From Clostridia bacterium (GTDB lineage Bacteria > Bacillota > DSM-521 > Neomoorellales > SLTJ01), in assembly GCA_004347685.1 (NCBI GenBank), contig SLTJ01000029.1, forward strand, positions 1-64,000: a stretch of 64,000 bases of DNA. The letters run 5' to 3'. Each line of letters begins with the position of its first letter. Position 1 is the stretch's first letter. The notes below the pieces were generated by a model that saw only the letters and a list, made by a program, of their open reading frames with translations, had not been told where the DNA came from and did no database searches. Below are positions 1 to 64,000 of the stretch, in pieces. The position numbers and the translations under genes were made by a program.

Positions 1-274
1 CTGTTCTCCTTACTTTACCAGGCTCAGCTTCCACTGCTCAGTTGTCAAAGATCAGTGTCTCAAGAACAACGTCAGTTAGTATATCAACTGTCGAGAGCAT
101 TGTCAACACCTTTTTTCTTTCATCGTCTCTCGACGTCCTTAACTATAACATAACCAAGGATGCATGTCAACTCTGGACGCGCTTCCGCGCACCTTGTACT
201 TCTTACAAAAGGCAGTGGCCGGGATGCCGGTGTTGTGGCCGGTTTGGTTGCTATTCTTGTCCCGGCTGTGCCGC
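1..274. other. no gene recognised at window start
   Basis: This stretch lies downstream of the yunB stop codon. I find no open frame with a ribosome binding site and no RNA gene. It is pyrimidine-rich to about position 140 and GC-rich after that. I see nothing further that I can support. Confidence 0.4.
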
Positions 275-937
275 TCATGGTCCGGAGGGGAGGTTAGGAG
301 TTGAATTTCTTCCGCCCAGACTCATTTGCAGAAAAGTACCGGGCACGGGACCGACAATCACGGCGTCAGCCACGGGTATCTCTACTTCCACCGGCACTTC
401 CGCTTCGATAAAAGGGATGACAACCTGCAACCGGCTCTGCACCAGCAACGAAATCCAGTGCCGTGTCTGGTTGATCCCGGCGGATTCGAAGCTATTGCGT
501 ACTTGCACTTTTACGGTCCCTAGGGGAGTGAGTTCTACCCCCACCTTGGGACCGTAGCTGGCCAGCAATTTGCTGCCCAGCACCTGCCCTAGGGGGATGG
601 ATATGGATTCCTGACTCAAGTTTTCTAACTGCTCCTGCGCCCTGAGGCTGGTTTGTGAAGCCAGCCTGTTAATGGTGATAACATTGGCTTCCATAAAAAT
701 GACCTGGCCACGGCTGTCCTTCTGAGTTCTCACTAGGTCATCATAAGTTGTGCCGTCGTCAAGGCTGGCTAGTACCGCCTGGTTTATGGCTTTGGTGGCC
801 TTCCAGTGAGCCTCGGTCTTGGTAAAGGCGATGACGGTCTGCGCCAGGCTCACCTCCAAGAGAGCAAACCCTACGGCCAGCCCCAGTCCGATCAAGAGCA
901 GGAAAGGCCACCGCTTCCTTCGCCTGCGCAAACCCAT
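275..937 (-). CDS. yunB: sporulation protein YunB
   Basis: The product is 220 residues and matches the YunB family of sporulation proteins, which in Bacillus is made in the mother cell and is needed for normal spores; its biochemical role is unknown. A very basic N-terminus (RRRRKR) is followed by one membrane segment at about residues 9-30, then a long soluble part ending in the typical VPVEVEIPVADAVIVGPVP-like strand region. The ATG at 937 is chosen over the upstream one at 994 because AGGAGG lies six bases before it. The gene stands alone and is a good marker that the host forms spores. Confidence 0.85.
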   Translation of the reverse strand: MGLRRRRKRWPFLLLIGLGLAVGFALLEVSLAQTVIAFTKTEAHWKATKAINQAVLASLDDGTTYDDLVRTQKDSRGQVIFMEANVITINRLASQTSLRAQEQLENLSQESISIPLGQVLGSKLLASYGPKVGVELTPLGTVKVQVRNSFESAGINQTRHWISLLVQSRLQVVIPFIEAEVPVEVEIPVADAVIVGPVPGTFLQMSLGGRNSTPNLPSGP

Positions 938-1125
938 GACTACCACCTCCTGGGTGAAGTTTGCGCCGGGAAATATTTTCGGCTTAAATATCATATGGTG
1001 CCGGGGCGGAAAGGGTGATTAGCAGCGGGGTGCGGCAGGTGCCCAAAAAGATTCTTAACAACTTCCGGGACAAGTGGTAGGATATATTTGTCTGGCTTGC
1101 GGCAGTTGACGGGAGGGAAGGCTAG

Positions 1126-2070
1126 GTGGAGGCGTGGCAAAAAAACCTTTTCCCTATCGTGGTAGTCCAGGCTATCATGATGGTTGCTTTTAGCTCCATG
1201 TCCCCTTTCATGGCCCCTTTCATAACTGAACTTGGCATCGTGGACCCGCAGGCTGTCAAAATCTGGGCCGGCTTCCTGACTTCTATCAACGCGCTGTTCG
1301 CCGCCATCCTTTCCCCGTACTGGGGCTCACTGTCGGACAGGTACGGGCGCAAAATCATGGTTGTCCGTTCGACCATGAGCATTGGCGTCCTTTTGACCCT
1401 GCTGACGGTACACGAAGATTTTCAGCCGGCCGCGGCTGCTCCAGATGGCAACAAGAAGGTGAGATCGCGGTCTCCCCTGGCAACCTTTCGCTTGTTCCCG
1501 GTTGTCGCGGCCATGTTCGTGGTGCTGTTCCTAACCCAGTTCTCCGTCCGGAGTGTGGAGCCCATTATGGCCCTCTATGTAGAAGAAATCGGAGCGGCAA
1601 CCACCAGTCTCAATACTCTGATCGGCGCGGTCTTTGCTGTTACTGGTTTGACCCAGACAGCCGGTTTGCTTGTGGTAGGCCATTTAAGCAACGCTCTCGG
1701 TTATCGAAAGTTGTTATTGATAACCTTGCTGGGCAGCGGGCTTCTTTATCTGCCCCAAGCCTTGGTGACTAATGTAGGGCAACTGATGCTTCTGCGGGCC
1801 CTTTTCGGGTTCTTCCTGGGCGGCATTCTCCCCATGGCCAATGCCATTATCGGCGCCATGGCCCCACAAGACATCAAAGGGCAGATCTTTGGCCTGACTT
1901 CAAGCGCCACCTTCCTGGGAAACTTTGCCGGCCCCACCCTGGGCGGCATCGTCTCGGCCTACTTCGGCATCCCGGCCGTTTTTATCCTCACCGCCTGCTT
2001 GCTGCTGGTGAATGCCTGGCTTGTCTGGCGCCGGATACCTCGGGAAGGGCCAAGTCAAGTGGTGAGTTAG
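1126..2070 (+). CDS. MFS transporter lacking part of its N-terminal half
   Basis: This is a major facilitator transporter of the multidrug-efflux type, but only 314 residues instead of about 400. Helices 1 and 2 and the family loop DRYGRK (residues 71-76) are intact. Then, after about residue 92, the chain jumps straight to the central loop (HEDFQP) and the complete C-terminal six-helix bundle. About 90 residues, equal to helices 3 or 4 to 6, are missing with the frame kept. The start is GTG at 1126 behind GGGAGGGAAGG. It converges on tyrS with one base between the stops. Whether the product still transports anything is doubtful; it may be a decaying gene. Confidence 0.7.
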   Translation: MEAWQKNLFPIVVVQAIMMVAFSSMSPFMAPFITELGIVDPQAVKIWAGFLTSINALFAAILSPYWGSLSDRYGRKIMVVRSTMSIGVLLTLLTVHEDFQPAAAAPDGNKKVRSRSPLATFRLFPVVAAMFVVLFLTQFSVRSVEPIMALYVEEIGAATTSLNTLIGAVFAVTGLTQTAGLLVVGHLSNALGYRKLLLITLLGSGLLYLPQALVTNVGQLMLLRALFGFFLGGILPMANAIIGAMAPQDIKGQIFGLTSSATFLGNFAGPTLGGIVSAYFGIPAVFILTACLLLVNAWLVWRRIPREGPSQVVS

Positions 2071-2071
2071 T

Positions 2072-3301
2072 TTAGCTTTGTACCAAGCGGGCAAACTTCC
2101 GCCGGCCCACCTGGATTATTGTTCCCGGAAGCGGCTCCACCTCCGACTGCGGATCTGTTACCCGCTCCCCATTTATGCGCACGCCTCCCTGGGCCATGAG
2201 GCGCCGGGCCTCGCTGGTGCTGGCAGCCAAGCCGGTATCGGCCAGCAGCCTGGCCACCCCCACTTTTTCCAACCCGCGCCAGCTCTCGGGCGCGCCTACC
2301 TCCGGTATTTCTTCCGGGACCTCCCGTTGCCGGAATACCCGGACAAAGGCAGCCTCGGCCACCCGGGCCGCCTCCTCTCCATGGTATTGGGTCACAACGG
2401 TGCGGGCTAAGTACATCTTTGTGTCCCGCGGATGCAGGTTTCCCTTTTCCAGACCCTGCCTGATATTCTCTACTTCCTCAGGCGCCAACGGAGTCACCAG
2501 CTCCAAGTACCGCAGCATGAGGTTATCCGGCAGCGACATCAGCTTGCCGTACATTTCACCAGGCGGCTCATTGATGCCCACGTAATTCCCCAGGCTCTTG
2601 CTCATTTTCTGGACCCCATCCAGCCCTTCCAGGATGGGCATCATGATCGCCACCTGCGGTTCCTGTCCGTACTCCCGCTGGAGCATCCGGCCCATGAGCA
2701 GGTTAAACCGCTGGTCGGTCCCTCCGAGCTCCACGTCGCTATGCAGGGCTACGGAGTCATAGGCCTGCATGAGGGGATAGAAGAATTCATGGATGCTGAT
2801 GGGGCGACCGTTCTTAAAGCGTTCGGAAAAGTCTTCTCGCTCCAGCATGCGGGCCACGGTATATTTGCTGGCGAGTTCGATTACCTGGGCAAAGGTCAGG
2901 GGCGCCAGCCACCGGCTGTTGAAAACGATTTCGGTTTTCCGGGGGTCGAGGATCTTGAAGATCTGTTCCTGGTAAGTCCGGGCATTGGTCTGGATTTCCT
3001 CGGGGGTCATCTGGCGTCTGGTTTCATTTTTTCCGGTGGGGTCGCCGATGCGGCCGGTAAAGTCACCGATCAACAGGATTACCTGGTGGCCCAGTTTCTG
3101 GAACTGCTGCAGCTTGTGCAGCACTACCGTGTGCCCGAGGTGGATATCCGGCGCGGTAGGGTCGAGACCGAGCTTGACCCGCAGGGGTCTGTTTTCCTTG
3201 AGGGACCGCCGCAGCTTGGCCTCCAAGTCTTCCGGGAGGATAATCTCGGCTGGGCCTCTTTGCAGCACCTGCATTTGTTTTTCGACATCCTTTTCCAGCA
3301 A
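2072..3301 (-). CDS. tyrS: tyrosyl-tRNA synthetase
   Basis: This cytosolic enzyme charges tRNA-Tyr with tyrosine. It is a class I synthetase of 409 residues, with the HIGH-type motif HLGH (about 54-57), the KMSKS loop (about 232-236) and a C-terminal S4 RNA-binding domain from about residue 345. I place the start at TTG 3301, which has AGGAAGGAGAGG six bases upstream; the ATG at 3328 has no such site and lies almost on the -10 box. It is a single-gene unit, divergent from the penicillin-binding protein. I found no T-box leader, although many Firmicutes tyrS genes have one: the space between promoter and start is too short. Confidence 0.95.
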
Positions 3302-3326
3302 AACATTCCTCTCCTTCCTGCAATAC

Positions 3327-3356
3327 ATTATAAAGGCAGGGGCCTGCCTTGCGCAA
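3327..3356 (-). promoter_or_regulatory. tyrS promoter
   Basis: On the minus strand TTGCGC (3351-3356) and TATAAT (3327-3332) are 18 bases apart, and the -10 is a perfect sigma-A match. The spacer holds a palindrome (AAGGCAGG/CCTGCCTT). Transcription would begin only some 20 bases before the tyrS start codon. Confidence 0.6.
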
Positions 3357-3456
3357 CAACAGGTCAGTTTTGACGTCTAAACATATCAGGACGACCTTCA
3401 TGCCACCAGCGGCTCCACCGGCCACGAAGGAAACAGCGGCGTTGCTTTCCGAACCC

Positions 3457-3485
3457 TTTGGGTCCGCGGTCTTTTGTGCTATAAT
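3457..3485 (+). promoter_or_regulatory. promoter of the penicillin-binding protein gene
   Basis: TATAAT at 3480-3485 is a perfect -10 box placed 33 bases before the TTG start. The -35 region (around TTTGGG, 3458-3463) is a poor match, so the call rests on the -10 box and position. Confidence 0.45.
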
Positions 3486-3518
3486 GTTAATTGAAACACC
3501 CGTAGGGAGGTGTAATTC

Positions 3519-6242
3519 TTGCCCCGGCAAACGAAGAAAAAGAAGCGGCGTGTCAGGATCGGTCGCCTGATCTGGCTCATTGTCCTGGTTATCCTGGTCG
3601 TAGCCCTGGGCGCCACCACTGGCTTTGTTCTCTCTGTGGCCCGAGACGTGCCGGCCTGGAACCCCGAAGACATGATAGGAAACATGACCACCCTGGTGTA
3701 CGATAGCGATAATAAGCCGGTGATACAGCTCCACGGGGTGGAAAACCGGATTCCCGTGGACTTGAAGGCCGTGCCGCAATCCCTCGTAAACGCTTTTCTG
3801 GCTACGGAGGACCACCGCTTTTTCTCCCACCACGGGGTTGACCCCCAGGCCATCGCCCGGGCGGCTCTGACTAATTTCCGTAGTGGCTCCATCGCGCAAG
3901 GAGGCAGCACCATTACCCAGCAACTGGCTAAAAACGCTTTTATTGAAAAACCCGAGAAAACCCTGCGCCGCAAGGTACAGGAGGCCATCCTGGCCCTGCA
4001 GTTGGAACACGTTTATACCAAGGAGGAGATCCTTGGCTACTACCTCAACCAGATTTATTTCGGCCACGGGGCCTACGGCGTCCAGGCCGCGGCGCAAACA
4101 TATTTTGGCAAGGATGTCAGCCAGCTCGATCTGGCGGAATCGGCCATGCTGGCCGGGTTGGTCAAAAGTCCGGGCAGTTATTCTCCCCTAAAGGAGGGCA
4201 ACCTCCCTCAGGCCAAAGCCCGCCAGGCCCAGGTGCTGGACAATATGGTTACTTACGGCTATCTCACCCCGGAACAGGCCCAGCAGGCCGGGGAAGAAGA
4301 ACTTCATTTCCGTAACAATCAGGGGGCTGTCCAAAAGTACCAGTACCCCTACTTCATGGACTACGTCACCGACGAAGCCGAGAATCTGCTTGAAGCCAAC
4401 GGGTTTGACCCCAACCTCCTTTACGTCGGCGGGTTGAACGTCTATACTTCCCTTGACACCCGCATCCAGCAAAAGATGGAGCAGGTATATAGCGATCCCA
4501 GTAATTTCCCTGCCGGGCCCAAAGACCAGTTGGTCCAGAGCGCCATGGTAGTGCTGGAACCGTCCTCTGGAGAGGTGCGGGGCATAGTTGGCGGCCGGGA
4601 GCACGAAGTGCGGCGAGGCTGGAACCGGGCCACCCAGACCAAGCGGCAGCCAGGCTCGTCCATTAAGCCCCTGGTGGTATACGCCCCCGCCGTCGAAGCC
4701 GGCCATGCCCCGGCCACGGTAGTGGATGACAGCCCGGTAACCTTCCCCGGCAATCCACCCTATAGCCCAGAGAACTACGACCACGTCTTCCGGGGGCTGG
4801 TCAACTACCGGGAGGCACTGCGCCGCTCCATCAATGTCCCCGCGGTGAAGGTGCTCAAGGATATTGGGGTAGATGCGGGGTATGAATTCGGCCTGAAACT
4901 GGGGCTGCCCCTGGTACCTGAGGACAAACAGCTCAGCCTGGCCCTAGGTGGGGTAACCTATGGGGTAACGCCCTTGCAAATGGCCGCCGCCTATGACGCC
5001 CTGGCCAATGAGGGGGTATGGATGCAGCCCCACGCTGTTCGTCGCATTACCGACCACCAGGGCCGGGTATTGGTGGAGGTAACGCCCGGGAGAAAGCCAG
5101 TGATGAGCCCCCAGACTGCTTACCTGGTAACCGATATGTTGCAAACAGTGGTGAAGTCTGGCACGGGTACCCAGGCCCGACTGGACGGCCGCCCGGCGGC
5201 CGGAAAAACCGGAACCACTCAGTTGCCCGAGGCTCCTGAGTTCAAGGGGCTAAGCGGCAACAAGGATGCCTGGTTTATCGGTTACACTCCCGAACTTGTC
5301 GGTGCGGTCTGGATGGGCTACGACCATACCGACCAGAAACATTACCTGCATAATGTGGCCGGTGGCGGTTATCCTGCCAGGATATGGAAGGCGGTCATGC
5401 AGGAAGCCCTCAAGGGCGTGCCGGTCAAGGAATTCCCACGGCCGGAAGGTATAGTTTACGTAAAAGTGGATGTCAAGTCCGGGCTTCTTCCCAGCAATCT
5501 CACCCCGCCGCAGTTTATCGTCACCGAGGCTTTTACCACGCAGTCGGCTCCGAAAAAGATATCCCAGGCTTGGGAGGAGGCCCAGATCTGCACTGAAAGC
5601 CAGCAACTGGCCACCCCTTACTGCCCGCAAACCCAGACCGGCGTCTTCTTGGTCCGGCCCGTGGTCGAGGGGGCTGGGGTAGAGGCTTATTCCCTGGCGA
5701 AGCCTAGGGAGTACTGCCAGATTCACGGGCCCGGGGGAGCCGTAGCCCCCGGCGCCCAAGCAGGGCAGGTCGCCGTGTGCGCCGATCCCCGGCACCAGGG
5801 CCAGGAATACCTGGCCAACCTCCCGGCACCCGGCGAGTCAGGTGGCTGCCCGCCGGAGATGATAGAGTACCGCCGGTATCCTCCTGGCGGCGGACCGCAG
5901 GAGAAATGCCCCCTGCCGGACCACCAAATCACCCGGCCCACACAGCAAACGGGTCTGTCGGGCCCTCCGGCCCCAGTCCTTGAGGCCCGACTCGAAGGCC
6001 CGTCAGTGTATTTGCGTTGGACGGCCTCAGGCCGGGAAGGACTGCTTTTCAGCCTGGAGAGGTGGACCCGGCAAGAGCCGCAACACCGGCTGCTAACCTC
6101 TACCAAGGCCAACACCTTCGCCGATGCAGACCTCAGCCCTGGGGATACCTATCACTACCGGGTCACCGCCATTGATCCGGATAGCAATTTCAGCTCCTTT
6201 TCCAACCAGGTGGAGGTCAGGGTGCCAGCTTCACTTCCGTAG
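3519..6242 (+). CDS. class A penicillin-binding protein (PBP1A type) with C-terminal fibronectin-like domain
   Basis: This bifunctional peptidoglycan synthase has 907 residues. A basic cytoplasmic tail (KKKKRR) and one membrane anchor (about 17-40) are followed by a GT51 glycosyltransferase domain with EDHRFFSHHG and GGSTITQQLAKN. The transpeptidase follows, with SIK (about 380), SIN (about 430) and KTGTT (about 561). After it come a cysteine-bearing linker with several C-x-C-like clusters and a fibronectin type III module from about residue 813 to the end. The start is TTG at 3519 behind GGGAGGTG. The last 26 bases overlap the end of mutS2 on the other strand. Cysteine-rich and FN3 tails are seen in other Firmicutes PBPs and may bind the wall. 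Confidence 0.93.
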   Translation: MPRQTKKKKRRVRIGRLIWLIVLVILVVALGATTGFVLSVARDVPAWNPEDMIGNMTTLVYDSDNKPVIQLHGVENRIPVDLKAVPQSLVNAFLATEDHRFFSHHGVDPQAIARAALTNFRSGSIAQGGSTITQQLAKNAFIEKPEKTLRRKVQEAILALQLEHVYTKEEILGYYLNQIYFGHGAYGVQAAAQTYFGKDVSQLDLAESAMLAGLVKSPGSYSPLKEGNLPQAKARQAQVLDNMVTYGYLTPEQAQQAGEEELHFRNNQGAVQKYQYPYFMDYVTDEAENLLEANGFDPNLLYVGGLNVYTSLDTRIQQKMEQVYSDPSNFPAGPKDQLVQSAMVVLEPSSGEVRGIVGGREHEVRRGWNRATQTKRQPGSSIKPLVVYAPAVEAGHAPATVVDDSPVTFPGNPPYSPENYDHVFRGLVNYREALRRSINVPAVKVLKDIGVDAGYEFGLKLGLPLVPEDKQLSLALGGVTYGVTPLQMAAAYDALANEGVWMQPHAVRRITDHQGRVLVEVTPGRKPVMSPQTAYLVTDMLQTVVKSGTGTQARLDGRPAAGKTGTTQLPEAPEFKGLSGNKDAWFIGYTPELVGAVWMGYDHTDQKHYLHNVAGGGYPARIWKAVMQEALKGVPVKEFPRPEGIVYVKVDVKSGLLPSNLTPPQFIVTEAFTTQSAPKKISQAWEEAQICTESQQLATPYCPQTQTGVFLVRPVVEGAGVEAYSLAKPREYCQIHGPGGAVAPGAQAGQVAVCADPRHQGQEYLANLPAPGESGGCPPEMIEYRRYPPGGGPQEKCPLPDHQITRPTQQTGLSGPPAPVLEARLEGPSVYLRWTASGREGLLFSLERWTRQEPQHRLLTSTKANTFADADLSPGDTYHYRVTAIDPDSNFSSFSNQVEVRVPASLP

Positions 6243-8583
6243 CCCCGCTGTCGGAAACGAGACGAAAGGCCTGAACCTGCGGGTGGGAGCCAAGGTGCTG
6301 TAACAAGGCGGAACGAATGGCTCCGGTGCCTTTGCCGTGGATAACAATCACCCGGTCAGCTCCGGCCAGATAAGCACTGTCCAGGTACTTATCAACTGCC
6401 TCCAGAGCTTCGGCCACCATCAAGCCGCGCACATCCAATTGGCTGGGCAGGTTCCTGGCCTTTTCTGCCGCCAGGGCCAGGGTCTGGCTTGCCTTGGTCT
6501 GACTTCTTTCACCCGGCGTGGGTCTGGCCTGCTCTTTTAACCACCGCAATTCACGGCGAGGTACGTTCAGGCGCAGGTTGCCCATCTGTACCTGAATGTT
6601 ATCCTGGGCATCAGGAGGAGACAGCACTGTGCCCTCCTGATGCCACCGCGGCAGAAAAACCTTCTGTCCGGGAACCAGGGTGGCCGGCACTTCCCCTGGA
6701 GCCTGTATTTCCGGCTCGCGCAGTTCCTCCTTCAAATTCGTTACTTCTGCCCGGAAATCCTCCCGGGCCCCTTCCCCTTTGCTCACTTGAGTGCGTAACC
6801 GGGAGAGAAGTTCCTCTGCCTGACGCACGAGCCGCCGCGCTTCTTCCCGGGCCTCGGCCAGAACACGTTCCCGCTGCTCCCGCATCCGGCTCCTCTCGCC
6901 GGCCAGCGTCTCTTTCAGGGACGTAACTTCCCGTTCCTTTTCTTCGGCCCTGGCGGCTGTCTCCCTGGCGGCCTGGCGGGCCAGAAGCAAGTCCTGGATT
7001 ATTTCCCCCATCTCCTGAGTCTGTCTCCCGGCCAGGGACCGCGCCCGCTCCACAATTCCGGCCGGGAGGCCTAAGCGGGCGGCGATATCAAAGGCATAGC
7101 TGTGGCCAGGAATGCCCACCTGCAGGCGGTAGGTAGGGACGAGGGTAGCCAGATCGAATTCCACCGCGGCATTTTCCACCCGGGGATGATCATAAGCAAA
7201 GACCTTCAACTGGTCGTAATGGGTGGTGACCACGGTCTTGGCCCCCCTGTCTTGCAGGTATTCCAGCAGGGCCTGAGCCAGGGCCGCCCCCTGGGTAGGG
7301 TCGGTACCGACGCCAATTTCATCGAGCAATACCAGGCTGGTGCGACCGACCCGGGGAAGGAACCCCGCGAGGTAACGCACGTGGGCGGAGAAAGTACTCA
7401 GGGACTGGGTGATATCCTGCTCGTCGCCGATGTCAATAAAAATGTCGTCAAAGATGCCGATGGTTGTCCCTTCGACCGCCGGTACGTGCAGCCCGCTCAT
7501 GGCCATGGCCACCAGCAACCCCACGGTCTTCAGGGCTACGGTCTTGCCGCCGGTGTTGGGGCCGGTGATTACCAAAGTATCAAACCCCCGGCCGAGGGTG
7601 ACGTCTATCGGTACGGCCCGTCGGCCCAGCAAGGGGTGGCGGCCCTGCCTGATTTCCACCACCGGATCGCTGGATATTTCCGGGGCCCTAGCCTCCATTT
7701 CCAGACTCAACTGGCCCCTGGCCAGGGCCAGGTCCAAGTGCGCCATGGCTGCCAGAGACTCTTCCAGAGGGCCGGCGATCTTGGCTACCTGGCGGGTGAG
7801 CTCGGCGAGAATCCGGGCGATTTCCTCCCTTTCTTCGATCTGCAATTGCCGGCGGCGGTTATTCAGGTGAACTACGGTCAGCGGCTCAATGAATACCGTG
7901 GCCCCGGAGGAGGACTGGTCGTGGAGTAGTCCCGGCAACTCGTGCTGGTGTTCGGCCTTGACCGGCACTACGTACCTGTTCTGGCGGATGGTAACGATGT
8001 TTTCCTGCAGGATCTTCTGCTTTTGGGGGGAACTGATTATCCGGTTCAGTTCCCGCCTTATTTCCTCCTCCAGCCCCCGCTGTTGCTGCCGGAGGCGGGA
8101 AAGACGCGGGGAAGCGGTATCCAGTATCGCTCCCTGGGGATCAACCGCGGCCGCCAGGCTTCTTTCCAGGGGCAGAAAGCTGCCGCAGCAGGCAAACCAC
8201 TGCCGCAGCCGGGGCAGGCTGTCCGGCGGCAGTTGTTGCCAGAACTCATGCCCGCGCCGGCTGACCAAGATTGTTTCCAGGATCGTTACCAGTTCGGCCG
8301 GCTGCAGTACCTGGCCTACCCCGGCCCGGTGCAGGAGCGACCGGATATCATGGCAGCCCCGGAGCGTGAAACCGGGGTGAGTACGGCACAAGTAGCAGGC
8401 CTCGTCCACTTCCTGCTGGCGGGCCTGCACCACCTCCAGCCCGGTAACAGGTGCCAGGCCTTCGGCCATTTCCTGTCCCCGGGTGGTGACGCAGAGCTCG
8501 CGCAGGCGGGCCAGGACCGCCGGCATTTCCAGCCTGGCCAGGGCTTCAGGCGATACTCCGGTTGCGGCGGCTGCCTCCTCCAT
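6217..8583 (-). CDS. mutS2: endonuclease MutS2
   Basis: MutS2 is a MutS paralogue that acts on branched DNA or on collided ribosomes rather than in mismatch repair. The 788 residues contain the MutS core and ATPase with Walker A TGPNTGGKT (about 336-344) and Walker B LVLLDEIGVGTDP (about 418-430), a coiled region rich in Glu/Arg (about 515-620), and a C-terminal Smr nuclease domain with LDVRG (about 714) and HGKGTG. The ATG overlaps the stop of the upstream U32 gene (TAATG), so the two are translationally coupled. It is the last gene of the pheS-to-mutS2 series. Confidence 0.95.
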   Translation of the reverse strand: MEEAAAATGVSPEALARLEMPAVLARLRELCVTTRGQEMAEGLAPVTGLEVVQARQQEVDEACYLCRTHPGFTLRGCHDIRSLLHRAGVGQVLQPAELVTILETILVSRRGHEFWQQLPPDSLPRLRQWFACCGSFLPLERSLAAAVDPQGAILDTASPRLSRLRQQQRGLEEEIRRELNRIISSPQKQKILQENIVTIRQNRYVVPVKAEHQHELPGLLHDQSSSGATVFIEPLTVVHLNNRRRQLQIEEREEIARILAELTRQVAKIAGPLEESLAAMAHLDLALARGQLSLEMEARAPEISSDPVVEIRQGRHPLLGRRAVPIDVTLGRGFDTLVITGPNTGGKTVALKTVGLLVAMAMSGLHVPAVEGTTIGIFDDIFIDIGDEQDITQSLSTFSAHVRYLAGFLPRVGRTSLVLLDEIGVGTDPTQGAALAQALLEYLQDRGAKTVVTTHYDQLKVFAYDHPRVENAAVEFDLATLVPTYRLQVGIPGHSYAFDIAARLGLPAGIVERARSLAGRQTQEMGEIIQDLLLARQAARETAARAEEKEREVTSLKETLAGERSRMREQRERVLAEAREEARRLVRQAEELLSRLRTQVSKGEGAREDFRAEVTNLKEELREPEIQAPGEVPATLVPGQKVFLPRWHQEGTVLSPPDAQDNIQVQMGNLRLNVPRRELRWLKEQARPTPGERSQTKASQTLALAAEKARNLPSQLDVRGLMVAEALEAVDKYLDSAYLAGADRVIVIHGKGTGAIRSALLQHLGSHPQVQAFRLVSDSGATEVKLAP

Positions 8584-11141
8584 TACAGCACTCCCCGATA
8601 ATAATGTCCTTTGGTCAGACCTTGGGGACTAAGAGAACCCAGCTCGCCCCTCGCTTGAGCGGCCCAAAGGGCGAAGTTTTCCGCATCTTCCCCGGCGGCC
8701 AGATCATCTAAAGCCTTCCGGTAGATCCTCACTATTCGTCCCACGCGTTCGCTGCTATCCCGAGTGAGCTCGAGGCGTAACCGCCTTACTCCCAGCCGGA
8801 GCAGGCGGGGAAGGTCTTCGACCAGGCAAAGTCCCTTGGCATTAAAAATATGCTGGCGGCAAAACTGGTCTGTTTCCACTGGAAATACCAGCCCTAGGCG
8901 GTCTCGAAGCGAGAAGGTATGGGTGCGGCAGGGGCGGGAACATCTCTGCTGCGCGGTGCGGCCCCCGCAGACGGCTCCAGGAACACAGGACTGCGAAACC
9001 ATTAAGGGCAAGTGGCCGTGCGCCAGACACTCCAGGGGATAACCGCGGGCCAGCCAGTCCAAGGCGCCGATCTGCGCCAAAGTCATTTCCGGTGACAGGG
9101 TGACCTGGTGCAGCCCCATCTGGTAGCAAAAACCTATGGCCAGGTCGTTATAAATGTTCAGCGGGTAGTCACCGTAGATAGGCAGCCCCGGGGCTACCTC
9201 GCGGGCCAGCTTAATGCCGCTGAGGTTGCCGGTGAGTATTCCGGCCGGACCCCAGGCGACGGCCGCTTCCAGGGCGTGTCTGACCGCCGTTTCCTCCTGC
9301 ACCAGCCACAGCCGGGGTAAGGAGTAGATAACCGGCCTGCCTTCCCGGCGCCCGGCCGCGAACACCTCGGCCACCTCCTGCCGGGAAAAGCCGGGGCCGG
9401 AAGCAAATCTTTCGCCGCCGAAATAAATGATGTCGGCCCCGGTTTCCATGGCCGCCAAGGCCGCCCGGGGATAAGAAACCTTAACCGTAAGTTTCGTCTC
9501 CGGTTCCTGGTTTGCTGGTGGCGGGACAGGCAGGTTAGTCCGGACCCGCCGGCATTGGGCCGCAAACTCGGATGCCTCGAGCTCCGGCCGGGAGTACTCG
9601 CCCAGGCGCTGCTCCGTCATATCGGCCACCAGTTGCCGCCGCAGCAGGTTGAGCTGGCTCACGGGATACATTACCGGTTCTGGCAGGTTGGCCTCGAGGT
9701 CGGCCAGGTAAAAGGCCGTGCCCCCCAATCTGCCAAACTGGATTCTGAGACTCTCCGGGTCCAAAGCGTACCTTTCCGGCACCTGCCCCGGCACCCTGGT
9801 TTGCGCTTCGCTCTGGTGTCCCCGGTCATCCCTGGCCCTGGCCGTCAAGGCCTGCCCCGGCCACCCCCGGACATCCAGGTAGAGGGGCACCCTTTGTCCG
9901 GCGCTGGGATCCCGGTACGAACGACGAGCCCGCTCCAAGAGGGCTGCGTCCGCGGTCTTAAACACCCTGTCCCCGGGGGCCACGCCAGCAGGCACGGCAA
10001 CCCCCACCCGGCTGCCGGCCGGAGCCACCTGCACCTGGCGATCCCCCAACTGCAGGCGATTGACTTCCAGACCCCGGCGGCCGCCGTGGCTTACCCAGAA
10101 TTCTAGCCCGTCACCCACCGCCAGCGAAGCATCCTCAAGCCTAATCCAGGCCAGCAGCCGTTCCCGGTCTACCTCCTGCACTCGCCCCAGGTAAAGGCCC
10201 CGGTTATTAGGCCGGTCATAGCTCATGAGTTCTGTTCCCTGGTTGGCCAGCAAGTAGCCGGAGGTAAAACCGCGGCTGAAGATCTGCTCCAGGTTCCGCT
10301 GCCACTCCCTGACCACGGCATATTCCTCGGGGTCGGCAGCGTAGGCATCAAGGGCCCGGCGGTAAACTCCGGTCACAACGGCCACATATTCGGGCCGCTT
10401 CAGCCGGCCTTCGATCTTCAGGGCCGCTACCCCGGCCCTGGCCAGTTCCCCCAACCAGGGTAAAAGGTTCAGGTCCTTGGTGCTCAAAAGGTGGCCGGCG
10501 GCCTCTTCCCGGCCTTCATCCCGGAGCAACTCGTAGGCCAGGCGGCAGGGCTGGGCACACCATCCCCGGTTGCCGCTGCGGCCCCCGACCAGGCTGCTGA
10601 AAAGGCACTGACCGGAGTAGGAAAAACACATGGCACCATGGACAAAGACTTCCAGCTCCACCCCTGGCACGGCGCGGTGGACTTCCGCTATCTCCGGTAA
10701 AGAAAGCTCCCGGGCCAAGACGATACGCCCGGCCCCGGCCTGATAAAATAAAGAAGCGGCCCCGGTGGCCGTGACCGTGGCCTGGGTGCTAACATGCAGC
10801 GGCATTTGCGGCAGCACCTGGCGCAGCAAATACCACAAGCCTATGTCCTGAACGATAAGAGCGTCCACCCCCTGGCGCCAGAGGAAACGCAGGTAGTCGG
10901 CGATTGCTTCCAGTTCCTGGTCGGCCAGCAGGGTATTCACCGCCACATAGACCTTGACCCCGCGCAGGTGGGCGTATTCCACGGCCCGGGCCAATCCTTC
11001 GCGGTCGAAGTTTTCACCCCGCGCCCTGGCGCTAAAGCTTTTGCCACCCAAGTAAACGGCATCGGCGCCGTTATTTACGGCGGCCCGCAAGGCCTCCTCC
11101 CCACCGGCAGGACTGAGCAACTCAGGGATACTTGCCGCCAT
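8583..11141 (-). CDS. U32 family peptidase with DUF3656 insert
   Basis: This is a collagenase-like U32 family protein of 852 residues. The family signature lies at residues 164-181 (EVFVHGAMC to GQCLFSS). The cysteines C172, C179, C195 and C199 suit an iron-sulfur or metal site, as known in members that modify RNA (RlhA type). A central DUF3656 region and a second U32-like half explain the length. A further cysteine cluster is near residues 735-760. It overlaps mutS2 by the stop/start pair and follows polX at a short distance. The substrate cannot be told from sequence. Confidence 0.85.
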   Translation of the reverse strand: MAASIPELLSPAGGEEALRAAVNNGADAVYLGGKSFSARARGENFDREGLARAVEYAHLRGVKVYVAVNTLLADQELEAIADYLRFLWRQGVDALIVQDIGLWYLLRQVLPQMPLHVSTQATVTATGAASLFYQAGAGRIVLARELSLPEIAEVHRAVPGVELEVFVHGAMCFSYSGQCLFSSLVGGRSGNRGWCAQPCRLAYELLRDEGREEAAGHLLSTKDLNLLPWLGELARAGVAALKIEGRLKRPEYVAVVTGVYRRALDAYAADPEEYAVVREWQRNLEQIFSRGFTSGYLLANQGTELMSYDRPNNRGLYLGRVQEVDRERLLAWIRLEDASLAVGDGLEFWVSHGGRRGLEVNRLQLGDRQVQVAPAGSRVGVAVPAGVAPGDRVFKTADAALLERARRSYRDPSAGQRVPLYLDVRGWPGQALTARARDDRGHQSEAQTRVPGQVPERYALDPESLRIQFGRLGGTAFYLADLEANLPEPVMYPVSQLNLLRRQLVADMTEQRLGEYSRPELEASEFAAQCRRVRTNLPVPPPANQEPETKLTVKVSYPRAALAAMETGADIIYFGGERFASGPGFSRQEVAEVFAAGRREGRPVIYSLPRLWLVQEETAVRHALEAAVAWGPAGILTGNLSGIKLAREVAPGLPIYGDYPLNIYNDLAIGFCYQMGLHQVTLSPEMTLAQIGALDWLARGYPLECLAHGHLPLMVSQSCVPGAVCGGRTAQQRCSRPCRTHTFSLRDRLGLVFPVETDQFCRQHIFNAKGLCLVEDLPRLLRLGVRRLRLELTRDSSERVGRIVRIYRKALDDLAAGEDAENFALWAAQARGELGSLSPQGLTKGHYYRGVL

Positions 11142-11225
11142 AATCCAACCCTGACCTTCTTCGAAATATACCGGCTCCCGACAAGTCTGCAGCCATGGCC
11201 ACGCCAGCCCGAAACGCCGTCAGCA

Positions 11226-12899
11226 TCAGCGGCCGCCCATCTCCTCCCATTCCCTGGTATTTACTACGTCATCCGGCCGCAGCCAGCCGCGCCGGGCAGT
11301 GATCAGGCCGTAGCGCATATCCTCCAGGTGGCGGGATTCATGGCTATCGGTGCCGATGGCCACCTTGACCCCCAGGTCCCGGGCCAGTTCCAGCCCCTCA
11401 GCCTCTAGATCAAGCCTGTCACCGCTGGCATTCAGCTCGACGCAAGTACCTGTTTCGGCCGCGGCGGCCAGGATCTTTGGCAGGTCCACGGCATAAGGCG
11501 AACGCCTCCCCAGGATTCTGCCGGTGGGGTGCCCGAGAACCCGCACCAGGGGATGGCGAATAGCCCTGGCGATGCGGGCCGTCATGGTTTCTTCGTCCTG
11601 CTTGAAGGAGGTATGCACCGAGGCTATTACCCAATCCATTTCCGCCAGTACCTCATCCGGGTAATCGAGGGTGCCGTCAGCCAGGATGTCAACTTCTGTT
11701 CCCCAAAGAAGGCGAATATCTGCCAGCTCCTCATTCAAGGCCCGGATGGCCCGCCCCTGTTCCCAGACCTTTTCCACCGGCAGCCCCCGGGCCACAGCCA
11801 GGGAACGAGAGTGATCGGTGATGGCCAGGTAGCGGTACCCCTGCTTCCGGGCTGCTTCGGCAATGGTTCGCAGCGCGTCCACCCCGTCGCTCCAGTTGCT
11901 GTGCACGTGCAGGTCGCCGCGAATGTCCCCGGCTTCCACCAGTCGAGGCAGAGTGCCGGCCGCCGCGGCTTCTATCTCGCCCCGCCCTTCCCGCAGTTCC
12001 GGCGGGATATAGGCCAGGCCGAGACGGGCGTAGATTTCTTCTTCCGCAAGGCGTCCGGGAAAATCATTCCACCCGGCCTCCCTAGCCACCTCGGCCAGAC
12101 GCCGGCAATGGGCCGCAGACCCGGTCCGCAGAAACATCTCCCGGGACAAATCCTCGGGAGGCACCAGATACAATATCACCTTGACGCCGGGGTTAGCCAC
12201 CCCCTCCAGGCGATCGCGGCTGAGGTGCCGAACTTCCCGCCACCGGGGGTAGCGGGCAAAGATTTCCCCCACCCGGACCGGCTCGCGGCTGGCCGCCACC
12301 AGTTCAATTGCTCCTACCAGGGGCACCCCCCGGCGCACTTCCCCGGCCACCAGGGCTGCAGTGACCTCGCCCAGGCTCAGGAGGGACGCCTGCAAACCCT
12401 CGGCCACCACCCAGGCCACCCCGAGGGGCACATGGCCTTCCTGAGCCCGGAGCATTTCCAAGCCCCGGAGGATATTGAGTTCGGTCTTGCTGCCCAGACC
12501 CGGTAATTTACGTATTTCCCTCTCCCTAGCCGCCTTTTCCAGATCTTCCAGAGTGGCAATACGCAACCCCTGGTAAATGGTGCGTACCGACTTGACGCCC
12601 AGACCGGGAATAGCCAACATTTCCCGCAGGCCGGCCGGGATTTCCTGCCGCAGCCCCTCCAGGTACGCGGAACGCCCGGTGGCCAGGATCTCGCCGATTT
12701 TGGCAGCCAGAGCCTTGCCTATGCCCGGGACCTCCTCCAGCCGCTGCTCGGCAACCAGCACCTCCACGCTTACCGGAAGCTTTTCTAGCGTACGGGCCGC
12801 CTGGCGGTAGGCCCGCACCTTAAAGGGGCTGTCCCCTTTCAACTCCAGCAGGTCCCCGATCTCCAGGAATAACCAGGCCACCTCGGCATTGCTGGTCAC
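11226..12899 (-). CDS. polX: PolX family protein with active PHP domain and degenerate polymerase site
   Basis: PolX proteins join a family X DNA polymerase to a PHP exonuclease/phosphoesterase and act in base excision repair. The order is intact here: helix-hairpin-helix repeats (about 55-145), polymerase palm (about 160-320), PHP domain (about 328-557). The PHP metal motifs are all present: HVH (331-333), ITDHS, EVDI, SVH, GHPTG and GTDSH. In the palm, however, the catalytic pair normally read as D-x-D is AIE (A197, E199), and the third aspartate, in the strand normally V-D-x-R, is isoleucine (I242). DNA synthesis is therefore unlikely. The GTG start overlaps the zapA stop (GTGA). Confidence 0.9.
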   Translation of the reverse strand: MTSNAEVAWLFLEIGDLLELKGDSPFKVRAYRQAARTLEKLPVSVEVLVAEQRLEEVPGIGKALAAKIGEILATGRSAYLEGLRQEIPAGLREMLAIPGLGVKSVRTIYQGLRIATLEDLEKAAREREIRKLPGLGSKTELNILRGLEMLRAQEGHVPLGVAWVVAEGLQASLLSLGEVTAALVAGEVRRGVPLVGAIELVAASREPVRVGEIFARYPRWREVRHLSRDRLEGVANPGVKVILYLVPPEDLSREMFLRTGSAAHCRRLAEVAREAGWNDFPGRLAEEEIYARLGLAYIPPELREGRGEIEAAAAGTLPRLVEAGDIRGDLHVHSNWSDGVDALRTIAEAARKQGYRYLAITDHSRSLAVARGLPVEKVWEQGRAIRALNEELADIRLLWGTEVDILADGTLDYPDEVLAEMDWVIASVHTSFKQDEETMTARIARAIRHPLVRVLGHPTGRILGRRSPYAVDLPKILAAAAETGTCVELNASGDRLDLEAEGLELARDLGVKVAIGTDSHESRHLEDMRYGLITARRGWLRPDDVVNTREWEEMGGR

Positions 12900-13168
12900 T
12901 TGGCCTTTTTCCCTTCTTCGATCAGCTTAACCAGGGCCGCATAGTCTTCCCTTAACTTGCAAAGCTCGTCGGCCATATGCAACGCCGCCAGCACTGCCAC
13001 CTTGGTAATAGGCAGCCCCGGGGATTTTTGCCCGATCTGGCGCATCTTCTTATCTACCAAGGAGACAACGTCCCGGATGTACTCGGGCGGCTCGTCCCCG
13101 CGAATGGTGTATTCCTGGCCGTAAATGCTTACTGTAAGCCGGGTCAGGCTAGTCTCGGCTGTGGCCAA
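12896..13168 (-). CDS. zapA: cell division protein ZapA
   Basis: ZapA binds FtsZ and bundles its filaments at mid-cell. The short product (about 90 residues) has the family core RLTVSIYGQEYTIRG, a YIRDVVSLVDKKMRQ helix and a C-terminal coiled helix. I prefer TTG 13168 as start, because AAAGGA lies eight bases before it and family members begin just before this strand; an ATG at 13195 is in frame but has no good site. The stop overlaps the polX start. Position between pheT and polX is common in Clostridia. Confidence 0.85.
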   Translation of the reverse strand: MATAETSLTRLTVSIYGQEYTIRGDEPPEYIRDVVSLVDKKMRQIGQKSPGLPITKVAVLAALHMADELCKLREDYAALVKLIEEGKKAK

Positions 13169-13215
13169 GCCAATCATCCTTTCGTACCCAGGCATAATAT
13201 CCGCGAACCTTCTAT

Positions 13216-13245
13216 CTATCTCCGGCTATCTCCGGCTATCTCCGG
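13216..13245. repeat. three tandem copies of a 10-base unit at the end of pheT
   Basis: CTATCTCCGG occurs three times without a break. It encodes the last residues and the stop of pheT. Because ten is not a multiple of three, gain or loss of a copy would shift the frame and alter the C-terminus. Confidence 0.85.
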
Positions 13246-15657
13246 CGCCTGTTCCTGGCGCAATACCCCTTCAATTTGGCCCAGGGCGGCTACTACCCGG
13301 CCATGAATGGAAGCGAGTTCCTCTTCATTCAAAGTATGATCTTCGCCCCCGTAGACCAGGTGAAAGGCCAAACTGCGCCTGCCCTGGCCTATCTGCTCGC
13401 CCTGGTAAACGTCAAAAAGCTGGATAGAACGAAGGACCTCCCCTGCTGCCTGGGCTATTGTTTCTTGTACCAGTTGGCCAGGGACATCTTCCGGCACGAT
13501 CACGGCCACGTCCCTTTCTACCACCGGAAAACGTAACAAAGGCTGGTATGCGGGCACCAAGCGGGCCAGCGTCATCAGCGGCCTCAACTCCACTTCAAAA
13601 ACCGTGGCCCGCCGGGGCAAATCGCAGGAGCGTTGTACTTCCGGGTGCACTTCTCCCAAGAACCCCACCTCCCGGCCGCCGGCCCGCAGGACCACAGCCC
13701 GTCCAGGGTGCAGAAAGGGAAGGTGGCCGGCCCGGCAGAACTCCAACTCTATTCCCCAGCGGCGCATCCATTCCTCCAGTATGCCCTTGAGATAGAAAAA
13801 ACCCAGGGGCGTGGCGGCCCAGTTCCAGCCGGCCGGTCTCTCCCCGGTTACCAGCGCGGCCGCCATCAGACTTTCGTGCGGCCCCGGCTCGGCCTGGTGA
13901 AAAACCTTGCCTACTTCATAGATAGCCACGGTATGCTGCTGTCGGAACAAATTGTCACGCGCCACCTGCAGTAGGCCCGGCAGGAGGCTGGGCCGCATTA
14001 TCCCCTGTTCTTCGCGCAGGGGATTGCGCAGGCGCACCGCGATACCCGGAGACAGGCCGAGACGGATCAGTTCCTGGGGTGAGATAAAACTATAGGTAAC
14101 AACCTCGTAAAGGCCACTGGTTGCCAGAATCTGCCTGGCTCCGGCCTCCAGGCGTTGCTCCCTGGTAAGCTTGGCTTCGCCCGTCACCCCAGGTGGGAAG
14201 ACGGCCGGGATTCTATTGTAACCCCAAAGCCTGGCCACTTCTTCTACCAGGTCGGCTTCCAGGGTTAGATCGGCCCGGTAAGAGGGGATATGCACGCGCA
14301 AGTCACCATCTGTCCCCTCTTCCCACTGGAGCTGGAGGCGGGATAAGATATCCACCATTTCGCCCGGCGGTATCTCCGCACCCAGCAATTCCTGCACCCG
14401 GGACGGGGACAAAGTTATGCTGACCGGAACCCAGGGACAGGGGTAGCTGTCCACCGCCCCAGGCACCACCTCACCACCGGCGATTTCGGCCAGCAACCGG
14501 CAGGCCCTCTCGGCCGCGGCCAGACAGCCCTCCCGGTCCACACCCCGGGCAAAGCGCAGAGAAGCTTCAGAAGCCAAGCCCAGTTGCCGCGCCGTCTGCC
14601 GCACGCTGGGACCGGCAAAGCAGGCGGATTCCAACAAAACCGTGGTCGTATCCCCGGTTATCTCGGTAGCCTCGCCCCCCATTACCCCGGCCACCGCCAC
14701 CGGCTTCTCCCTGTCGGCAATAACCAGCATGGTTTCGGCCAGTTCGCGCTCAACCCCGTCCAGGGTGCGGATGCTTTCCCTGTCCCGCGCCCGCCGGACA
14801 ATGATTTCCGGCCCGGATAACCGGGCATAATCAAAAGCATGCAAAGGCTGGCCCGTTTCCAGCATCACGTAGTTGGTGATGTCCACGACGTTATTGACGG
14901 CCCGGAAGCCGGCAGCCTCCAGGCGACGCTGCATCCAGGCCGGGGAGGGTGCCACGCGCACTCCGGTGATGATCTTGGCCACGTACCGGTAGCACAGCTC
15001 CGGCTCGGTAATGGTCACCCCCACCTGGTCATGAACCTGGCTCGTGGCCGGGAAAACCGTAGTCCCGCCCTCCAGTTCCCCGGGCAGCTTGAGTGGTGCG
15101 CCGGTAACGGCAGCCACCTCCCGCGCCAAGTTGGCCAACCCCAGGCAATCAGCCCGATTAGGGGTAATCTCCAGGCCGATGACCACTTCCTCCAGACCCA
15201 GCACCTGGCTTACCGGCTGTCCCGGGGGCGTATCCGGCCCCAGTTCAAGGATGCCCTCCTCATGCCTCCCCGGCAAACCCAGTTCCGGCGCGGAGCAAAG
15301 CATACCTTCGGAATCAACCCCCCGGAATCTGGCCTTGCGTATCTCCTGTCCACCCGGCAAAACCGCGCCCGGCCGGGCCAGGACCGCCACCTGCCCTACC
15401 CGCAGGTTAGGGGCCCCGCTCACCACCTGCTCCCTGGTCCCACCGGTATCCACTTGGCAGATCCAAAGGTGGAGGCTATCCGGGTGCGGCTCGATGGCGG
15501 TGAGGCGGCATGTGATCACCCCCGGTAGGGGGTCCACGGTGGCGACGCTGTCCACTTCAAGCCCGGCGTCTGTAAGCCGGGCCGCTAGTTCTTCCGGCGG
15601 GACTTCCACAGCCACATACTCCTGGAGCCACTCCAAAGGAACCCGCAAATCCATCAC
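13216..15657 (-). CDS. pheT: phenylalanyl-tRNA synthetase beta subunit
   Basis: This is the large subunit of the alpha2-beta2 enzyme that charges tRNA-Phe. Its 813 residues show the N-terminal EMAP-type tRNA-binding fold (about 40-150), the B3/B4 editing region, B5, the inactive class II core and a C-terminal ferredoxin-like anticodon domain (about 720-800). A GTG at 15657 and an ATG at 15654 are both possible starts. It follows pheS by 11 bases. The last codons are made of a ten-base tandem repeat (13216-13245), so the very C-terminus is repeat-derived. Confidence 0.95.
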   Translation of the reverse strand: MMDLRVPLEWLQEYVAVEVPPEELAARLTDAGLEVDSVATVDPLPGVITCRLTAIEPHPDSLHLWICQVDTGGTREQVVSGAPNLRVGQVAVLARPGAVLPGGQEIRKARFRGVDSEGMLCSAPELGLPGRHEEGILELGPDTPPGQPVSQVLGLEEVVIGLEITPNRADCLGLANLAREVAAVTGAPLKLPGELEGGTTVFPATSQVHDQVGVTITEPELCYRYVAKIITGVRVAPSPAWMQRRLEAAGFRAVNNVVDITNYVMLETGQPLHAFDYARLSGPEIIVRRARDRESIRTLDGVERELAETMLVIADREKPVAVAGVMGGEATEITGDTTTVLLESACFAGPSVRQTARQLGLASEASLRFARGVDREGCLAAAERACRLLAEIAGGEVVPGAVDSYPCPWVPVSITLSPSRVQELLGAEIPPGEMVDILSRLQLQWEEGTDGDLRVHIPSYRADLTLEADLVEEVARLWGYNRIPAVFPPGVTGEAKLTREQRLEAGARQILATSGLYEVVTYSFISPQELIRLGLSPGIAVRLRNPLREEQGIMRPSLLPGLLQVARDNLFRQQHTVAIYEVGKVFHQAEPGPHESLMAAALVTGERPAGWNWAATPLGFFYLKGILEEWMRRWGIELEFCRAGHLPFLHPGRAVVLRAGGREVGFLGEVHPEVQRSCDLPRRATVFEVELRPLMTLARLVPAYQPLLRFPVVERDVAVIVPEDVPGQLVQETIAQAAGEVLRSIQLFDVYQGEQIGQGRRSLAFHLVYGGEDHTLNEEELASIHGRVVAALGQIEGVLRQEQAPEIAGDSRR

Positions 15658-15668
15658 CCTTTGAGGAA

Positions 15669-16700
15669 TTATGCGAACTGACGCAGGAAACGAAGGTCAT
15701 TAGCGAAAAACAAACGCAGATCATCCAGGCCGTACTTTAACATGGCCACCCGCTCCACCCCTAGACCAAAGGCAAAGCCGCTCACCTGCGCCGGATCATA
15801 CCCGACCGTAGCCAAGACCCGGGGATGTACCATGCCGCTACCGAGAATTTCCAGCCAGCCGGAATGGCCACATACCCGGCAGCCTTCACCCCGGCAGGCA
15901 ACGCAGGAAATATCTACCTCGGCGCTCGGTTCGGTAAAGGGAAAGTAACTGGGACGCAAGCGCATCTGCGTATCGGGACCGAACATTTGCCGGACGAAAT
16001 GTTCCAGGGTCCCTTTAAGATGGGCGAAGGCCACCCCGCGATCCACCAGTAACCCTTCTACCTGGTGAAACATGGGAGAATGAGTATGATCGTCGTCCCG
16101 GCGGTATACCTTGCCAGGTGCAATGATCCTGACCGGCAGAGCCCCTTGCCTGGCCTCCATGACCCTGATCTGCACCGGCGAGGTATGAGTCCGGAGGAGA
16201 ACCTCGTCGGCGCCGGCAACGTAAAAAGAATCCTGCATATCGCGGGCTGGGTGTTCAGGGGGGATATTCAAGGCCGTGAAATTGTAGTAATCAAGTTCGA
16301 TTTCCGGTCCCGCGGCCACGGCAAAACCCATGCCGATAAATATTTCTTGGATCTCCTCCATAACCTGCTGGACCGGATGCCGGCGGCCCAGGTTTACCGG
16401 CAGACCAGGAAGGGTCACATCAATGGCTTCCGCCGCCAGCCTGAGTTCTAAAGCCTGCCTGGTCAAGGCATCCTTCCGAGCCTGGAGGCCAGCCTCGATC
16501 TCTTCCTGTAGCACGTTAACTTCCTTACCAATTTCTGGCCGTTCACCCCTGGGCAACTGGCCCACGGAGCGGAGCAGCTCGGTAATCAGGCCCTTTTTCC
16601 CCAGGTACTTTACCCTGAATCCATCAAGCTGGGCTAAATCCTGAACCTCCTGCAGCTCCTGTACGGCTTGCGCTCTTATGGCCGTAATTTTTTCCTGCAA
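15669..16700 (-). CDS. pheS: phenylalanyl-tRNA synthetase alpha subunit
   Basis: This is the catalytic subunit of tRNA-Phe synthetase, a class II enzyme of 343 residues. It has an N-terminal coiled-coil arm (about 1-85), motif 2 around [10 protein letters not shown] and motif 3 [14 protein letters not shown] close to the end. TTG 16700 is taken as start because GGGAGGT lies eight bases upstream and family members begin with this helix; the ATG at 16736 would add twelve unconserved residues. It is co-transcribed with pheT. A promoter and a terminator-like hairpin lie in the 160-base leader. Confidence 0.93.
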
Positions 16701-16789
16701 CCCTCGCGACCTCCCGGAGGCGATAATCCCACGCATGTAATCCGAGGTTAACCGTGGTCCGACCTGACCGGCGGCCAGGGGCGTAAACG

Positions 16790-16818
16790 AAAAAGCCTTT
16801 ACCCAGGGGCAAAAGCTT
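16790..16818 (-). terminator. terminator-like hairpin inside the pheS leader
   Basis: On the minus strand AAGCTTTTGCC pairs with GGTAAAGGCTT through about ten pairs including two G-U, followed by a T run (16790-16794). It lies downstream of the pheS promoter and 90 bases before pheS, so it may act as an attenuator rather than as the end of the methylase unit. I see no T-box and no clear leader peptide. Confidence 0.6.
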
Positions 16819-16868
16819 CCGCCAGTACAGGCGAACGGTATGACTATGCCGCTACCCTTGCCGCGTCA

Positions 16869-16897
16869 ATTATACCATGACCAGGGAACAGCAGCAA
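16869..16897 (-). promoter_or_regulatory. pheST promoter
   Basis: TTGCTG (16892-16897) and TATAAT (16869-16874) are spaced by 17 bases on the minus strand, just before the stop of the upstream methylase gene. This gives pheST its own start and a leader of about 160 bases. Confidence 0.7.
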
Positions 16898-16900
16898 CCT

Positions 16901-17716
16901 TTACCGCTGGAGCAGCCTCCCCTGCTGTCTGGCCGCTTCGTAGGCCAGGATACCCCAGGCCACGCCCACGTTCAGGGAATCCACCTCGTTGGCCAGGGGG
17001 ATATATACCCTCTGGTCAGCCGCCTCCAGAAGCTCCGTCAGTGGGCCCTGGGCCTCGTTTCCTACCACTATCGCCAGGGGAGCCCGTAGGTCGGCGGTGA
17101 AGTAAGGCGTTTCGCCCCGCGGGTCGGCCACCACCAGCCTTATTTGCTTTTCGTGCAGCCGGGCCAGTACCTCCGCAATGCTGACCCGGTCCAGGATAGC
17201 CAGCCTGAGGATTTCCCCGGCGCTGGCCCGCAGCACTTTGTCGTTGTACAGGTCAACGGTGCCGACGGTCAAAACCACACCGTCTACTCTGGCCGCGGCC
17301 GCCGTGCGCAGGAGGCTGCCCAGGTTACCGGGATCCTGGACCGCGTCTACCACCAGCAGAAAAGGATCGGGCCGGAGCAGCAAGTGGGTCCAGGTGACCG
17401 CTGGCATTTTCACAATGGCCAGGACACCCTGCGGGGTCTCGGTCTGGGAAAGACGGGCAAACAGGCTGTCGGCTACCGGCCAGCAGGGCACACCCAGGGC
17501 TTGCCATAACTCGATTGACTGCCGCCAGCGGCCATGATCAGCCAGGCTGTGGCGGAAAAGGATTACTTCCACCTGGCCCCCGGAGCGAATAACTTCAGCC
17601 GCGTGGCGGAGACCTTCCAGGCAAAACAAACCCAGTTCCCGCCGCCTCCCAGGTCGGGTCAGGGTCCGAGCCAGGCGAATATACCTGTTGGCCGGCGAGG
17701 TTATCACCTGTTTCAT
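16901..17716 (-). CDS. TrmH/SpoU family RNA methyltransferase
   Basis: This is a SAM-dependent 2'-O-ribose methyltransferase of the SPOUT class with 271 residues. The three family motifs are present: NPGNLGSLLRTA in the middle, VVGNEAQGP, and the knot-forming IPLANEVDSLNVGVAWGIL near the end. An N-terminal RNA-binding part with SPANRYIRLARTL fits the 23S rRNA or tRNA methylases of the RlmB/TsnR kind. The ATG overlaps the trkA stop by four bases. The modified position cannot be deduced. Confidence 0.88.
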   Translation of the reverse strand: MKQVITSPANRYIRLARTLTRPGRRRELGLFCLEGLRHAAEVIRSGGQVEVILFRHSLADHGRWRQSIELWQALGVPCWPVADSLFARLSQTETPQGVLAIVKMPAVTWTHLLLRPDPFLLVVDAVQDPGNLGSLLRTAAAARVDGVVLTVGTVDLYNDKVLRASAGEILRLAILDRVSIAEVLARLHEKQIRLVVADPRGETPYFTADLRAPLAIVVGNEAQGPLTELLEAADQRVYIPLANEVDSLNVGVAWGILAYEAARQQGRLLQR

Positions 17717-18363
17717 TTTTCCTCAAGCTTCTGTAGGTCTACCTGGCGGCCGACGGTCACCATGACGTCTCCCTCCCTGAGGATGTCGTCTGCCCCGGGC
17801 GAAACTATCACTTCCTTATCATTGCGCTTGATGGCGATGACGTTCAATCCTCTGGCCGCCCGCAGGTTAAGCTGGCCTAGACTCTTGCCCGCCAGCTTCT
17901 TAGTGACCACGAATTCCTCAATCCCATACTCGGACGAAAGCTTGATATAGTCTAGGACATTGGAAGAGCACAGATGGTGGGCCAGGCGTACACCCATATC
18001 CCTTTCTGGATAAACTACCCGGTCAGCCCCGATTTTCTCCAGGACCCGCCCGTGCACGTCATTGACGGCCTTGGCGACCACCAGTTTGACCCCTATCTCC
18101 TTGAGCATCAAAGTTATCAGGATGCTGGCCTGCAAGTCCTGGCCGATGGCCACTACCACCACGTCAAAGTTGCGCAGCCCGAGTTCGCGCAACGTGCGCT
18201 CCTCGGTGGCGTCCGCCTGGACAGCCTCAGTAACTGCGTCCTGGATATCTTCCACCCTTTCCGGGTCCCGGTCCACTGCCAGGACTTCACAGTCCATTTC
18301 GGTCAAGGCCCGAGCCAGGCTTTGTCCGAACCTGCCCAGGCCGATTATGGCAAACTGCCGCAC
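17713..18363 (-). CDS. trkA: Trk/Ktr potassium uptake regulatory subunit TrkA
   Basis: This is the cytosolic gating ring subunit of a Trk/Ktr potassium channel. It has 216 residues with an RCK_N Rossmann domain (IIGLGRFGQSLA at about 5-16, acidic AVDRD after strand 2) and an RCK_C domain from about 135. I use GTG 18363 because TAGGAGG precedes it by seven bases; the frame is open to 18411 without support. It follows trkH by 11 bases and overlaps the methylase start, so the three genes form one unit. Confidence 0.92.
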   Translation of the reverse strand: MRQFAIIGLGRFGQSLARALTEMDCEVLAVDRDPERVEDIQDAVTEAVQADATEERTLRELGLRNFDVVVVAIGQDLQASILITLMLKEIGVKLVVAKAVNDVHGRVLEKIGADRVVYPERDMGVRLAHHLCSSNVLDYIKLSSEYGIEEFVVTKKLAGKSLGQLNLRAARGLNVIAIKRNDKEVIVSPGADDILREGDVMVTVGRQVDLQKLEEK

Positions 18364-18374
18364 GGGATATCCTC

Positions 18375-19745
18375 CTAGCCGATGAGAATAGTTTCCTCCG
18401 GATAATGCCATGCTTGCCCGCGGCGTTTGGCCTGCTGGGCCAGGGCAAAACCGAGGGTGAGCGGGCCCAGGCGCCCGACATACATGACCACAGAAATGAC
18501 CAGCTTGCCAGTGGTAGTCAAAGAAGGCGTTATCCCGGTGGAAAGACCTACAGTGCCAAAGGCAGAAAAAACCTCAAACAGTACCCGCTCGAAACTGGCT
18601 TTCTCTGTTGCCAGTAAGATCAATGCGGCTACACCAACCAGCATCAGGGACATGCTGCTGACCGCAAAGGCTTTAAAGACGGTGGTCGGTGGTAATTGCC
18701 GGCGGAAAGCGCTGGTTTCCGCGCGCCCAATAAGCATGCTGTAAAGGCTCAAAAGCAGGACGCTGAAGGTATTGGTCTTGATTCCACCGCCGGTTGACCC
18801 GGAGGAAGCCCCGATGAACATCAGAAACATCATGGCCAGCAGGGTTACCGGCCGTAACTCACCAATGGGTAAAGTAAAGAAACCAGCGGTGCGCGGCACC
18901 ACCGCCTGGAAGAAAGCCGGAAGGAATCTCTGGCCTACCGGGAACTGCCCCAGGGTGGCCTGGTTATTGAATTCCAGTAGCAACACGGCGGCAAAACCAA
19001 AGACAAGCAAAATGCCCGTACTGCTCAGTACCAGCTTGCTATGCAGGCTAAGCTTGCGCCAGTGCCGCATCTGGTTGACCTCCAGCAGAACGGCAAACCC
19101 CAGGCCACCAAAAATTATCAGCCCGGCGATTACCATGTTGACCAGGTAGTCGTCGCGGTATGCGGTCAAGCTGGCGGAAAACAGATCGAAGCCGGCATTG
19201 CAGAAGGCGGATACGGCGTGAAAAACGGCAAAGTAAACTCCCCGTCCCCAACCCAGGTCAGGTACCAGGCGGATGGCCAGCAAGGCCGCCCCGGTACCTT
19301 CAAATGCCAGGGTGAACAAGAGTACAGACCTGGTAAGACGAACTACGCCCTGGATCCGGTTCTGATTCAGAGACTCCTGGATGAGCAAACGCTCACGTAA
19401 GGTTATTTTTCGCCCCAGCACCAGCGCGGCCAGCACTGACATGGTCATGAAACCCAGCCCTCCTATCTGGATGAGGGCCAGGATGACCAGCTCGCCAAAC
19501 AGGGAAAAGGTGTCGGCAGTATGCACAACGGTGAGCCCGGTCACGGCCGTGGCCGAGGTAGCGGTAAAAACAGCGTCAACAAAGGAGATGCTCGTACCGG
19601 TTGCGGTAGCCACAGGCAGCTTAAGGAGTAGAGCCCCTATCCCGATGACTACCAACAAACCCAAAGCCAGAACCCGAGGTGGGTTTAAGAGGTTTTTGCC
19701 GTTGCGATGCAAGTTCGTGCAGCCGTCCCTTTCGTGCGCAGCCAC
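18375..19745 (-). CDS. trkH: Trk/Ktr potassium channel subunit TrkH
   Basis: This membrane pore subunit has 456 residues and the four M1-P-M2 repeats of the Trk/Ktr/HKT superfamily. The pore loops each centre on a glycine: TATSATAVTGLTVV, SAFCNAGFDLFS, GASSGSTGGGIKTNT and SAFGTVGLSTGIT. It works with TrkA encoded just downstream. The start is less certain: GTG 19745 has a weak site and a TTG some eleven codons further in is also possible. The gene begins just after the rplT terminator. Confidence 0.92.
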   Translation of the reverse strand: MAAHERDGCTNLHRNGKNLLNPPRVLALGLLVVIGIGALLLKLPVATATGTSISFVDAVFTATSATAVTGLTVVHTADTFSLFGELVILALIQIGGLGFMTMSVLAALVLGRKITLRERLLIQESLNQNRIQGVVRLTRSVLLFTLAFEGTGAALLAIRLVPDLGWGRGVYFAVFHAVSAFCNAGFDLFSASLTAYRDDYLVNMVIAGLIIFGGLGFAVLLEVNQMRHWRKLSLHSKLVLSSTGILLVFGFAAVLLLEFNNQATLGQFPVGQRFLPAFFQAVVPRTAGFFTLPIGELRPVTLLAMMFLMFIGASSGSTGGGIKTNTFSVLLLSLYSMLIGRAETSAFRRQLPPTTVFKAFAVSSMSLMLVGVAALILLATEKASFERVLFEVFSAFGTVGLSTGITPSLTTTGKLVISVVMYVGRLGPLTLGFALAQQAKRRGQAWHYPEETILIG

Positions 19746-19757
19746 CTTTTAACGAAG

Positions 19758-19781
19758 AAAAGGCGACTTATGTCACCTTTT
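19758..19781 (-). terminator. terminator of infC-rpmI-rplT
   Basis: AAAAGGTGAC, loop ATAA, GTCGCCTTTT forms a ten-pair stem with one G-U on the minus strand, starting two bases after the rplT stop codon and ending in a T-rich tail. It separates the translation-factor operon from trkH. Confidence 0.8.
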
Positions 19782-19783
19782 CC

Positions 19784-20143
19784 TTATCTGGTTAGGTGTT
19801 GCTTCGCCTTTTCCGCCAGGTCCTGGAAGGCCTGCGTATCGCTTACCGCCAGATCCGCCAGTATTTTGCGGTTCATCTCCACCCCGGCCTGTCTCAATCC
19901 GTTTATCATCCGGCTATAAGAAAGGCCATTGGCCCGTGCCGCCGCATTGATGCGGGTAATCCACAGGCGACGAAAATCCCGCTTGCGCTGGCGGCGGTGG
20001 GCGTAGGCATAGGCCAGAGATTTCATAACCTGCTCGTTGGCCGGACGGAAAAGCTTCGATTTCGCTCCCCAGTATCCCTTGGCCAGCTTAAGGACCTTCT
20101 GGTGCCGGCGATGCTTTGTAACTCCACGTTTTACCCGAGGCAA
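19784..20143 (-). CDS. rplT: 50S ribosomal protein L20
   Basis: L20 is an early assembly protein of the large subunit that binds 23S rRNA and often represses its own operon. The 119 residues match the family over the full length ([15 protein letters not shown] at the start, [12 protein letters not shown] in the globular half). TTG 20143 is selected since it precedes the conserved PRV and has AAGGGAG nine bases upstream. It is the last gene of infC-rpmI-rplT, here separated from rpmI by an unusually long 154 bases. Confidence 0.95.
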
Positions 20144-20297
20144 TGACTTCAACTCCCTTGGCTGCTTTTTCGGCTCAGACTCCCATGCCGGGGCTCAGCG
20201 CCCCAGCACCGTCAGAAGGATGAAATTGACAGCGTAGATAACCGCTATGCCTGCAATGTCACCCGCAGGCCTACACCGGTTTGCCGGTCTACATTCA

Positions 20298-20495
20298 CTA
20301 AATACCCGGCAGGAGGCGTTTAAACCGCCGCTCATCGGCACTGCTCACCGAGGTAGTCTGGCGCAAACGCCGCGTCCGCTTCGGAGGCTTAGTAGCCAGG
20401 AGGTGGCTCTTGTAAGCCCGGGCCCGCTTGATACGGCCGGACCCGGTAACCTTGAACCTTTTGGCCGCCCCCCGGTGGCTCTTCATTTTCGGCAT
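20298..20495 (-). CDS. rpmI: 50S ribosomal protein L35
   Basis: This is a small basic ribosomal protein of 65 residues beginning [14 protein letters not shown], with the typical [20 protein letters not shown] 20495 follows GAGAGGAG at a good distance; the upstream in-frame start at 20537 only adds an unrelated extension. It lies between infC and rplT as in most bacteria. Confidence 0.95.
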
Positions 20496-20508
20496 ATATG
20501 GGCTCCTC

Positions 20509-21030
20509 TCATGTATTCTGCGACACCCTGGGGCCAAGTATCATGACCATATTGCGCCCTTCTATCGAGGGTGGTTTTTCCACCACCGCGATTTCCTTTA
20601 CCTCCTGGGTGAGCTTGTTGCAAAGCTTGTGGCCCAGATCAGCATGGGAGAGCTCACGCCCCCGGAACATGATCGTAACCTTAACCTTGTCCCCATCCTG
20701 AAGAAAACGGAGGGCGTTGCGGACCTTGACCTGAAAATCATGCTCCTCTATTCGCAGTCGCAGTTTTACTTCCTTGATGTTAATCACCTTTTGCCGCTTG
20801 CGGGCCTCCTTTTCTCGCTTGCTCTGTTCATACCGGTACCGGCCATAGTCCATGAAGCGGCAAACAGGCGGCTTGGCGGTAGATGCCACCTCTACCAGAT
20901 CCAACCCCTGTTCCTGGGCGATTTTTAGGGCTTCACGAGGAGACATGATTCCGAGCTGCTGGCCATCCTGGCCGATAAGGCGCACTTCCCGGGCGCGTAT
21001 CTCCTCATTCACGCGCAGGTCTTTACTGAT
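20509..21030 (-). CDS. infC: translation initiation factor IF-3 with ATC start
   Basis: IF-3 binds the 30S subunit and rejects wrong start codons. The 173-residue product begins at [12 protein letters not shown] as in the family and contains both domains joined by a Lys/Arg-rich linker helix ([16 protein letters not shown]). Directly before the conserved start is GGAGGTG, then six bases, then ATC (21028-21030). IF-3 genes are known for rare AUU/AUC-type starts, by which IF-3 limits its own synthesis. The frame is open up to an ATG at 21135, but those 35 residues are not conserved and that ATG has no well-spaced site. Confidence 0.9.
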
Positions 21031-21178
21031 ACTTTTCACCTCCAGGTCAAATACATGCGAGGAGCGGATGGACACGCCACCCGCTCCGTACATTTTCCTA
21101 GGAGGCAGCCCGCAAAACTTAGCCTGGCGCGCCATGCTCTTTTTTGCTCAGCCTCCGGGAATTCTGCAACATGCTTCT

Positions 21179-21208
21179 AAAAACCCTGGCAGCGCAAAAC
21201 CGCAGGGT
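21179..21208 (-). terminator. attenuator-like hairpin in the infC leader
   Basis: ACCCTG (minus strand) pairs with CAGGGT across a loop that has further GCG/CGC pairing, followed by TTTTT. It lies between the infC promoter and the ATC start. Its place fits the L20-dependent leader (Rfam L20_leader) of Firmicutes infC operons, but I could not fold or compare it. Confidence 0.5.
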
Positions 21209-21246
21209 GAGAAGCGGAGGGCGCCTCTACTTAGCTGAACGTCATT

Positions 21247-21276
21247 AGTTTAGCACAGGAAAGTAAGCAGCGTCAA
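21247..21276 (-). promoter_or_regulatory. infC operon promoter
   Basis: TTGACG (21271-21276) and TAAACT (21247-21252) are 18 bases apart on the minus strand. The transcript would carry a leader of about 210 bases before infC. Confidence 0.65.
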
Positions 21277-21316
21277 TAAATAATTTCATGTTTCCGCCGG
21301 AGAAAACCGTGCCGGG

Positions 21317-23215
21317 CTACCTTTTCGCGTGAATGTCCTCGGCGACCCGGGCCGCAAACTCAGACAGGCTGGCGGCACCCTCGTCCCCGGCCACCCGCGA
21401 CCTTACTGCTACCTTACGTTCAGCCACCTCGCGGTCACCTAATATGAGCACATAGGGTACCTTCTCCATCTGGGCCTGGCGGATTTTGTACCCGATTTTC
21501 TCGTTATGCCGGTCCACCTCAGCCCGGACTTGAAGTTCTTCCAAGTGGGCCTTGACCTCGTCCGCCCAGGGCAGGTGCCGGTCGGCGATGGGCAGGATCT
21601 TAACCTGTAGCGGCGCAAGCCAGACGGGAAAAGCCCCCCCATAATGTTCGGTAAGAATGCCGATAAACCGTTCCAGGCTGCCTAGAACTACCCGGTGAAG
21701 CATGGCTGGCCGGTGTTTGCGGCCATCTTCCCCGGTGTAGACAAGGTCGAACTTCTCCGGGAGCTGGAAATCAAGCTGAATGGTACCGCATTGCCAAGTC
21801 CGGCCCAGGGAATCGCGCAAGTGAAAGTCAATTTTCGGGCCGTAGAACGCCCCCTCACCTTCGTTGGTCCGGTAATCTATCCCTTTGACCTCCAGGGCCT
21901 GCCGTAGAGCCTGCGTCGCCTGATCCCACATCTCCGGCGAACCCATCGCCTTCTCCGGCCGGGTGGAAAGTTCAACTTGATAGGTAAAACCAAATACCCC
22001 GTACATATAGTCAATCAGGTCAATGACATTGATTATCTCCTCAGTAATTTTATCAGGTACCATGAAGATATGGGCGTCGTCCTGGGTAAAGGAGCGGACC
22101 CGCATCAAGCCGTGGAGCACCCCGGAGAGCTCATGCCGGTGGACGATCCCCAGTTCGGCCAGACGGAGGGGAAAGTCCCGATAGCTATGTTGCGCCGACG
22201 TATAGACCAGGATGGCGCCCGGGCAGTTCATGGGCTTGATAGCATATTCCTGGTCATCTATGGAGGTTACATACATTTGCTCTCGGTAATGTTCCCAATG
22301 CCCCGATCTTTCCCAAAGCGAGCGCTGCAGGATAACCGGCGTCCTGATTTCCAGGTAACCGCGTCTGCGGTGCTCCTGCCGCCAAAATTGCTCCAGCTCG
22401 TTACGGATGACCATTCCCCGGGGGTGAAAGAAAGGAAAACCCGGCCCTTCCTCATGGAGGCTGAACAGGTCCAACATAGTACCCAGGCGGCGGTGATCCC
22501 TCTTCCTGGCTTCTTCCAGCCGGTCAAGGTAAGCATCTAGTTCTTCTTGCTCCGGGAAGGAAGTGCCGTAGATGCGCTGCAGCATCTTGTTGGCCTCGTT
22601 TCCCCGCCAGTAGGCCCCGGCCAGGCCCGTCAGTTTCACCGCGCCAATAACGCCGGTGGAGGGCAGGTGGGGGCCGGCACAAAGGTCGCCGAATTCCCCT
22701 TGCTGGTAAATGGTAATCGGCGTCCCTTCCGGCAGGTCGTTTAGCAATTCCACCTTATAAATCTCATCACGCTCAGAAAAAAGGGCTTGAGCTTCCTCCC
22801 GGGAAACCTCCCGGCGCTCAAAGGGATAATCGGCCGCAATTATGCGCTGCATTTCTTCTTCGAGGGCGGCGAGATCTTCAGGGGTAAATGCCTTTTCCGG
22901 GTCAAAGTCGTAGTAAAACCCCTCGCTGATGGCCGGGCCGATGCCCAGCTTGGTTCCGGGGAAAAGGCGCAAGACAGCCTGCGCCAAAACATGGGCCGAG
23001 CTATGGCGCAAGGCGTTCCTGCCCGCTTCCTCATTGAAGGTATAGAGATTAACCCGGGCATCTTCCCACAGGCGCGTATTCAGGTCCGCTATTTTACCGT
23101 TGACCTCGGCCACCAATGCTCCGGGCCGGATTTGGGACGCAATTTCCTTCAAGGTTATTCCGGCCGGATAAGTTCTGACCTCATTACCAGGCAAGAGAAC
23201 CCTTATCTCTGGCAA
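21317..23215 (-). CDS. thrS: threonyl-tRNA synthetase
   Basis: This class II enzyme charges tRNA-Thr and edits mischarged serine. It has the full domain set in about 632 residues: TGS domain (1-60), second additional domain with HSSAH for editing, the catalytic core with the zinc-binding Cys/His residues (KPMNCPGAI region and HRHELSGVLHGLMRVRSFTQDDAHIF), and a C-terminal anticodon-binding domain. TTG 23215 is preferred, with GAGGTGAGGAG just before it; GTG 23224 is the alternative. It follows ytxC, as in Bacillus. No T-box is present in the short leader. Confidence 0.95.
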   Translation of the reverse strand: MPEIRVLLPGNEVRTYPAGITLKEIASQIRPGALVAEVNGKIADLNTRLWEDARVNLYTFNEEAGRNALRHSSAHVLAQAVLRLFPGTKLGIGPAISEGFYYDFDPEKAFTPEDLAALEEEMQRIIAADYPFERREVSREEAQALFSERDEIYKVELLNDLPEGTPITIYQQGEFGDLCAGPHLPSTGVIGAVKLTGLAGAYWRGNEANKMLQRIYGTSFPEQEELDAYLDRLEEARKRDHRRLGTMLDLFSLHEEGPGFPFFHPRGMVIRNELEQFWRQEHRRRGYLEIRTPVILQRSLWERSGHWEHYREQMYVTSIDDQEYAIKPMNCPGAILVYTSAQHSYRDFPLRLAELGIVHRHELSGVLHGLMRVRSFTQDDAHIFMVPDKITEEIINVIDLIDYMYGVFGFTYQVELSTRPEKAMGSPEMWDQATQALRQALEVKGIDYRTNEGEGAFYGPKIDFHLRDSLGRTWQCGTIQLDFQLPEKFDLVYTGEDGRKHRPAMLHRVVLGSLERFIGILTEHYGGAFPVWLAPLQVKILPIADRHLPWADEVKAHLEELQVRAEVDRHNEKIGYKIRQAQMEKVPYVLILGDREVAERKVAVRSRVAGDEGAASLSEFAARVAEDIHAKR

Positions 23216-23242
23216 ACTCCTCACCTCAAATTCTTAATAAAA

Positions 23243-23268
23243 AACTCCCGCCGTCCAAGACGAGAGTT
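23243..23268 (-). terminator. hairpin at the very 5' end of the thrS transcript
   Basis: AACTCTCGTC, loop TTGGAC, GGCGGGAGTT on the minus strand gives a ten-pair stem (two G-U) followed by TTTTATT. It starts at the base after the -10 box, so the transcript would begin within or just before it. It may terminate early, protect the 5' end, or serve ytxC read-through. Confidence 0.6.
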
Positions 23269-23297
23269 ATTATAAAAGTACTGGAGACCATTGTCAA
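23269..23297 (-). promoter_or_regulatory. thrS promoter (full consensus)
   Basis: TTGACA (23292-23297), 17 bases, TATAAT (23269-23274) on the minus strand: a perfect sigma-A promoter between ytxC and thrS. Confidence 0.85.
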
Positions 23298-23299
23298 CT

Positions 23300-24154
23300 T
23301 TATAGCTTCCGGCGCTTACGTTGCTTGCACTTGGGGCAGCCAGGGCAAATCTGCAGCTTTTCGGCAAAAACGTTCTTGAGGGTACTCACGGTGGTCTCAA
23401 GTTCACCAGACCCGGCTACGTGTAATAGAATGCTCCGCGGCGCAATGGTGATCAACGCGCTGATAAGAACATCTTCGTAATTAACCTCTTTCCGCCGCAG
23501 TTCCACCTGAAAGCCACCCCGGCCGGTATTGGTCAGCACCGAGTCTTCATTATCGTAAACCTGAAAGACGCCGGGGGAACTCAGGAATACCTGCACCTTA
23601 TCCACCCTTGGCTCCTGGTTCGCCACGAAATAGCGCAGCAGGCGCATGAATTCCTTGTACTCTTTCTCTACCAGGTATTCGTCCACGGCCTTGTCTACCG
23701 CTTCCTCGAGCTGCCCGAGGTAATCCGGCAGGCGGAAGTTGAGAAAACCGTCCAGGTTCAAGTAATCATTGTCCTCCAAGTACGTCAGGAGCGATCCTGC
23801 CACCTTGGAACTGCGATCAGCCGCGGCGGTGGCCAGAATCTGCCGGGCGCGTTGCTTAACGTCAACATCTTCGCCCTGCTGAAAAAAATAATAATTATCA
23901 TTGACTATTTTACTGATGAGTTGTTCTTCCCATTGCTCGGTGAGGAGAGAGGCTACCGCATGGGCCAGGTTATACTTTAACCGCTGCTCATTGGCCCGCC
24001 CGTTGCTCTCGCAGGTGAGGGAAAGATAGCGGCTATTTGTGTCCGGCAACCGCAGGAGCTTGAGATCCACCTTTTGGCGCCGGCACCGCTTTTCCAGATC
24101 TTCGTGTAAGAACTCCAGTTGTTCCTGCGGGCCAACGCAAACCAAAGCAGCCAT
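23300..24154 (-). CDS. ytxC: putative sporulation protein YtxC
   Basis: The protein (284 residues) resembles the YtxC-like family, whose gene lies directly upstream of thrS in Bacillus as well; its molecular role is not known. No membrane segment or signal peptide is visible. The C-terminus ends in a small cysteine pair region (CPGCPKCKQRKRRK) that may bind a metal. ATG 24154 follows AGAGGGG by about eight bases; the GTG at 24172 is in frame but lies within that site. Confidence 0.75.
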   Translation of the reverse strand: MAALVCVGPQEQLEFLHEDLEKRCRRQKVDLKLLRLPDTNSRYLSLTCESNGRANEQRLKYNLAHAVASLLTEQWEEQLISKIVNDNYYFFQQGEDVDVKQRARQILATAAADRSSKVAGSLLTYLEDNDYLNLDGFLNFRLPDYLGQLEEAVDKAVDEYLVEKEYKEFMRLLRYFVANQEPRVDKVQVFLSSPGVFQVYDNEDSVLTNTGRGGFQVELRRKEVNYEDVLISALITIAPRSILLHVAGSGELETTVSTLKNVFAEKLQICPGCPKCKQRKRRKL

Positions 24155-24310
24155 AATGCAAACCCCTCTCACGCTAGTATTATATGTGGCGGCTCAAATT
24201 AGTATACGACAGCACAACGCGGATAAATTCGGCGGATGCGGCGGCAAGTCCTGCCGCGAAAGGACAGAGAGATAAGAACGCCGGCCCCAAATGGATACTA
24301 ACCAGACACC

Positions 24311-24340
24311 AAAAAAGGGTCCGGTAAAAACCCGAACCCT
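24311..24340 (-). terminator. intrinsic terminator downstream of tRNA-Val
   Basis: AGGGTTCGG, loop GTTTTTA, CCGGACCCT followed by six T on the minus strand: a nine-pair stem with one G-U. It is the first strong terminator after the tRNA gene, about 300 bases downstream, so the tRNA transcript could include the inverted-repeat region between. Confidence 0.85.
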
Positions 24341-24383
24341 GCCCAGCAAATGGGAGGTGAGAGGTGGGAAGTGGGACTTCGTA

Positions 24384-24486
24384 GGAACCCAGCACTCAAC
24401 TGGCATGTCTAACATGCCGTATCCTTTCGAACAGCAACACTCCCAGTAAGGCATCCTGGCGAACGCCGGGTTGAGTGCTGGGTTCC
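24384..24486. repeat. nested inverted repeat between tRNA-Val and its terminator
   Basis: A perfect 17-base inverted repeat (GGAACCCAGCACTCAAC at 24384-24400 and its complement at 24470-24486) encloses 69 bases. Inside is another perfect hairpin, GGCATGT-CTA-ACATGCC (24402-24418), and near the right arm GGCG-AAC-GCC-like pairing. It looks like a small mobile element remnant (MITE-like) or a structured RNA. No gene is found from 24155 to 24646. Confidence 0.7.
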
Positions 24487-24646
24487 GGATTGAAAATCTG
24501 GGCCTCCTGCTTAGCCTATTCTCACTCCCTTGAATGAACAGGCTAGCGCAAGCTCCACTCCAGACCCTTCCTCCTCGCGCCTCCGTTTTCATACTTAACC
24601 CGGACCAGCCGGAACCAAACGCTGTCACGTGCTCAAGAACCTGATC

Positions 24647-24721
24647 TGGTGCGTCCGAGAGGATTTGAACCTCTGGCCCCCTCCGCGTCAAGGAGGTGCT
24701 CTCCCCCTGAGCTACGGACGC
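24647..24721 (-). tRNA. tRNA-Val (GAC)
   Basis: The minus strand folds into a full cloverleaf: acceptor GCGTCCG/CGGACGC, D arm GCTC...GAGC, anticodon stem CCTCC/GGAGG with loop TTGACGC (anticodon GAC), T arm AGAGG-TTCAAAT-CCTCT, discriminator A and an encoded CCA end (24647-24649). Confidence 0.97.
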
Positions 24722-24731
24722 CCTTTCGCAT

Positions 24732-24760
24732 ATTATGCCGCAGAAGCACCAAAATGTCAA
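24732..24760 (-). promoter_or_regulatory. tRNA-Val promoter
   Basis: TTGACA (24755-24760) and CATAAT (24732-24737), 17 bases apart on the minus strand, end ten bases before the tRNA. Confidence 0.8.
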
Positions 24761-24815
24761 GCCGCAATGCGAAATCGGTCCCTAGCCGCCATCACAGCCT
24801 CAGCGTGTGTCGGGG

Positions 24816-24998
24816 CTACTTGGCTTCCACCTGCAAGTCTCCTTCGCCCAGGAACCATTGTGCCCACATGCAATAGACATCGCTATTACGCATAAAGGCC
24901 TCTATCGAAGGTATCCCAGCCGTTTCCTTAACCTCCTGAGCCAGTCTCCGCATCTGGACAATCTTCTCTAGGACCTCCTGACGCTTGGCCTCGTCCAT
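24816..24998 (-). CDS. small protein of unknown function, 60 residues
   Basis: I do not recognise the family. The 60 residues are mostly helical and charged at the start (DEAKRQEVLEKIVQMRRLAQEVKE) and end in WAQWFLGEGDLQVEAK. An excellent AAAGGAGGGG lies seven bases before the ATG, which argues for a real gene. It lies 123 bases after the aryl/acyl-CoA ligase on the same strand and may close that operon. Confidence 0.6.
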   Translation of the reverse strand: MDEAKRQEVLEKIVQMRRLAQEVKETAGIPSIEAFMRNSDVYCMWAQWFLGEGDLQVEAK

Positions 24999-25121
24999 TC
25001 ATCAACCCCTCCTTTCAGTATTCTTATCTCCAAAACCCTTCATGCCTGCCAGATACAACCAATAATTAAAATAGGTGGAAGGCTATTTTCGTGTTAATAG
25101 GCTAGGTGTTCAGCCCGGTGG

Positions 25122-26462
25122 CTATTTCTTTCGGTTATCAAAAATGCGCTTGGCTTTTTGTTCGTACCTCGGCAGGCTTTTCGGAGGTACCAGCTCAACA
25201 CCAATACGCACGCCTACCTTCCGGTGCAGTTCCTCGGCAACCTGTTGCTGTAGTTGCGGATAATTCTCTTGTGATACATTCCCTATTGGCTCCACTTTTA
25301 CTGTTACGGCATCTCCATCAGCTTCAGTAGTAAAATGAATTTCCATGTTCTCCGAAAGCTGAGGGATCTCTCCCAGGATAGCCTGAAGTCCAGCCGGATA
25401 AACATTGGTCCCCTTGATGGTTACCATTTGATCCGTGCGTCCTAAAACCCCTTCCCGCAACCAGAGCCAGCTACGACCGCAATCGCAGCCCTCCAGGTGC
25501 CATTCGACTACATCGTGGGTACGATACTTGATCAGCGGCATAACGGTAGCGTTATACGTGGTGAGCACGAACTCACCGCGACCGCCGCTAGGAACTTTGC
25601 GGCCGTCCTCGTCGAGGACCACTCCGTAGGCCACGGTCTCGCTCAAGTGCAGACGATCCAGGTGCATAGGGCAGTGCCAGCTTGTGGATCCCCACAGTTC
25701 AGATATGCCGTAAAGGTCGAGCGCCCGGGCACCCCAGGCCTCCTCCATGGCTTTGCGCAGGCTGGCTACTACCGCTCCCTGTTCTCCGGCCATGGTCAGG
25801 AACTTAATGCTTGTCTCAGCCGGATTCACACCCATGTCCCGGGCCACTTCGGCCAGATGGAGGATATAGGTTGGCGTAGCACATAGAACGGTAGGCTTAA
25901 GCTCAAGTATTTGCCGGATACGGCCCTTGGAATCTTGCCCGCCGGAACTGATTACCTGGCAGCCCATCATCAAAGCGTCAAAATAGGCACTCCAAAATCC
26001 CATAAAGGTGCCGAAGGGAAAAGCAAAATAAAAGACATCGTTCTGCCGAATTCCGTGCGCCCACCACTTGTACGTCCATTGCTGGTGGATGTCCTTGAAA
26101 TACCCCGGTTCCATCATTGGTTTGCCGGTAGACCCGGATGTCATATAGAAAATATTAACATATTCCTCGCCACCGCGAACTATAGCGTCACCAAAGGGGG
26201 GATTCTTGGCTTGGTACGCAACAACGTCGCTTTTGTCAATCGTTGGAATCTTGTCTATGTAATCATCCAGCGTCTTCACATCTTCGGGTTTAACCCCGGC
26301 CCGGTCATAAAGATCTCTGTACATGGGCGCGTTTTCATAGGCGTATTTTATCATTGCCTGCAGGCGGCGTAAATGTAACTGGTCAAGCTTGTCTCTGGGC
26401 ATGGTTTCTAAGTACTCGTTCCAATAAGGGCTTTTCGTGGCTGCTTCAGAATATAGCGGCAT
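25122..26462 (-). CDS. phenylacetate-CoA ligase family enzyme, copy 1
   Basis: This is an ATP-dependent (AMP-forming) acyl/aryl-CoA ligase of the PaaK type with 446 residues, which would activate a carboxylic acid to its CoA ester at the start of the catabolic route. Visible motifs are the phosphate loop YMTSGSTGKP, the adenine/substrate part DLYGISELWGS, IKYRTHDV, and the hinge LGRTDQMVTIKGTNVYP. ATG 26462 follows GGGAGGGAG. A very similar copy starts at 62230. It lies after paaX, in line with a regulated pathway. The true substrate cannot be read from the motifs; phenylacetate is only the family name. Confidence 0.88.
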   Translation of the reverse strand: MPLYSEAATKSPYWNEYLETMPRDKLDQLHLRRLQAMIKYAYENAPMYRDLYDRAGVKPEDVKTLDDYIDKIPTIDKSDVVAYQAKNPPFGDAIVRGGEEYVNIFYMTSGSTGKPMMEPGYFKDIHQQWTYKWWAHGIRQNDVFYFAFPFGTFMGFWSAYFDALMMGCQVISSGGQDSKGRIRQILELKPTVLCATPTYILHLAEVARDMGVNPAETSIKFLTMAGEQGAVVASLRKAMEEAWGARALDLYGISELWGSTSWHCPMHLDRLHLSETVAYGVVLDEDGRKVPSGGRGEFVLTTYNATVMPLIKYRTHDVVEWHLEGCDCGRSWLWLREGVLGRTDQMVTIKGTNVYPAGLQAILGEIPQLSENMEIHFTTEADGDAVTVKVEPIGNVSQENYPQLQQQVAEELHRKVGVRIGVELVPPKSLPRYEQKAKRIFDNRKK

Positions 26463-26655
26463 AAGAACTCCCTCCCAGGTGTTAATGGTTGTATGGGCAC
26501 CAGGCCCCACTGCTTCCCCCTACAGCTTGCCATGCCTAATACATTGCAGCTCCGATCAATTATGTATTTGTAACGAGTATTACGCTTAATCCTCTATGTT
26601 GTACTATAGCAGGGCGCACAATTCAACCAGGGAATACCCTAGAAACAGCCACTAT

Positions 26656-27513
26656 TCATTTCACTCTGCCGAGGCTGACCGCCTCGCCAAAGAAACGTAC
26701 AGCGCCCGCGGCCAATAGGTCCCGGTAGTCCTCAAAGAGAATGGCTGCCTGTTCCCCTTTCCACCCATGCGGCAGTAACTCCAATGGCAAATCCGGGTCA
26801 AAGAAGGGGAACTTCCGGTATTCATCGCTCAACAGCACTCTTTCCAGAAAGCATTCGCTGTCAGGAATCGACCCCGCTTTAAGGTCTTTTTTCGTGCTTT
26901 CGTATTGCGGTTGGTACTTCTCCAGGAACGCCTGGTAGCGCTCATCAATTGCCTCCAGGTTCCAGCACTTGCTAACCAACTGCCTATTGTTGCCAAACCC
27001 TTCGTGGACCGCCGTAAAGATTTCTACGTATGGCTCTGCCCTCAGGTCTCTGACCGCCCTTTTTAGTTCTTCTTCAGCCCCGTAGGGTGATACCCAGGTC
27101 CCATGGTTCATGGAGCCGTAACCCAGCCAACTCAGTTCCTTCTTGAGCGAATCGCGTATGCCGCGTTTCTTTTCAGGGAGATGGTAGGTGACGATATGCC
27201 ACCTACCATCCCACCGGCGGTTGCGACGCCACCTGGGAAAAATTCTCTTCTCGCTTTCCTGCATTAGGCCCAAAGCCTTCTCTGACAGCCGGTAATAGCT
27301 GCGGTTCCCTTTACGCGTACGGACCAGCCAACCCTTTCGGGTCATCCGTGAAAGGGCAAGCCGCACCGCTTGTTCGGAAAAGCCAAGTTCGCTTAAGAGC
27401 CTGACCAGGGTCCCCGTCCAGATTTCACTAGCAGGATCCTCCAGGTAAACGTAGTCACCGTAAATAGTAAACAGGATTGACTGGGTGCGCACCAGCCCCT
27501 TGGGCCTGGGCAT
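26656..27513 (-). CDS. paaX: PaaX family transcriptional repressor
   Basis: PaaX proteins repress aromatic acid catabolic operons and are released by the CoA ester of the substrate. This one (285 residues) begins with a winged helix (RTQSILFTIYGDYV, then LVRLLSELGFSEQAVRLALSRM as recognition helix) followed by the PaaX C-terminal domain with WRHIVTYHLPE-like strand. ATG 27513 lies behind GAGGTGGAG. It is placed between the Zn-ribbon gene and the ligase on the same strand. Its probable effector is the CoA ester made by the ligase; this is inference. Confidence 0.88.
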   Translation of the reverse strand: MPRPKGLVRTQSILFTIYGDYVYLEDPASEIWTGTLVRLLSELGFSEQAVRLALSRMTRKGWLVRTRKGNRSYYRLSEKALGLMQESEKRIFPRWRRNRRWDGRWHIVTYHLPEKKRGIRDSLKKELSWLGYGSMNHGTWVSPYGAEEELKRAVRDLRAEPYVEIFTAVHEGFGNNRQLVSKCWNLEAIDERYQAFLEKYQPQYESTKKDLKAGSIPDSECFLERVLLSDEYRKFPFFDPDLPLELLPHGWKGEQAAILFEDYRDLLAAGAVRFFGEAVSLGRVK

Positions 27514-27541
27514 TAACAACTCCACCTCTGATCTTTAACGA

Positions 27542-27976
27542 CTATGCCAACTTGAAGCTGAATAAGACCCGGTCAAAGTGGTCGTTGGGTATGGGCTCCA
27601 CCTGAAACCGAACCCTTTTCCCAATTTCTACCTCCTCTGGTATAGCGTCGGCAATGCGGCTGAACAGCCGCAGACCATTGTCTAACTCTATTATAGCAAA
27701 AATGAGCGGCGGTTTGAAGCCCATCGGCACCCCAGATTCCTGAACCGAAAATGCGACTATGGTGCCTTCCCTGGGCACATCCTCCCACTTCATGTTATCA
27801 CTCATACAGTTCGGGCAGATGAACCTGGGTGGCCAGAACATTTGCCCGCAATCCTGGCAGCGGCTATTAACAAACCGCCCCTCTTTCAGGGCATCGAAAA
27901 AAGGATGCACGCGATTAAAATCGGCCGACTCCAATGGATAGGGGTCTATGGTGTATATGTAGTTATCCTGGCTCAC
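27542..27976 (-). CDS. Zn-ribbon/OB-fold protein (DUF35), thiolase partner
   Basis: This is a 144-residue acyl-CoA-binding OB-fold protein with a rubredoxin-like zinc ribbon, CQDCG and CPNC (about 40-58). Such proteins pair with an adjacent thiolase: BbsA/BbsB in anaerobic toluene degradation and the archaeal acetoacetyl-CoA thiolase complexes. The GTG at 27976 uses a GGGAGGG site inside the end of the upstream thiolase gene, with only four bases between the genes, so the two are co-produced. Confidence 0.88.
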   Translation of the reverse strand: MSQDNYIYTIDPYPLESADFNRVHPFFDALKEGRFVNSRCQDCGQMFWPPRFICPNCMSDNMKWEDVPREGTIVAFSVQESGVPMGFKPPLIFAIIELDNGLRLFSRIADAIPEEVEIGKRVRFQVEPIPNDHFDRVLFSFKLA

Positions 27977-27980
27977 CTGT

Positions 27981-29150
27981 TTAGTCCCTCCCGTAGATCA
28001 CGATAGTATGTTCCGGCATACCGCTGTTGGTGTGGGCCAGGCCGATCTTAGCGTCAGGTACTTGCCGTGGGCCAGCTTCACCCCGCAGTTGCCAGAAATT
28101 CTCTGCAGCCTGAGCCACGCCGGTCGCCCCCAAGGGATGCCCGCAGCCGATCAACCCACCCCTGGGATTGATCACAACCTTGCCGCCATAATCAGATTGC
28201 CCCGAGGCTACAAATTCTCCGCCGGCTCCCTTCTCACAGAACCCGAGCTCCTCGGTGGCTATTACCTCGGCTATAGTAAAGCAGTCGTGGACCTCGGCAA
28301 AATCAACGTCGTCAGCGGTGATGCCGGCCGACCCGTACGCGCTGGCCGCAGCCTTGCGTAAGGCCGGCCAGTCCTCATATCGCCCTTCAGGAGCGTTGGC
28401 CAGATTGAAGTTAGTGATTGCCTGGCCTGAACCTAGGATCCAAACCGGCTTATCCGTCAGGTCTCTGGCTCTGTCCTCCGGAGCCAGAATCACGGCCGCG
28501 GCTCCGTCGGTAATAGCGCTGCAATCAAAGAGCTTGAAGGGTGAAGTGATAGGCTTGGCGGAATTATACTTCGCGAGATCAATGGGGGTCGGCCATTGGG
28601 CATAGGGATTGTTGGCCGCGTGCCTGCGGTTCTTGATGGTCACCGCCGCCAACTGTTCCGGGGTGGTACCGTATTTGCGCATATGGGCCTGAGCAGCCAG
28701 GGCAAAGGTCGGCGGTGCCGTCAGCCCGTAAGCCCCCTCCCACTCCCGATCGATACCACACATCATGTTTAAGAAGGTTTCCGCAGCTACCGGGGTATTG
28801 AGTTTTTCCACTCCCAATACCAAGACCAGCTCGGCCATACCTGTGGCAATAGCGGCACTGGCCAGCCGGATGGCAACATTGCCACTGGCACACATATGCT
28901 CCACCCGGGCCGAAATAGAGGTCGGCTTTACCCCGACGGTCTCGGCAATTACGGACGAGATGTGGCTCTGGAAAGCGTTTCGTTCCGGCATCACCGTGCT
29001 GACTACAATGCCGTCAATATCCTGAGGCTTGACGGCACCCTTCACGCTGTCAAAAAGTGATTTCGCCGCCTCGGCAGCCAGATCGCGGAAGGTGGCCTGC
29101 CGTACTCCAAACTTAGTTATCCCCGCCCCTACTATGGCTACCCGTCTCAT
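27981..29150 (-). CDS. thiolase family protein (paired with DUF35 protein)
   Basis: This member of the thiolase superfamily (389 residues) is of the lipid-transfer/BbsB type and cleaves or forms 3-ketoacyl-CoA. The nucleophile lies in EHMCASGNVA (about C87), with the later EVHDCFTIAE and C-terminal GGLIGCGHPLGATG supplying histidine and the second cysteine region. The immediate DUF35 neighbour suggests a two-subunit thiolase acting on a bulky acyl-CoA. Confidence 0.88.
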   Translation of the reverse strand: MRRVAIVGAGITKFGVRQATFRDLAAEAAKSLFDSVKGAVKPQDIDGIVVSTVMPERNAFQSHISSVIAETVGVKPTSISARVEHMCASGNVAIRLASAAIATGMAELVLVLGVEKLNTPVAAETFLNMMCGIDREWEGAYGLTAPPTFALAAQAHMRKYGTTPEQLAAVTIKNRRHAANNPYAQWPTPIDLAKYNSAKPITSPFKLFDCSAITDGAAAVILAPEDRARDLTDKPVWILGSGQAITNFNLANAPEGRYEDWPALRKAAASAYGSAGITADDVDFAEVHDCFTIAEVIATEELGFCEKGAGGEFVASGQSDYGGKVVINPRGGLIGCGHPLGATGVAQAAENFWQLRGEAGPRQVPDAKIGLAHTNSGMPEHTIVIYGRD

Positions 29151-29162
29151 ATTATGCCCCCT

Positions 29163-29621
29163 TTACTTTGGCCTCCTGGCCAGCATAATCGTCTGTTTCT
29201 GCTCCTGTACTGTTTCGCCGCGATGATTAATTGCGTAGAGCTCGGCAAACACCAGGCCCCGGTCTTCCTTCTTCGTTTCCTGCTTACCCGCGATCTTCAA
29301 CTTGATATAGATAGTGTCACCGGGAAAGGTTGGTCCGGTGAACTTGAGAGAAATATCCATCACGGCCAGGGTGGTACCCTCAAACACCCCCATCTGGTTC
29401 TGCAGCCCGGTAGCGATAGCAGTTACCAGCAAGCCATGGGCAATCCGGGTCTTGAAGGGAGTAGTCTTGCCGTATTCCTCATCCACATGCAGCGGGTTGA
29501 AGTCTCCCGATAAGCCGGCAAAGGAAACGATGTCCGCTTCGGTAATGGTGCGCCTAGCGGAAATGAATTCAGCGCCCGCCTCAAAGTCATCAAAATAAAG
29601 ACCCCTGGGCAATCCAGCCAC
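29163..29621 (-). CDS. MaoC family (R)-enoyl-CoA hydratase
   Basis: This hot-dog fold hydratase (152 residues) adds water to an enoyl-CoA. The catalytic Asp/His motif is visible as SGDFNPLHVDEEY (about 38-50), followed by AHGLL. GTG 29621 lies behind GGAGGAG; a TTG three codons later is an alternative. It is sandwiched between the thiolase (12 bases) and the crotonase, so it probably belongs to the same beta-oxidation route. Confidence 0.87.
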   Translation of the reverse strand: MAGLPRGLYFDDFEAGAEFISARRTITEADIVSFAGLSGDFNPLHVDEEYGKTTPFKTRIAHGLLVTAIATGLQNQMGVFEGTTLAVMDISLKFTGPTFPGDTIYIKLKIAGKQETKKEDRGLVFAELYAINHRGETVQEQKQTIMLARRPK

Positions 29622-29657
29622 CCCTCCTCCACAAAGTGATTTCTGCCGCCCTACACT

Positions 29658-30440
29658 TTACCGACCCTTAAATTCTGGCTTCCGCTTCTGCAGGAAAGCT
29701 GAAGTGCCTTCCACAAAGTCCTCGCTGGCCGCCAGTATGGAAAGCCCCTGGGCTTCGACATCCAGCGCGGTGCGAAGGTCCATCCCTTCCGTATTGTAAA
29801 CGACAGCCTTGATCACCTGCAGTACCAGCGGGGGTTTCCGGGCCAGCTTGGCGGCCAGGCTCCTGGCTTCGGCCAAGACCTGGTCAGCAGGCACCGCTTT
29901 ATTGACCAGGCCCAGGGCTTCAGCTTCCTTGCCTGAAATCGGGTCGCCGAGAAGCAGCATCTCCTTGGCCTTGGCCGCGCCCATAATCCGCGGGAGCTTC
30001 ACCGTACCGCCTCCGGCCGGCAGAGCTCCGATGTTCACCTCTGGAACTCCCACCCGGGCATCGTCGGCCACGATCTGAAAATCGCAGGATAACATCAGTT
30101 CCAGGCCTCCGCCCAATACCAGACCGCGTACGGCCGCGATGACAGGCTTCTTGCACCTTTCTACCTCTGTGAAGGCCCGATGGAACTGCTGGCTGTAATC
30201 GTAGCCGGAAAATGGAGACGTAACCTTATTTACTTCCGAGATATCAGCTCCGGCACAGAAGAATTTTTCGGCGCCCGCAATGATAATGCTCTTGATCTGG
30301 GCATCTTCCTCCGCTTCCTTCAGGGCCTGCAGCAGTTCGGCCAGCAAGGCCTGGCTCAAGGCATTCATGGCCTTGGGCCGGTTCAAGGTTATAAGCAGCA
30401 CCGCATCTTCTTTTTCCACCAAAATGTTTTCGTAGCTCAA
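29658..30440 (-). CDS. enoyl-CoA hydratase/isomerase (crotonase family)
   Basis: This 260-residue crotonase fold protein begins SYENILVEKEDAVLLITLNRP. The oxyanion hole regions are FFCAGADISE and RGLVLGGGLELMLSCD, with the general-base Glu position kept in PEVNIGALPAGGG-like context. It should hydrate trans-2-enoyl-CoA or act as a related hydrolase/isomerase. TTG 30440 is chosen, with a G-rich site upstream; another TTG at 30458 is possible. It is placed directly after an acyl-CoA dehydrogenase, which would make its substrate. Confidence 0.87.
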   Translation of the reverse strand: MSYENILVEKEDAVLLITLNRPKAMNALSQALLAELLQALKEAEEDAQIKSIIIAGAEKFFCAGADISEVNKVTSPFSGYDYSQQFHRAFTEVERCKKPVIAAVRGLVLGGGLELMLSCDFQIVADDARVGVPEVNIGALPAGGGTVKLPRIMGAAKAKEMLLLGDPISGKEAEALGLVNKAVPADQVLAEARSLAAKLARKPPLVLQVIKAVVYNTEGMDLRTALDVEAQGLSILAASEDFVEGTSAFLQKRKPEFKGR

Positions 30441-30467
30441 CCCCTCGCTACCCCCCAAATGCAGAAA

Positions 30468-31607
30468 TTATTTTAGCAGGCTGCGCGCAATAATTACCCG
30501 CTGTATCTGGTTTGTACCCTCGAGGATCTGGGTTATTTTGGCGTCCCGCATATACCTTTCCACCGGGTAGTCCTTCATGTACCCGTAACCACCATGGATC
30601 TGCACAGCATCAATGGTCACCTTCATGGCTGCATCCGAGGATACCAGCTTGGCCATAGACGCTTCCGTCGCGAAGGGGAGGCCGTTATCAGCCTTGTAGG
30701 CGGCCTGGTAGATAAACAGCTTAGCTGCCTCAACTGCCACCTTCATGTCCGCCAGCATGAACTGGATGCCCTGGAATTCGCCGATAGGCTTGCCAAACTG
30801 GATACGTTCCTTGGCGTATTTTGTGGCCGCTTCCAGGGCTGCCTCGCCCACCCCAATGGTATAGGCGGCGGTAACGATCCGCCCGGTATTGATGGCATCC
30901 ATGGCGATCTTAAATCCCTGACCTTCCTCGCCTATCAGGTGAGCGATGGGGACCTCACAGTCCTCGAAAATCAGCTCCCGGTTCACCGAACCACGCATTC
31001 CCATCTTGTCTTCCTTTTTCCCAAAGGTAAAGCCGGGGGTTCCCTTTTCCACAATCAGGGCGCTCATGCCTCTGCTGCCCTTGCTAGGGTCGGTCTTTAC
31101 GAAAACCACATTGACCTCGGCCTCGCCACCGTTGGAGATGAAAATCTTATTTCCGTTGATTATGTACTTATCTCCGCGCTTCTGGGCTGTTGTCTGAACA
31201 GCCGCAGCATCAGTCCCAGCCGCAGGCTCCGTAAGGGCAAAGGCACACAGCCATTCGCCTCTGGCTAAAGGAGGAAGATAATGGGTCTTCTGCTCGGAAG
31301 TACCATAGTGCAAAATAGCATCCAGCCCTAGGAAATGGGCAGCCACCCCCATGCCGGTCGAGCCGCAGGCCTTGGCCAGCTCCATTATAACCAGGGCCGT
31401 ACTGAGGCTTCCCTGGCCCCCGCCGTCATACTCCTCCGGGATGTTAATGCCCATAAAGCCCATTTCGGCTATCTTACGAAAAAGTTCCCGATTGAACTCG
31501 GCCTTCTCGTCTGCTTCCTCCGCCTGCGGAGCTACTTCGTTTTCCGCGAAGCGACGGGCCGTTTGCTGCAACAACCTCTGTTCTTCTGTCAAAAAGTAAT
31601 CAAACAC
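30468..31607 (-). CDS. acyl-CoA dehydrogenase, copy 1
   Basis: This FAD-dependent enzyme (379 residues) oxidises acyl-CoA to enoyl-CoA. It shows the N-terminal helical domain, the flavin-binding FALTEPAAGTDAA, and the C-terminal catalytic loop QILEGTNQIQR, whose glutamate is the base in short-chain members. The natural electron acceptor (ETF) is not encoded in the window. The start is GTG 31607. A strong hairpin without T run separates it from the upstream amidohydrolase. Confidence 0.92.
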   Translation of the reverse strand: MFDYFLTEEQRLLQQTARRFAENEVAPQAEEADEKAEFNRELFRKIAEMGFMGINIPEEYDGGGQGSLSTALVIMELAKACGSTGMGVAAHFLGLDAILHYGTSEQKTHYLPPLARGEWLCAFALTEPAAGTDAAAVQTTAQKRGDKYIINGNKIFISNGGEAEVNVVFVKTDPSKGSRGMSALIVEKGTPGFTFGKKEDKMGMRGSVNRELIFEDCEVPIAHLIGEEGQGFKIAMDAINTGRIVTAAYTIGVGEAALEAATKYAKERIQFGKPIGEFQGIQFMLADMKVAVEAAKLFIYQAAYKADNGLPFATEASMAKLVSSDAAMKVTIDAVQIHGGYGYMKDYPVERYMRDAKITQILEGTNQIQRVIIARSLLK

Positions 31608-31657
31608 CTTGTCCTGCCACCCTTCACCAGGATTGCCTCGAGCCCCGGCAGGGCTGA

Positions 31658-31688
31658 GGGTAGGGGCTTGTAATTTTTGCCCCTACCC
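31658..31688. other. intercistronic hairpin between amidohydrolase and acyl-CoA dehydrogenase
   Basis: GGGTAGGGGC (31658-31667) and GCCCCTACCC (31679-31688) form a perfect ten-pair stem with an 11-base loop. There is no T run on the minus strand after it, so it is more likely an mRNA processing or stability element than a terminator. Confidence 0.65.
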
Positions 31689-31696
31689 TACTATAA

Positions 31697-32560
31697 TTAC
31701 ACGTTCAGCTTCAATATCCTCTTAGCGTTGCTAAGCAAAACCTTTTCCATAATCTTTTCATCACTAGTTACGTACTTCTCAAAAGCCCCGAGCCACTGAT
31801 CATGGGTAATGCTAGGATAATCAGTTCCAAACATGAACTTATCCTGGTTCCTACCGACGATCTCTGCTTTGAGGCTGTCGCTAAAGTACTTCGGTGACCA
31901 CCCGGAAAGCTCGTTATAGACGTTCTGCTTATGCTGGAGGACGGCGATCATCTCTTCCTGCCAGGGCCACGAGGCATGGCAGCAGATTATGGTGAGGTTA
32001 GGGAAGTCCGCGGCCACATCATCAATGTACGGAATTGGTTGCGTGTACTTGAGCTTGAGTCCCATCCCCCCCGGTAGGCCGGCACCGATGCCGGTAAAAC
32101 CGGTATGGAATTGTACTGGCACCCCCAGGGAAACACATTCTTCGTAAATAGGATAGCATCGCCTGTCATTGGGGAAAAAGCCCTGGGCTATCTGCTGAAA
32201 CTTCACCCCGATCATACCCAATTCCTTGACGCAGCGGCGCAACTCCTGAATAGCCATCTCGCCCTTCCACGGGTCCACGCAGCAAAAGGCGCCGGCAAAG
32301 GCGTCGGGATAATCCTTGACCACCTTGGCCAGGTAATCGTGATCAAGCTTGGGTAGCCCGGTATTCGTCTCCGCATCCCAGCCGACCAGGATGCCTTTGA
32401 CATCCGCCTTGATAAAATCCTGGGCCATTTCCTCCTCAGTCTTGAAGGCCAGCTTAAACTTGTAATGTTTCTCCATCGCCTCATTGAACTTGGAGAGGCT
32501 GTCCCCCATCATGGGTTTGGTACTAAGGTGAGAATGAACATCAATAGCCCGCACAATCAT
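31697..32560 (-). CDS. amidohydrolase family metal enzyme (ACMSD-like TIM barrel)
   Basis: This metal-dependent hydrolase or decarboxylase of the amidohydrolase-2 family has 287 residues. The metal ligands are visible as DVHSH near the start, FHTGF in the middle, CHASWPW and GTDYPS near the end. Relatives decarboxylate (ACMSD, gamma-resorcylate) or hydrolyse ring compounds. The ATG overlaps the stop of the upstream thioesterase gene (ATGA). Within this operon it could open a ring or decarboxylate an intermediate; the sequence does not decide. Confidence 0.8.
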   Translation of the reverse strand: MIVRAIDVHSHLSTKPMMGDSLSKFNEAMEKHYKFKLAFKTEEEMAQDFIKADVKGILVGWDAETNTGLPKLDHDYLAKVVKDYPDAFAGAFCCVDPWKGEMAIQELRRCVKELGMIGVKFQQIAQGFFPNDRRCYPIYEECVSLGVPVQFHTGFTGIGAGLPGGMGLKLKYTQPIPYIDDVAADFPNLTIICCHASWPWQEEMIAVLQHKQNVYNELSGWSPKYFSDSLKAEIVGRNQDKFMFGTDYPSITHDQWLGAFEKYVTSDEKIMEKVLLSNAKRILKLNV

Positions 32561-32973
32561 TTCCCCCTTTCTACTAGATTAAGCATCCATTCCGGCACTG
32601 GAATAGGCCGGAACGTATTCTTGTCCACCACGACATGCTTGCTTCGTGCCCGGCAGCATAATACCTGGTTGTCCTTAAGTATCCTGTAGGTAAAACTAAA
32701 GCTGCTACGTCCGATACTATGCAGAGCGACCACCACTGTCAATACCTCATCATAATATGCCGGCGTCTTGAAGGCACAGGTTATGCTGACCATAGGCAAA
32801 AGGATCGCTTCTTCCCAGTGCCTCCATCCAGGTGCGTAGGTGCGAAAGAATTCCCGCCTTCCTACCTCCAGATATACCACATAACTGCCATGGTAGACTA
32901 TCCCTGCCGCGTCAGTTTCGGCCCAGCGTACCCGCACGTCGGTCTTGACCTCGGCCAGTATTTTACCAGCCAT
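32557..32973 (-). CDS. acyl-CoA thioesterase (4HBT, YbgC/FcbC type)
   Basis: This hot-dog thioesterase of 138 residues carries the family motif around the catalytic Asp, WAETDAAGIVYHGSYVVYLE. It would release a CoA ester, perhaps as a relief valve when CoA intermediates pile up, or be a true step. It overlaps the amidohydrolase by four bases and follows the 91-residue gene by six bases. Confidence 0.88.
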   Translation of the reverse strand: MAGKILAEVKTDVRVRWAETDAAGIVYHGSYVVYLEVGRREFFRTYAPGWRHWEEAILLPMVSITCAFKTPAYYDEVLTVVVALHSIGRSSFSFTYRILKDNQVLCCRARSKHVVVDKNTFRPIPVPEWMLNLVERGK

Positions 32974-32979
32974 CCCCCG

Positions 32980-33255
32980 CTAACCCTCCGAAACGGCTTC
33001 CTCCGGTTCAGCGGGAACAATACCGTGTTCCCGCTCATATTCGGCCTTGGCCTCCATCCAACGCTCCCTGACAAAGGCGTGGAAATCGGCCAAGGCTACC
33101 TTACCGGCGGCTTTGAACTCGTTCATGAGCTTGGTTAACACGCGATTCCGCGGCCCCTGGTCATCACAGTAGCCTCCTAGGTAGACGGAGTTCATGCAGA
33201 TGGTTGGGATTTCATCGGGCAAGTCCTTGGGCGGCTTCTTAAACCTTTTCGCCAT
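32980..33255 (-). CDS. 91-residue protein next to the nitrogenase-like pair, unknown family
   Basis: I do not recognise this protein. It starts with KRFKKPPKDLPDEIPTIC, has two cysteines (C20, C30) and a helical middle (LTKLMNEFKAAGKVALADF) with an acidic tail. GGGAGGAGGG lies well placed before the ATG, so it is a real gene. It directly follows the NifK-like gene, past a strong hairpin. By position it recalls the small delta subunits of the V- and Fe-nitrogenases (VnfG/AnfG, about 110-130 residues), but I see no clear sequence match. It could be a small subunit, a chaperone or an enzyme of the CoA route. Confidence 0.65.
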   Translation of the reverse strand: MAKRFKKPPKDLPDEIPTICMNSVYLGGYCDDQGPRNRVLTKLMNEFKAAGKVALADFHAFVRERWMEAKAEYEREHGIVPAEPEEAVSEG

Positions 33256-33276
33256 TGCAACCCTCCTCCCGCCGCA

Positions 33277-33299
33277 CCGGGGCGAAGGATTCGCCCCGG
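33277..33299. other. strong hairpin after the NifK-like gene
   Basis: CCGGGGCGAA (33277-33286), GGA, TTCGCCCCGG (33290-33299) is a perfect ten-pair stem with a three-base loop in the 59-base gap between the NifK-like gene and the 91-residue gene. No T run follows on the minus strand. Such hairpins protect upstream messages and lower expression of downstream genes. Confidence 0.75.
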
Positions 33300-33314
33300 C
33301 CGGGGAAATTACTC

Positions 33315-34718
33315 TTACTCATCACGGCGGTGGTAGGCCAGTGATTTCCACTTGCCAACCTCATGGTAGGTGTTCTCCAGCAGTCTACCCATCTGGCTGA
33401 GAAGGTACAAAGTACCCCGCATTCCAACTGATGGGTAGGGAACGAAGTTAAAGGCTCCCAGGACGGTCTGGTTGCCCACTACCGAGAGGTGCGGCAGGCC
33501 GGCCCCTTCAAAGAGGGATTTATCCGAAGTGGAGCCAAACACAAATTCCAGATTGCTGGCCGCCACCGTATCCAATATCTGGACATAAAGGGCATTCTCG
33601 AGGATAGTGGGGTTGAAATACTGCTGAAGGTCCTTCAAGTTATCCTTGGCCCGTACCACGGACTCGCGGCTCTCTCCGGTCATGGCTATGACCTGAGGGA
33701 AAATAGCCAAGTCGTAGTAAAGGAACTTAGCAAAGGAAGAAACCCAGGTGGCAGGACCGACCACGGCTGCATATTTGGTGGCCACCCAGTTAAGCAGCCA
33801 GGTAGCGTTATACATGAACTTAAGCTGGCGAAGTGCTTTCCGTTCCTCTTTGATAACCTGCTTTGCATTTTCCTCCCTGTCAAACACTCTGGCCACCCCG
33901 AGCAGCCAGTCTTCCGTGTTGCTAACTCCCAGGGGGATCGGCAAATCATACCCTATTTTCTCACCGCCGTTTTGCTGGAGGTAATAAGTCAGGCTTGGGA
34001 GTTCCTCATAAGTAAGGAACAGGTTATACCTAGCTTCGTTAAACCGCTCAATATCATCACGGCGGGTGCCACAGGTCAGGACGCAGTTTACTCTCAGTCC
34101 GATGGCCTCCAGAAGGCGCTTGATTTCGTCAACGTCATAAACCCAGTTGTTCCCGCCACTCAAGAAGGTGCCGATTAGGTTGACGGCCAAGGGGTCCGGC
34201 TTGTCAACCGGCCGGGCCAGGCGGCTCACTACACTGGAAAAAACGATGTCGGCCCCGGAGGCACTCAGGCCGTTAAAGCCGGCCGTATCCAACACCATGA
34301 TCGGAGTGTTGTATTTGGCTTCAAGGGAGCGGGAAATCTCTTCTATCGGATCGGAGATAAGTGACCCGCTGCAGCCCATCATAATGAACAATTGCTTGGG
34401 CTTCCAAGCGTTAAGCACAAATTCGGCCGAATTAGCCAGTTTATCCTTGCCGCCAAAGATTATATTGTTCTCGAGAAGATTAGTAGCTATCAAAGGCGTA
34501 TAGTTGGTAATAGCCTGATCTGACCTGGCCCAGCGGCCCATCCACCCGCAACCGCTAGAACCATGAATAAGAATAGCCGAATTCATAATCCCACTGGCCG
34601 CCATACAAGCCCCGCCAAGGGCGCAGTTCTCGGTGCTGTCGCGGCAAACGCTCTTCTCAACTGTCCCGCATGATGGTGCCCCATTAGCAAGAACCAAGTC
34701 TTCTGCTGGCATAGCCAT
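33315..34718 (-). CDS. nitrogenase component 1-like protein, NifK-like subunit
   Basis: This is a member of the NifD/NifK/BchN oxidoreductase superfamily with 467 residues. The three P-cluster-type cysteines of NifK appear at the right spacing: C32 in ENCALGGAC, C57 in HGSSGCGW, C116 in MMGCSGSLISDP (25 and 59 apart; 25 and 58 in the Azotobacter protein). IIFGGKDKL matches the superfamily FGG-x-x-KL block. ATG 34718 lies behind AGGAGGG, two bases after the stop of the NifD-like gene, so a 1:1 complex is expected. It is embedded in a beta-oxidation operon, which is not known for N2 fixation genes. A substrate cannot be named. Confidence 0.85.
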   Translation of the reverse strand: MAMPAEDLVLANGAPSCGTVEKSVCRDSTENCALGGACMAASGIMNSAILIHGSSGCGWMGRWARSDQAITNYTPLIATNLLENNIIFGGKDKLANSAEFVLNAWKPKQLFIMMGCSGSLISDPIEEISRSLEAKYNTPIMVLDTAGFNGLSASGADIVFSSVVSRLARPVDKPDPLAVNLIGTFLSGGNNWVYDVDEIKRLLEAIGLRVNCVLTCGTRRDDIERFNEARYNLFLTYEELPSLTYYLQQNGGEKIGYDLPIPLGVSNTEDWLLGVARVFDREENAKQVIKEERKALRQLKFMYNATWLLNWVATKYAAVVGPATWVSSFAKFLYYDLAIFPQVIAMTGESRESVVRAKDNLKDLQQYFNPTILENALYVQILDTVAASNLEFVFGSTSDKSLFEGAGLPHLSVVGNQTVLGAFNFVPYPSVGMRGTLYLLSQMGRLLENTYHEVGKWKSLAYHRRDE

Positions 34719-34719
34719 C

Positions 34720-36183
34720 CTAGATCCCTCCTAAACGGCCATAAAGAGTCGGCTTGGTATTTCTCTCTGCCATCCGGTTGGCGTTAAGGATGTCCCGAGC
34801 GAAGCGAGCCGCGCCGGTAAAGCCTGCACGCCGGCCAGGAGAGTTTCTATTCTTGTTGATATGGGTAGCGCTTATGACCCGCGGCACGTTAGAGGGATCG
34901 AAATACGGTTTGTTCCAGTCATCTCTGTCCACGGTGGCCCTGGGAAATACATCCCCCATATAGACGCCGATATCCTCTGGTTTCAGATCGAGCTCCTTCA
35001 TGACCTTCCAGCCGGTAAAACGCCGGTGAAAGGCATAAGTTGACCAGACTACCTCTGGATCAAACCCATACTCCAGGGCGAACATGGCATGATGAACCTT
35101 GCCCTTGATCTCAATGGGAGGAACATTGTAAATGATAGGCCGCATGCCCAGGTCGGCACACAGCCGGGCCCAGGCAATGGTCCGTCCTGCCGAGGACATG
35201 GGGTCAGCTCCATCAATGAGGGCGATCTTGCCGCTAACAGCCTTCTTGGCTTCTTCCCAGATATCCTTGATCTGTTCGTACTCCTCGGCTATCAACCCTT
35301 CAACTTTTTCTTCAATACCAAAATGCTCACCAACCTCCCGTAGCCAGTGGGAGATGGCGCTGACACCCAGGGGATTGAAGCCTTTTCCGTGAGGAATTTC
35401 CCACCGGTCCAGCATCTCTGTGGCCTGAGGATAGCCCCACTGTGGACATACTATGGTGTTAAACTCCGCCTCTGGCGCCCGCTTAAAATCATCTACCGTG
35501 GCACCTTGCACCAGAACCGAATTTACGGTAATACCCACCTTGTTCAATAGGCGCTCGAGTTCGTTGCTGTCGTCAGGGAACTTGCCCTGGTGGTGGATTT
35601 CCTTGGTTATACCGAGGATGTTTACCGAGTTGGGGATCTTGCGCTGGGGCGGCTCAAACAGCTCGGCCAGGGTCCGGGAGATATACATGTTGATCAACCC
35701 GGCCGCATAGTGGATGAAGCCAGGGGCCTCGCACACCAGAATGCGCTCCGCCCCCAACTGGGGCTCCATATCTTCGGCTACATCCTTAACCGGCTCCTTG
35801 GTAACCGCAGCACAGCAGGTAATAAGGATAAAGATAACCCGCGGTTTATAGATCTTGTCTACCTGGAGAATCGCTTCACGTAACTTCTCCTCGGCACCGA
35901 GGATTGTATCGCGCGCCCGCATATCTGTGGTAGGCGTATACACAAAAGGCGCGCCGTGGTACTGGCTTACATAGGTACACAAAAACTGGCGGTAGTTGCC
36001 TGAACACCCCTGCGGGCCGTGAATGAGGACCACACAATCGCGCAAGCCAAGGTGGTAATGGGATATCTTGGCAGGACACCAGTGGGAATAGTAACCTGGG
36101 AACATTTTCTCCCGTTCTTCGCTTTTTGGATCGGGTGTGATGAAATAGACTTCGCTAAGCCGCTTGAGTTCAATTTCGGCCAT
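34720..36183 (-). CDS. nitrogenase component 1-like protein, NifD-like subunit
   Basis: This protein (487 residues from ATG 36183, site GGGAGAAAG) has the NifD layout: C36 (SHWCPAK), C60 (HGPQGCSGNYR) and C123/C124 (ITCCAAVTKEPV) at P-cluster spacing, GAEEKLREAI as the superfamily block, C246 in NTIVCPQWGY where NifD has the cofactor ligand Cys275, and H441 before GFTGAARFARDI where NifD has His442 before GFAIFARDM. Both active-site ligands thus seem kept, unlike in BchN/ChlN. The stretch with Gln191/His195 in NifD is instead hydrophobic (HYAAGLIN), which argues against N2 as substrate. It would take electrons from a NifH-like protein encoded elsewhere. Confidence 0.85.
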   Translation of the reverse strand: MAEIELKRLSEVYFITPDPKSEEREKMFPGYYSHWCPAKISHYHLGLRDCVVLIHGPQGCSGNYRQFLCTYVSQYHGAPFVYTPTTDMRARDTILGAEEKLREAILQVDKIYKPRVIFILITCCAAVTKEPVKDVAEDMEPQLGAERILVCEAPGFIHYAAGLINMYISRTLAELFEPPQRKIPNSVNILGITKEIHHQGKFPDDSNELERLLNKVGITVNSVLVQGATVDDFKRAPEAEFNTIVCPQWGYPQATEMLDRWEIPHGKGFNPLGVSAISHWLREVGEHFGIEEKVEGLIAEEYEQIKDIWEEAKKAVSGKIALIDGADPMSSAGRTIAWARLCADLGMRPIIYNVPPIEIKGKVHHAMFALEYGFDPEVVWSTYAFHRRFTGWKVMKELDLKPEDIGVYMGDVFPRATVDRDDWNKPYFDPSNVPRVISATHINKNRNSPGRRAGFTGAARFARDILNANRMAERNTKPTLYGRLGGI

Positions 36184-36312
36184 GTTTCTTTCTCCCTTCC
36201 AAGCGTTCTCCTTCATTACGCTTTCCAGGAGCCCCCTTTCCCCGCCCTCCTGTACAGCTCGCGAGGCAAGGGGTAATCCTCATGGAATGCTATATGAAGT
36301 TGTTAAGGCTTT

Positions 36313-37170
36313 CTACTTACCGTACTTGTAGACTCCTTCCCCTGTCTTCGCCCCCAGCTTCCCGGCCCGGACCAGGTTAACTAGCAGCGGGCAGGGCCTG
36401 TACTTGGAATCAGCGAATTCCCGGTTCAGGGTGCGGATGGCCGCCAGGGTAGTATCCAGACCCATAAAATCAGCCAATTGCAACGGCCCCATGGGGAAAT
36501 TGGTGCCCAGCTTCATGGCCGTGTCAATATCCTCAGCCGTTGCCACCCCTTCCATCAGGGCATAGAAGGCTTCGTTGATCATGGGGGCCAGAATACGCGT
36601 CACAATGAACCCGGGAAATTCGTTTAACGTTACTGGGGTCTTGCCCATGGCCTTGGCCAGGTCTACAGTAATCGCAACCGTTTCGTCAGAGGTATTCGGA
36701 CTTTTGATAACCTCAACCAGTTTCATGACCTGGGCCGGATTGAAGAAGTGCATCCCCACGACCTTGTCAGGTCGCTTGGTGGCCGCTGACATCTCGGCAA
36801 TGCTCAGGGCTGTGGTATTGGAGGCCAGTACGGTTTCCGGCTCGCATAGTTGGTCCAGCCTGGCAAAGAGATCCAGCTTGACTTCCATCTTTTCCGGGGC
36901 TGCTTCAATGACAAAATCAGCACCGCCGGCGGCCTGGGCGAGATCAGAACGCGGAGTAATCCGGGACACCACGGCGTCCCGCTCCTCGGCCGACATCTTG
37001 CCCTTCTCGACCTGGCCGTTAAGCTGCTTGGCTATTCGATCCACGCCTTTCTTCGCGAATTCGTCGCTGACGTCGTACAGGCTTACCTTTAGGCCGGCCA
37101 TGGCCGCTACCTGGGCAATACCGTGGCCCATGATACCCGCGCCACAGACGCATACTTGCTTAAGTGCCAT
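36313..37170 (-). CDS. 3-hydroxyacyl-CoA dehydrogenase, copy 1
   Basis: This NAD-dependent dehydrogenase of the 3-hydroxybutyryl-CoA type has 285 residues. It has a Rossmann GAGIMGHGIAQ at the start, the Ser/His/Glu/Asn catalytic set (SNTTALSI, HFFNPAQVMKLVE with the histidine and glutamate, and NEFPGFIVTRILAPM) and the C-terminal dimer domain. ATG 37170 follows GGGAGG. The nitrogenase-like genes begin 129 bases downstream. Confidence 0.92.
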   Translation of the reverse strand: MALKQVCVCGAGIMGHGIAQVAAMAGLKVSLYDVSDEFAKKGVDRIAKQLNGQVEKGKMSAEERDAVVSRITPRSDLAQAAGGADFVIEAAPEKMEVKLDLFARLDQLCEPETVLASNTTALSIAEMSAATKRPDKVVGMHFFNPAQVMKLVEVIKSPNTSDETVAITVDLAKAMGKTPVTLNEFPGFIVTRILAPMINEAFYALMEGVATAEDIDTAMKLGTNFPMGPLQLADFMGLDTTLAAIRTLNREFADSKYRPCPLLVNLVRAGKLGAKTGEGVYKYGK

Positions 37171-37284
37171 ACCCACCAAACCTCCCTTCGTTATTTCATC
37201 TACGGGACCGTCTGCGGCCCCCTCTGTTGAGATAAATCACCTCCCCTTTCTTACGGCCAAACTGATAATGGTAAACGGAGGTCT

Positions 37285-38139
37285 TTAGAAGGCCTCACGC
37301 AGTACCCCCAGGGTATCCACCTCGGTCCGCAGCGCAGTTATCTCCACTACCGTAGGCGGCTTAGTGCCCGGTACCTCGTCGGGCACGATCAGATCAAAGG
37401 CGGTATTGTCTAGCACCTCTTCCACGGTGTGCCCGGGATGAACCGACTTCAACCGCATGTGCTTTGACGTCTCTTCAAAGTCCATCACGCATATCGGGGT
37501 AAAAACCAGGGTTGGCCCGTTGTTCTGAAAACCAAAATCCTTTTTCTCACCGTACTTGTTCTTGTATCCCATGGAACTGATGAAGTCTACCTCATCCACA
37601 AAGGTCCTGCGGTCATGCTTGCGAACAAAGTAATAAATCCGCTTCATGTTGTCATTAAAATTGAGGATCCCCATCAGGCCGGGTCCCTTTAGTTTGGGAT
37701 TCTTCCAGTCCTTACCAATTAAGGTATTATTTATATTACCGTACTTATCTATTTGCATCCCGCCAACGAAAAAGACGTTGGCCAGCTTTCTCGGCCCCGG
37801 ATTATATAGCTGGCAGTCATGATCGTACATCATGCCATCGGCAATATCGAAGAAACGGTACTCCCAGGGGAGAAAAGTTGGTGTAGACTTGGGTAGTTTT
37901 CTCTCCGCAATGTTCATGTAGTATCCACCGGTAATATATGTCAGGTCAGAAGCATGCAGTTTGACCGCCAGCAACACGCCATTGTATATTACGTCAGAGT
38001 ACACGCCTCCGCCAGCCGCTCCATCATCCGGACGTATTTGTCTCGATACCAGCACCGCGAGAAACTCGTTGGTACTGTATTCCCCAGTGTATTCCTCTTC
38101 CTTGGAGAGGTCACGATAGCAATCATCAAAGTATTTCAC
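37285..38139 (-). CDS. class I CoA-transferase-like subunit B (IpdB-like)
   Basis: This is the smaller subunit of a two-part class I CoA-transferase fold enzyme, with 284 residues. The conserved glutamate loop that carries CoA in true transferases (E-S-G type) reads YITGGYYM here, so the nucleophile seems absent. The C-terminal half (RTFVDEVDFISSMGY, SVHPGHTVEEV) recalls IpdB of mycobacterial steroid degradation, whose complex hydrolyses a ring instead of moving CoA. It follows subunit A by 11 bases. Ring-opening hydrolase is my favoured reading; an ordinary CoA-transferase is the alternative. Confidence 0.8.
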   Translation of the reverse strand: MKYFDDCYRDLSKEEEYTGEYSTNEFLAVLVSRQIRPDDGAAGGGVYSDVIYNGVLLAVKLHASDLTYITGGYYMNIAERKLPKSTPTFLPWEYRFFDIADGMMYDHDCQLYNPGPRKLANVFFVGGMQIDKYGNINNTLIGKDWKNPKLKGPGLMGILNFNDNMKRIYYFVRKHDRRTFVDEVDFISSMGYKNKYGEKKDFGFQNNGPTLVFTPICVMDFEETSKHMRLKSVHPGHTVEEVLDNTAFDLIVPDEVPGTKPPTVVEITALRTEVDTLGVLREAF

Positions 38140-38150
38140 GGCTCCACCCC

Positions 38151-39062
38151 CTATAGCATACTCTGGCGCAGTTCAAGCAGCCGCCTCATTCCACCAATGG
38201 CTTCCAGATACTCGTTATGATCCTTCGGACCGTATACATAGCGATCCATATAGCGCTTGAAGGCGTCAGCGTCCTCACCGGTACGCGCAGCTTCCGCTGC
38301 CGCTATATACTCCCTCACGTGATACCGGTCATGCATATAATACCCCTGTCCCTCCTCAGGATGGGCTCCATAAGGGATTTCAACCACGTAATCGGCCGCA
38401 ACCAAGCCAGCCAGGGTAACGATCCGCGGTTCACGGTTTATGTACTTATTAGGAATGAGTTCATCGCAGCAGGAAATTATGTGACGACGGGTAGCCCGGG
38501 CAATGATCCTCTCGGAGAAGACGCTGGCCTTGTGTATGACGTTACCGTACGGGTCGGCCTGTGCCGCGTAGATAAAAGAAACATCAATCGGGATAGGCGG
38601 TACGGCAATCCACCGCTGCCCGTTTACTTCTATTTCCCTTAAATCGGGATTGTACTTCGGAAGGTCGGTACCCACCCCCTGCTTGGTAAGCAAGTAAGGC
38701 ATGTTCCATCCGGCTGCCTTCATGGCACAGTGCCAGTGCTGAAAATCACATTCCCAAAAAAACAAGTCCTCTCCTTGCTCCATGGCCCGACGGAAGTTAG
38801 GAGCTATTGGGGCATAGTGCTGCAGCCCCATGTAGGTCGTCACCAGCTTCTTCACGCATCCGGCTCCGATCAACATGTCAACCCCGATCCCGCCGCCGAG
38901 GGTAACAACGGTGAGGTCCTTAACTCCGCGCTTTATCAGGGCCCTGATCAGGGCCATGGGTTCATTGAAAAGGATGAATCCGGATAAGCCCAGGGTATCG
39001 CCGTCCTTAACCAGCGATACGGCCTCCTCTGCGCTTATTACCCGCGAACTTCTTTCAGCCAC
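38151..39062 (-). CDS. class I CoA-transferase-like subunit A (IpdA-like)
   Basis: This is the larger subunit of the same heteromer, about 303 residues. It has the family start DGDTLGLSGFILFNEPMALI, LTVVTLGGGIGVDMLIGAG and DPYGNVIHKAS. The block around FFWECDF places an acidic residue where IpdA has its catalytic glutamate. GTG 39062 lies behind GAGAGGTG; a GTG nine bases earlier is within that site. In glutaconate-type transferases the A subunit has no nucleophile, so the function depends on subunit B. Confidence 0.82.
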   Translation of the reverse strand: MAERSSRVISAEEAVSLVKDGDTLGLSGFILFNEPMALIRALIKRGVKDLTVVTLGGGIGVDMLIGAGCVKKLVTTYMGLQHYAPIAPNFRRAMEQGEDLFFWECDFQHWHCAMKAAGWNMPYLLTKQGVGTDLPKYNPDLREIEVNGQRWIAVPPIPIDVSFIYAAQADPYGNVIHKASVFSERIIARATRRHIISCCDELIPNKYINREPRIVTLAGLVAADYVVEIPYGAHPEEGQGYYMHDRYHVREYIAAAEAARTGEDADAFKRYMDRYVYGPKDHNEYLEAIGGMRRLLELRQSML

Positions 39063-39088
39063 TATTTTCACCTCTCTTGTTCATTAGG

Positions 39089-39859
39089 CTAGCACTGGAC
39101 ACCCATAAAGAAACCACCATCAACACCAACGGCAGTACCGGTTATGTAGCTGGCGTCCGGAGAAGCGAGAAAGGCAATGACTTTACCCATTTCTGTTGGC
39201 TGGGCCGTTCTCCCCAGAGGTATCTGGGTAATGAACCCTTCCTTGATTTTATCAGGTATCTTGGCCGACATGGGGGTCTCAAAAAACCCGGGCATAATGG
39301 CATTGCAGGTAAAATCAGCGCCATCCTTAGCTGCGTAGCGGCCAAATTCCTTGGCTAGCGAGCGCGTCATACCAATTACCCCCATTTTGGAAGCGGAGTA
39401 ATTTACCTGCCCCACGTTACCAGCGGCGCCGCCCTTGGACGAAAAATTGATTACCCGTCCATACTTATTCTTGCGCATCTCCGGTAGGGCAGCCTGGGCA
39501 CAGAGGAAGGGACCTTTCAGGTTTACGTTGATTACGGCGTCCCATTCCTCCTCTGTCATCTTTTCAAAAAGGGCATCGCGATTGATTCCGGCGTTATTCA
39601 CCAAAATATCCAGGCGCCCAAATCTGGCCACCGTATCAGCCACCATTTTCTCAGCCTCAGCCTTATTGGAAACGTCGGCCTTGAGGCCAATAGCCTCCCC
39701 ACCAGCGTCGACTATGGCCCTAGCCACTTTCTCGGCATTCTCCAGCACCACATCCACTACTGCTACCTTGGCGCCTTCCCTGGCCAACTCCAGGCAGATA
39801 CCTTCGCCGATACCCTGCCCTCCACCTGTTACAATTGCTACCCTGTCCTGAAGTCTCAT
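39089..39859 (-). CDS. short-chain dehydrogenase/reductase (FabG-like)
   Basis: This NAD(P)-dependent SDR of 256 residues shows the TGGGQGIG cofactor loop, NNAGIN, the catalytic Ser (NFSSKGG) and Y-x-x-x-K as YSASK, then PGFFETPM. It would oxidise or reduce a hydroxyl group on a CoA-bound (perhaps cyclic) intermediate, as SDRs do in anaerobic ring degradation. ATG 39859 has GAGGAGGG upstream. Confidence 0.9.
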   Translation of the reverse strand: MRLQDRVAIVTGGGQGIGEGICLELAREGAKVAVVDVVLENAEKVARAIVDAGGEAIGLKADVSNKAEAEKMVADTVARFGRLDILVNNAGINRDALFEKMTEEEWDAVINVNLKGPFLCAQAALPEMRKNKYGRVINFSSKGGAAGNVGQVNYSASKMGVIGMTRSLAKEFGRYAAKDGADFTCNAIMPGFFETPMSAKIPDKIKEGFITQIPLGRTAQPTEMGKVIAFLASPDASYITGTAVGVDGGFFMGVQC

Positions 39860-39981
39860 CAAATAGCCCTCCTCACCAAGAAATTCATCCTCATTGGCAT
39901 TTGTCAGATCATGTAAGCCGAAAGCTATCCCGGAAGCCCGGCAACTCCCGGGACGGTCTGAATCAGTAACACGATGTCCGG

Positions 39982-40833
39982 CTAGTACTTGTAGAAGCCC
40001 AGACCGGTCTTGCGGCCCAGGTGCCCAGCCCGTACCATCTGCTTCAGAAGTGGCGCTGCCTTGAACTTCTCGCCAAACTCTTCCTCAAGGATGCCGAGCA
40101 CATAAACGACTACGTCTATCCCTACCAAGTCCATGAGGGCACAGGGCCCCTGCGGCATATTAGTACAATACACCATCCCGTCGTCAACATCCTTGGGGGA
40201 ATTGCCGTCCATTACTGTGTACGCAGCCTCGTTCAGATAAATATTCAACACGCGGCTGGTGATAAAACCAGCATAATCCTGAGCTACGGTAGGTACCTTG
40301 CCCAGGCTCTTCACGAATTCTTTAGCCGTCTCCAAAGTCTCCTCAGAAGTGCTGCGGCCGTGAACTAACTCAACACCCCGCATTACCGGGACGGGATTCA
40401 TGAAGTGGATACCAACCACCTTGTCAGGACGCCTGGTTGCGGCCCCAATGGCCGTAATCGGCAGTGAGGACGTGTTGCTGGCCATAATAGCTTCCGGCTT
40501 GCACTTTTGATCCAGTTGCCTAAAAATATCCACCTTTAGATCAAGCTTCTCGGGAACCGCCTCCACCACTAGGTCCGCATCCGCCACCACGTCAAATTCG
40601 GTGGTAGGGGTTATGCGCGCCAACACCTGCTCGGCCTCAACTGCCTGCATTTTGCCCTTCTCGACAAACTTGCTCAGGCTTTTCTTGATGGTGTCCATAC
40701 CACGGTTGACAAAACTATCCTCTACGTCCCTCATGGCTACCTGATACCCGGCCTGGGCCGTAACCTGTACAATACCGTTACCCATAGTACCGGCACCAAG
40801 GACCGCCACTTTCTTGATATTCTCTACGCCCAC
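39982..40833 (-). CDS. 3-hydroxyacyl-CoA dehydrogenase, copy 2
   Basis: This second 3-hydroxybutyryl-CoA-type dehydrogenase has 283 residues with GAGTMGNGIVQ at the N-terminus, the catalytic HFMNPVPVMRGVE and the C-terminal domain ending RKTGLGFYKY. It is clearly related to the copy at 36313 but not a recent duplicate. Two such enzymes plus an SDR in one operon suggest that more than one hydroxyacyl-CoA is oxidised. The start is GTG 40833. Confidence 0.92.
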   Translation of the reverse strand: MGVENIKKVAVLGAGTMGNGIVQVTAQAGYQVAMRDVEDSFVNRGMDTIKKSLSKFVEKGKMQAVEAEQVLARITPTTEFDVVADADLVVEAVPEKLDLKVDIFRQLDQKCKPEAIMASNTSSLPITAIGAATRRPDKVVGIHFMNPVPVMRGVELVHGRSTSEETLETAKEFVKSLGKVPTVAQDYAGFITSRVLNIYLNEAAYTVMDGNSPKDVDDGMVYCTNMPQGPCALMDLVGIDVVVYVLGILEEEFGEKFKAAPLLKQMVRAGHLGRKTGLGFYKY

Positions 40834-40869
40834 CTCGTTCGGTCTCCCTTCGTATGTATTGCGACTGCG

Positions 40870-41310
40870 TTAGAGCGCCATCTCAAGGTGGATGAGGTCG
40901 CCGCGGTTAAAGCCTATCTCATCCAGGAAAGTCAGAACTGCGGCGTGCCGCCAGCTACACAGGATAAAAACCCGCGTACACCCTCTGCCCCGCAGGACCT
41001 TAAACAGAGTCTCAACCATCATTCGGCCCACCCCTCTATTTTGCCAGCCGGGGTGAACCGCCATCATTTCGATCCAGCCGATTTCATCCGTAACTCCAAA
41101 CTCTCCACCCTTGAGGTGGCCGAGCATATAACCAACAAGTTTACCTTCGGATTCAACCCCTATGCACAGCTCGGGATCCGTGGTGTAGATGTCCAGCTTC
41201 TTGCGCCAGTACTCAGACTCGCTATCCTCTCCTAGAGCCCGGTGGATTTCCGTGATCTGCTGATAGTCACCTATGGTTACCTGACGTAACACGAGTTCCG
41301 CGTTACCCAT
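40870..41310 (-). CDS. GNAT family acetyltransferase
   Basis: This is an acetyl-CoA-dependent N-acetyltransferase of 146 residues. The pyrophosphate-binding motif A is seen as HPGWQNRGVGRMMVETL (about 88-104). Its substrate is unknown; it may modify a protein of the operon, as acyl-CoA ligases are often regulated by lysine acetylation, but nothing in the sequence shows this. It lies 24 bases after the thiolase and just before the dehydrogenase. Confidence 0.8.
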   Translation of the reverse strand: MGNAELVLRQVTIGDYQQITEIHRALGEDSESEYWRKKLDIYTTDPELCIGVESEGKLVGYMLGHLKGGEFGVTDEIGWIEMMAVHPGWQNRGVGRMMVETLFKVLRGRGCTRVFILCSWRHAAVLTFLDEIGFNRGDLIHLEMAL

Positions 41311-41334
41311 GGGTCCATCCCTTCCTCGAGCAAC

Positions 41335-42546
41335 TTACTCCTTCTCCCAGAGAGCAACGGTGCCCATGCCTGTTCCCTGGCAAAGGCCTACCAAGCCCGA
41401 CCTGGCATCCCGACGCTGCATCTCTCGTACCAGGATCATGGTCAGGTTGGCACCGGTAGCCCCAATTGGGTGCCCGATAGCAATAGAACTACCATTAACG
41501 TTGAAAATGTCCTTCGGCACCCCTATCTCTTTCATGAACACCAGCGGTATCGGGGCAAAGGGCTCGTGCAACTGGTACAGGTCAACATCGGAAGCCTTCA
41601 GCCCTTTCATCTCAAAGAGGCGCTTGGTGGCCGCCGTGGGCCCGTAGCCCATGATGTCCGGATCCACTCCGACTACGGTAGCTCCGGCAAATTTCGCCAG
41701 CGGTTTGATACCGAGCTCGTCAGCCTTCGCCCGCCGCATCAATACTACCACCCCGGCGCCGTCATTCAGCGGACAAGATGTACCGGCCGTGACCTTACCG
41801 CCTTCCTTAAAGGCCGGAGGCAGTTTACGCAATTTCTCTATTGATGTATCGGGACGGATGCACTCATCACGATCGAAGATCTGCGGCTGGTCGCCCTTGC
41901 GCTTGGGAGGGATCTCCAGAGGAATTATGTCCTCAAGAAATTTCCCTTCTTCGGTGGCCCTGGCTGCGCGTTGGTGCGTGGTGACCGCCCATTCCTCCAT
42001 TTCATCCCTGGTGATATTAAACATGTCAGCGAGGTTCTCGGCGGTCACGCCCATGCCGGTACCGGTAGGCGGGCAACTGAGGATCGGGGCATACATGCCG
42101 TCAAACAGTTCCTCGTTTAGCCATCTCCGGCCCCAGCGCAGGTTGTACAATTCGTAGGGCGCGTTGGTCATGCTCTCGGTCCCACCAGCAATGACCATAT
42201 CACACATGCCAGCAATGATCTCATGCGCCCCGGTAATGATGGCCTGCAGCCCGACCGCACAGGCCCGCTGCATGGTCATCCCCGGGACTTCCTTCCCCAG
42301 GCCGGCCTGCCAGGCCGCCAGCCGGCCCACATTGGGTTCCTCCTTGTTGCGGAAATACATCTGACCCATTACCACATCACCGATCTGACTCTTGACCTCT
42401 TCCAGACCGGCCCGTCGGACTACTTCTTTGATAACGTGGACCGCCAGATCAATGCCCAAAAAACCCTTCAGGGTAGCCCCATAATTACCTATAGCTGTCC
42501 GTGCAGTGGCTACCAATACAACATCGTCTTTTGTTTTTTCCCCCAC
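41335..42546 (-). CDS. acetyl-CoA C-acyltransferase (thiolase), copy 2
   Basis: This is a classical degradative thiolase of 403 residues. The nucleophile is in QRACAVGLQA (about C92), the base histidine in IAIGHPIGATG, and the C-terminal cysteine in LCQGTGMGTVALW. It releases acetyl-CoA at the end of a beta-oxidation round. It is the first gene after a strong promoter and inverted repeat (42577-42614) and so probably heads the transcript that includes the IpdAB-like and nitrogenase-like genes. Confidence 0.92.
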   Translation of the reverse strand: MGEKTKDDVVLVATARTAIGNYGATLKGFLGIDLAVHVIKEVVRRAGLEEVKSQIGDVVMGQMYFRNKEEPNVGRLAAWQAGLGKEVPGMTMQRACAVGLQAIITGAHEIIAGMCDMVIAGGTESMTNAPYELYNLRWGRRWLNEELFDGMYAPILSCPPTGTGMGVTAENLADMFNITRDEMEEWAVTTHQRAARATEEGKFLEDIIPLEIPPKRKGDQPQIFDRDECIRPDTSIEKLRKLPPAFKEGGKVTAGTSCPLNDGAGVVVLMRRAKADELGIKPLAKFAGATVVGVDPDIMGYGPTAATKRLFEMKGLKASDVDLYQLHEPFAPIPLVFMKEIGVPKDIFNVNGSSIAIGHPIGATGANLTMILVREMQRRDARSGLVGLCQGTGMGTVALWEKE

Positions 42547-42576
42547 TGACTGCTCTCCCCCAACAGTAAGTATTAG

Positions 42577-42598
42577 TTTGGGTTTATACTACCCCAAA
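42577..42598. promoter_or_regulatory. inverted repeat over the -10 box: operator candidate
   Basis: TTTGGG (42577-42582) and CCCAAA (42593-42598) are six-base perfect arms with ten bases between, and they enclose the -10 box of the promoter in front of the thiolase gene. A bound repressor would block the polymerase. PaaX (27513) and the Crp/Fnr proteins near 60-62 kb are candidates. Confidence 0.5.
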
Positions 42599-42614
42599 TC
42601 AGCCAATATGTCAA
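42586..42614 (-). promoter_or_regulatory. promoter of the main catabolic operon
   Basis: TTGACA (42609-42614), 17 bases, TAGTAT (42586-42591) on the minus strand, about 40 bases before the thiolase start. It is the best promoter seen upstream of the nitrogenase-like genes. Confidence 0.75.
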
Positions 42615-42644
42615 TCTTTTTTTGGTGCGACAAAAATTGATATG

Positions 42645-43214
42645 CTATTCTCGGTGAAGCATACTGTCCTCCGCAAACTGCTCTAGCGTTTTAATCTGCA
42701 ACAGCGGATACAGGGGAAACTTACGATATACCTCGATGGTCTGTTCGTGCAGACTATACGGATAAGATGTGCAGCAATCCTCAAGCCAGGTAACGCGATA
42801 ATCCAGACAGATGGCATCCATGGCCGTGACCAGCACGCAGGCCTGGGTAGAGATACCCCCTACGGCAACTTCCCGCACTCCTGCCTCGCGCAGGGTTATA
42901 TCAAGATCTGTCTGCATGAAGGCACTGAAGCGCCTTTTTTCCAGGACGATATCCCCCGGGGCTGGAGCAAGCTCCTCTATGACCTTCACCCCGTCAGTAC
43001 CTCTGAGGGCATGTGGTTGCATCTTCCCCTGGAAAAAGAAATCGTCAGGCATAAAACTATCGCAGGCGAATACGATCTTCATGCCGTGTTGGCGGCCGAA
43101 ACGCACCAACTCCTGCAACTTGGGAACGATCCTCCGCGCTTCATCTCCCATCCCGTGGGCACCGGTATAAACGTTATCACGAATCATGTCCACTATGATA
43201 ATGGCCTGAGTCAA
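42645..43214 (-). CDS. isochorismatase-like cysteine hydrolase
   Basis: This is a hydrolase of 189 residues in the nicotinamidase/isochorismatase superfamily. The triad is seen as Asp in IIIVDMIRD, Lys in VLEKRRFSAF and Cys in GISTQACVLVTAMDA. Such enzymes cleave amide or ether bonds in small cyclic acids. TTG 43214 is chosen because AAGGTGG lies five bases before it and this avoids an overlap with the thiolase gene upstream. The role in the pathway is open: it might supply the ring acid from an amide. Confidence 0.82.
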   Translation of the reverse strand: MTQAIIIVDMIRDNVYTGAHGMGDEARRIVPKLQELVRFGRQHGMKIVFACDSFMPDDFFFQGKMQPHALRGTDGVKVIEELAPAPGDIVLEKRRFSAFMQTDLDITLREAGVREVAVGGISTQACVLVTAMDAICLDYRVTWLEDCCTSYPYSLHEQTIEVYRKFPLYPLLQIKTLEQFAEDSMLHRE

Positions 43215-43230
43215 CAATTCCACCTTCCAT

Positions 43231-44436
43231 TTACAGGTTACAGTTCTCAACCACAGTGGCTACCCCAAGGCCACCACCACAGCAGATAGTTACCAGGCCG
43301 TACCTCGCCCTCCTGGCCTGCATCTCGTAAATCAACTTCGTCATCAAAACCGAACCGGTTGCACCGACAGGGTGCCCCAGGGCTATGGCCCCACCATTGA
43401 CATTGATGCGGTCCAGGTACTTTTCGCCCCAGTGTTTAATGACGGCCAGTGCCTGGCCGGCAAACGCTTCATTTAGCTCGATAAGATCCACATCTTCAAA
43501 GGATAATCCAGCCGCCTGCAGCGCCTTCTCGGTGGCGGGGACCGGGCCCCAACCCATGATGTTCGGGTGTACCCCGGCCAAACCCCAGGACCTTATCTTC
43601 ACCATCGGCTTGACGCCCAATTCGTCCGCCTTCTGCCGGCTCATCAATACCAGGGCCGCAGCCCCGTCGTTTACTCCGGAAGCGTTTCCGGCCGTGACCA
43701 TACCATCGCTCCTGAAGGCCGGGGGCAGTTTGGCCAGCTTCTCTAGAGACGAATCGGCCCGCGGATGCTCGTCGGTATCCACTACCACCGGGGCTCCCTT
43801 GCGCTGCGGAACCTCGATCGGAACGATCTGCTCCTTGAACTTCCCCTGTTTGATGGCTTCTACGGCCCGCTGGTTAGACAGGAGGGCAAAAGCGTCCTGA
43901 TCTTCCCTAGTAATCCCGTATTTCCGGGCCAGGTTATCCGAGGTGTCAGCCATATTGAACACACCCCAGAGATCGGTGGAGACGGAAACCGAAAGGGCGG
44001 AAAAATAGTCTATGGAGGTGCTATCTCCAGACCGCTTGCCCCAGCGCAGGTCGTAGTTCATGTACGGGGCTGCGCCCATAATTTCCACGCCGCCGGCAAT
44101 CATAATATCGCCTTCGCCGAGCTTGATCTTCCGGGCGCAGTAGTTAATGCTCTCCAGCCCGGAGCCACACTGGTGATCGAGGGTGGTGGCCGGAACCGTC
44201 TCAGGCAAACCGGCATATAGCAGAGCCTGGCGGGCCACGTTTGGAGAGGTGCTATCAGTCATCACATGGCCGAAAATGACATAGTCTACCTGCCCTGGCG
44301 CTATCTTAGCCCGGTTAACAGCTTCCTTGATTACGTAAGAACCCAGCTTCCCCACGGGGATATTGGTGAAATAGCTGCCGTAGTTGGTTAGCGCTGTTCT
44401 CACTCCAGATACGATTACTACTTCCCTATCTTCCAC
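43231..44436 (-). CDS. acetyl-CoA C-acyltransferase (thiolase), copy 3
   Basis: This 401-residue thiolase has its nucleophile in DHQCGSGLES (about C88), histidine in ALGHPVGATGS, and a C-terminal TICCGGGLGVA. It belongs to the same degradative group as copy 2 but differs enough to suggest another chain length or branch. It is co-directional with the acyl-CoA dehydrogenase upstream, separated by 116 bases with a hairpin. Confidence 0.92.
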   Translation of the reverse strand: MEDREVVIVSGVRTALTNYGSYFTNIPVGKLGSYVIKEAVNRAKIAPGQVDYVIFGHVMTDSTSPNVARQALLYAGLPETVPATTLDHQCGSGLESINYCARKIKLGEGDIMIAGGVEIMGAAPYMNYDLRWGKRSGDSTSIDYFSALSVSVSTDLWGVFNMADTSDNLARKYGITREDQDAFALLSNQRAVEAIKQGKFKEQIVPIEVPQRKGAPVVVDTDEHPRADSSLEKLAKLPPAFRSDGMVTAGNASGVNDGAAALVLMSRQKADELGVKPMVKIRSWGLAGVHPNIMGWGPVPATEKALQAAGLSFEDVDLIELNEAFAGQALAVIKHWGEKYLDRINVNGGAIALGHPVGATGSVLMTKLIYEMQARRARYGLVTICCGGGLGVATVVENCNL

Positions 44437-44501
44437 TGTTGCCCCCCCGATCTATTATCTTTTCGTACCCTTGAGCAAGCTCCAGATTTCACATGACTGC
44501 G

Positions 44502-44525
44502 GCCAACTTGCTGTTGGAAGTTGGC
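44502..44525. other. hairpin between acyl-CoA dehydrogenase 2 and thiolase 3
   Basis: GCCAACTT (44502-44509) and AAGTTGGC (44518-44525) form a perfect eight-pair stem with an eight-base loop. There is no T run. It may be an operator or an mRNA element. Confidence 0.55.
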
Positions 44526-44552
44526 ATACACCAGCGCAAACGAGCTATTCAA

Positions 44553-45692
44553 TCACACCTCTCCCTGCAGCATTCTCTTAGCAATGATAACCCTTTGTAT
44601 TTGGTTAGTGCCTTCGGTGATCTGAAATATCTTAGCGTCACGGAAGAACTGTTCCACTGGATATTCCTTCATGTAGCCGTAACCGCCGTGAATTTGTACG
44701 GCATTTTCGGCTGCCCTCATGGCCACATCAGCGCTGTACATTTTAGCAACGGACGCGTCCGCCGTGACAGGCAGACCATGATCCTTTTTGTACGCCGCCC
44801 TGGCGACAATGGCCGCCGTGGTCTCAACCCCCACCTTTATATCGGCCAGCATGAATTGAACGCCCTGAAAATCACCGATCTTCTTACCAAATTGCTCCCT
44901 CTCCTGAGCGTACTTAACTGCTTCCCGCATGGCACCCTGGGCTATGCCCAGGGTAAGGGCTGCGTTGTTGATCCTCCCGGCATCCATCATGGTCATGGCT
45001 ACCCTAAACCCCTGACCCTCTTCGTGCAAGCGTTTGCTTGTCGGCACGTAGCAGTCCTCAAAAATCATACTGCGCGTATCGCAGGCCCGGATCCCCATCT
45101 TGTTTTCCTTCTTGCCAAAGGATACGCCCGGCCAACCCTTTTCAATGATAAAGGCGGTAATGCCGCTGTAGCGGTCAGCGGAGGTGCGAGTAAAGGCCAC
45201 ATATACGTCAGCCGCGCCGCCGTTCGAGATGAAAGACTTGGTGCCATTGAGTATGTAACCATCGTCCTGATGGGCAGCCGCCGTCCGCAACGAAGCAGCA
45301 TCCGAACCGGCATTCGGTTCAGTGAGGGACCAGGCCCCCATCAACTCGCCGCTGGCCAAACGAGGGAGATATTCTTGCTTTTGGTCTTCTGTCCCAAAGG
45401 TGGTGATAGCCGCCGCGCATAGCCAATGCACCATGATTGAAACTGCATAAGCGGCTGAGACAGACGCGATTTCTGCCAGGACCAACGTAGATGTTGAATA
45501 GCCCAGCTCCAACCCTCCGTATTCCTCGGGAATCAATATCCCGGTCAGCCCCAGTTCACCAAACCGGTTAAAGATTTCCCGACGGAATTCGGCCTTCTCA
45601 TCCATCTCCTGCACGTAGGGACGAATGTCCCGATCACACAACCGCCGCACTGTATCCAGCATCGCCCGCTGCTGCTCATCAGCAACCCACAT
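44553..45692 (-). CDS. acyl-CoA dehydrogenase, copy 2
   Basis: This FAD-dependent acyl-CoA dehydrogenase has 379 residues with WSLTEPNAGSDAA for flavin binding and the catalytic glutamate in QITEGTNQIQR, like copy 1. It is the first intact gene downstream of the IS remnant; its natural upstream sequence may have been lost. A 19-base inverted repeat (CGTAGA-N7-TCTACG, 45715-45733) lies just before it. Confidence 0.92.
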   Translation of the reverse strand: MWVADEQQRAMLDTVRRLCDRDIRPYVQEMDEKAEFRREIFNRFGELGLTGILIPEEYGGLELGYSTSTLVLAEIASVSAAYAVSIMVHWLCAAAITTFGTEDQKQEYLPRLASGELMGAWSLTEPNAGSDAASLRTAAAHQDDGYILNGTKSFISNGGAADVYVAFTRTSADRYSGITAFIIEKGWPGVSFGKKENKMGIRACDTRSMIFEDCYVPTSKRLHEEGQGFRVAMTMMDAGRINNAALTLGIAQGAMREAVKYAQEREQFGKKIGDFQGVQFMLADIKVGVETTAAIVARAAYKKDHGLPVTADASVAKMYSADVAMRAAENAVQIHGGYGYMKEYPVEQFFRDAKIFQITEGTNQIQRVIIAKRMLQGEV

Positions 45693-45714
45693 GACTGCTT
45701 CACCCTGTCCTTTC

Positions 45715-45733
45715 CGTAGATACTTATTCTACG
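45715..45733. promoter_or_regulatory. inverted repeat upstream of acyl-CoA dehydrogenase 2
   Basis: CGTAGA, seven bases, TCTACG: a perfect six-base inverted repeat at the border of the IS remnant. It could be an operator or a mark of the insertion; I cannot tell which. Confidence 0.4.
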
Positions 45734-46505
45734 AACAACCCTGAAATCCTTTTCTGGATGCAAAAATAAATGGGGACTTTATCCTGATCAACAGCAGCGC
45801 CAGCCAGCATAGCAGCACATGGGCCCGGATGCGGTCTTCCAGCCGGTGGTAAACAGGACGCGGTTCCAGCCGGGACTTGAGGGTGCGGAAGGCGTCTTCT
45901 ACCAGCAATAGCTGTTTGTACCCCAGGGCTACGTCTTCGGACGAGAGGGTGTCGTCTGAGGTCCGCAATAGGTACTTGCCGTCGAGCTTTTCTTCTTCTT
46001 TGATTTTGCCCCGGTCAATCTTGGGCAGGCCGCGGGAATCCAGCTTCAGGTAACGGCCGTAGACGGGATGGGCCATGAGCTCACAAACAGCCTTGGCATG
46101 GCTTCTGATTTTGGGAAGCTGTTCTTCCAACTCCTTGATGACGGCCTCCCGCTTGGCTTTATCTCGCTGGGCTTCTTGTGGGTTACGTACCAGGATGTAG
46201 CGCTCGCGGGCCTCTCCTTCGCCAACGACGATCTCTTTGACCTCCAGGTTGTCCCGCACCGTCTGGAAACGGCCGGGCCGGCTCAGGGCCTTGACTGTAT
46301 TCTCCCTGCCGCTACGCATCTTTTCGCCAACTATGTAGTGACCCCCGGCCCGCTGCAGGTAGCGCAGGTTGTCTTCGGAGTTGAAGCCACGGTCGAGCAC
46401 GGTGATTACTCGGCCCAGCTTCCAGCCGATAAGGTCCTTTTTCACCTGCTCCACCACCGACATGTCGGCCGTGTTGCCGGGCCATGTATACCATCTAAAT
46501 GGCAA
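45729..46505 (-). mobile_element. IS1634-family transposase remnant
   Basis: The 258-residue frame matches the middle of an IS4/IS1634-type DDE transposase: YTWPGNTADMSVVEQV, then VITVLDRGFNS with the second Asp region, and VEDAFRTLKSRLEPRPVYH with the catalytic Glu region and Y-x-x-x-R-like block. The N-terminal part (some 200 residues with the first Asp) and the C-terminal end are lost; the last residues (from about KSPFIF) are foreign. No paired terminal repeats are visible. It is an immobile relic between the beta-oxidation operon and the UbiD/TRAP module. Confidence 0.82.
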
Positions 46506-46803
46506 GAGGAATTTATGAATTCGTGTGCCTATGGATTTTTGGATTTTGCCTATGCCTCAGAGTCCGAAACCCTTGCAAATCAAGGATCGTACTTCGAAAC
46601 AGTGCTAATAAATGCCTCGGCACTGTCGAACTCGGGTTAATCGTTTCCTGGTTTTGGACTAGACCTAATCTGAACCAGCCAAAACCAACTGCTTCGCGAT
46701 TTCCTTTCCATTTTGCGCAGATGTTTGGAAGTGGTGCCTGATTATCACCCCGGGTGAGGTGGGCTAATCTATACGCGCTAGCTATGCCACCCAGTTCCGG
46801 CTA
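46506..46803. other. non-coding stretch with a 9-base inverted repeat
   Basis: No gene is found between the transposase relic and the DUF5678-like gene. TGGTTTTGG (46649-46657) and CCAAAACCA (46679-46687) form perfect arms 21 bases apart, with a second pairing CTGGTT/AACCAG nested in it. TCACCC-C-GGGTGA lies near 46755. The repeats might be the lost end of the insertion sequence or a transcript end. Confidence 0.45.
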
Positions 46804-47061
46804 TTAAACTGGCGTATGTATTTCACCGGGCACGTTGAAGATCAGGGCCAAATCCAGCTCAACCCCTTGTTCCTGACACCTTGCGATGACTTCCTCTGGC
46901 GTGCCGGCGGCCGCGATTATCTCTCGACCGTAAACCGCGATCCATTGGGCTTTGTACCTAGGAAGCAATTCTTCGATGTGCTCGTCTAGCCAGACCCTTT
47001 CCTCTAGCACACGGTAAAGCTTTTGCCGGTATGGATGATTCCTGTCTGCGGGTACGGACAT
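46804..47061 (-). CDS. small DUF5678-like protein
   Basis: The 85-residue product has an N-terminal charged helix and then WIAVYGREIIAAAGTPEEVIARCQEQG, which fits the DUF5678 pattern (a strand, then a helix after AAG-x-x-x-E). No enzymatic motif is seen. It starts four bases after the UbiD stop and is probably made together with that enzyme. The function is unknown. Confidence 0.65.
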   Translation of the reverse strand: MSVPADRNHPYRQKLYRVLEERVWLDEHIEELLPRYKAQWIAVYGREIIAAAGTPEEVIARCQEQGVELDLALIFNVPGEIHTPV

Positions 47062-47064
47062 CAG

Positions 47065-48486
47065 CTACCCCTCCTCATGAAGCAATCCAAGGGTTTGCAG
47101 TATCTCCACCGCCGTGACCGATCTGGCCGGTATCGCCACCTGTCGTTTGAAGGGCTCGTCGTAGGGGGGCCCGGGCTCAGTGCAGTCGTAAACGGCCACC
47201 GAGGTAACGCCCGGCCCCTTACCCATAACCGGAGATGACGGGTCCAGTGGGGTGGTTAGGGTTTCGGGCATGATAAAAATATCCCTTGCCGGCTGGAAAC
47301 GAACCGAAAAGGCCCATAGCACCTGGTTTAGATTATGAATGTCAACGTCGTCATCAAAAACCATAATGTTCTTGACCGTGGCCCCGCCCTTAACCGTTTT
47401 CAATGCCATGCCGACCTTGCTGACCAGCCCAGCGCGTTTGGCCTGCTTATCAATGCTCACGGCGGTAGTAAAGGACCAGGTGGAAAGCACATTGGCGTCC
47501 CGCACCTCGGGCACCAAAGCCTGGAGCTGCCTAACAATCTCTCCCGAATACATCAGGTGTGCCATGTTGTGGCCTTCGCTGGGCTCCTTGCCCATATACA
47601 TGTAGTAGTAAATGGGTTCAGCGCGCATGGTCACGGCCTGTACCTGGACCACCGGGCAATAGTAGCATCCAGAGTAGTAACCGGGAAACTCGCAAAAAGG
47701 ACCTTCGAATTCCCGCATCCGTGGGTCAACAACACCCTCGATAATGATTTCCGCCGCGGCTGGCACCAGCAGGTCGCTGGTTTCACACTTGACCACCGGC
47801 AGTGGCTGGCCGGCGAAAGCTCCCCAGTAATTCCACTCACTCACGCCGTCAGCGGCGGGCAACTGCGACACCAGATAAAACAGGGGGTCGGCCCAGATCA
47901 CTATGGCTATGGGCATCGGCTGGCCAGCCCGCACGTAACGGGCGAAAACACGGCCTTCATGCTGGCTCGGAACTACCAAATCGCACAGCCTGCGCTGACC
48001 CTTTAGTTGAAAGCGGCGGACGGCGATGTTCACCCAGCCGCTTTCCAGATCCTGAATGGTGCTTATACCTGCGGTAATGTAAGGAGGGTTATCGTAGACC
48101 CCGGTGTACGGTATGGGGAGATCGGTCAGGTCTACGTCCTGACCAAAGACCTTTATTTCTTTGCACGGCCCGGTATTGACTACCAGAGGCTTGATAGGTC
48201 CACGGTTCATGAGCACCTCGGCCACCCGCCGGCTGAGGTCGTCGGCCCGCAGCCCTAGGGCCCATGCCCTGCGCTGGAGCGTAGTCAAGCCGTCGGAGAA
48301 TATCCGCCAGCCGAGATAACCTTCCACGTTTTCATACAACAGGGCCGGCCCACTCAGGTCGGCAACGGTTTTGGAGACATACCCCAGGTCGTGCCTCAGG
48401 TTGACCGGAGTCGAAATCTTTTGTAACTGCCCCTGTACCTCGAGGTATGACAGCCACTCCCGCAGGGAAGCAAAAGGAAACTCCAT
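47065..48486 (-). CDS. UbiD family (de)carboxylase, copy 3
   Basis: UbiD enzymes use prenylated FMN to add or remove CO2 on unsaturated or aromatic acids. This copy (473 residues) is the most divergent of the three. The catalytic set is kept: Arg in VNIAVRRFQL and both glutamates in EGPFCEF. It has extra cysteines near YYSGCYYCP. ATG 48486 follows AAAGGGAGGAG; the frame upstream to 48531 is not conserved. No ubiX gene for the cofactor is present in the window. Confidence 0.88.
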   Translation of the reverse strand: MEFPFASLREWLSYLEVQGQLQKISTPVNLRHDLGYVSKTVADLSGPALLYENVEGYLGWRIFSDGLTTLQRRAWALGLRADDLSRRVAEVLMNRGPIKPLVVNTGPCKEIKVFGQDVDLTDLPIPYTGVYDNPPYITAGISTIQDLESGWVNIAVRRFQLKGQRRLCDLVVPSQHEGRVFARYVRAGQPMPIAIVIWADPLFYLVSQLPAADGVSEWNYWGAFAGQPLPVVKCETSDLLVPAAAEIIIEGVVDPRMREFEGPFCEFPGYYSGCYYCPVVQVQAVTMRAEPIYYYMYMGKEPSEGHNMAHLMYSGEIVRQLQALVPEVRDANVLSTWSFTTAVSIDKQAKRAGLVSKVGMALKTVKGGATVKNIMVFDDDVDIHNLNQVLWAFSVRFQPARDIFIMPETLTTPLDPSSPVMGKGPGVTSVAVYDCTEPGPPYDEPFKRQVAIPARSVTAVEILQTLGLLHEEG

Positions 48487-48550
48487 TTCGCTCCTCCCTT
48501 TCAAAACCTTTTTCGCCTTTGGCCTCGGCACGCAATGAAAAATAGTTACC

Positions 48551-49777
48551 TTATAGCGGCGGGTCAGTGGTTAGAGGGGCCCAGTTCCGGCGGCCGTAAT
48601 GAGCCCGCCCGTAAAAGTATAGCCCGGCCAGCGCCAGACCAGCCGCCAGTCCTACCACCTGAAAGGCCAGGCTCAGGCCCAGTGACGCAGCCATCAGCCC
48701 CAGGCAGAGCGGGCTGACCATGCCGGCAACGCCGTTAATGGTGGTCCGCACCCCTACGATCAATCCCCGCTGTTCTGGCCGGGTATAAGCGGCCAACAGG
48801 TCAATCAGCAGGGGCAGGGTCAACCCCAGACACAGGCCGTAAAAGGCAATGGCCCCGGCGTAACTCACTAGGCTCTGCCACCAGGGAGTAGAACCAAGAC
48901 CGAAAATACCGGCGACCAGGGCCAGGATAAGCAGGTTTTCCTTGCTGACCCAGGCGCTTAGCTTAATGACCAGGGCCGAAGTAGTTACGCTCACTGCCGA
49001 GGCCAGGGAAAGAAGAAAGCCTATTTCTGCCGGAGAAAAGCCCCGTGTTTCCAGGAATACCGGGTAGAAGGACTGGACAAAACCGACCAGGAACAGCCGG
49101 AAAAAGGAGGCTAGAATAACAAACTGGATACCCCGGTAAACCAGGAGGCGGAAGCCGTCTAAGTAATCCTTGAGGGAAAAGGCTTGTTTCCAGCTCCCGC
49201 CTGCTCCCGGGCTACCAGGGGTGGTTCCGGCGGCAGCCGGAAGAAACAAGCCAATCAGACCCAGGACGGCCCCGCTCAAGCCGACAACCGCAAAGGCGGG
49301 CAGGAACCCGGCCACGTCGGCCACCGAACCCACGGCCCACGGCCCGACCATGGTCCCAATGTTGGTGGCGAAACTGAAATAGCCCACCTGCCTGGTGAGG
49401 TTGCCCTGGCGCCCCAACTGGGTCACGTAAGCCTGGGCCGCAAGCCAGCCGGTATTGCGAAACAGACCGCCGACCAGTTGCAGCCAGAAGAATAACATGA
49501 CCTCAGAGATAAAGGGATAGGCAACGCTGGTCATGGCCGTACCCAGCCCGGCCAGCAGCATTACCCGCTGGGCGCCCCAGCGGTCGCAAATGGCCCCGGC
49601 AGGTACGGAAAGGAGGGCCGGCAGCAGAGCCCCGGCGGCTATCAGGACCCCAATTTCACCGTGGCTGAAACCCATCCTGGCGGCCCAGAGGGGGACCAGT
49701 GGGTTCATCATGGACATATTAGCCAGACCTAGGCTGCCCGATACGTACACCGCCAGGGCCAAAACTCTGGTATCCAT
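48551..49777 (-). CDS. MFS transporter
   Basis: This is a full-length 12-helix major facilitator protein of 408 residues, with the loop DRWGAQR after helix 2 and a central loop around residue 185-200. It lies between two UbiD genes on the same strand, so uptake or export of an aromatic acid or its product is plausible. The start ATG has GGGGAGG ten bases upstream. Confidence 0.87.
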   Translation of the reverse strand: MDTRVLALAVYVSGSLGLANMSMMNPLVPLWAARMGFSHGEIGVLIAAGALLPALLSVPAGAICDRWGAQRVMLLAGLGTAMTSVAYPFISEVMLFFWLQLVGGLFRNTGWLAAQAYVTQLGRQGNLTRQVGYFSFATNIGTMVGPWAVGSVADVAGFLPAFAVVGLSGAVLGLIGLFLPAAAGTTPGSPGAGGSWKQAFSLKDYLDGFRLLVYRGIQFVILASFFRLFLVGFVQSFYPVFLETRGFSPAEIGFLLSLASAVSVTTSALVIKLSAWVSKENLLILALVAGIFGLGSTPWWQSLVSYAGAIAFYGLCLGLTLPLLIDLLAAYTRPEQRGLIVGVRTTINGVAGMVSPLCLGLMAASLGLSLAFQVVGLAAGLALAGLYFYGRAHYGRRNWAPLTTDPPL

Positions 49778-49898
49778 GACTATTCAGCCTCCCCGTGTCC
49801 TGTTTTACTCGCCCTCGGGTTACCCGGAAGCAAAACATACTATGCACATTAGCGTATTGCCTCTGCCTTTCTCCTTCTGCCTTTCCCCCGTTGTGAAG

Positions 49899-51476
49899 CT
49901 ATACCTTTGTCCGTTGCTGCGCCAGTTTCTGCCCGGTGAGATAGTGGTCGCCGCGGACGGCCAGCTCTGCCTCTTCCCGGTCCACCTCCGTCCAGGCGCC
50001 CAACGAATACCCGTACCAAGGGACGCGTGGGTTCAGTGCTGGAAGTCCCAGGCTATCCCAAATAGATTTGGCCTTCTCCATGTATTCTCTGGCCGGCAGG
50101 GATACCGGGGGATAAGGCCACTTCCGCGTCGCGTCAATGAGCAGGACGGAGGAACCAGCCGTATCCTGCAAACCTGCCTGCTCCCCTTTCCTGACCGATG
50201 GATCCAGCCCCTTGGCTTTGCCGGGGCCGACAATCACGTCGTGTTGCGGTTGGACCCTAAAGGACAGAGCCCAGATGACCGATTCTGGATCCCTGGGGTC
50301 AATATCGTCATCAACGGCGATAATGAATTTCCCAATGGTGGGATGGTAGGCAGCCGCCCCGTACAGGGCCTGCCACACCTGGGCCGGGCTCTTCTTGTTC
50401 AGCTTGACAACGCACCACTGGTTAAGGGCGATCTCGTGAAAGGCCACGTCTTCCACCACCGGAATGTTACAATCGTATTTAAGGAACTTGAAAAAATTAC
50501 CCTCCATCCCCACCAGTTTGATCATACTGCTCTCGCTAGGAGGCATCTGGCTGATGATGCTGGTAAAGATAGGGTTACGGCGGTGGGTGATGCACTTTAC
50601 TTCAAATACCGGATTCAACATCCGCTCCCCCATATAACCGGTGTACTCTCCGAAAGGGGCCTCCGGCTCAAGATAGTCTGTGCTTATCTCGCCCTCGATT
50701 ACAATCTCTGCCGTGGCGGGCACTTCCAGAGCGATGGTCTTGCACTTGACGACCTCAATGGGTTCGCCCACCAGTCCGCCGGCGACGGCCAGTTCATCCT
50801 TCCCGTAAGGCACCTTTCCCGCCGATACGTAAGCCACAGCCGGTACCGCCCCCAGAACCAAAGCCGCGGGCATGGGTTTGCCCAAGGCCTTCCAGGCCTG
50901 CCATTGCCGGCCGATATGTTGGTCAGCCAGGCAGCATACCCCGGCGCGGTCGGGAGCCTTGATCTGGCCACGGTAGGTACCGATGTTTATGGCGCCGGTA
51001 TGTTGGTCCCTGGTAAACCAGTGGGTGGCCGTAAAATAAGGTGCGTTATCAAAGCCAGGAGTAGAGATGGGGACCGGGAACTCCCCCAGGCCACCATGTT
51101 CCAAAAGGTTTTCCCCAATATGTACTTCCTCGTGGACCGGCTCCTCCTTTACCAAGGAAGCCGGGACCGGCTGCGTTTCGGCCTGCATCCACCTGTCCAG
51201 GAGTTCTGCCGGCGAGCACTGCAACCCGAGCGCATATATCTCCCGCGAAGACGCCAGGTAGCCAACAAGAACAGGAATAGAATACCCCCTTCCCTTGGCA
51301 TCGCATACGTTTTCAAATAAGAAGGCCTTTCGCTGGCTTTCATCCAGCCCGCGGAACTGCCAGCGGACCAAAGGCATCAGTTCTGTATCTTTGTTAATTT
51401 CCCTGGTTATGCGCACGAGGAAGCCTTTTTCTTCCAAGGCAGCCATGTATTCTCGCAGGTCTCGGTAATACCCCAC
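49899..51476 (-). CDS. UbiD family (de)carboxylase, copy 2
   Basis: This UbiD-type prFMN enzyme has 525 residues, longer than copy 1 by a C-terminal extension. Catalytic Arg in INIGTYRGQ and glutamates in EAPFGEYTGY are present. GTG 51476 with AAAGGAGG before it is the likely start; an ATG at 51638 lies inside the previous gene. It starts 32 bases after UbiD copy 1. Two similar UbiD genes side by side suggest a hetero-oligomer or a pair of substrates. Confidence 0.9.
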   Translation of the reverse strand: MGYYRDLREYMAALEEKGFLVRITREINKDTELMPLVRWQFRGLDESQRKAFLFENVCDAKGRGYSIPVLVGYLASSREIYALGLQCSPAELLDRWMQAETQPVPASLVKEEPVHEEVHIGENLLEHGGLGEFPVPISTPGFDNAPYFTATHWFTRDQHTGAINIGTYRGQIKAPDRAGVCCLADQHIGRQWQAWKALGKPMPAALVLGAVPAVAYVSAGKVPYGKDELAVAGGLVGEPIEVVKCKTIALEVPATAEIVIEGEISTDYLEPEAPFGEYTGYMGERMLNPVFEVKCITHRRNPIFTSIISQMPPSESSMIKLVGMEGNFFKFLKYDCNIPVVEDVAFHEIALNQWCVVKLNKKSPAQVWQALYGAAAYHPTIGKFIIAVDDDIDPRDPESVIWALSFRVQPQHDVIVGPGKAKGLDPSVRKGEQAGLQDTAGSSVLLIDATRKWPYPPVSLPAREYMEKAKSIWDSLGLPALNPRVPWYGYSLGAWTEVDREEAELAVRGDHYLTGQKLAQQRTKV

Positions 51477-51508
51477 GTCAGCGCCTCCTTTCTTGCCTCC
51501 CCACCAGA

Positions 51509-52948
51509 CTAAGGCCGCGTGAAACCGTAATTGGCCCAGTTCTCCAGAACCCTGGCCTTTATCTCCTCGGGGTAGATATCGTTGAAGGATGACCTTTGGG
51601 GAATGTGCTCCTTTGGCCACCGCTTCGGCCAGGTACAATCATAATAAACATTGGTGCCGGCGTTGTCGGCAAGTTCTTCGGGGCTGTAATAAGGTATCCC
51701 TGAGGCGATAACCGCCCGGGGGATAACCGTTGTACCCCGTACAGGATGGCACTTGGTAGCCCAGGCATGCATTACTTCCCTCTTGTTCGTCGGGTCTACG
51801 TCATCGTCCACTATTATCACCTTAGGGATGAAATTGCCAGGTCGCTTCGACCAGACGGCCGCGGCTATCTGCGACGCCACGTAGGCATAGGGCGTTTTGA
51901 TGCTTACCACAATCAAGCTCGAGCAGCACTCAGGCGGCATATAAATCCCCGTAACAGGTAGCTCACAGTCACGCAAAGTCTGGAGCACAGCCGAGGCCCA
52001 GGTTATTCCCTGCACCACATCGGCGTCGTCCACCGGCATGCCCATGTTGCTCATGGTGAGGATCGGGTTATGGCGGTGGGTTACGCATTTTACCCGGTAG
52101 ACCGGCCTCGGCAGCGAGGGCATGGCCCGGTAGCCGACATACTCCCCGAACGGTCCTTCCATCTTGCGCTCCCCAGGATGAACTTCACCTTCGATGACTA
52201 TCTCAGCCGTGGCCGGCACGTCTAGATCTACGGTTTCGCATCTGACCAGCTCTACTGGTTCCCCCCGAAGACCGCCGGCGATATCAGCCTCATTTACATC
52301 TTCTCCCACCGGGGCCGCCCCCACGAAGCTAGTAATGGGCTCGGTGCCGATGGCTACAGCAAAGGGCATAACCTGGTTGCGCGCCTCGTACTTGCGCCGA
52401 TGGATCATACCGATATGCTGCCCCGGGTAGAGCAATCCGCCCATCGAAGTCTTGTCGTGAATCATCTGCCGGTACATGCCCCAGTTAACCCATCCCGTAT
52501 CCGGATCCTTAGTAACAATAACATGCCACGTGCTTAAGTACCTGCCGCCGTCGCCTCCATGGATCATAGGCGCTGGGAACTCGTAGAGATCCACGTCATC
52601 GCCCTTATGGATATTCTCCTTACAAGGTCCATCAGCCACAACCCTAGGCTTGATAGGGTTTTTCCGCCGGCGGTCGTATTCGGCAAGAATTTCCTGGTAA
52701 GAAGCCTCCGGGTCCAGCTCCATGGCAATGGCCAACCTCCGAAAGGTGGCCAGGGGGGCTCCAAAAATGCGATATCCCGCGGGGTAGTCCTTTATTTTTT
52801 GAAAGAATGGGGCTGGAGCGGAGAGCTCACAACAGCGGCGGGTTATGGCCCCGGCCTCTAGATTCCAGTCTACCTCTTGGTGGATTACCTGCACCTCACC
52901 ACTTTCCTCACACTTAGCGATGAATTCCCGCAGGTCCTTGAATGCCAT
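51509..52948 (-). CDS. UbiD family (de)carboxylase, copy 1
   Basis: This 479-residue UbiD-type enzyme has the full active-site set: NWGMYRQMIHDK with the prFMN-binding Arg, EGPFGEYVGY with the two catalytic Glu, and VPATAEIVIEGE as family strand. It is the most standard copy. AAGGAGG precedes the ATG by 11 bases. It follows the ADP-forming acyl-CoA synthetase by 16 bases. Relatives act on phthaloyl-CoA, benzene or naphthalene carboxylates and phenols; which applies here is open. Confidence 0.92.
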   Translation of the reverse strand: MAFKDLREFIAKCEESGEVQVIHQEVDWNLEAGAITRRCCELSAPAPFFQKIKDYPAGYRIFGAPLATFRRLAIAMELDPEASYQEILAEYDRRRKNPIKPRVVADGPCKENIHKGDDVDLYEFPAPMIHGGDGGRYLSTWHVIVTKDPDTGWVNWGMYRQMIHDKTSMGGLLYPGQHIGMIHRRKYEARNQVMPFAVAIGTEPITSFVGAAPVGEDVNEADIAGGLRGEPVELVRCETVDLDVPATAEIVIEGEVHPGERKMEGPFGEYVGYRAMPSLPRPVYRVKCVTHRHNPILTMSNMGMPVDDADVVQGITWASAVLQTLRDCELPVTGIYMPPECCSSLIVVSIKTPYAYVASQIAAAVWSKRPGNFIPKVIIVDDDVDPTNKREVMHAWATKCHPVRGTTVIPRAVIASGIPYYSPEELADNAGTNVYYDCTWPKRWPKEHIPQRSSFNDIYPEEIKARVLENWANYGFTRP

Positions 52949-52964
52949 GATTGCTGCAGCCTCC

Positions 52965-55112
52965 TTAAGAATTGGATTGGGTAACGATCAATGCGTCAAC
53001 GGCGACGGCCCCCCGGCCGGCATCATGCACCACTAGGGGGTTGATATCCAGCTCAGCCACTCTCCCCTCCAGGTCGACTGCCAAATGCGAGAGCCTCACT
53101 AGGATCCGCGTCAGGGCTTGCATATCCGCAGGCGGCTGGCCACGGAATCCCTGCAGCAGCCGTGAGATCCGCGTTTCGGCAATCATTTCGCCAGCTTCCT
53201 CCAAGGTTATGGGTGCCAAACGCACGGCTACGTCCTGCAGCAGTTCTGTCAGGATACCGCCGGCGCCGAACATCACCAGGGGTCCCAGCCCTGGTTCGTA
53301 GTTTATTCCCAGGATCACTTCCACCCCCGGGGGAACCATTGGTTGCACCAGCACTCCATTGATAATGGCCTGGGGCCGGTAAGAACGGACACCTCCCAGG
53401 ACGGCATGATAGGCTTCTATCAGTTCATCATCATTGCAAAGACCGAGCCTGACGCCCCCGGCTTCCGTCTTGTGGATGATGTTCGGAGAATCTATCTTCA
53501 AGGCTACCGGATATCCCAGTCCTCGGGCCGCATCTCTGGCCGCTTCGACGGTCTGGCACGGAACCTCCCGGACCACGGGGATGCCGTAAAGGGATAGCAG
53601 CCTCTTGCTCTCCGCCTCGGTAAGGACGTGAGCAGGACCGCGCAAAATAGTGTCCACCAGCCCCCTGTCCACCTCAGGCGTGGGCTCCAGAGCACTCGCC
53701 TTCCCGGCCTCCCACCGGCGGCGGAACTCGCTGTATTCCAGGAGGGCCTTTACTCCCTTTAATCCCCGGTCAAGGTCGCGAAAAAACGGTACGCCGGCCT
53801 CCTCGAGGATCTCAAAGGCCTCGCCGGCCAAAGGCCCGGCGCTCCACAGCACCACCAGGGGTTTAGAACTCGACCGGTATAACTCTACCAGGTCCTGGGC
53901 AACCTCAGCCGCTGATTTCAAGGTCAAGGGAATTGGGATGGCAATGAAAGCGTCGAAGTTACCATCATCCATCATAATTTCCAGGCTCTGCCTGAGTAGC
54001 TCTGGCCTGGCCGGAATGCGCCCGTCCACATCCACAGGATTTCTGACCTTGTCCGGGGTATCCAGCTCCAGTAGTTCGGCCAGTTTGGCTCTGGTTTCCG
54101 GAGATGGCTCCCCTAGGCGAAGACCTAACTCCTCAGTCTTATCTGACACCAGGCCGATGGCGCCGCCGGAAATAGAAACTATCCCTAGTTTGTCACCCGT
54201 GGCCAGCCGCGAGTTGGCCAGCAGATTGGTAATCTGAAAAAGGTCCTCCATATCATCCACCCTGATTACCCCTTTGGCCCGGAAAAGGGCCTGGTAGGCG
54301 GAATCCGAGCCGGTCAGAGACCCGGTATGGGCCCAGGCCGCCTGCTGGCCACGCTCGGAACGGCCGATCTTCAGGACCACGATTGGCTTGCCCTTCTCCA
54401 AGGCCAGATCGCCGACTTGCTTAAACTTTCTGGGTGTCTTAACACCTTCCGCGTAACAAGCTATGGCCTGCACATTAGGGTCGTCAAGAAGGTACTGGAT
54501 AAAGTCCGCGATCTCCAGCCCCGCCTCATTACCCGCCGAAATGACATAACTAATACCCAAAGGATGATCGCGATTAAAGATCAGGCCCCCCATCCCGCCA
54601 CTTTGGGAGATAAGGGCCATGGGTCCCCGACGGAAGTCTTCCGGAAGGGCCAGGGTTCCATAGGCGATGACATTTTCTGGAAGGTTAATAATGCCCATGC
54701 AGTTGGGGCCGCAGACGGCGAGTCCATATTTGTCGATGATCTCGCGAATTTGCTGGTTACGCCGTTTCCCGCTTTCCCCGGCCTCGGCAAAACCCCCACT
54801 GAAGATGATCGCACCCTTTATTCCCCGTTGGGCGCACTTCTCCAGCGCTTCCGGCACCTGGTCGGCCCGCAGCAGGATGATGGCGCAATCAATTTCCTCC
54901 TCCTTAGGGATATTCGTTACATCCGGATAGCACGGTTGATCTCCAATCTGACTATACCTAGGGTTAACCAGAAATACCTTCCCTCTAAAACCATACTTCT
55001 GCAGATTATATTGGAAACGACCATTAAGCTGATGAACCTTGTCAGTCGCCCCCACAATGGCTATAGAGTGTGGTGAAAGTAGCTTCCTGATGTTTGAGTT
55101 TATTATTGTCAT
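52965..55112 (-). CDS. ADP-forming acyl-CoA synthetase (acetate-CoA ligase family)
   Basis: This fused alpha/beta enzyme (715 residues) makes or splits acyl-CoA with ADP/ATP and phosphate. The order is a CoA-binding Rossmann domain (about 8-100), a succinyl-CoA ligase-like domain with the phospho-histidine in AHTGSLTGSD (about residue 255), and an ATP-grasp domain from about 495 with HKTEAGGV and the ELDINPL end. It can gain ATP from an acyl-CoA or activate an aromatic acid. Fragments of a second such gene lie at 58538-59769. The start has a weak ribosome site. Confidence 0.92.
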   Translation of the reverse strand: MTIINSNIRKLLSPHSIAIVGATDKVHQLNGRFQYNLQKYGFRGKVFLVNPRYSQIGDQPCYPDVTNIPKEEEIDCAIILLRADQVPEALEKCAQRGIKGAIIFSGGFAEAGESGKRRNQQIREIIDKYGLAVCGPNCMGIINLPENVIAYGTLALPEDFRRGPMALISQSGGMGGLIFNRDHPLGISYVISAGNEAGLEIADFIQYLLDDPNVQAIACYAEGVKTPRKFKQVGDLALEKGKPIVVLKIGRSERGQQAAWAHTGSLTGSDSAYQALFRAKGVIRVDDMEDLFQITNLLANSRLATGDKLGIVSISGGAIGLVSDKTEELGLRLGEPSPETRAKLAELLELDTPDKVRNPVDVDGRIPARPELLRQSLEIMMDDGNFDAFIAIPIPLTLKSAAEVAQDLVELYRSSSKPLVVLWSAGPLAGEAFEILEEAGVPFFRDLDRGLKGVKALLEYSEFRRRWEAGKASALEPTPEVDRGLVDTILRGPAHVLTEAESKRLLSLYGIPVVREVPCQTVEAARDAARGLGYPVALKIDSPNIIHKTEAGGVRLGLCNDDELIEAYHAVLGGVRSYRPQAIINGVLVQPMVPPGVEVILGINYEPGLGPLVMFGAGGILTELLQDVAVRLAPITLEEAGEMIAETRISRLLQGFRGQPPADMQALTRILVRLSHLAVDLEGRVAELDINPLVVHDAGRGAVAVDALIVTQSNS

Positions 55113-55264
55113 AAATTTATGGTGATTCCTGACTGGAGTAAGAATTCAGGAGCCCACCTCTACCTCCTCTTGAAGTCAAAAATGTTACGGAGCTACTTTA
55201 GTCTAACCTTACCCCTGGTACCCCTTCACTCGCACACCTCCCGTTACTCCAAAGCACAGTTTTA

Positions 55265-57214
55265 CTAAACACGAGTCTCATTTGCCCCTTGGCAGATAGC
55301 TCGCTCACTCCGGCGGCTCAGCCATTGCCATCCAGTTCCAACCGCCAGCAGCAGCAACCCAGGGACATCCGTACTCAGCCCTGGGATGAACATCAGTACC
55401 CCGCCGATAAGAAAAAGTATTCGCTCCCACCAGCTTGCAGGGCGCAACAGGTAACCTTCTATCCCTGCCGCCAGGAAGTATACCCCTGTGGCGGCGGTAA
55501 TACTGGCCAGCACTATTTCCCCAGGGCTGCCCAGCAGCATCAATACAGGGTTAAATACTATCACCAGCGGCACCAGGTAACATACAATTCCCAGCCGCAT
55601 AGCCTGGAAGCCAATGCGAAACGCCGAGGCTCCGGCTATGGAGGCAGCAACATAGGCGGCGACGGCGTATGGGGGGGTGATAAAGGTGCTGCATCCCATG
55701 TAGAAGACGAAAAAGTGGGCCACCAACTCCGGTACCCCAGCTTGCACCATGGCCGGCACCACTAGGGCTGCCAGGAGGACGTACGAGACCACCACCGAAA
55801 TCCCCATGCCCATAACATAGCAAGCTGCCGCCGTGAGCAGGGTCAGGAGAAGGAGGCTGCCACCCGAAAAATCGATGAGTATCCGCGACAGGTTTATGCC
55901 CAGTCCCGTTAACGTAATTGAACCCACAATAATCCCGGCCACCGCACATAAAACTCCCATGTCCAGCATGCCGTAAGAAGCATCCTGCAGTGCGTTGACG
56001 GCCTTGGACCAGGATAGCCGCGTCTCCGGTCGTAACATAGTCAGCCCGATCAAAAGCACCAGGCTAAAAATAACTGCTTTTATCGGGTCATATTGAAATC
56101 CTATTATCAGCACAACCAATAATACCAATGGAAGCAGGAATACCCAGCCCCGGCGCAGGGTAACCCACAAAGACGGGAGTTGTTCCCTGGGCAAGCCGGC
56201 CAATCCCAGCCTGGCAGCTTCCAAGTCTACCTGGCTGTACAAAGAGAAGAAGTAGAGAATGGCCGGGATGGCTGCTGCCGTGGCTATCTTGGCATACCCC
56301 AACCCGCTGAGGTCGGCCATGATAAAGGCCACCGCTCCCATCACCGGCGGCATAATCGCTCCGCCAGTGGCGGCCACGGTTTCTACCGCTCCGGCGAACT
56401 CCGGCCGGTACCCGCAGGATTTCATTAACGGAATGGTAATACTGCCCATTATGCCTACCTCGGCTACCGGGCTGCCGGTGATAGTCCCCATCAAGGCACT
56501 GCCAACGATAGCTACCTTGGCCGGGCCGCCGCGCAGACGCCCCATAAGGGCCAAGGCCAGGTCAAGAAATAGCCGGGAGGCTCCGGATATGCTTAAAAAG
56601 CTGCCAAATACCAGAAAAACCAGGATGGTGGTAGAAGCTATCCCCAATACGGTACCGAAAATACCCTGGTCCGACAGGTAGATAAAGCTCATCAACCGCC
56701 CCCAGGTGAAGTTGGGACCGTGCAGCGGACCCGGAAAGAGATAGGCCAGTTTGGCATGGACCATGAAGAAGGCGGCGATGATGATCATGGGCCACCCTAT
56801 TGTCCGCCTTAAGGCTTCTCCCAGTATCAATATGGTGACCAGCCCGATAATTATCTCGCCGGTGGTGATGGAGGCACCTCCGTGCATGAGGACCCGCTCG
56901 TAGTTCAGCGCCAGGTAAAAGGTGCCTATCAGCCCTGCTCCCAAAAGGACAATATCGTACCACGGCATCCTATCCCGGGGGGCCCTGGAGGTAGCCGGTA
57001 CCAGGATAAACACCAGGGCTAAAACAAAGGAGAGGAAGATGGCATTGTGGGACCCCGAATAGATGAAGATGCCTATGTCGGTAAATACGTCCAGGATATA
57101 CAACAGGCCGTAAATGGGCAGAACAACGGCCAGGATACGAGCCACCTTCCCTAAGGGGCCACCATAATGCCGAGACCTGGAAGTCTCTTGCTCCATGTAT
57201 TCTGTTTTGGCCAT
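55265..57214 (-). CDS. TRAP transporter fused permease (TAXI type)
   Basis: The small DctQ-like and large DctM-like membrane parts of a TRAP transporter are joined in one 649-residue chain, as in TAXI-type systems. Many hydrophobic segments are seen from about residue 28, with GSALMGTITGSPVAEVGIMGSITIP-like loops typical of the large subunit and a matching second half (GCSTFITPPYAVAAYVAA). It uses an ion gradient to import acids handed over by the binding protein encoded just upstream. ATG 57214 follows GAAAGG. Confidence 0.9.
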   Translation of the reverse strand: MAKTEYMEQETSRSRHYGGPLGKVARILAVVLPIYGLLYILDVFTDIGIFIYSGSHNAIFLSFVLALVFILVPATSRAPRDRMPWYDIVLLGAGLIGTFYLALNYERVLMHGGASITTGEIIIGLVTILILGEALRRTIGWPMIIIAAFFMVHAKLAYLFPGPLHGPNFTWGRLMSFIYLSDQGIFGTVLGIASTTILVFLVFGSFLSISGASRLFLDLALALMGRLRGGPAKVAIVGSALMGTITGSPVAEVGIMGSITIPLMKSCGYRPEFAGAVETVAATGGAIMPPVMGAVAFIMADLSGLGYAKIATAAAIPAILYFFSLYSQVDLEAARLGLAGLPREQLPSLWVTLRRGWVFLLPLVLLVVLIIGFQYDPIKAVIFSLVLLIGLTMLRPETRLSWSKAVNALQDASYGMLDMGVLCAVAGIIVGSITLTGLGINLSRILIDFSGGSLLLLTLLTAAACYVMGMGISVVVSYVLLAALVVPAMVQAGVPELVAHFFVFYMGCSTFITPPYAVAAYVAASIAGASAFRIGFQAMRLGIVCYLVPLVIVFNPVLMLLGSPGEIVLASITAATGVYFLAAGIEGYLLRPASWWERILFLIGGVLMFIPGLSTDVPGLLLLAVGTGWQWLSRRSERAICQGANETRV

Positions 57215-57367
57215 GTGTACCAACCTTTCTGGAGCATTAACTTACCTCAATACATAGGGGCTTTGCGAGCCAGCCTCTCCCGAGTTAGAGGTTGAGCCGG
57301 GCCGGGACAATCCACTGTGACTGCTCAGCCATATGTACCTGGCCCGGCGCACATCGTTGTTGCCAAC

Positions 57368-58486
57368 CTATTCTTTGGCTGCCTGCAATACCTGCTCCTG
57401 GTGCTTATCCATCTCGTCGCTCCAGAGTCCTTTCTCCTTGTAATATTTAACCGCACCTGGATGGTAAGGTACGGGCAGCGGTTGAACAGCCTTATCCGCA
57501 CCATATTGGTTAAAGGTATCAGGGGCAATGGGGATAAGTTCGTCCTGTCTTTCTATCAAAGTCTTGACCAAAGAGTAAGCCACGTCTTCGGCCAGCTCAC
57601 TGGTAGTCCATACCACAGCCGGAGTCCGGACGATTGGGATACCGGGTTCGATAGCCGTCAGCCCCTTGGAAGTAACGGCAGAGTACACGGAAGGCATCTC
57701 CGCTTCTACTACTGGCATTTTGTCGGCCTCAAAGGGCAGCACGCGAATCTTCACCTTTGAAGCCAGCTCTTCGATTTTAGGCCCCTGAACGGAAGCCATG
57801 GCGACCTCGGTCCGCCCCTCGGCCAGATCCTGTAGGGCTTTGGAGGTATTTTCAGCCTTCAGGATAGTCACATCCTTGCCCGGCTCTAAACCGTATGCCT
57901 TAAGTTCCAGCGGTCCCAGGGTACTCAGGAGCCTCATTCCAGGATAATCGGTGGTGACCTTGTGGCCCTTGGTATCAGCAATGGTTTTAATTCCCGTTGC
58001 TTCGGTGGTTATGAAAGCAAAGAGAGTATCATGCCCGGCCTGCAGGGCGCGGATCATGGGATACGGTTTATCAGCACTCCCAACCCCCTGGTAGGCCTCC
58101 CAGACGTTATAACCAGCGCCGTTGGCTAACTGGGCTTCCCCTGATGCTACCAATCCAGGCATGGTCGCAGGGCCGGGAGTTGGTTGCACGTTAATATCAA
58201 TATTGGTATGACGGGAAACAACTTGAGCCTGGCCCACAGCTACGGTGTAGTAGTCCGAACCAGCCGGGTTGGTTACATAGGTGAGCGTTGTCCGCCCACC
58301 TGAAGGTGTTTGCGTGGCCCCTGGCTCACCTTTCCCCTCCACCCCTCCGGATTGTGCTTCTTGGGCCGGCTTCCCACCTGCACTCTCGCCAGAACCCTGG
58401 GTACCCGCCCCCCCGCAACCTGACAACCAAACCATACCTGCTACTAACAGCACCAACACCGAAAAAACCAGAAACCTTGGTCGCAT
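57368..58486 (-). CDS. TAXI family TRAP transporter solute-binding lipoprotein
   Basis: This extracytoplasmic binding protein of 372 residues begins with a lipoprotein signal (hydrophobic stretch then LSGC at about 22-25) and a Gly/Ser/Glu-rich linker to about 65. The TAXI domain follows (TYVTNPAGSDYYTVAVG, GVGSADKPYPMIRALQ). ATG 58486 has GGGGGGAACG upstream. The frame continues open upstream into an acyl-CoA synthetase fragment, but that is an accident of a deletion, not a true fusion. It works with the permease 153 bases downstream. Confidence 0.92.
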   Translation of the reverse strand: MRPRFLVFSVLVLLVAGMVWLSGCGGAGTQGSGESAGGKPAQEAQSGGVEGKGEPGATQTPSGGRTTLTYVTNPAGSDYYTVAVGQAQVVSRHTNIDINVQPTPGPATMPGLVASGEAQLANGAGYNVWEAYQGVGSADKPYPMIRALQAGHDTLFAFITTEATGIKTIADTKGHKVTTDYPGMRLLSTLGPLELKAYGLEPGKDVTILKAENTSKALQDLAEGRTEVAMASVQGPKIEELASKVKIRVLPFEADKMPVVEAEMPSVYSAVTSKGLTAIEPGIPIVRTPAVVWTTSELAEDVAYSLVKTLIERQDELIPIAPDTFNQYGADKAVQPLPVPYHPGAVKYYKEKGLWSDEMDKHQEQVLQAAKE

Positions 58487-58537
58487 ATCGTTCCCCCCAG
58501 TCAGAATTAGACCTCGCCTAGTTAAGAAGACAACCCA

Positions 58538-59068
58538 GTCCATGGCCAGCACTGATACCTGCCTGACTATTTGAGTCAGAGCCTTCATTTCGACGGCACC
58601 CTGGCCCCGGAAGGAGTCGAGCAACGGGAAGGCTTTTAACTCCTGCCACATCCTCAGGGCCTCTCTTTCGTCTACCGGCGCCACCCTGAGGGCTACATCA
58701 TGCAAAACCTCAACCCACACGCCGCCAAGCCCAACCATTACTACCGGCCCAAAGCTGACGTCTCGCTTTACTCCCACTATCAGCTCCCTAGCCCCCGGCG
58801 GGGCCATTTTTTCCACCATCACCCCCTGCCACGTCGCACCAGGATGATAGGCCAGCATTCGGCTTCTGATCAGTGCAAAGGCCGCCTGCACTTCCTCAGC
58901 GTTGCTAAGGTTTAGATCCACTCCTCCCGCTTCAGTCTTATGGGTTATTTCGTAGCAAACCCCCTTCACCGCCACCGGGAAGCCCAGCTTTGCCGCCGCC
59001 TCACCGGCTGCCTCGGCGCTGGTTGCCATTGTCCCCGCATTTAGAGGCAGGTCATAAGCGGATAGGAT
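58538..59068 (-). pseudogene. ATP-grasp fragment of an ADP-forming acyl-CoA synthetase
   Basis: Without a start of its own, the frame begins ILSAYDLPLNAG and runs through LGFPVAVKG, HKTEAGGVDLNL and MAPPGARELIVG to VSVLAMD. This equals the ATP-grasp domain of the intact gene at 52965 up to 35-40 residues before its end; the ELDINPL tail is missing. It then reads into the leader of the TAXI gene. It is out of frame with the fragment upstream. Confidence 0.85.
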
Positions 59069-59769
59069 TTCCCAATGCCTTTTATTAGCTGAGGCCCAGC
59101 CATTTCCATGGCCGCGCCGATCATGATGAAAATTACTCCGTCTATTTCGTCACTCTCCAGCAATATTTTGGCGCTGCGGAAATACCATTCGCGGTACATG
59201 GGACTGGCGGCTCCCAGGTCTACGGGATTCCGGGCACTGCCGTATGCCGGTAGGGCTTCTGTGGCGAATAGCTGCTTTTGTAAGTCCGGCGAAAGTTCCG
59301 GTACTTCCAGGCCGTTTTGATCGAGCAGATCGGCCAACTCGGCCCACTGCGCCCCGGAATCGGTTATCATGGCTACCCTTTTGCCACGTAACGGCGGCTG
59401 CAGGGACAGGGCCTTGGCCATGTCCAGCAGTTCCCTTGAAGTTCTGGCCGAGATAACCCCGCACTGCCTGAATGCCGCTTCGTAAACGGCATGGGTACCC
59501 ACTATGGCTCCGGTGTGGGAGGCCGAGGCTCTGGCCCCGCTGGAGGTGCGCCCGATCTTCAAAGCCACCACCGGCTTGTGTGACGTAATCCGCCTGGCTG
59601 TATCCATAAACCTCCGCCCATTACGAATCTGTTCCACGTAAAGGATAATGGCTCTGGTTTCCGGATCTTCACCCAGGTACTCGAGAAGATCGTTCTCATC
59701 TATGTCCACCTTGTTACCAATGCTGAAAAACTTGCTGAAATATATACCCTGTCCTAATCCACTCGACAA
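59041..59769 (-). pseudogene. CoA-ligase domain fragment of the same acyl-CoA synthetase
   Basis: The frame carries the succinyl-CoA ligase-like middle of the enzyme, including the phospho-histidine region ASHTGAIVGTHA and ARNPVDLGAASP. The N-terminal CoA-binding domain is missing, as are about 100 residues after KGIG, where the frame shifts into the ATP-grasp fragment. At its upstream end it joins a UbiD fragment within one codon or two (about 59765). Confidence 0.85.
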
Positions 59770-59965
59770 AGGGGCCTTCGGGCCGGGTATCCCGGATCAT
59801 TAAGTCGCCTTCAAGGACGATTTCTGCCGTGGCCGGGACATACAGGTCGCTGGTGAGGCAACGGACTATTTCCACCGGCTCCCCACCGCGCAAGCTCCCC
59901 GCAAAGGCATATTCATCAGCCCGTATTGGCAACCTGGTAGCTGAAGCTATAATGAGGTTAAGCTT
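59760..59965 (-). pseudogene. internal fragment of a UbiD family gene
   Basis: About 65 residues match the middle of UbiD proteins: IRADEYAFAGSLRGGEPVE, LYVPATAEIVLEGDL and RPEGPFVEW, the last with both catalytic glutamate positions. Both ends are cut: upstream it runs into a truncated lipoprotein gene, downstream into the acyl-CoA synthetase fragment. Confidence 0.85.
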
Positions 59966-60150
59966 ACTTTCTGCTGGCCGGACTGCTGCGTGGCGTTTCC
60001 CTTCGCCTCTTGAGCCGGTGGCTGGACTGTATTAACGGCGGCCGGCCCTCTTGCACCTTCCTGCGTACTGCCACTACTGCACCCACCAATGGCTGCCAGT
60101 AGCAACAGCGCACATAAGCTTGCGTAGATAACCCTTCTCCACCTACACAT
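59947..60150 (-). pseudogene. N-terminal remnant of a TAXI-type binding lipoprotein
   Basis: ATG 60150 with GGGGGGAGAG upstream opens a 67-residue frame with basic start, hydrophobic core LCALLLLAAIGGC (lipobox) and a Ser/Gln/Ala linker. It stops where the mature domain should begin (VSLT...), at the joint with the UbiD fragment. The layout matches the TAXI protein at 57368. A short secreted lipopeptide might still be made. Confidence 0.7.
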
Positions 60151-60211
60151 CTTCTCTCCCCCCAAAAGTTGTTCTCATAAGAAACATCATACGAAATAGG
60201 GCGATGTCTTC

Positions 60212-60231
60212 TTGGTAATAACATATACCAA
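60212..60231. promoter_or_regulatory. inverted repeat, possible Crp/Fnr operator
   Basis: TTGGTA, eight bases, TACCAA lies between the Crp/Fnr gene and the start of the lipoprotein remnant. It is symmetric and placed in the upstream region of the TAXI/UbiD/TRAP module. Spacing is unlike the classic Fnr (N4) or Crp (N6) sites, so the binding protein is uncertain. Confidence 0.45.
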
Positions 60232-60285
60232 ACTCGAGTAATTGTCTGTACTCCACTTTACAAATTAATTGTCGGTTGAATACCA

Positions 60286-60969
60286 CTACCTGGCCCATCT
60301 TTCGAGTTCCTGCGGGTCCATGATAACTATTTCCCTGTTTTTCTTCCTGATTATTTTTTTCGCTTCAAAGGCATCAAGAACATTGGTAACGCTTACACGG
60401 CTGGTGCCGGTGAATTCGGCGAGTTCTTGGTGTGTAATCCTCAACTTGATAGCTTTCGCCTGCCGGTCTCCCGCGCCGTCCGTAACGTTAATTATTTCTC
60501 CCCAGCGCTTTCCGAGGTAAATCAATCCGCTAGCCACCTTGCCAAAACGGTCGTAAAAGCATATCGCGCTATATTGTTTGCCCATAGACCACAGCTTCTC
60601 GGCCAGAGATCCTATGCAAAGCTCGGCAAAACCGATGTCTCCGTTGACAAACTTCCAAAACTGCTCCCTTGTAAAGCAGATAACCTGGCAATCCATTACC
60701 GCGATGGCAGTTGCCCCGTAGGACTTATTTTTAACTAGCCCCAGTTCCCCGAATATGTTCCCGTCTTCAACGTAACACAACGTCTTCTGGGTCCCATCCG
60801 GCCCCAGGGACGTAAACTTCACTAGCCCTTTCTCCAGGTAATAGGCCTTTTCAGCTTTCTCGTGCTGCTGGTAAAATACCGTCTTTGGCCGGCAAGTCAG
60901 CCGCACTCCCTGGGCGAGGGCAGCCTCGTCCGGCTTCTCCACTGGGGACGCTATGACCTGCATCTGCAT
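60286..60969 (-). CDS. Crp/Fnr family transcriptional regulator 1
   Basis: This 227-residue regulator has an N-terminal cyclic-nucleotide-type effector domain (FYQQHEKAEKAYYLEKGLVKF, GNIFGELGLV), a dimer helix and a C-terminal winged helix with THQELAEFTGTSRVSVTNVL. There is no N-terminal cysteine cluster, so it is not an iron-sulfur Fnr. CprK, which binds chlorinated phenols, has this general form; an aromatic effector is possible. ATG 60969 follows GAGGGGTG. It faces a paralogue at 61291. Confidence 0.9.
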   Translation of the reverse strand: MQMQVIASPVEKPDEAALAQGVRLTCRPKTVFYQQHEKAEKAYYLEKGLVKFTSLGPDGTQKTLCYVEDGNIFGELGLVKNKSYGATAIAVMDCQVICFTREQFWKFVNGDIGFAELCIGSLAEKLWSMGKQYSAICFYDRFGKVASGLIYLGKRWGEIINVTDGAGDRQAKAIKLRITHQELAEFTGTSRVSVTNVLDAFEAKKIIRKKNREIVIMDPQELERWAR

Positions 60970-61290
60970 ATCAATCACCCCTCGCAATTCTTCCCGGAAA
61001 CCGCACAGATACCAGCCAGACTACTCTGGGTAGCGATGGCTGGCCTGCAGCCTCCGGCATAGTACTGCCTGGCCATCTGCCAAGGTATAAAGGGAACACG
61101 CAGTATTGAAATATTTAAACGGTGATATGTAAAGGGAACTTTCTCCTCAAGATTATAACAGGATTCGCCGGGTTGTGGAAGTACCAAAGTATCCCCGAGC
61201 TCAAATCAATCAACAAGGGCTGAAAACAAAATTATTGCTCATTGTTCCATGCTGCGTTATACTTCTTTTTGAGGAACGGGGGTGTGAATT
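60970..61290. other. intergenic region between the two divergent Crp/Fnr genes
   Basis: This 321-base space holds the promoter of the rightward gene (61235-61263) and the ribosome sites of both. I see no coding frame. I could not assign a promoter for the leftward gene with confidence. Confidence 0.5.
61235..61263 (+). promoter_or_regulatory. promoter of Crp/Fnr regulator 2
   Basis: TTGCTC (61235-61240), 17 bases, TATACT (61258-61263), about 28 bases before the start codon. Confidence 0.65.
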
Positions 61291-61989
61291 ATGCAGGTTA
61301 TTGCTTCTCCAGAAAAGAGACTCAGTGATGCGCTACTCTCCCAGGGGGCCAAGATGATTTACCGCGCGGGGACTGTTTTTTTCAATGAGCATGAGGAGGC
61401 GCACCGAGCCTTCTATCTGGAAAAGGGCGTGGTGAAATTCACGTTATTCAACAGGAATGGGTGTGAGAGGACGCTCTGCTTCACCGGGGCCGGGACCATG
61501 GTCGGAGAGTTTGGGCTAGTGGGTTATTCGGCCGGTAATTTTCTCGACACTACCTATGGAGCCACGGCCATTGCCGTGGTGGAATGCGAGGCGGTGATGT
61601 TTACCAAGGACCAGTTTATCAGGCTGATGCGTGAGGACTCTGATTTTGCCCTGCTCTGTTCCATTTCCTTGCGGGAGAAATTGCTATGGATGGTAGAGCA
61701 TTACAGTGCCGTCTGTTTTCATGATCAATTTGGCAAAGTGGCTCGGGGACTATTGCTGCTCGCCAGGCGCCTGGGTGAACCGGTCTTGCTTCCAGCCAAG
61801 AATGGCCGCCAGGCTGCCAGCGGCGTAAGGCTGCGGATAAGTCATCAGGAGCTAGCCGATTTCACCGACACCAGTCGGGTCACGGTCACCAATGTCCTGG
61901 GCATGTTTGCGGCTAACAATGTTATTGAAAAGAGGCCGAAGGAGATTATTGTCCTAAACATAGAGGCCCTTGAACGCTGGACAATGTAG
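61291..61989 (+). CDS. Crp/Fnr family transcriptional regulator 2
   Basis: This 232-residue paralogue of the divergent gene shares the start MQVIASP and the same domain order: effector barrel (FFNEHEEAHRAFYLEKGVVKF, GTMVGEFGLVG), long helix, winged helix with SHQELADFTDTSRVTVTNVL. Compared with regulator 1 it has a seven-residue insertion (SAGNFLD) in the barrel, which may alter the ligand. GGGGGTG lies six bases before the ATG. It lies upstream of ligase copy 2 and may control it. Confidence 0.9.
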   Translation: MQVIASPEKRLSDALLSQGAKMIYRAGTVFFNEHEEAHRAFYLEKGVVKFTLFNRNGCERTLCFTGAGTMVGEFGLVGYSAGNFLDTTYGATAIAVVECEAVMFTKDQFIRLMREDSDFALLCSISLREKLLWMVEHYSAVCFHDQFGKVARGLLLLARRLGEPVLLPAKNGRQAASGVRLRISHQELADFTDTSRVTVTNVLGMFAANNVIEKRPKEIIVLNIEALERWTM

Positions 61990-62176
61990 TGCAAATTACT
62001 ATTTTCTTGTCAAGTTAAAGACAGACAAGTCGCTCGAGTAGTGATACGCTACATAGCATAGACAAAATAGGGGCTTTTGGATGTGGCCGCCAGTAACAAT
62101 TGGCAGGGGTACGAGTATAAGGGGGTGACAAAGATAGGCCGGTAACTTTCTTCAGAGCGGGCGAGAGATCTTATCG

Positions 62177-62186
62177 CGAGATCTCG
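62177..62186. promoter_or_regulatory. palindrome in the leader of ligase copy 2
   Basis: CGAGATCTCG is a perfect ten-base palindrome; GAGATCT also occurs just before it (62165-62171), giving a direct repeat 13 bases apart, 50 bases before the ligase start. It may be an operator. I find no convincing promoter in 61990-62229. Confidence 0.3.
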
Positions 62187-62229
62187 TTGTGAGGCGGCAA
62201 GTGCTTTGAGTAAAGGGGGCTGGTAAGAA

Positions 62230-63573
62230 ATGCCGCTTTATTCGCAGAAGGCTATGGATAGCCCTTACTGGAACGAGTACCTGGAATGTATGCCCAGGGA
62301 AAAACTAAACGAACTGCACCTGCGGAGATTGAAGGGCCTTATTAAATATGCCTATGAAAACGTCACCATGTACAAGGAAATTTATGATGAGGCTGGGGTG
62401 CGGCCTGAGGATATTAATACCTTAGACGATTATGTCAAGAAGCTTCCAGCTATCGACAAGAAAGATGTGTTAGCTTGCCAGAGTCGCAGACCGCCCTATG
62501 GCGAAGCCATCGTGCGCGGCAGCGAGGACTACATCAGCCTGTTCTATATGACTTCCGGCACCACCGGCCGGCCGCTCATGGAGCCTGGGTATTTCAAGGA
62601 CATCCAGCAGCAGTGGACGCACCAGTGGTGGGCTCATGGGATCCGCTCGTCTGACGTTTTCTATATCGCCTTCCCCTTTGGCACCTTCATGGGGTTTTGG
62701 AGCGCCTATTTCGACGCCATCTTGCTGGGAGCCCAGGTCATTTCCTCCGGAGGCCAGGATTCCAAGGGCCGCATCCGGCAGATAGTCGAGCTAAAGCCAA
62801 CAGTCCTGGTTGCCACGCCTACATACATCCGCCACCTGGCGGAGATAGCCAGGGAAATGGGGGTGGACCCGGCCAGCACCAGCGTCAAGTACCTGACGGT
62901 GGCGGCCGAGAAGATTACTACCCTCCCGCATCTTCGCGAGGAATTCGAGACCACCTGGGCAGCGAAGGCTTTAGAGATTTTCGGCATTTCCGAGCTGTGG
63001 GGAGCGGCCAGTTTCTCTTGCCCTAATCACCCGGAGCGGTTACACCTGAGCGAGTCCAGTGGCTTCGGAATCGTGGTGGACGAAAAAGGGGATGTGGTGT
63101 CAAATGGTGGCCGGGGAGAGTTTATCTTAACCAGCTACAATCCCACGGTCATGCCATTGATAAAGTACCGCACCCATGACGTGGTTGAGGGACACTTTGA
63201 AGGATGTGATTGCGGCCGAACCTGGCTGTGGCTGCAAGGCGGGGTTCTGGGCCGGACGGATCAGATGCTGAAGATAAAGGGTACCAATGTCTACCCGGAT
63301 GGTATTGAGGCCATCCTTGGTGAGATAAAGGGTCTGTCTGGTAACCTGGAGATTCACGTCACTTCGGAGGAAGACGGCGATGCCGTGAGTGTAAAGATAG
63401 AGCCGAAGGAAGGTGTGCCGGCGGGCGAGTATGAGGCCCTTGGGAGGAAGGCCCGGGAGGAATTGAAGGCTAAGATCGGGGTGAGCATCTGGGTGGAGAT
63501 TGTTCCCCCGAAAAGCCTGCCCAGGTATGAAGTCAAGGGCAAGAAGGTGATAGATCATAGGGTTAAGAAGTAA
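62230..63573 (+). CDS. phenylacetate-CoA ligase family enzyme, copy 2
   Basis: This AMP-forming ligase has 447 residues and is colinear and very similar to the copy at 25122. Shared blocks are the N-terminal SPYWNEYLE, YMTSGTTGRP, GISELWGAAS, IKYRTHDVVEGHFEGC and LGRTDQMLKIKGTNVYPDG. The site AAAGGGGG precedes the ATG. It lies on the plus strand, apart from the main operon, after a Crp/Fnr gene and before a nitroreductase. The near-identity of the substrate regions suggests the same or a related acid. Confidence 0.9.
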   Translation: MPLYSQKAMDSPYWNEYLECMPREKLNELHLRRLKGLIKYAYENVTMYKEIYDEAGVRPEDINTLDDYVKKLPAIDKKDVLACQSRRPPYGEAIVRGSEDYISLFYMTSGTTGRPLMEPGYFKDIQQQWTHQWWAHGIRSSDVFYIAFPFGTFMGFWSAYFDAILLGAQVISSGGQDSKGRIRQIVELKPTVLVATPTYIRHLAEIAREMGVDPASTSVKYLTVAAEKITTLPHLREEFETTWAAKALEIFGISELWGAASFSCPNHPERLHLSESSGFGIVVDEKGDVVSNGGRGEFILTSYNPTVMPLIKYRTHDVVEGHFEGCDCGRTWLWLQGGVLGRTDQMLKIKGTNVYPDGIEAILGEIKGLSGNLEIHVTSEEDGDAVSVKIEPKEGVPAGEYEALGRKAREELKAKIGVSIWVEIVPPKSLPRYEVKGKKVIDHRVKK

Positions 63574-63661
63574 GGAAGGGTAGAGCGTTACTTTTGAAGA
63601 GGCATCGCATTCCTGCGGCCCATTTCGGACCAACCACCAATTTTCGAGGGCGGTGATATGC

Positions 63662-64000
63662 ATGGATGAACAGGCCATCATGGAGGTTATTATAACCAGA
63701 AAAAGCATACGTAAGTACAAACCCGACCCAATTCCTGCGGATGTGGTGGAAAAGTTAATTGAAGCTGCCCGCTGGTCTCCCTCCACCGATAATGCCCAGG
63801 CGTGGCGTTTCATTGCCGTTCGGGACAGGAATATCATCGAACAACTGGGGGTGGTTTCCGGGACCGGGGTATTTACCCGTTTGCGCATTCAGCAGTTTCT
63901 CACTGGCCAGTTGCAGAAACGTTTTAAAGACGTGCCGCCGGAGAAAAAGGCGCAGGTGTTCAAAAAGCTGACCAGCGGGTTTATGTCCGGCTACCTGGGA
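63662..64000 (+). CDS. nitroreductase family protein (partial, runs off the window)
   Basis: The open frame (113 codons to the window end) begins MDEQAIMEVIITRKSIRKYKPD and continues ARWSPSTDNAQAWRFIAVRD, the FMN-binding start of the nitroreductase family. Such flavoenzymes reduce nitro groups, quinones or enoates, or dehalogenate. It lies 88 bases after ligase copy 2 on the same strand and may be in its operon. The rest is not visible. Confidence 0.85.
   Translation, partial: MDEQAIMEVIITRKSIRKYKPDPIPADVVEKLIEAARWSPSTDNAQAWRFIAVRDRNIIEQLGVVSGTGVFTRLRIQQFLTGQLQKRFKDVPPEKKAQVFKKLTSGFMSGYLG

Follow-up and report, generated by a model that had tools for sequence, protein, structure and literature searches.

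What could a pair of nitrogenase-like genes be doing inside a run of genes for CoA-thioester catabolism? We examined this question for a locus of a Clostridia bacterium, in a window (the whole stretch of DNA analysed) of 64,000 nucleotides from contig C9. To our knowledge, the nitrogenase-like enzymes described so far act on N2, tetrapyrroles or sulfur compounds, and among 5.39 million open papers none was found that describes such an arrangement, whether the nitrogenase-like genes were sought in connection with benzoyl-CoA, with beta-oxidation, or with aromatic degradation. Many nitrogenase-like genes are of unknown role, and some of these are linked to sulfur metabolism (Dos Santos 2012, PMC3464626). 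The reading that we favor, with a probability of about 0.6, is that the two proteins form the catalytic component of an ATP-driven nitrogenase-like reductase from a rare catabolic clade; this enzyme would carry a NifB-derived cofactor, and its substrate would be an acid activated with CoA, probably a cyclic or aromatic one.

The gene pair and its surroundings

The preliminary description had placed two adjacent genes in the nitrogenase component 1 superfamily. Both open reading frames were found on the minus strand, with the K gene 1 bp downstream of the D gene (Table 1), and the pair is a member of that superfamily. PF00148 was the sole Pfam family matched by either protein, with 191.4 bits for D and 195.9 bits for K against a cut-off of 28.6 (E-values of 1e-57 and 3e-56), and hence the profiles did not place the proteins outside the superfamily. 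The PDB sequence matches were Fe, V, and Mo nitrogenases, NifEN, BchB, and methylthio-alkane reductase (MAR). Foldseek searches with AlphaFold models matched nitrogenase, MAR, and DPOR chains at a probability of 1.00; the models were built from 3 to 4 sequences, had modest pLDDT values (67 and 64), and were adequate for the fold only. In the case of the NCBIfam profiles, the top scores were weak (NifE, BchB, and nitrogenase alpha, with NifE first for both proteins) and all were far under the cut-offs, so neither protein was assigned to a known equivalog. The CfbD profile (TIGR03282) gave 34 bits versus a cut-off of 268, and the pair has two subunits, whereas CfbD is a single D-type protein. 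Matches to the class I benzoyl-CoA reductase families (PF06050/PF01869) were absent. Within the D gene, the ATG at 36183 is in frame and follows a GGGGAG; it coincides with the end coordinate given earlier and, as judged from the sequence, is a likelier start than 36216.

As previously described, CoA-thioester catabolic genes flanked the pair on both sides and on the same strand, and profile matches supported their identities. From 45692 down to 25122 no gap exceeded 145 bp apart from the 341 bp that follow the K gene; this interval contained a 91-aa open reading frame that had no relative among the fetched loci. The run is likely to be one operon, with space left for internal promoters, and promoter and terminator scans gave results at chance level. 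NifH (PF00142) was found neither in the window nor elsewhere on contig C9. The neighbors that had been likened to IpdAB did form a CoA-transferase-fold pair, but lacked the defining residues of either IpdAB or a CoA-transferase. Specifically, subunit A has Phe in place of the catalytic IpdA Glu, which is Ala in 6coj_A, apparently a Glu-to-Ala variant of 6co6_A, and subunit B has Gly at the position aligned with the catalytic Glu54 of glutaconate CoA-transferase. Because both catalytic glutamates were missing, the ring-cleavage clue drawn from this pair failed. Another CoA-transferase-fold pair, 28 to 30% identical to that of the window, directly follows nifB on contig C25 (L069:5276-8324). Upstream of the run and beyond a transposase, positions 47065-51638 of the window contain two UbiD-family decarboxylases and an MFS transporter, which are possibly part of the same aromatic-acid island.

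Table 1. Genes of the run around the D/K pair, in the direction of transcription, and tandem NifH-like genes of the same genome
Feature	Position	Strand	Evidence and remarks
Acyl-CoA dehydrogenase	44553..45692	-	PF00441
Thiolase	43231..44436	-	PF00108
Isochorismatase-family hydrolase	42645..43250	-	PF00857
Thiolase	41335..42546	-	PF00108
GNAT acetyltransferase	40870..41310	-	45% identity to the gene immediately upstream of D in SKS3.bin89
3-Hydroxyacyl-CoA dehydrogenase 2	39982..40833	-	PF02737
Short-chain dehydrogenase	39089..39862	-	PF13561
CoA-transferase-fold subunit A	38151..39071	-	PF01144; aligned to 6co6_A and 6coj_A
CoA-transferase-fold subunit B	37285..38139	-	PF01144; aligned to 1poi_B
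3-Hydroxyacyl-CoA dehydrogenase, directly upstream of D	36313..37179	-	PF02737/PF00725; relatives at C18, C45, and SKS3.bin89 loci
D-type subunit, nitrogenase-like reductase	34720..36216	-	498 aa; PF00148, 191 bits; alignments; tree
K-type subunit	33315..34718	-	467 aa; PF00148, 196 bits; alignments; tree
91-aa open reading frame between K and thioesterase	32980..33255	-	
4HBT acyl-CoA thioesterase	32557..32973	-	PF13279, TIGR00051
Amidohydro_2 protein	31697..32560	-	PF04909; 75% identity to the D-adjacent gene on contig C37
Acyl-CoA dehydrogenase	30468..31607	-	PF00441
Enoyl-CoA hydratase (ECH)	29658..30458	-	PF00378; 69% identity to the C45-locus ECH
MaoC-type hydratase	29163..29621	-	PF01575
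SCP2/BbsB-type thiolase	27981..29150	-	PF22691; relatives at C37 and C20 loci
ChsH2/BbsA-type OB-fold partner	27542..27976	-	PF01796/PF12172
PaaX-family regulator	26656..27525	-	PF07848/PF20803/PF08223
Phenylacetate-CoA-ligase-like enzyme	25122..26510	-	PF14535; TIGR02155, 237 bits (cut-off 646); 57% identity to the C45-locus ligase
Tandem NifH-like H1/H2	L017:10153-11868, L018:6338-8097, L019:16286-17548		Same genome

Cluster ligands and phylogenetic position

In the alignments, three P-cluster-type cysteines were present in each subunit, namely, Cys47, Cys71, and Cys134 of D (498-aa numbering) and Cys32, Cys57, and Cys116 of K, as in a cluster at the D/K interface. The residue aligned with the NifD ligand Cys275 was Cys257, and His452 was located a few columns away from NifD His442. 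Residues Gln191 and His195 of N2-fixing NifD were replaced by Ala and Asn, respectively. Two relatives deviated from this pattern: the K protein of contig C45 has Asp in place of two of the cysteines, and the D protein of Bacillota bacterium SKS3.bin89 has Phe at the Cys257/Cys275-equivalent site. Because these ligands were missing, cofactor content may vary inside the clade. NifB is encoded in both genomes.

To place the pair, trees were built from 41 proteins and repeated with 37 after the long Bch branches were removed. The D clade had 6 rows and the K clade had 7; MAR-like Group IV pairs from Chlorohelix and one Bacillota genome stood in for MarDK, and no MarDK, IsrDK, or CfbD sequence was among the rows. 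D and K each formed a fully supported clade, and the internal orders of the two clades were congruent. Both fell outside NifDK/EN, VnfDK, the sampled Group IV pairs, and BchNB/BchYZ (which had long branches), so the phylogenetic check proposed earlier separated both proteins from the families sampled. The sister of the D clade was a Nostoc gene that adjoins vnfDK and likely encodes an assembly protein. The pair belongs to a branch of the nitrogenase family that is rare and had not been placed before.

The position of the clade also bears on whether the pair carries out a reductive bond cleavage like that of MAR, in which a thioether, ether, hydroxyl, or similar group would be removed from a CoA-linked substrate with no ring reduction. 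MAR cleaves C-S bonds with the same six P-cluster cysteines and a Cys ligand, and it was near the top of the PDB and Foldseek matches; in addition, the genome already has a class I benzoyl-CoA reductase for ring reduction (see below). However, joining the D clade to the sampled Group IV D subunits was rejected (AU p 0.014), and the Group IV loci examined have O-acetylhomoserine sulfhydrylase or methyltransferase neighbors, which the window lacks. We consider bond cleavage an unlikely explanation.

Related loci in this and other genomes

A PF00148 search of the genome returned 11 matches, which corresponded to a nif locus (C21) and to D/K pairs on C9 (the window), C18, C20, and C37/C45; judging from the contig ends, C37 and C45 appear to be joined as one locus. 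All four non-nif loci had acyl-CoA genes nearby, and three of them (C18, C20, and C37/C45) carried tandem NifH-like genes, H1 and H2 (PF00142). The gene orders were TetR, H1, H2, D, K, 3-hydroxyacyl-CoA dehydrogenase (3HCDH), and carboxyltransferase on C18; D, K, H1, H2, acyl-CoA dehydrogenase, OB protein, and SCP2 thiolase on C20; amidohydrolase, D, CoA ligase, B12 mutase, thiolase, OB protein, acyl-CoA dehydrogenase, hydratase, PrpD, AOR, H1, and H2 on C37; and K, ligases, 3HCDH, and hydratase on C45 (the CoA ligase names on C37 and C45 come from sequence reading and similarity). Between the window and C37/C45, identities were 50% for D, 49% for K, 75% for the amidohydrolase, 69% for ECH, and 57% for the ligase. 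Contig C18 also contains repeated open reading frame fragments (VSISLGDLVPWP / FNLPWRFGAVAT) by a transposase-like gene (L066:8953-19001), which suggested a large CRISPR-like array.

The H1 and H2 proteins were of two distinct types, with the motifs GCSPK (Ser for Asp) and GCDPK, respectively, and with clade supports of 98/97 and 100/99. The two cysteines of the [4Fe-4S] cluster are present in both types, as are the Walker A lysines, and H1 and H2 possibly form a heterodimeric Fe protein. Complete H1/H2 pairs were found on C18 and C20. In the case of C37/C45, H2 was split at the contig break (C37:17500-17561, the L019 end, and C45, L020:12470-12531), where the ends resemble the inverted repeats of an insertion sequence and an 8-bp direct repeat, GTTTGTTT, occurs. 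This damage and the lack of NifH on contig C9 would fit a passenger or decaying paralogue, such that the class I enzyme reduces the ring and the window pair is inactive or has a role unrelated to its neighbors. The intact D and K frames, the conserved ligands, the 1-bp spacing, and the two complete H1/H2 pairs argue against decay, and we regard it as very improbable.

A further alternative is that the pair is a scaffold like NifEN or VnfEN, on which a metal cluster destined for another enzyme would be built or carried. The NifE profile scores and the Nostoc sister gene point in this direction. However, a scaffold would hardly require four paralogous pairs, each at a locus of its own and three of them accompanied by H1/H2 genes, and both the catabolic context and the presence of a pair in SKS3.bin89 without other component 1 genes also speak against a maturase, which we judge improbable.

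We also examined whether the amidohydrolase was specific to D/K loci, and this idea was ruled out: operon pieces that have no D/K genes contain copies with 91% (C7) and 45 to 50% (C46) identity. One piece without D/K (L131:10876-13915) contains an amidohydrolase, a short-chain dehydrogenase, and an acyl-CoA dehydrogenase with 91%, 77%, and 48% identity to the window genes, and another (L132:5939-9431) contains an amidohydrolase (45%) and a 3HCDH (49%).

Among 398 sampled genomes of the phylum, the clade was detected in only one other genome at the thresholds used. A K-based scan of the GTDB collection identified this distantly related genome as SKS3.bin89 and also yielded three Melainabacteria/Gastranaerophilales contigs; no relative turned up when genomes were scanned with the D alignment, viral contigs gave none either, and the plasmid matches listed were nif, vnf, and bch loci and one MAR-like locus. 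In SKS3.bin89, the order was GNAT, D, K, benzoate-CoA ligase (TIGR02262, 655 bits versus a cut-off of 375), Had-like alcohol dehydrogenase (ADH; top match TIGR03201, 279.7, under the cut-off of 338.65), 3HCDH, ECH, and FadE, and the GNAT protein was 45% identical to that of the window. The D/K pair was the sole PF00148 pair found there, despite the presence of NifB. Because this genome is only 83% complete, the missing nifEN or nifH could be a gap. The preliminary description had let its reading depend on conservation of the neighbors in related genomes, and such conservation was found at three more loci in this genome and in SKS3.bin89. The Melainabacteria relatives were 38 to 39% identical in K, and their loci showed no CoA genes nearby. 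One of them (L051:6933-10744) has an H-D-K arrangement of the same clade without CoA genes nearby, and in another (L049) the K gene adjoins an aminomutase-type radical SAM gene.

Proposed function and comparison with known systems

Taken together, the acyl-CoA context that recurs among the loci, the cluster ligands, NifB, and the Fe-protein pairs are best read as signs of an ATP-driven, cluster-containing reductase with a catabolic role. In such an enzyme, an Fe protein from the H1 and H2 genes of the other loci, possibly an H1-H2 heterodimer, would act in trans, and electron transfer coupled to ATP hydrolysis would proceed from it to an Fe-S cluster of the P-cluster type between D and K. The electrons would then reach a NifB-derived cofactor in D, for which Cys257 and probably a His near the C terminus (His452 or one close to it) would be the ligands, and this cofactor would reduce an unreactive CoA-activated acid; the reduced product would be taken up by the beta-oxidation enzymes encoded in the run. 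The benzoate-CoA ligase and Had-like genes of SKS3.bin89 and the PaaK-like ligase and PaaX genes of the window favored a cyclic or aromatic substrate, the neighbor genes being the sole source of this assignment. Counting against the reductase reading are the lack of NifH at the window locus, the presence of several neighbor types (the amidohydrolase included) in pieces without D/K, the Melainabacteria relatives without CoA genes, the ligands missing from two members of the clade, and the likely assembly gene of Nostoc as the nearest outside relative.

The earlier proposal of a metal-cluster reductase for an activated ring or bond thus gained from the family, context, recurrence, and P-cluster and cofactor cysteines, and its ring-cleavage hint was weakened. 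Its suggestion of a third solution to benzoyl-CoA reduction, taken as a stand-alone one, was not supported, because both genomes already encode a class I benzoyl-CoA reductase, which the D/K pair is therefore not replacing. In this genome, BcrB and BcrC scored above the cut-off on C18, where their cluster lies some 7.5 kb away from the H1 gene, and BzdN and BzdO did so in SKS3.bin89. The organism of the window thus has aromatic metabolism, which also counts for the favored reading. The pair may act on a different activated ring, or on a C-O or C-S bond. It is an unlikely prospect that the pair defines a third enzyme class that dearomatizes or otherwise reduces aryl or alicyclic acyl-CoA thioesters with a nitrogenase-type cluster and a heterodimeric H1-H2 Fe protein. 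If a carbon-catabolism clade does exist, it would widen the known chemistry of nitrogenase-type metal clusters and provide a new ATP-driven route for degrading stable organic acids without oxygen, and the tandem diverged NifH pair, if heterodimeric, would be a new form of Fe protein.

Class I benzoyl-CoA reductases (Bcr/Bzd) carry out ATP-driven, low-potential aryl-CoA reduction with a two-component plan; the plan of the window pair would be analogous, but the protein families are unrelated. DPOR and COR (BchNB and BchYZ), which reduce a ring C=C bond with ATP and an Fe protein, belong to the same superfamily and are the nearest precedent for ring chemistry, whereas the window pair is in a different clade, has the full cysteine set, and has no tetrapyrrole genes nearby. 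With NifDK, NifEN, and VnfEN, the pair shares the fold, the P-cluster cysteines, and the Cys275 equivalent. Unlike NifDK, it lies outside a nif operon, in a genome with a separate nif set, and lacks Gln191 and His195. The MAR structure (PMC12552129) contains a P-cluster and an [Fe8S9C] cluster; it has six P-cluster cysteines and a Cys ligand, and its His is located in a loop other than that of NifD. The window pair resembles MarHDK in its component 1 fold, six P-cluster cysteines, Cys ligand as for [Fe8S9C], H/D/K plan, and NifB-type maturase. It differs in lacking an adjacent H or B gene, in forming a clade separate from the sampled MAR-like pairs, and in being located beside acyl-CoA genes, whereas those pairs are beside sulfur genes. 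Finally, the isethionate reductase IsrHDK (PMC11423573) is likewise nitrogenase-like, with a metabolic, non-N2-fixing role; IsrD lacks Cys275, whereas the window D protein has Cys257, and the gene contexts differ.
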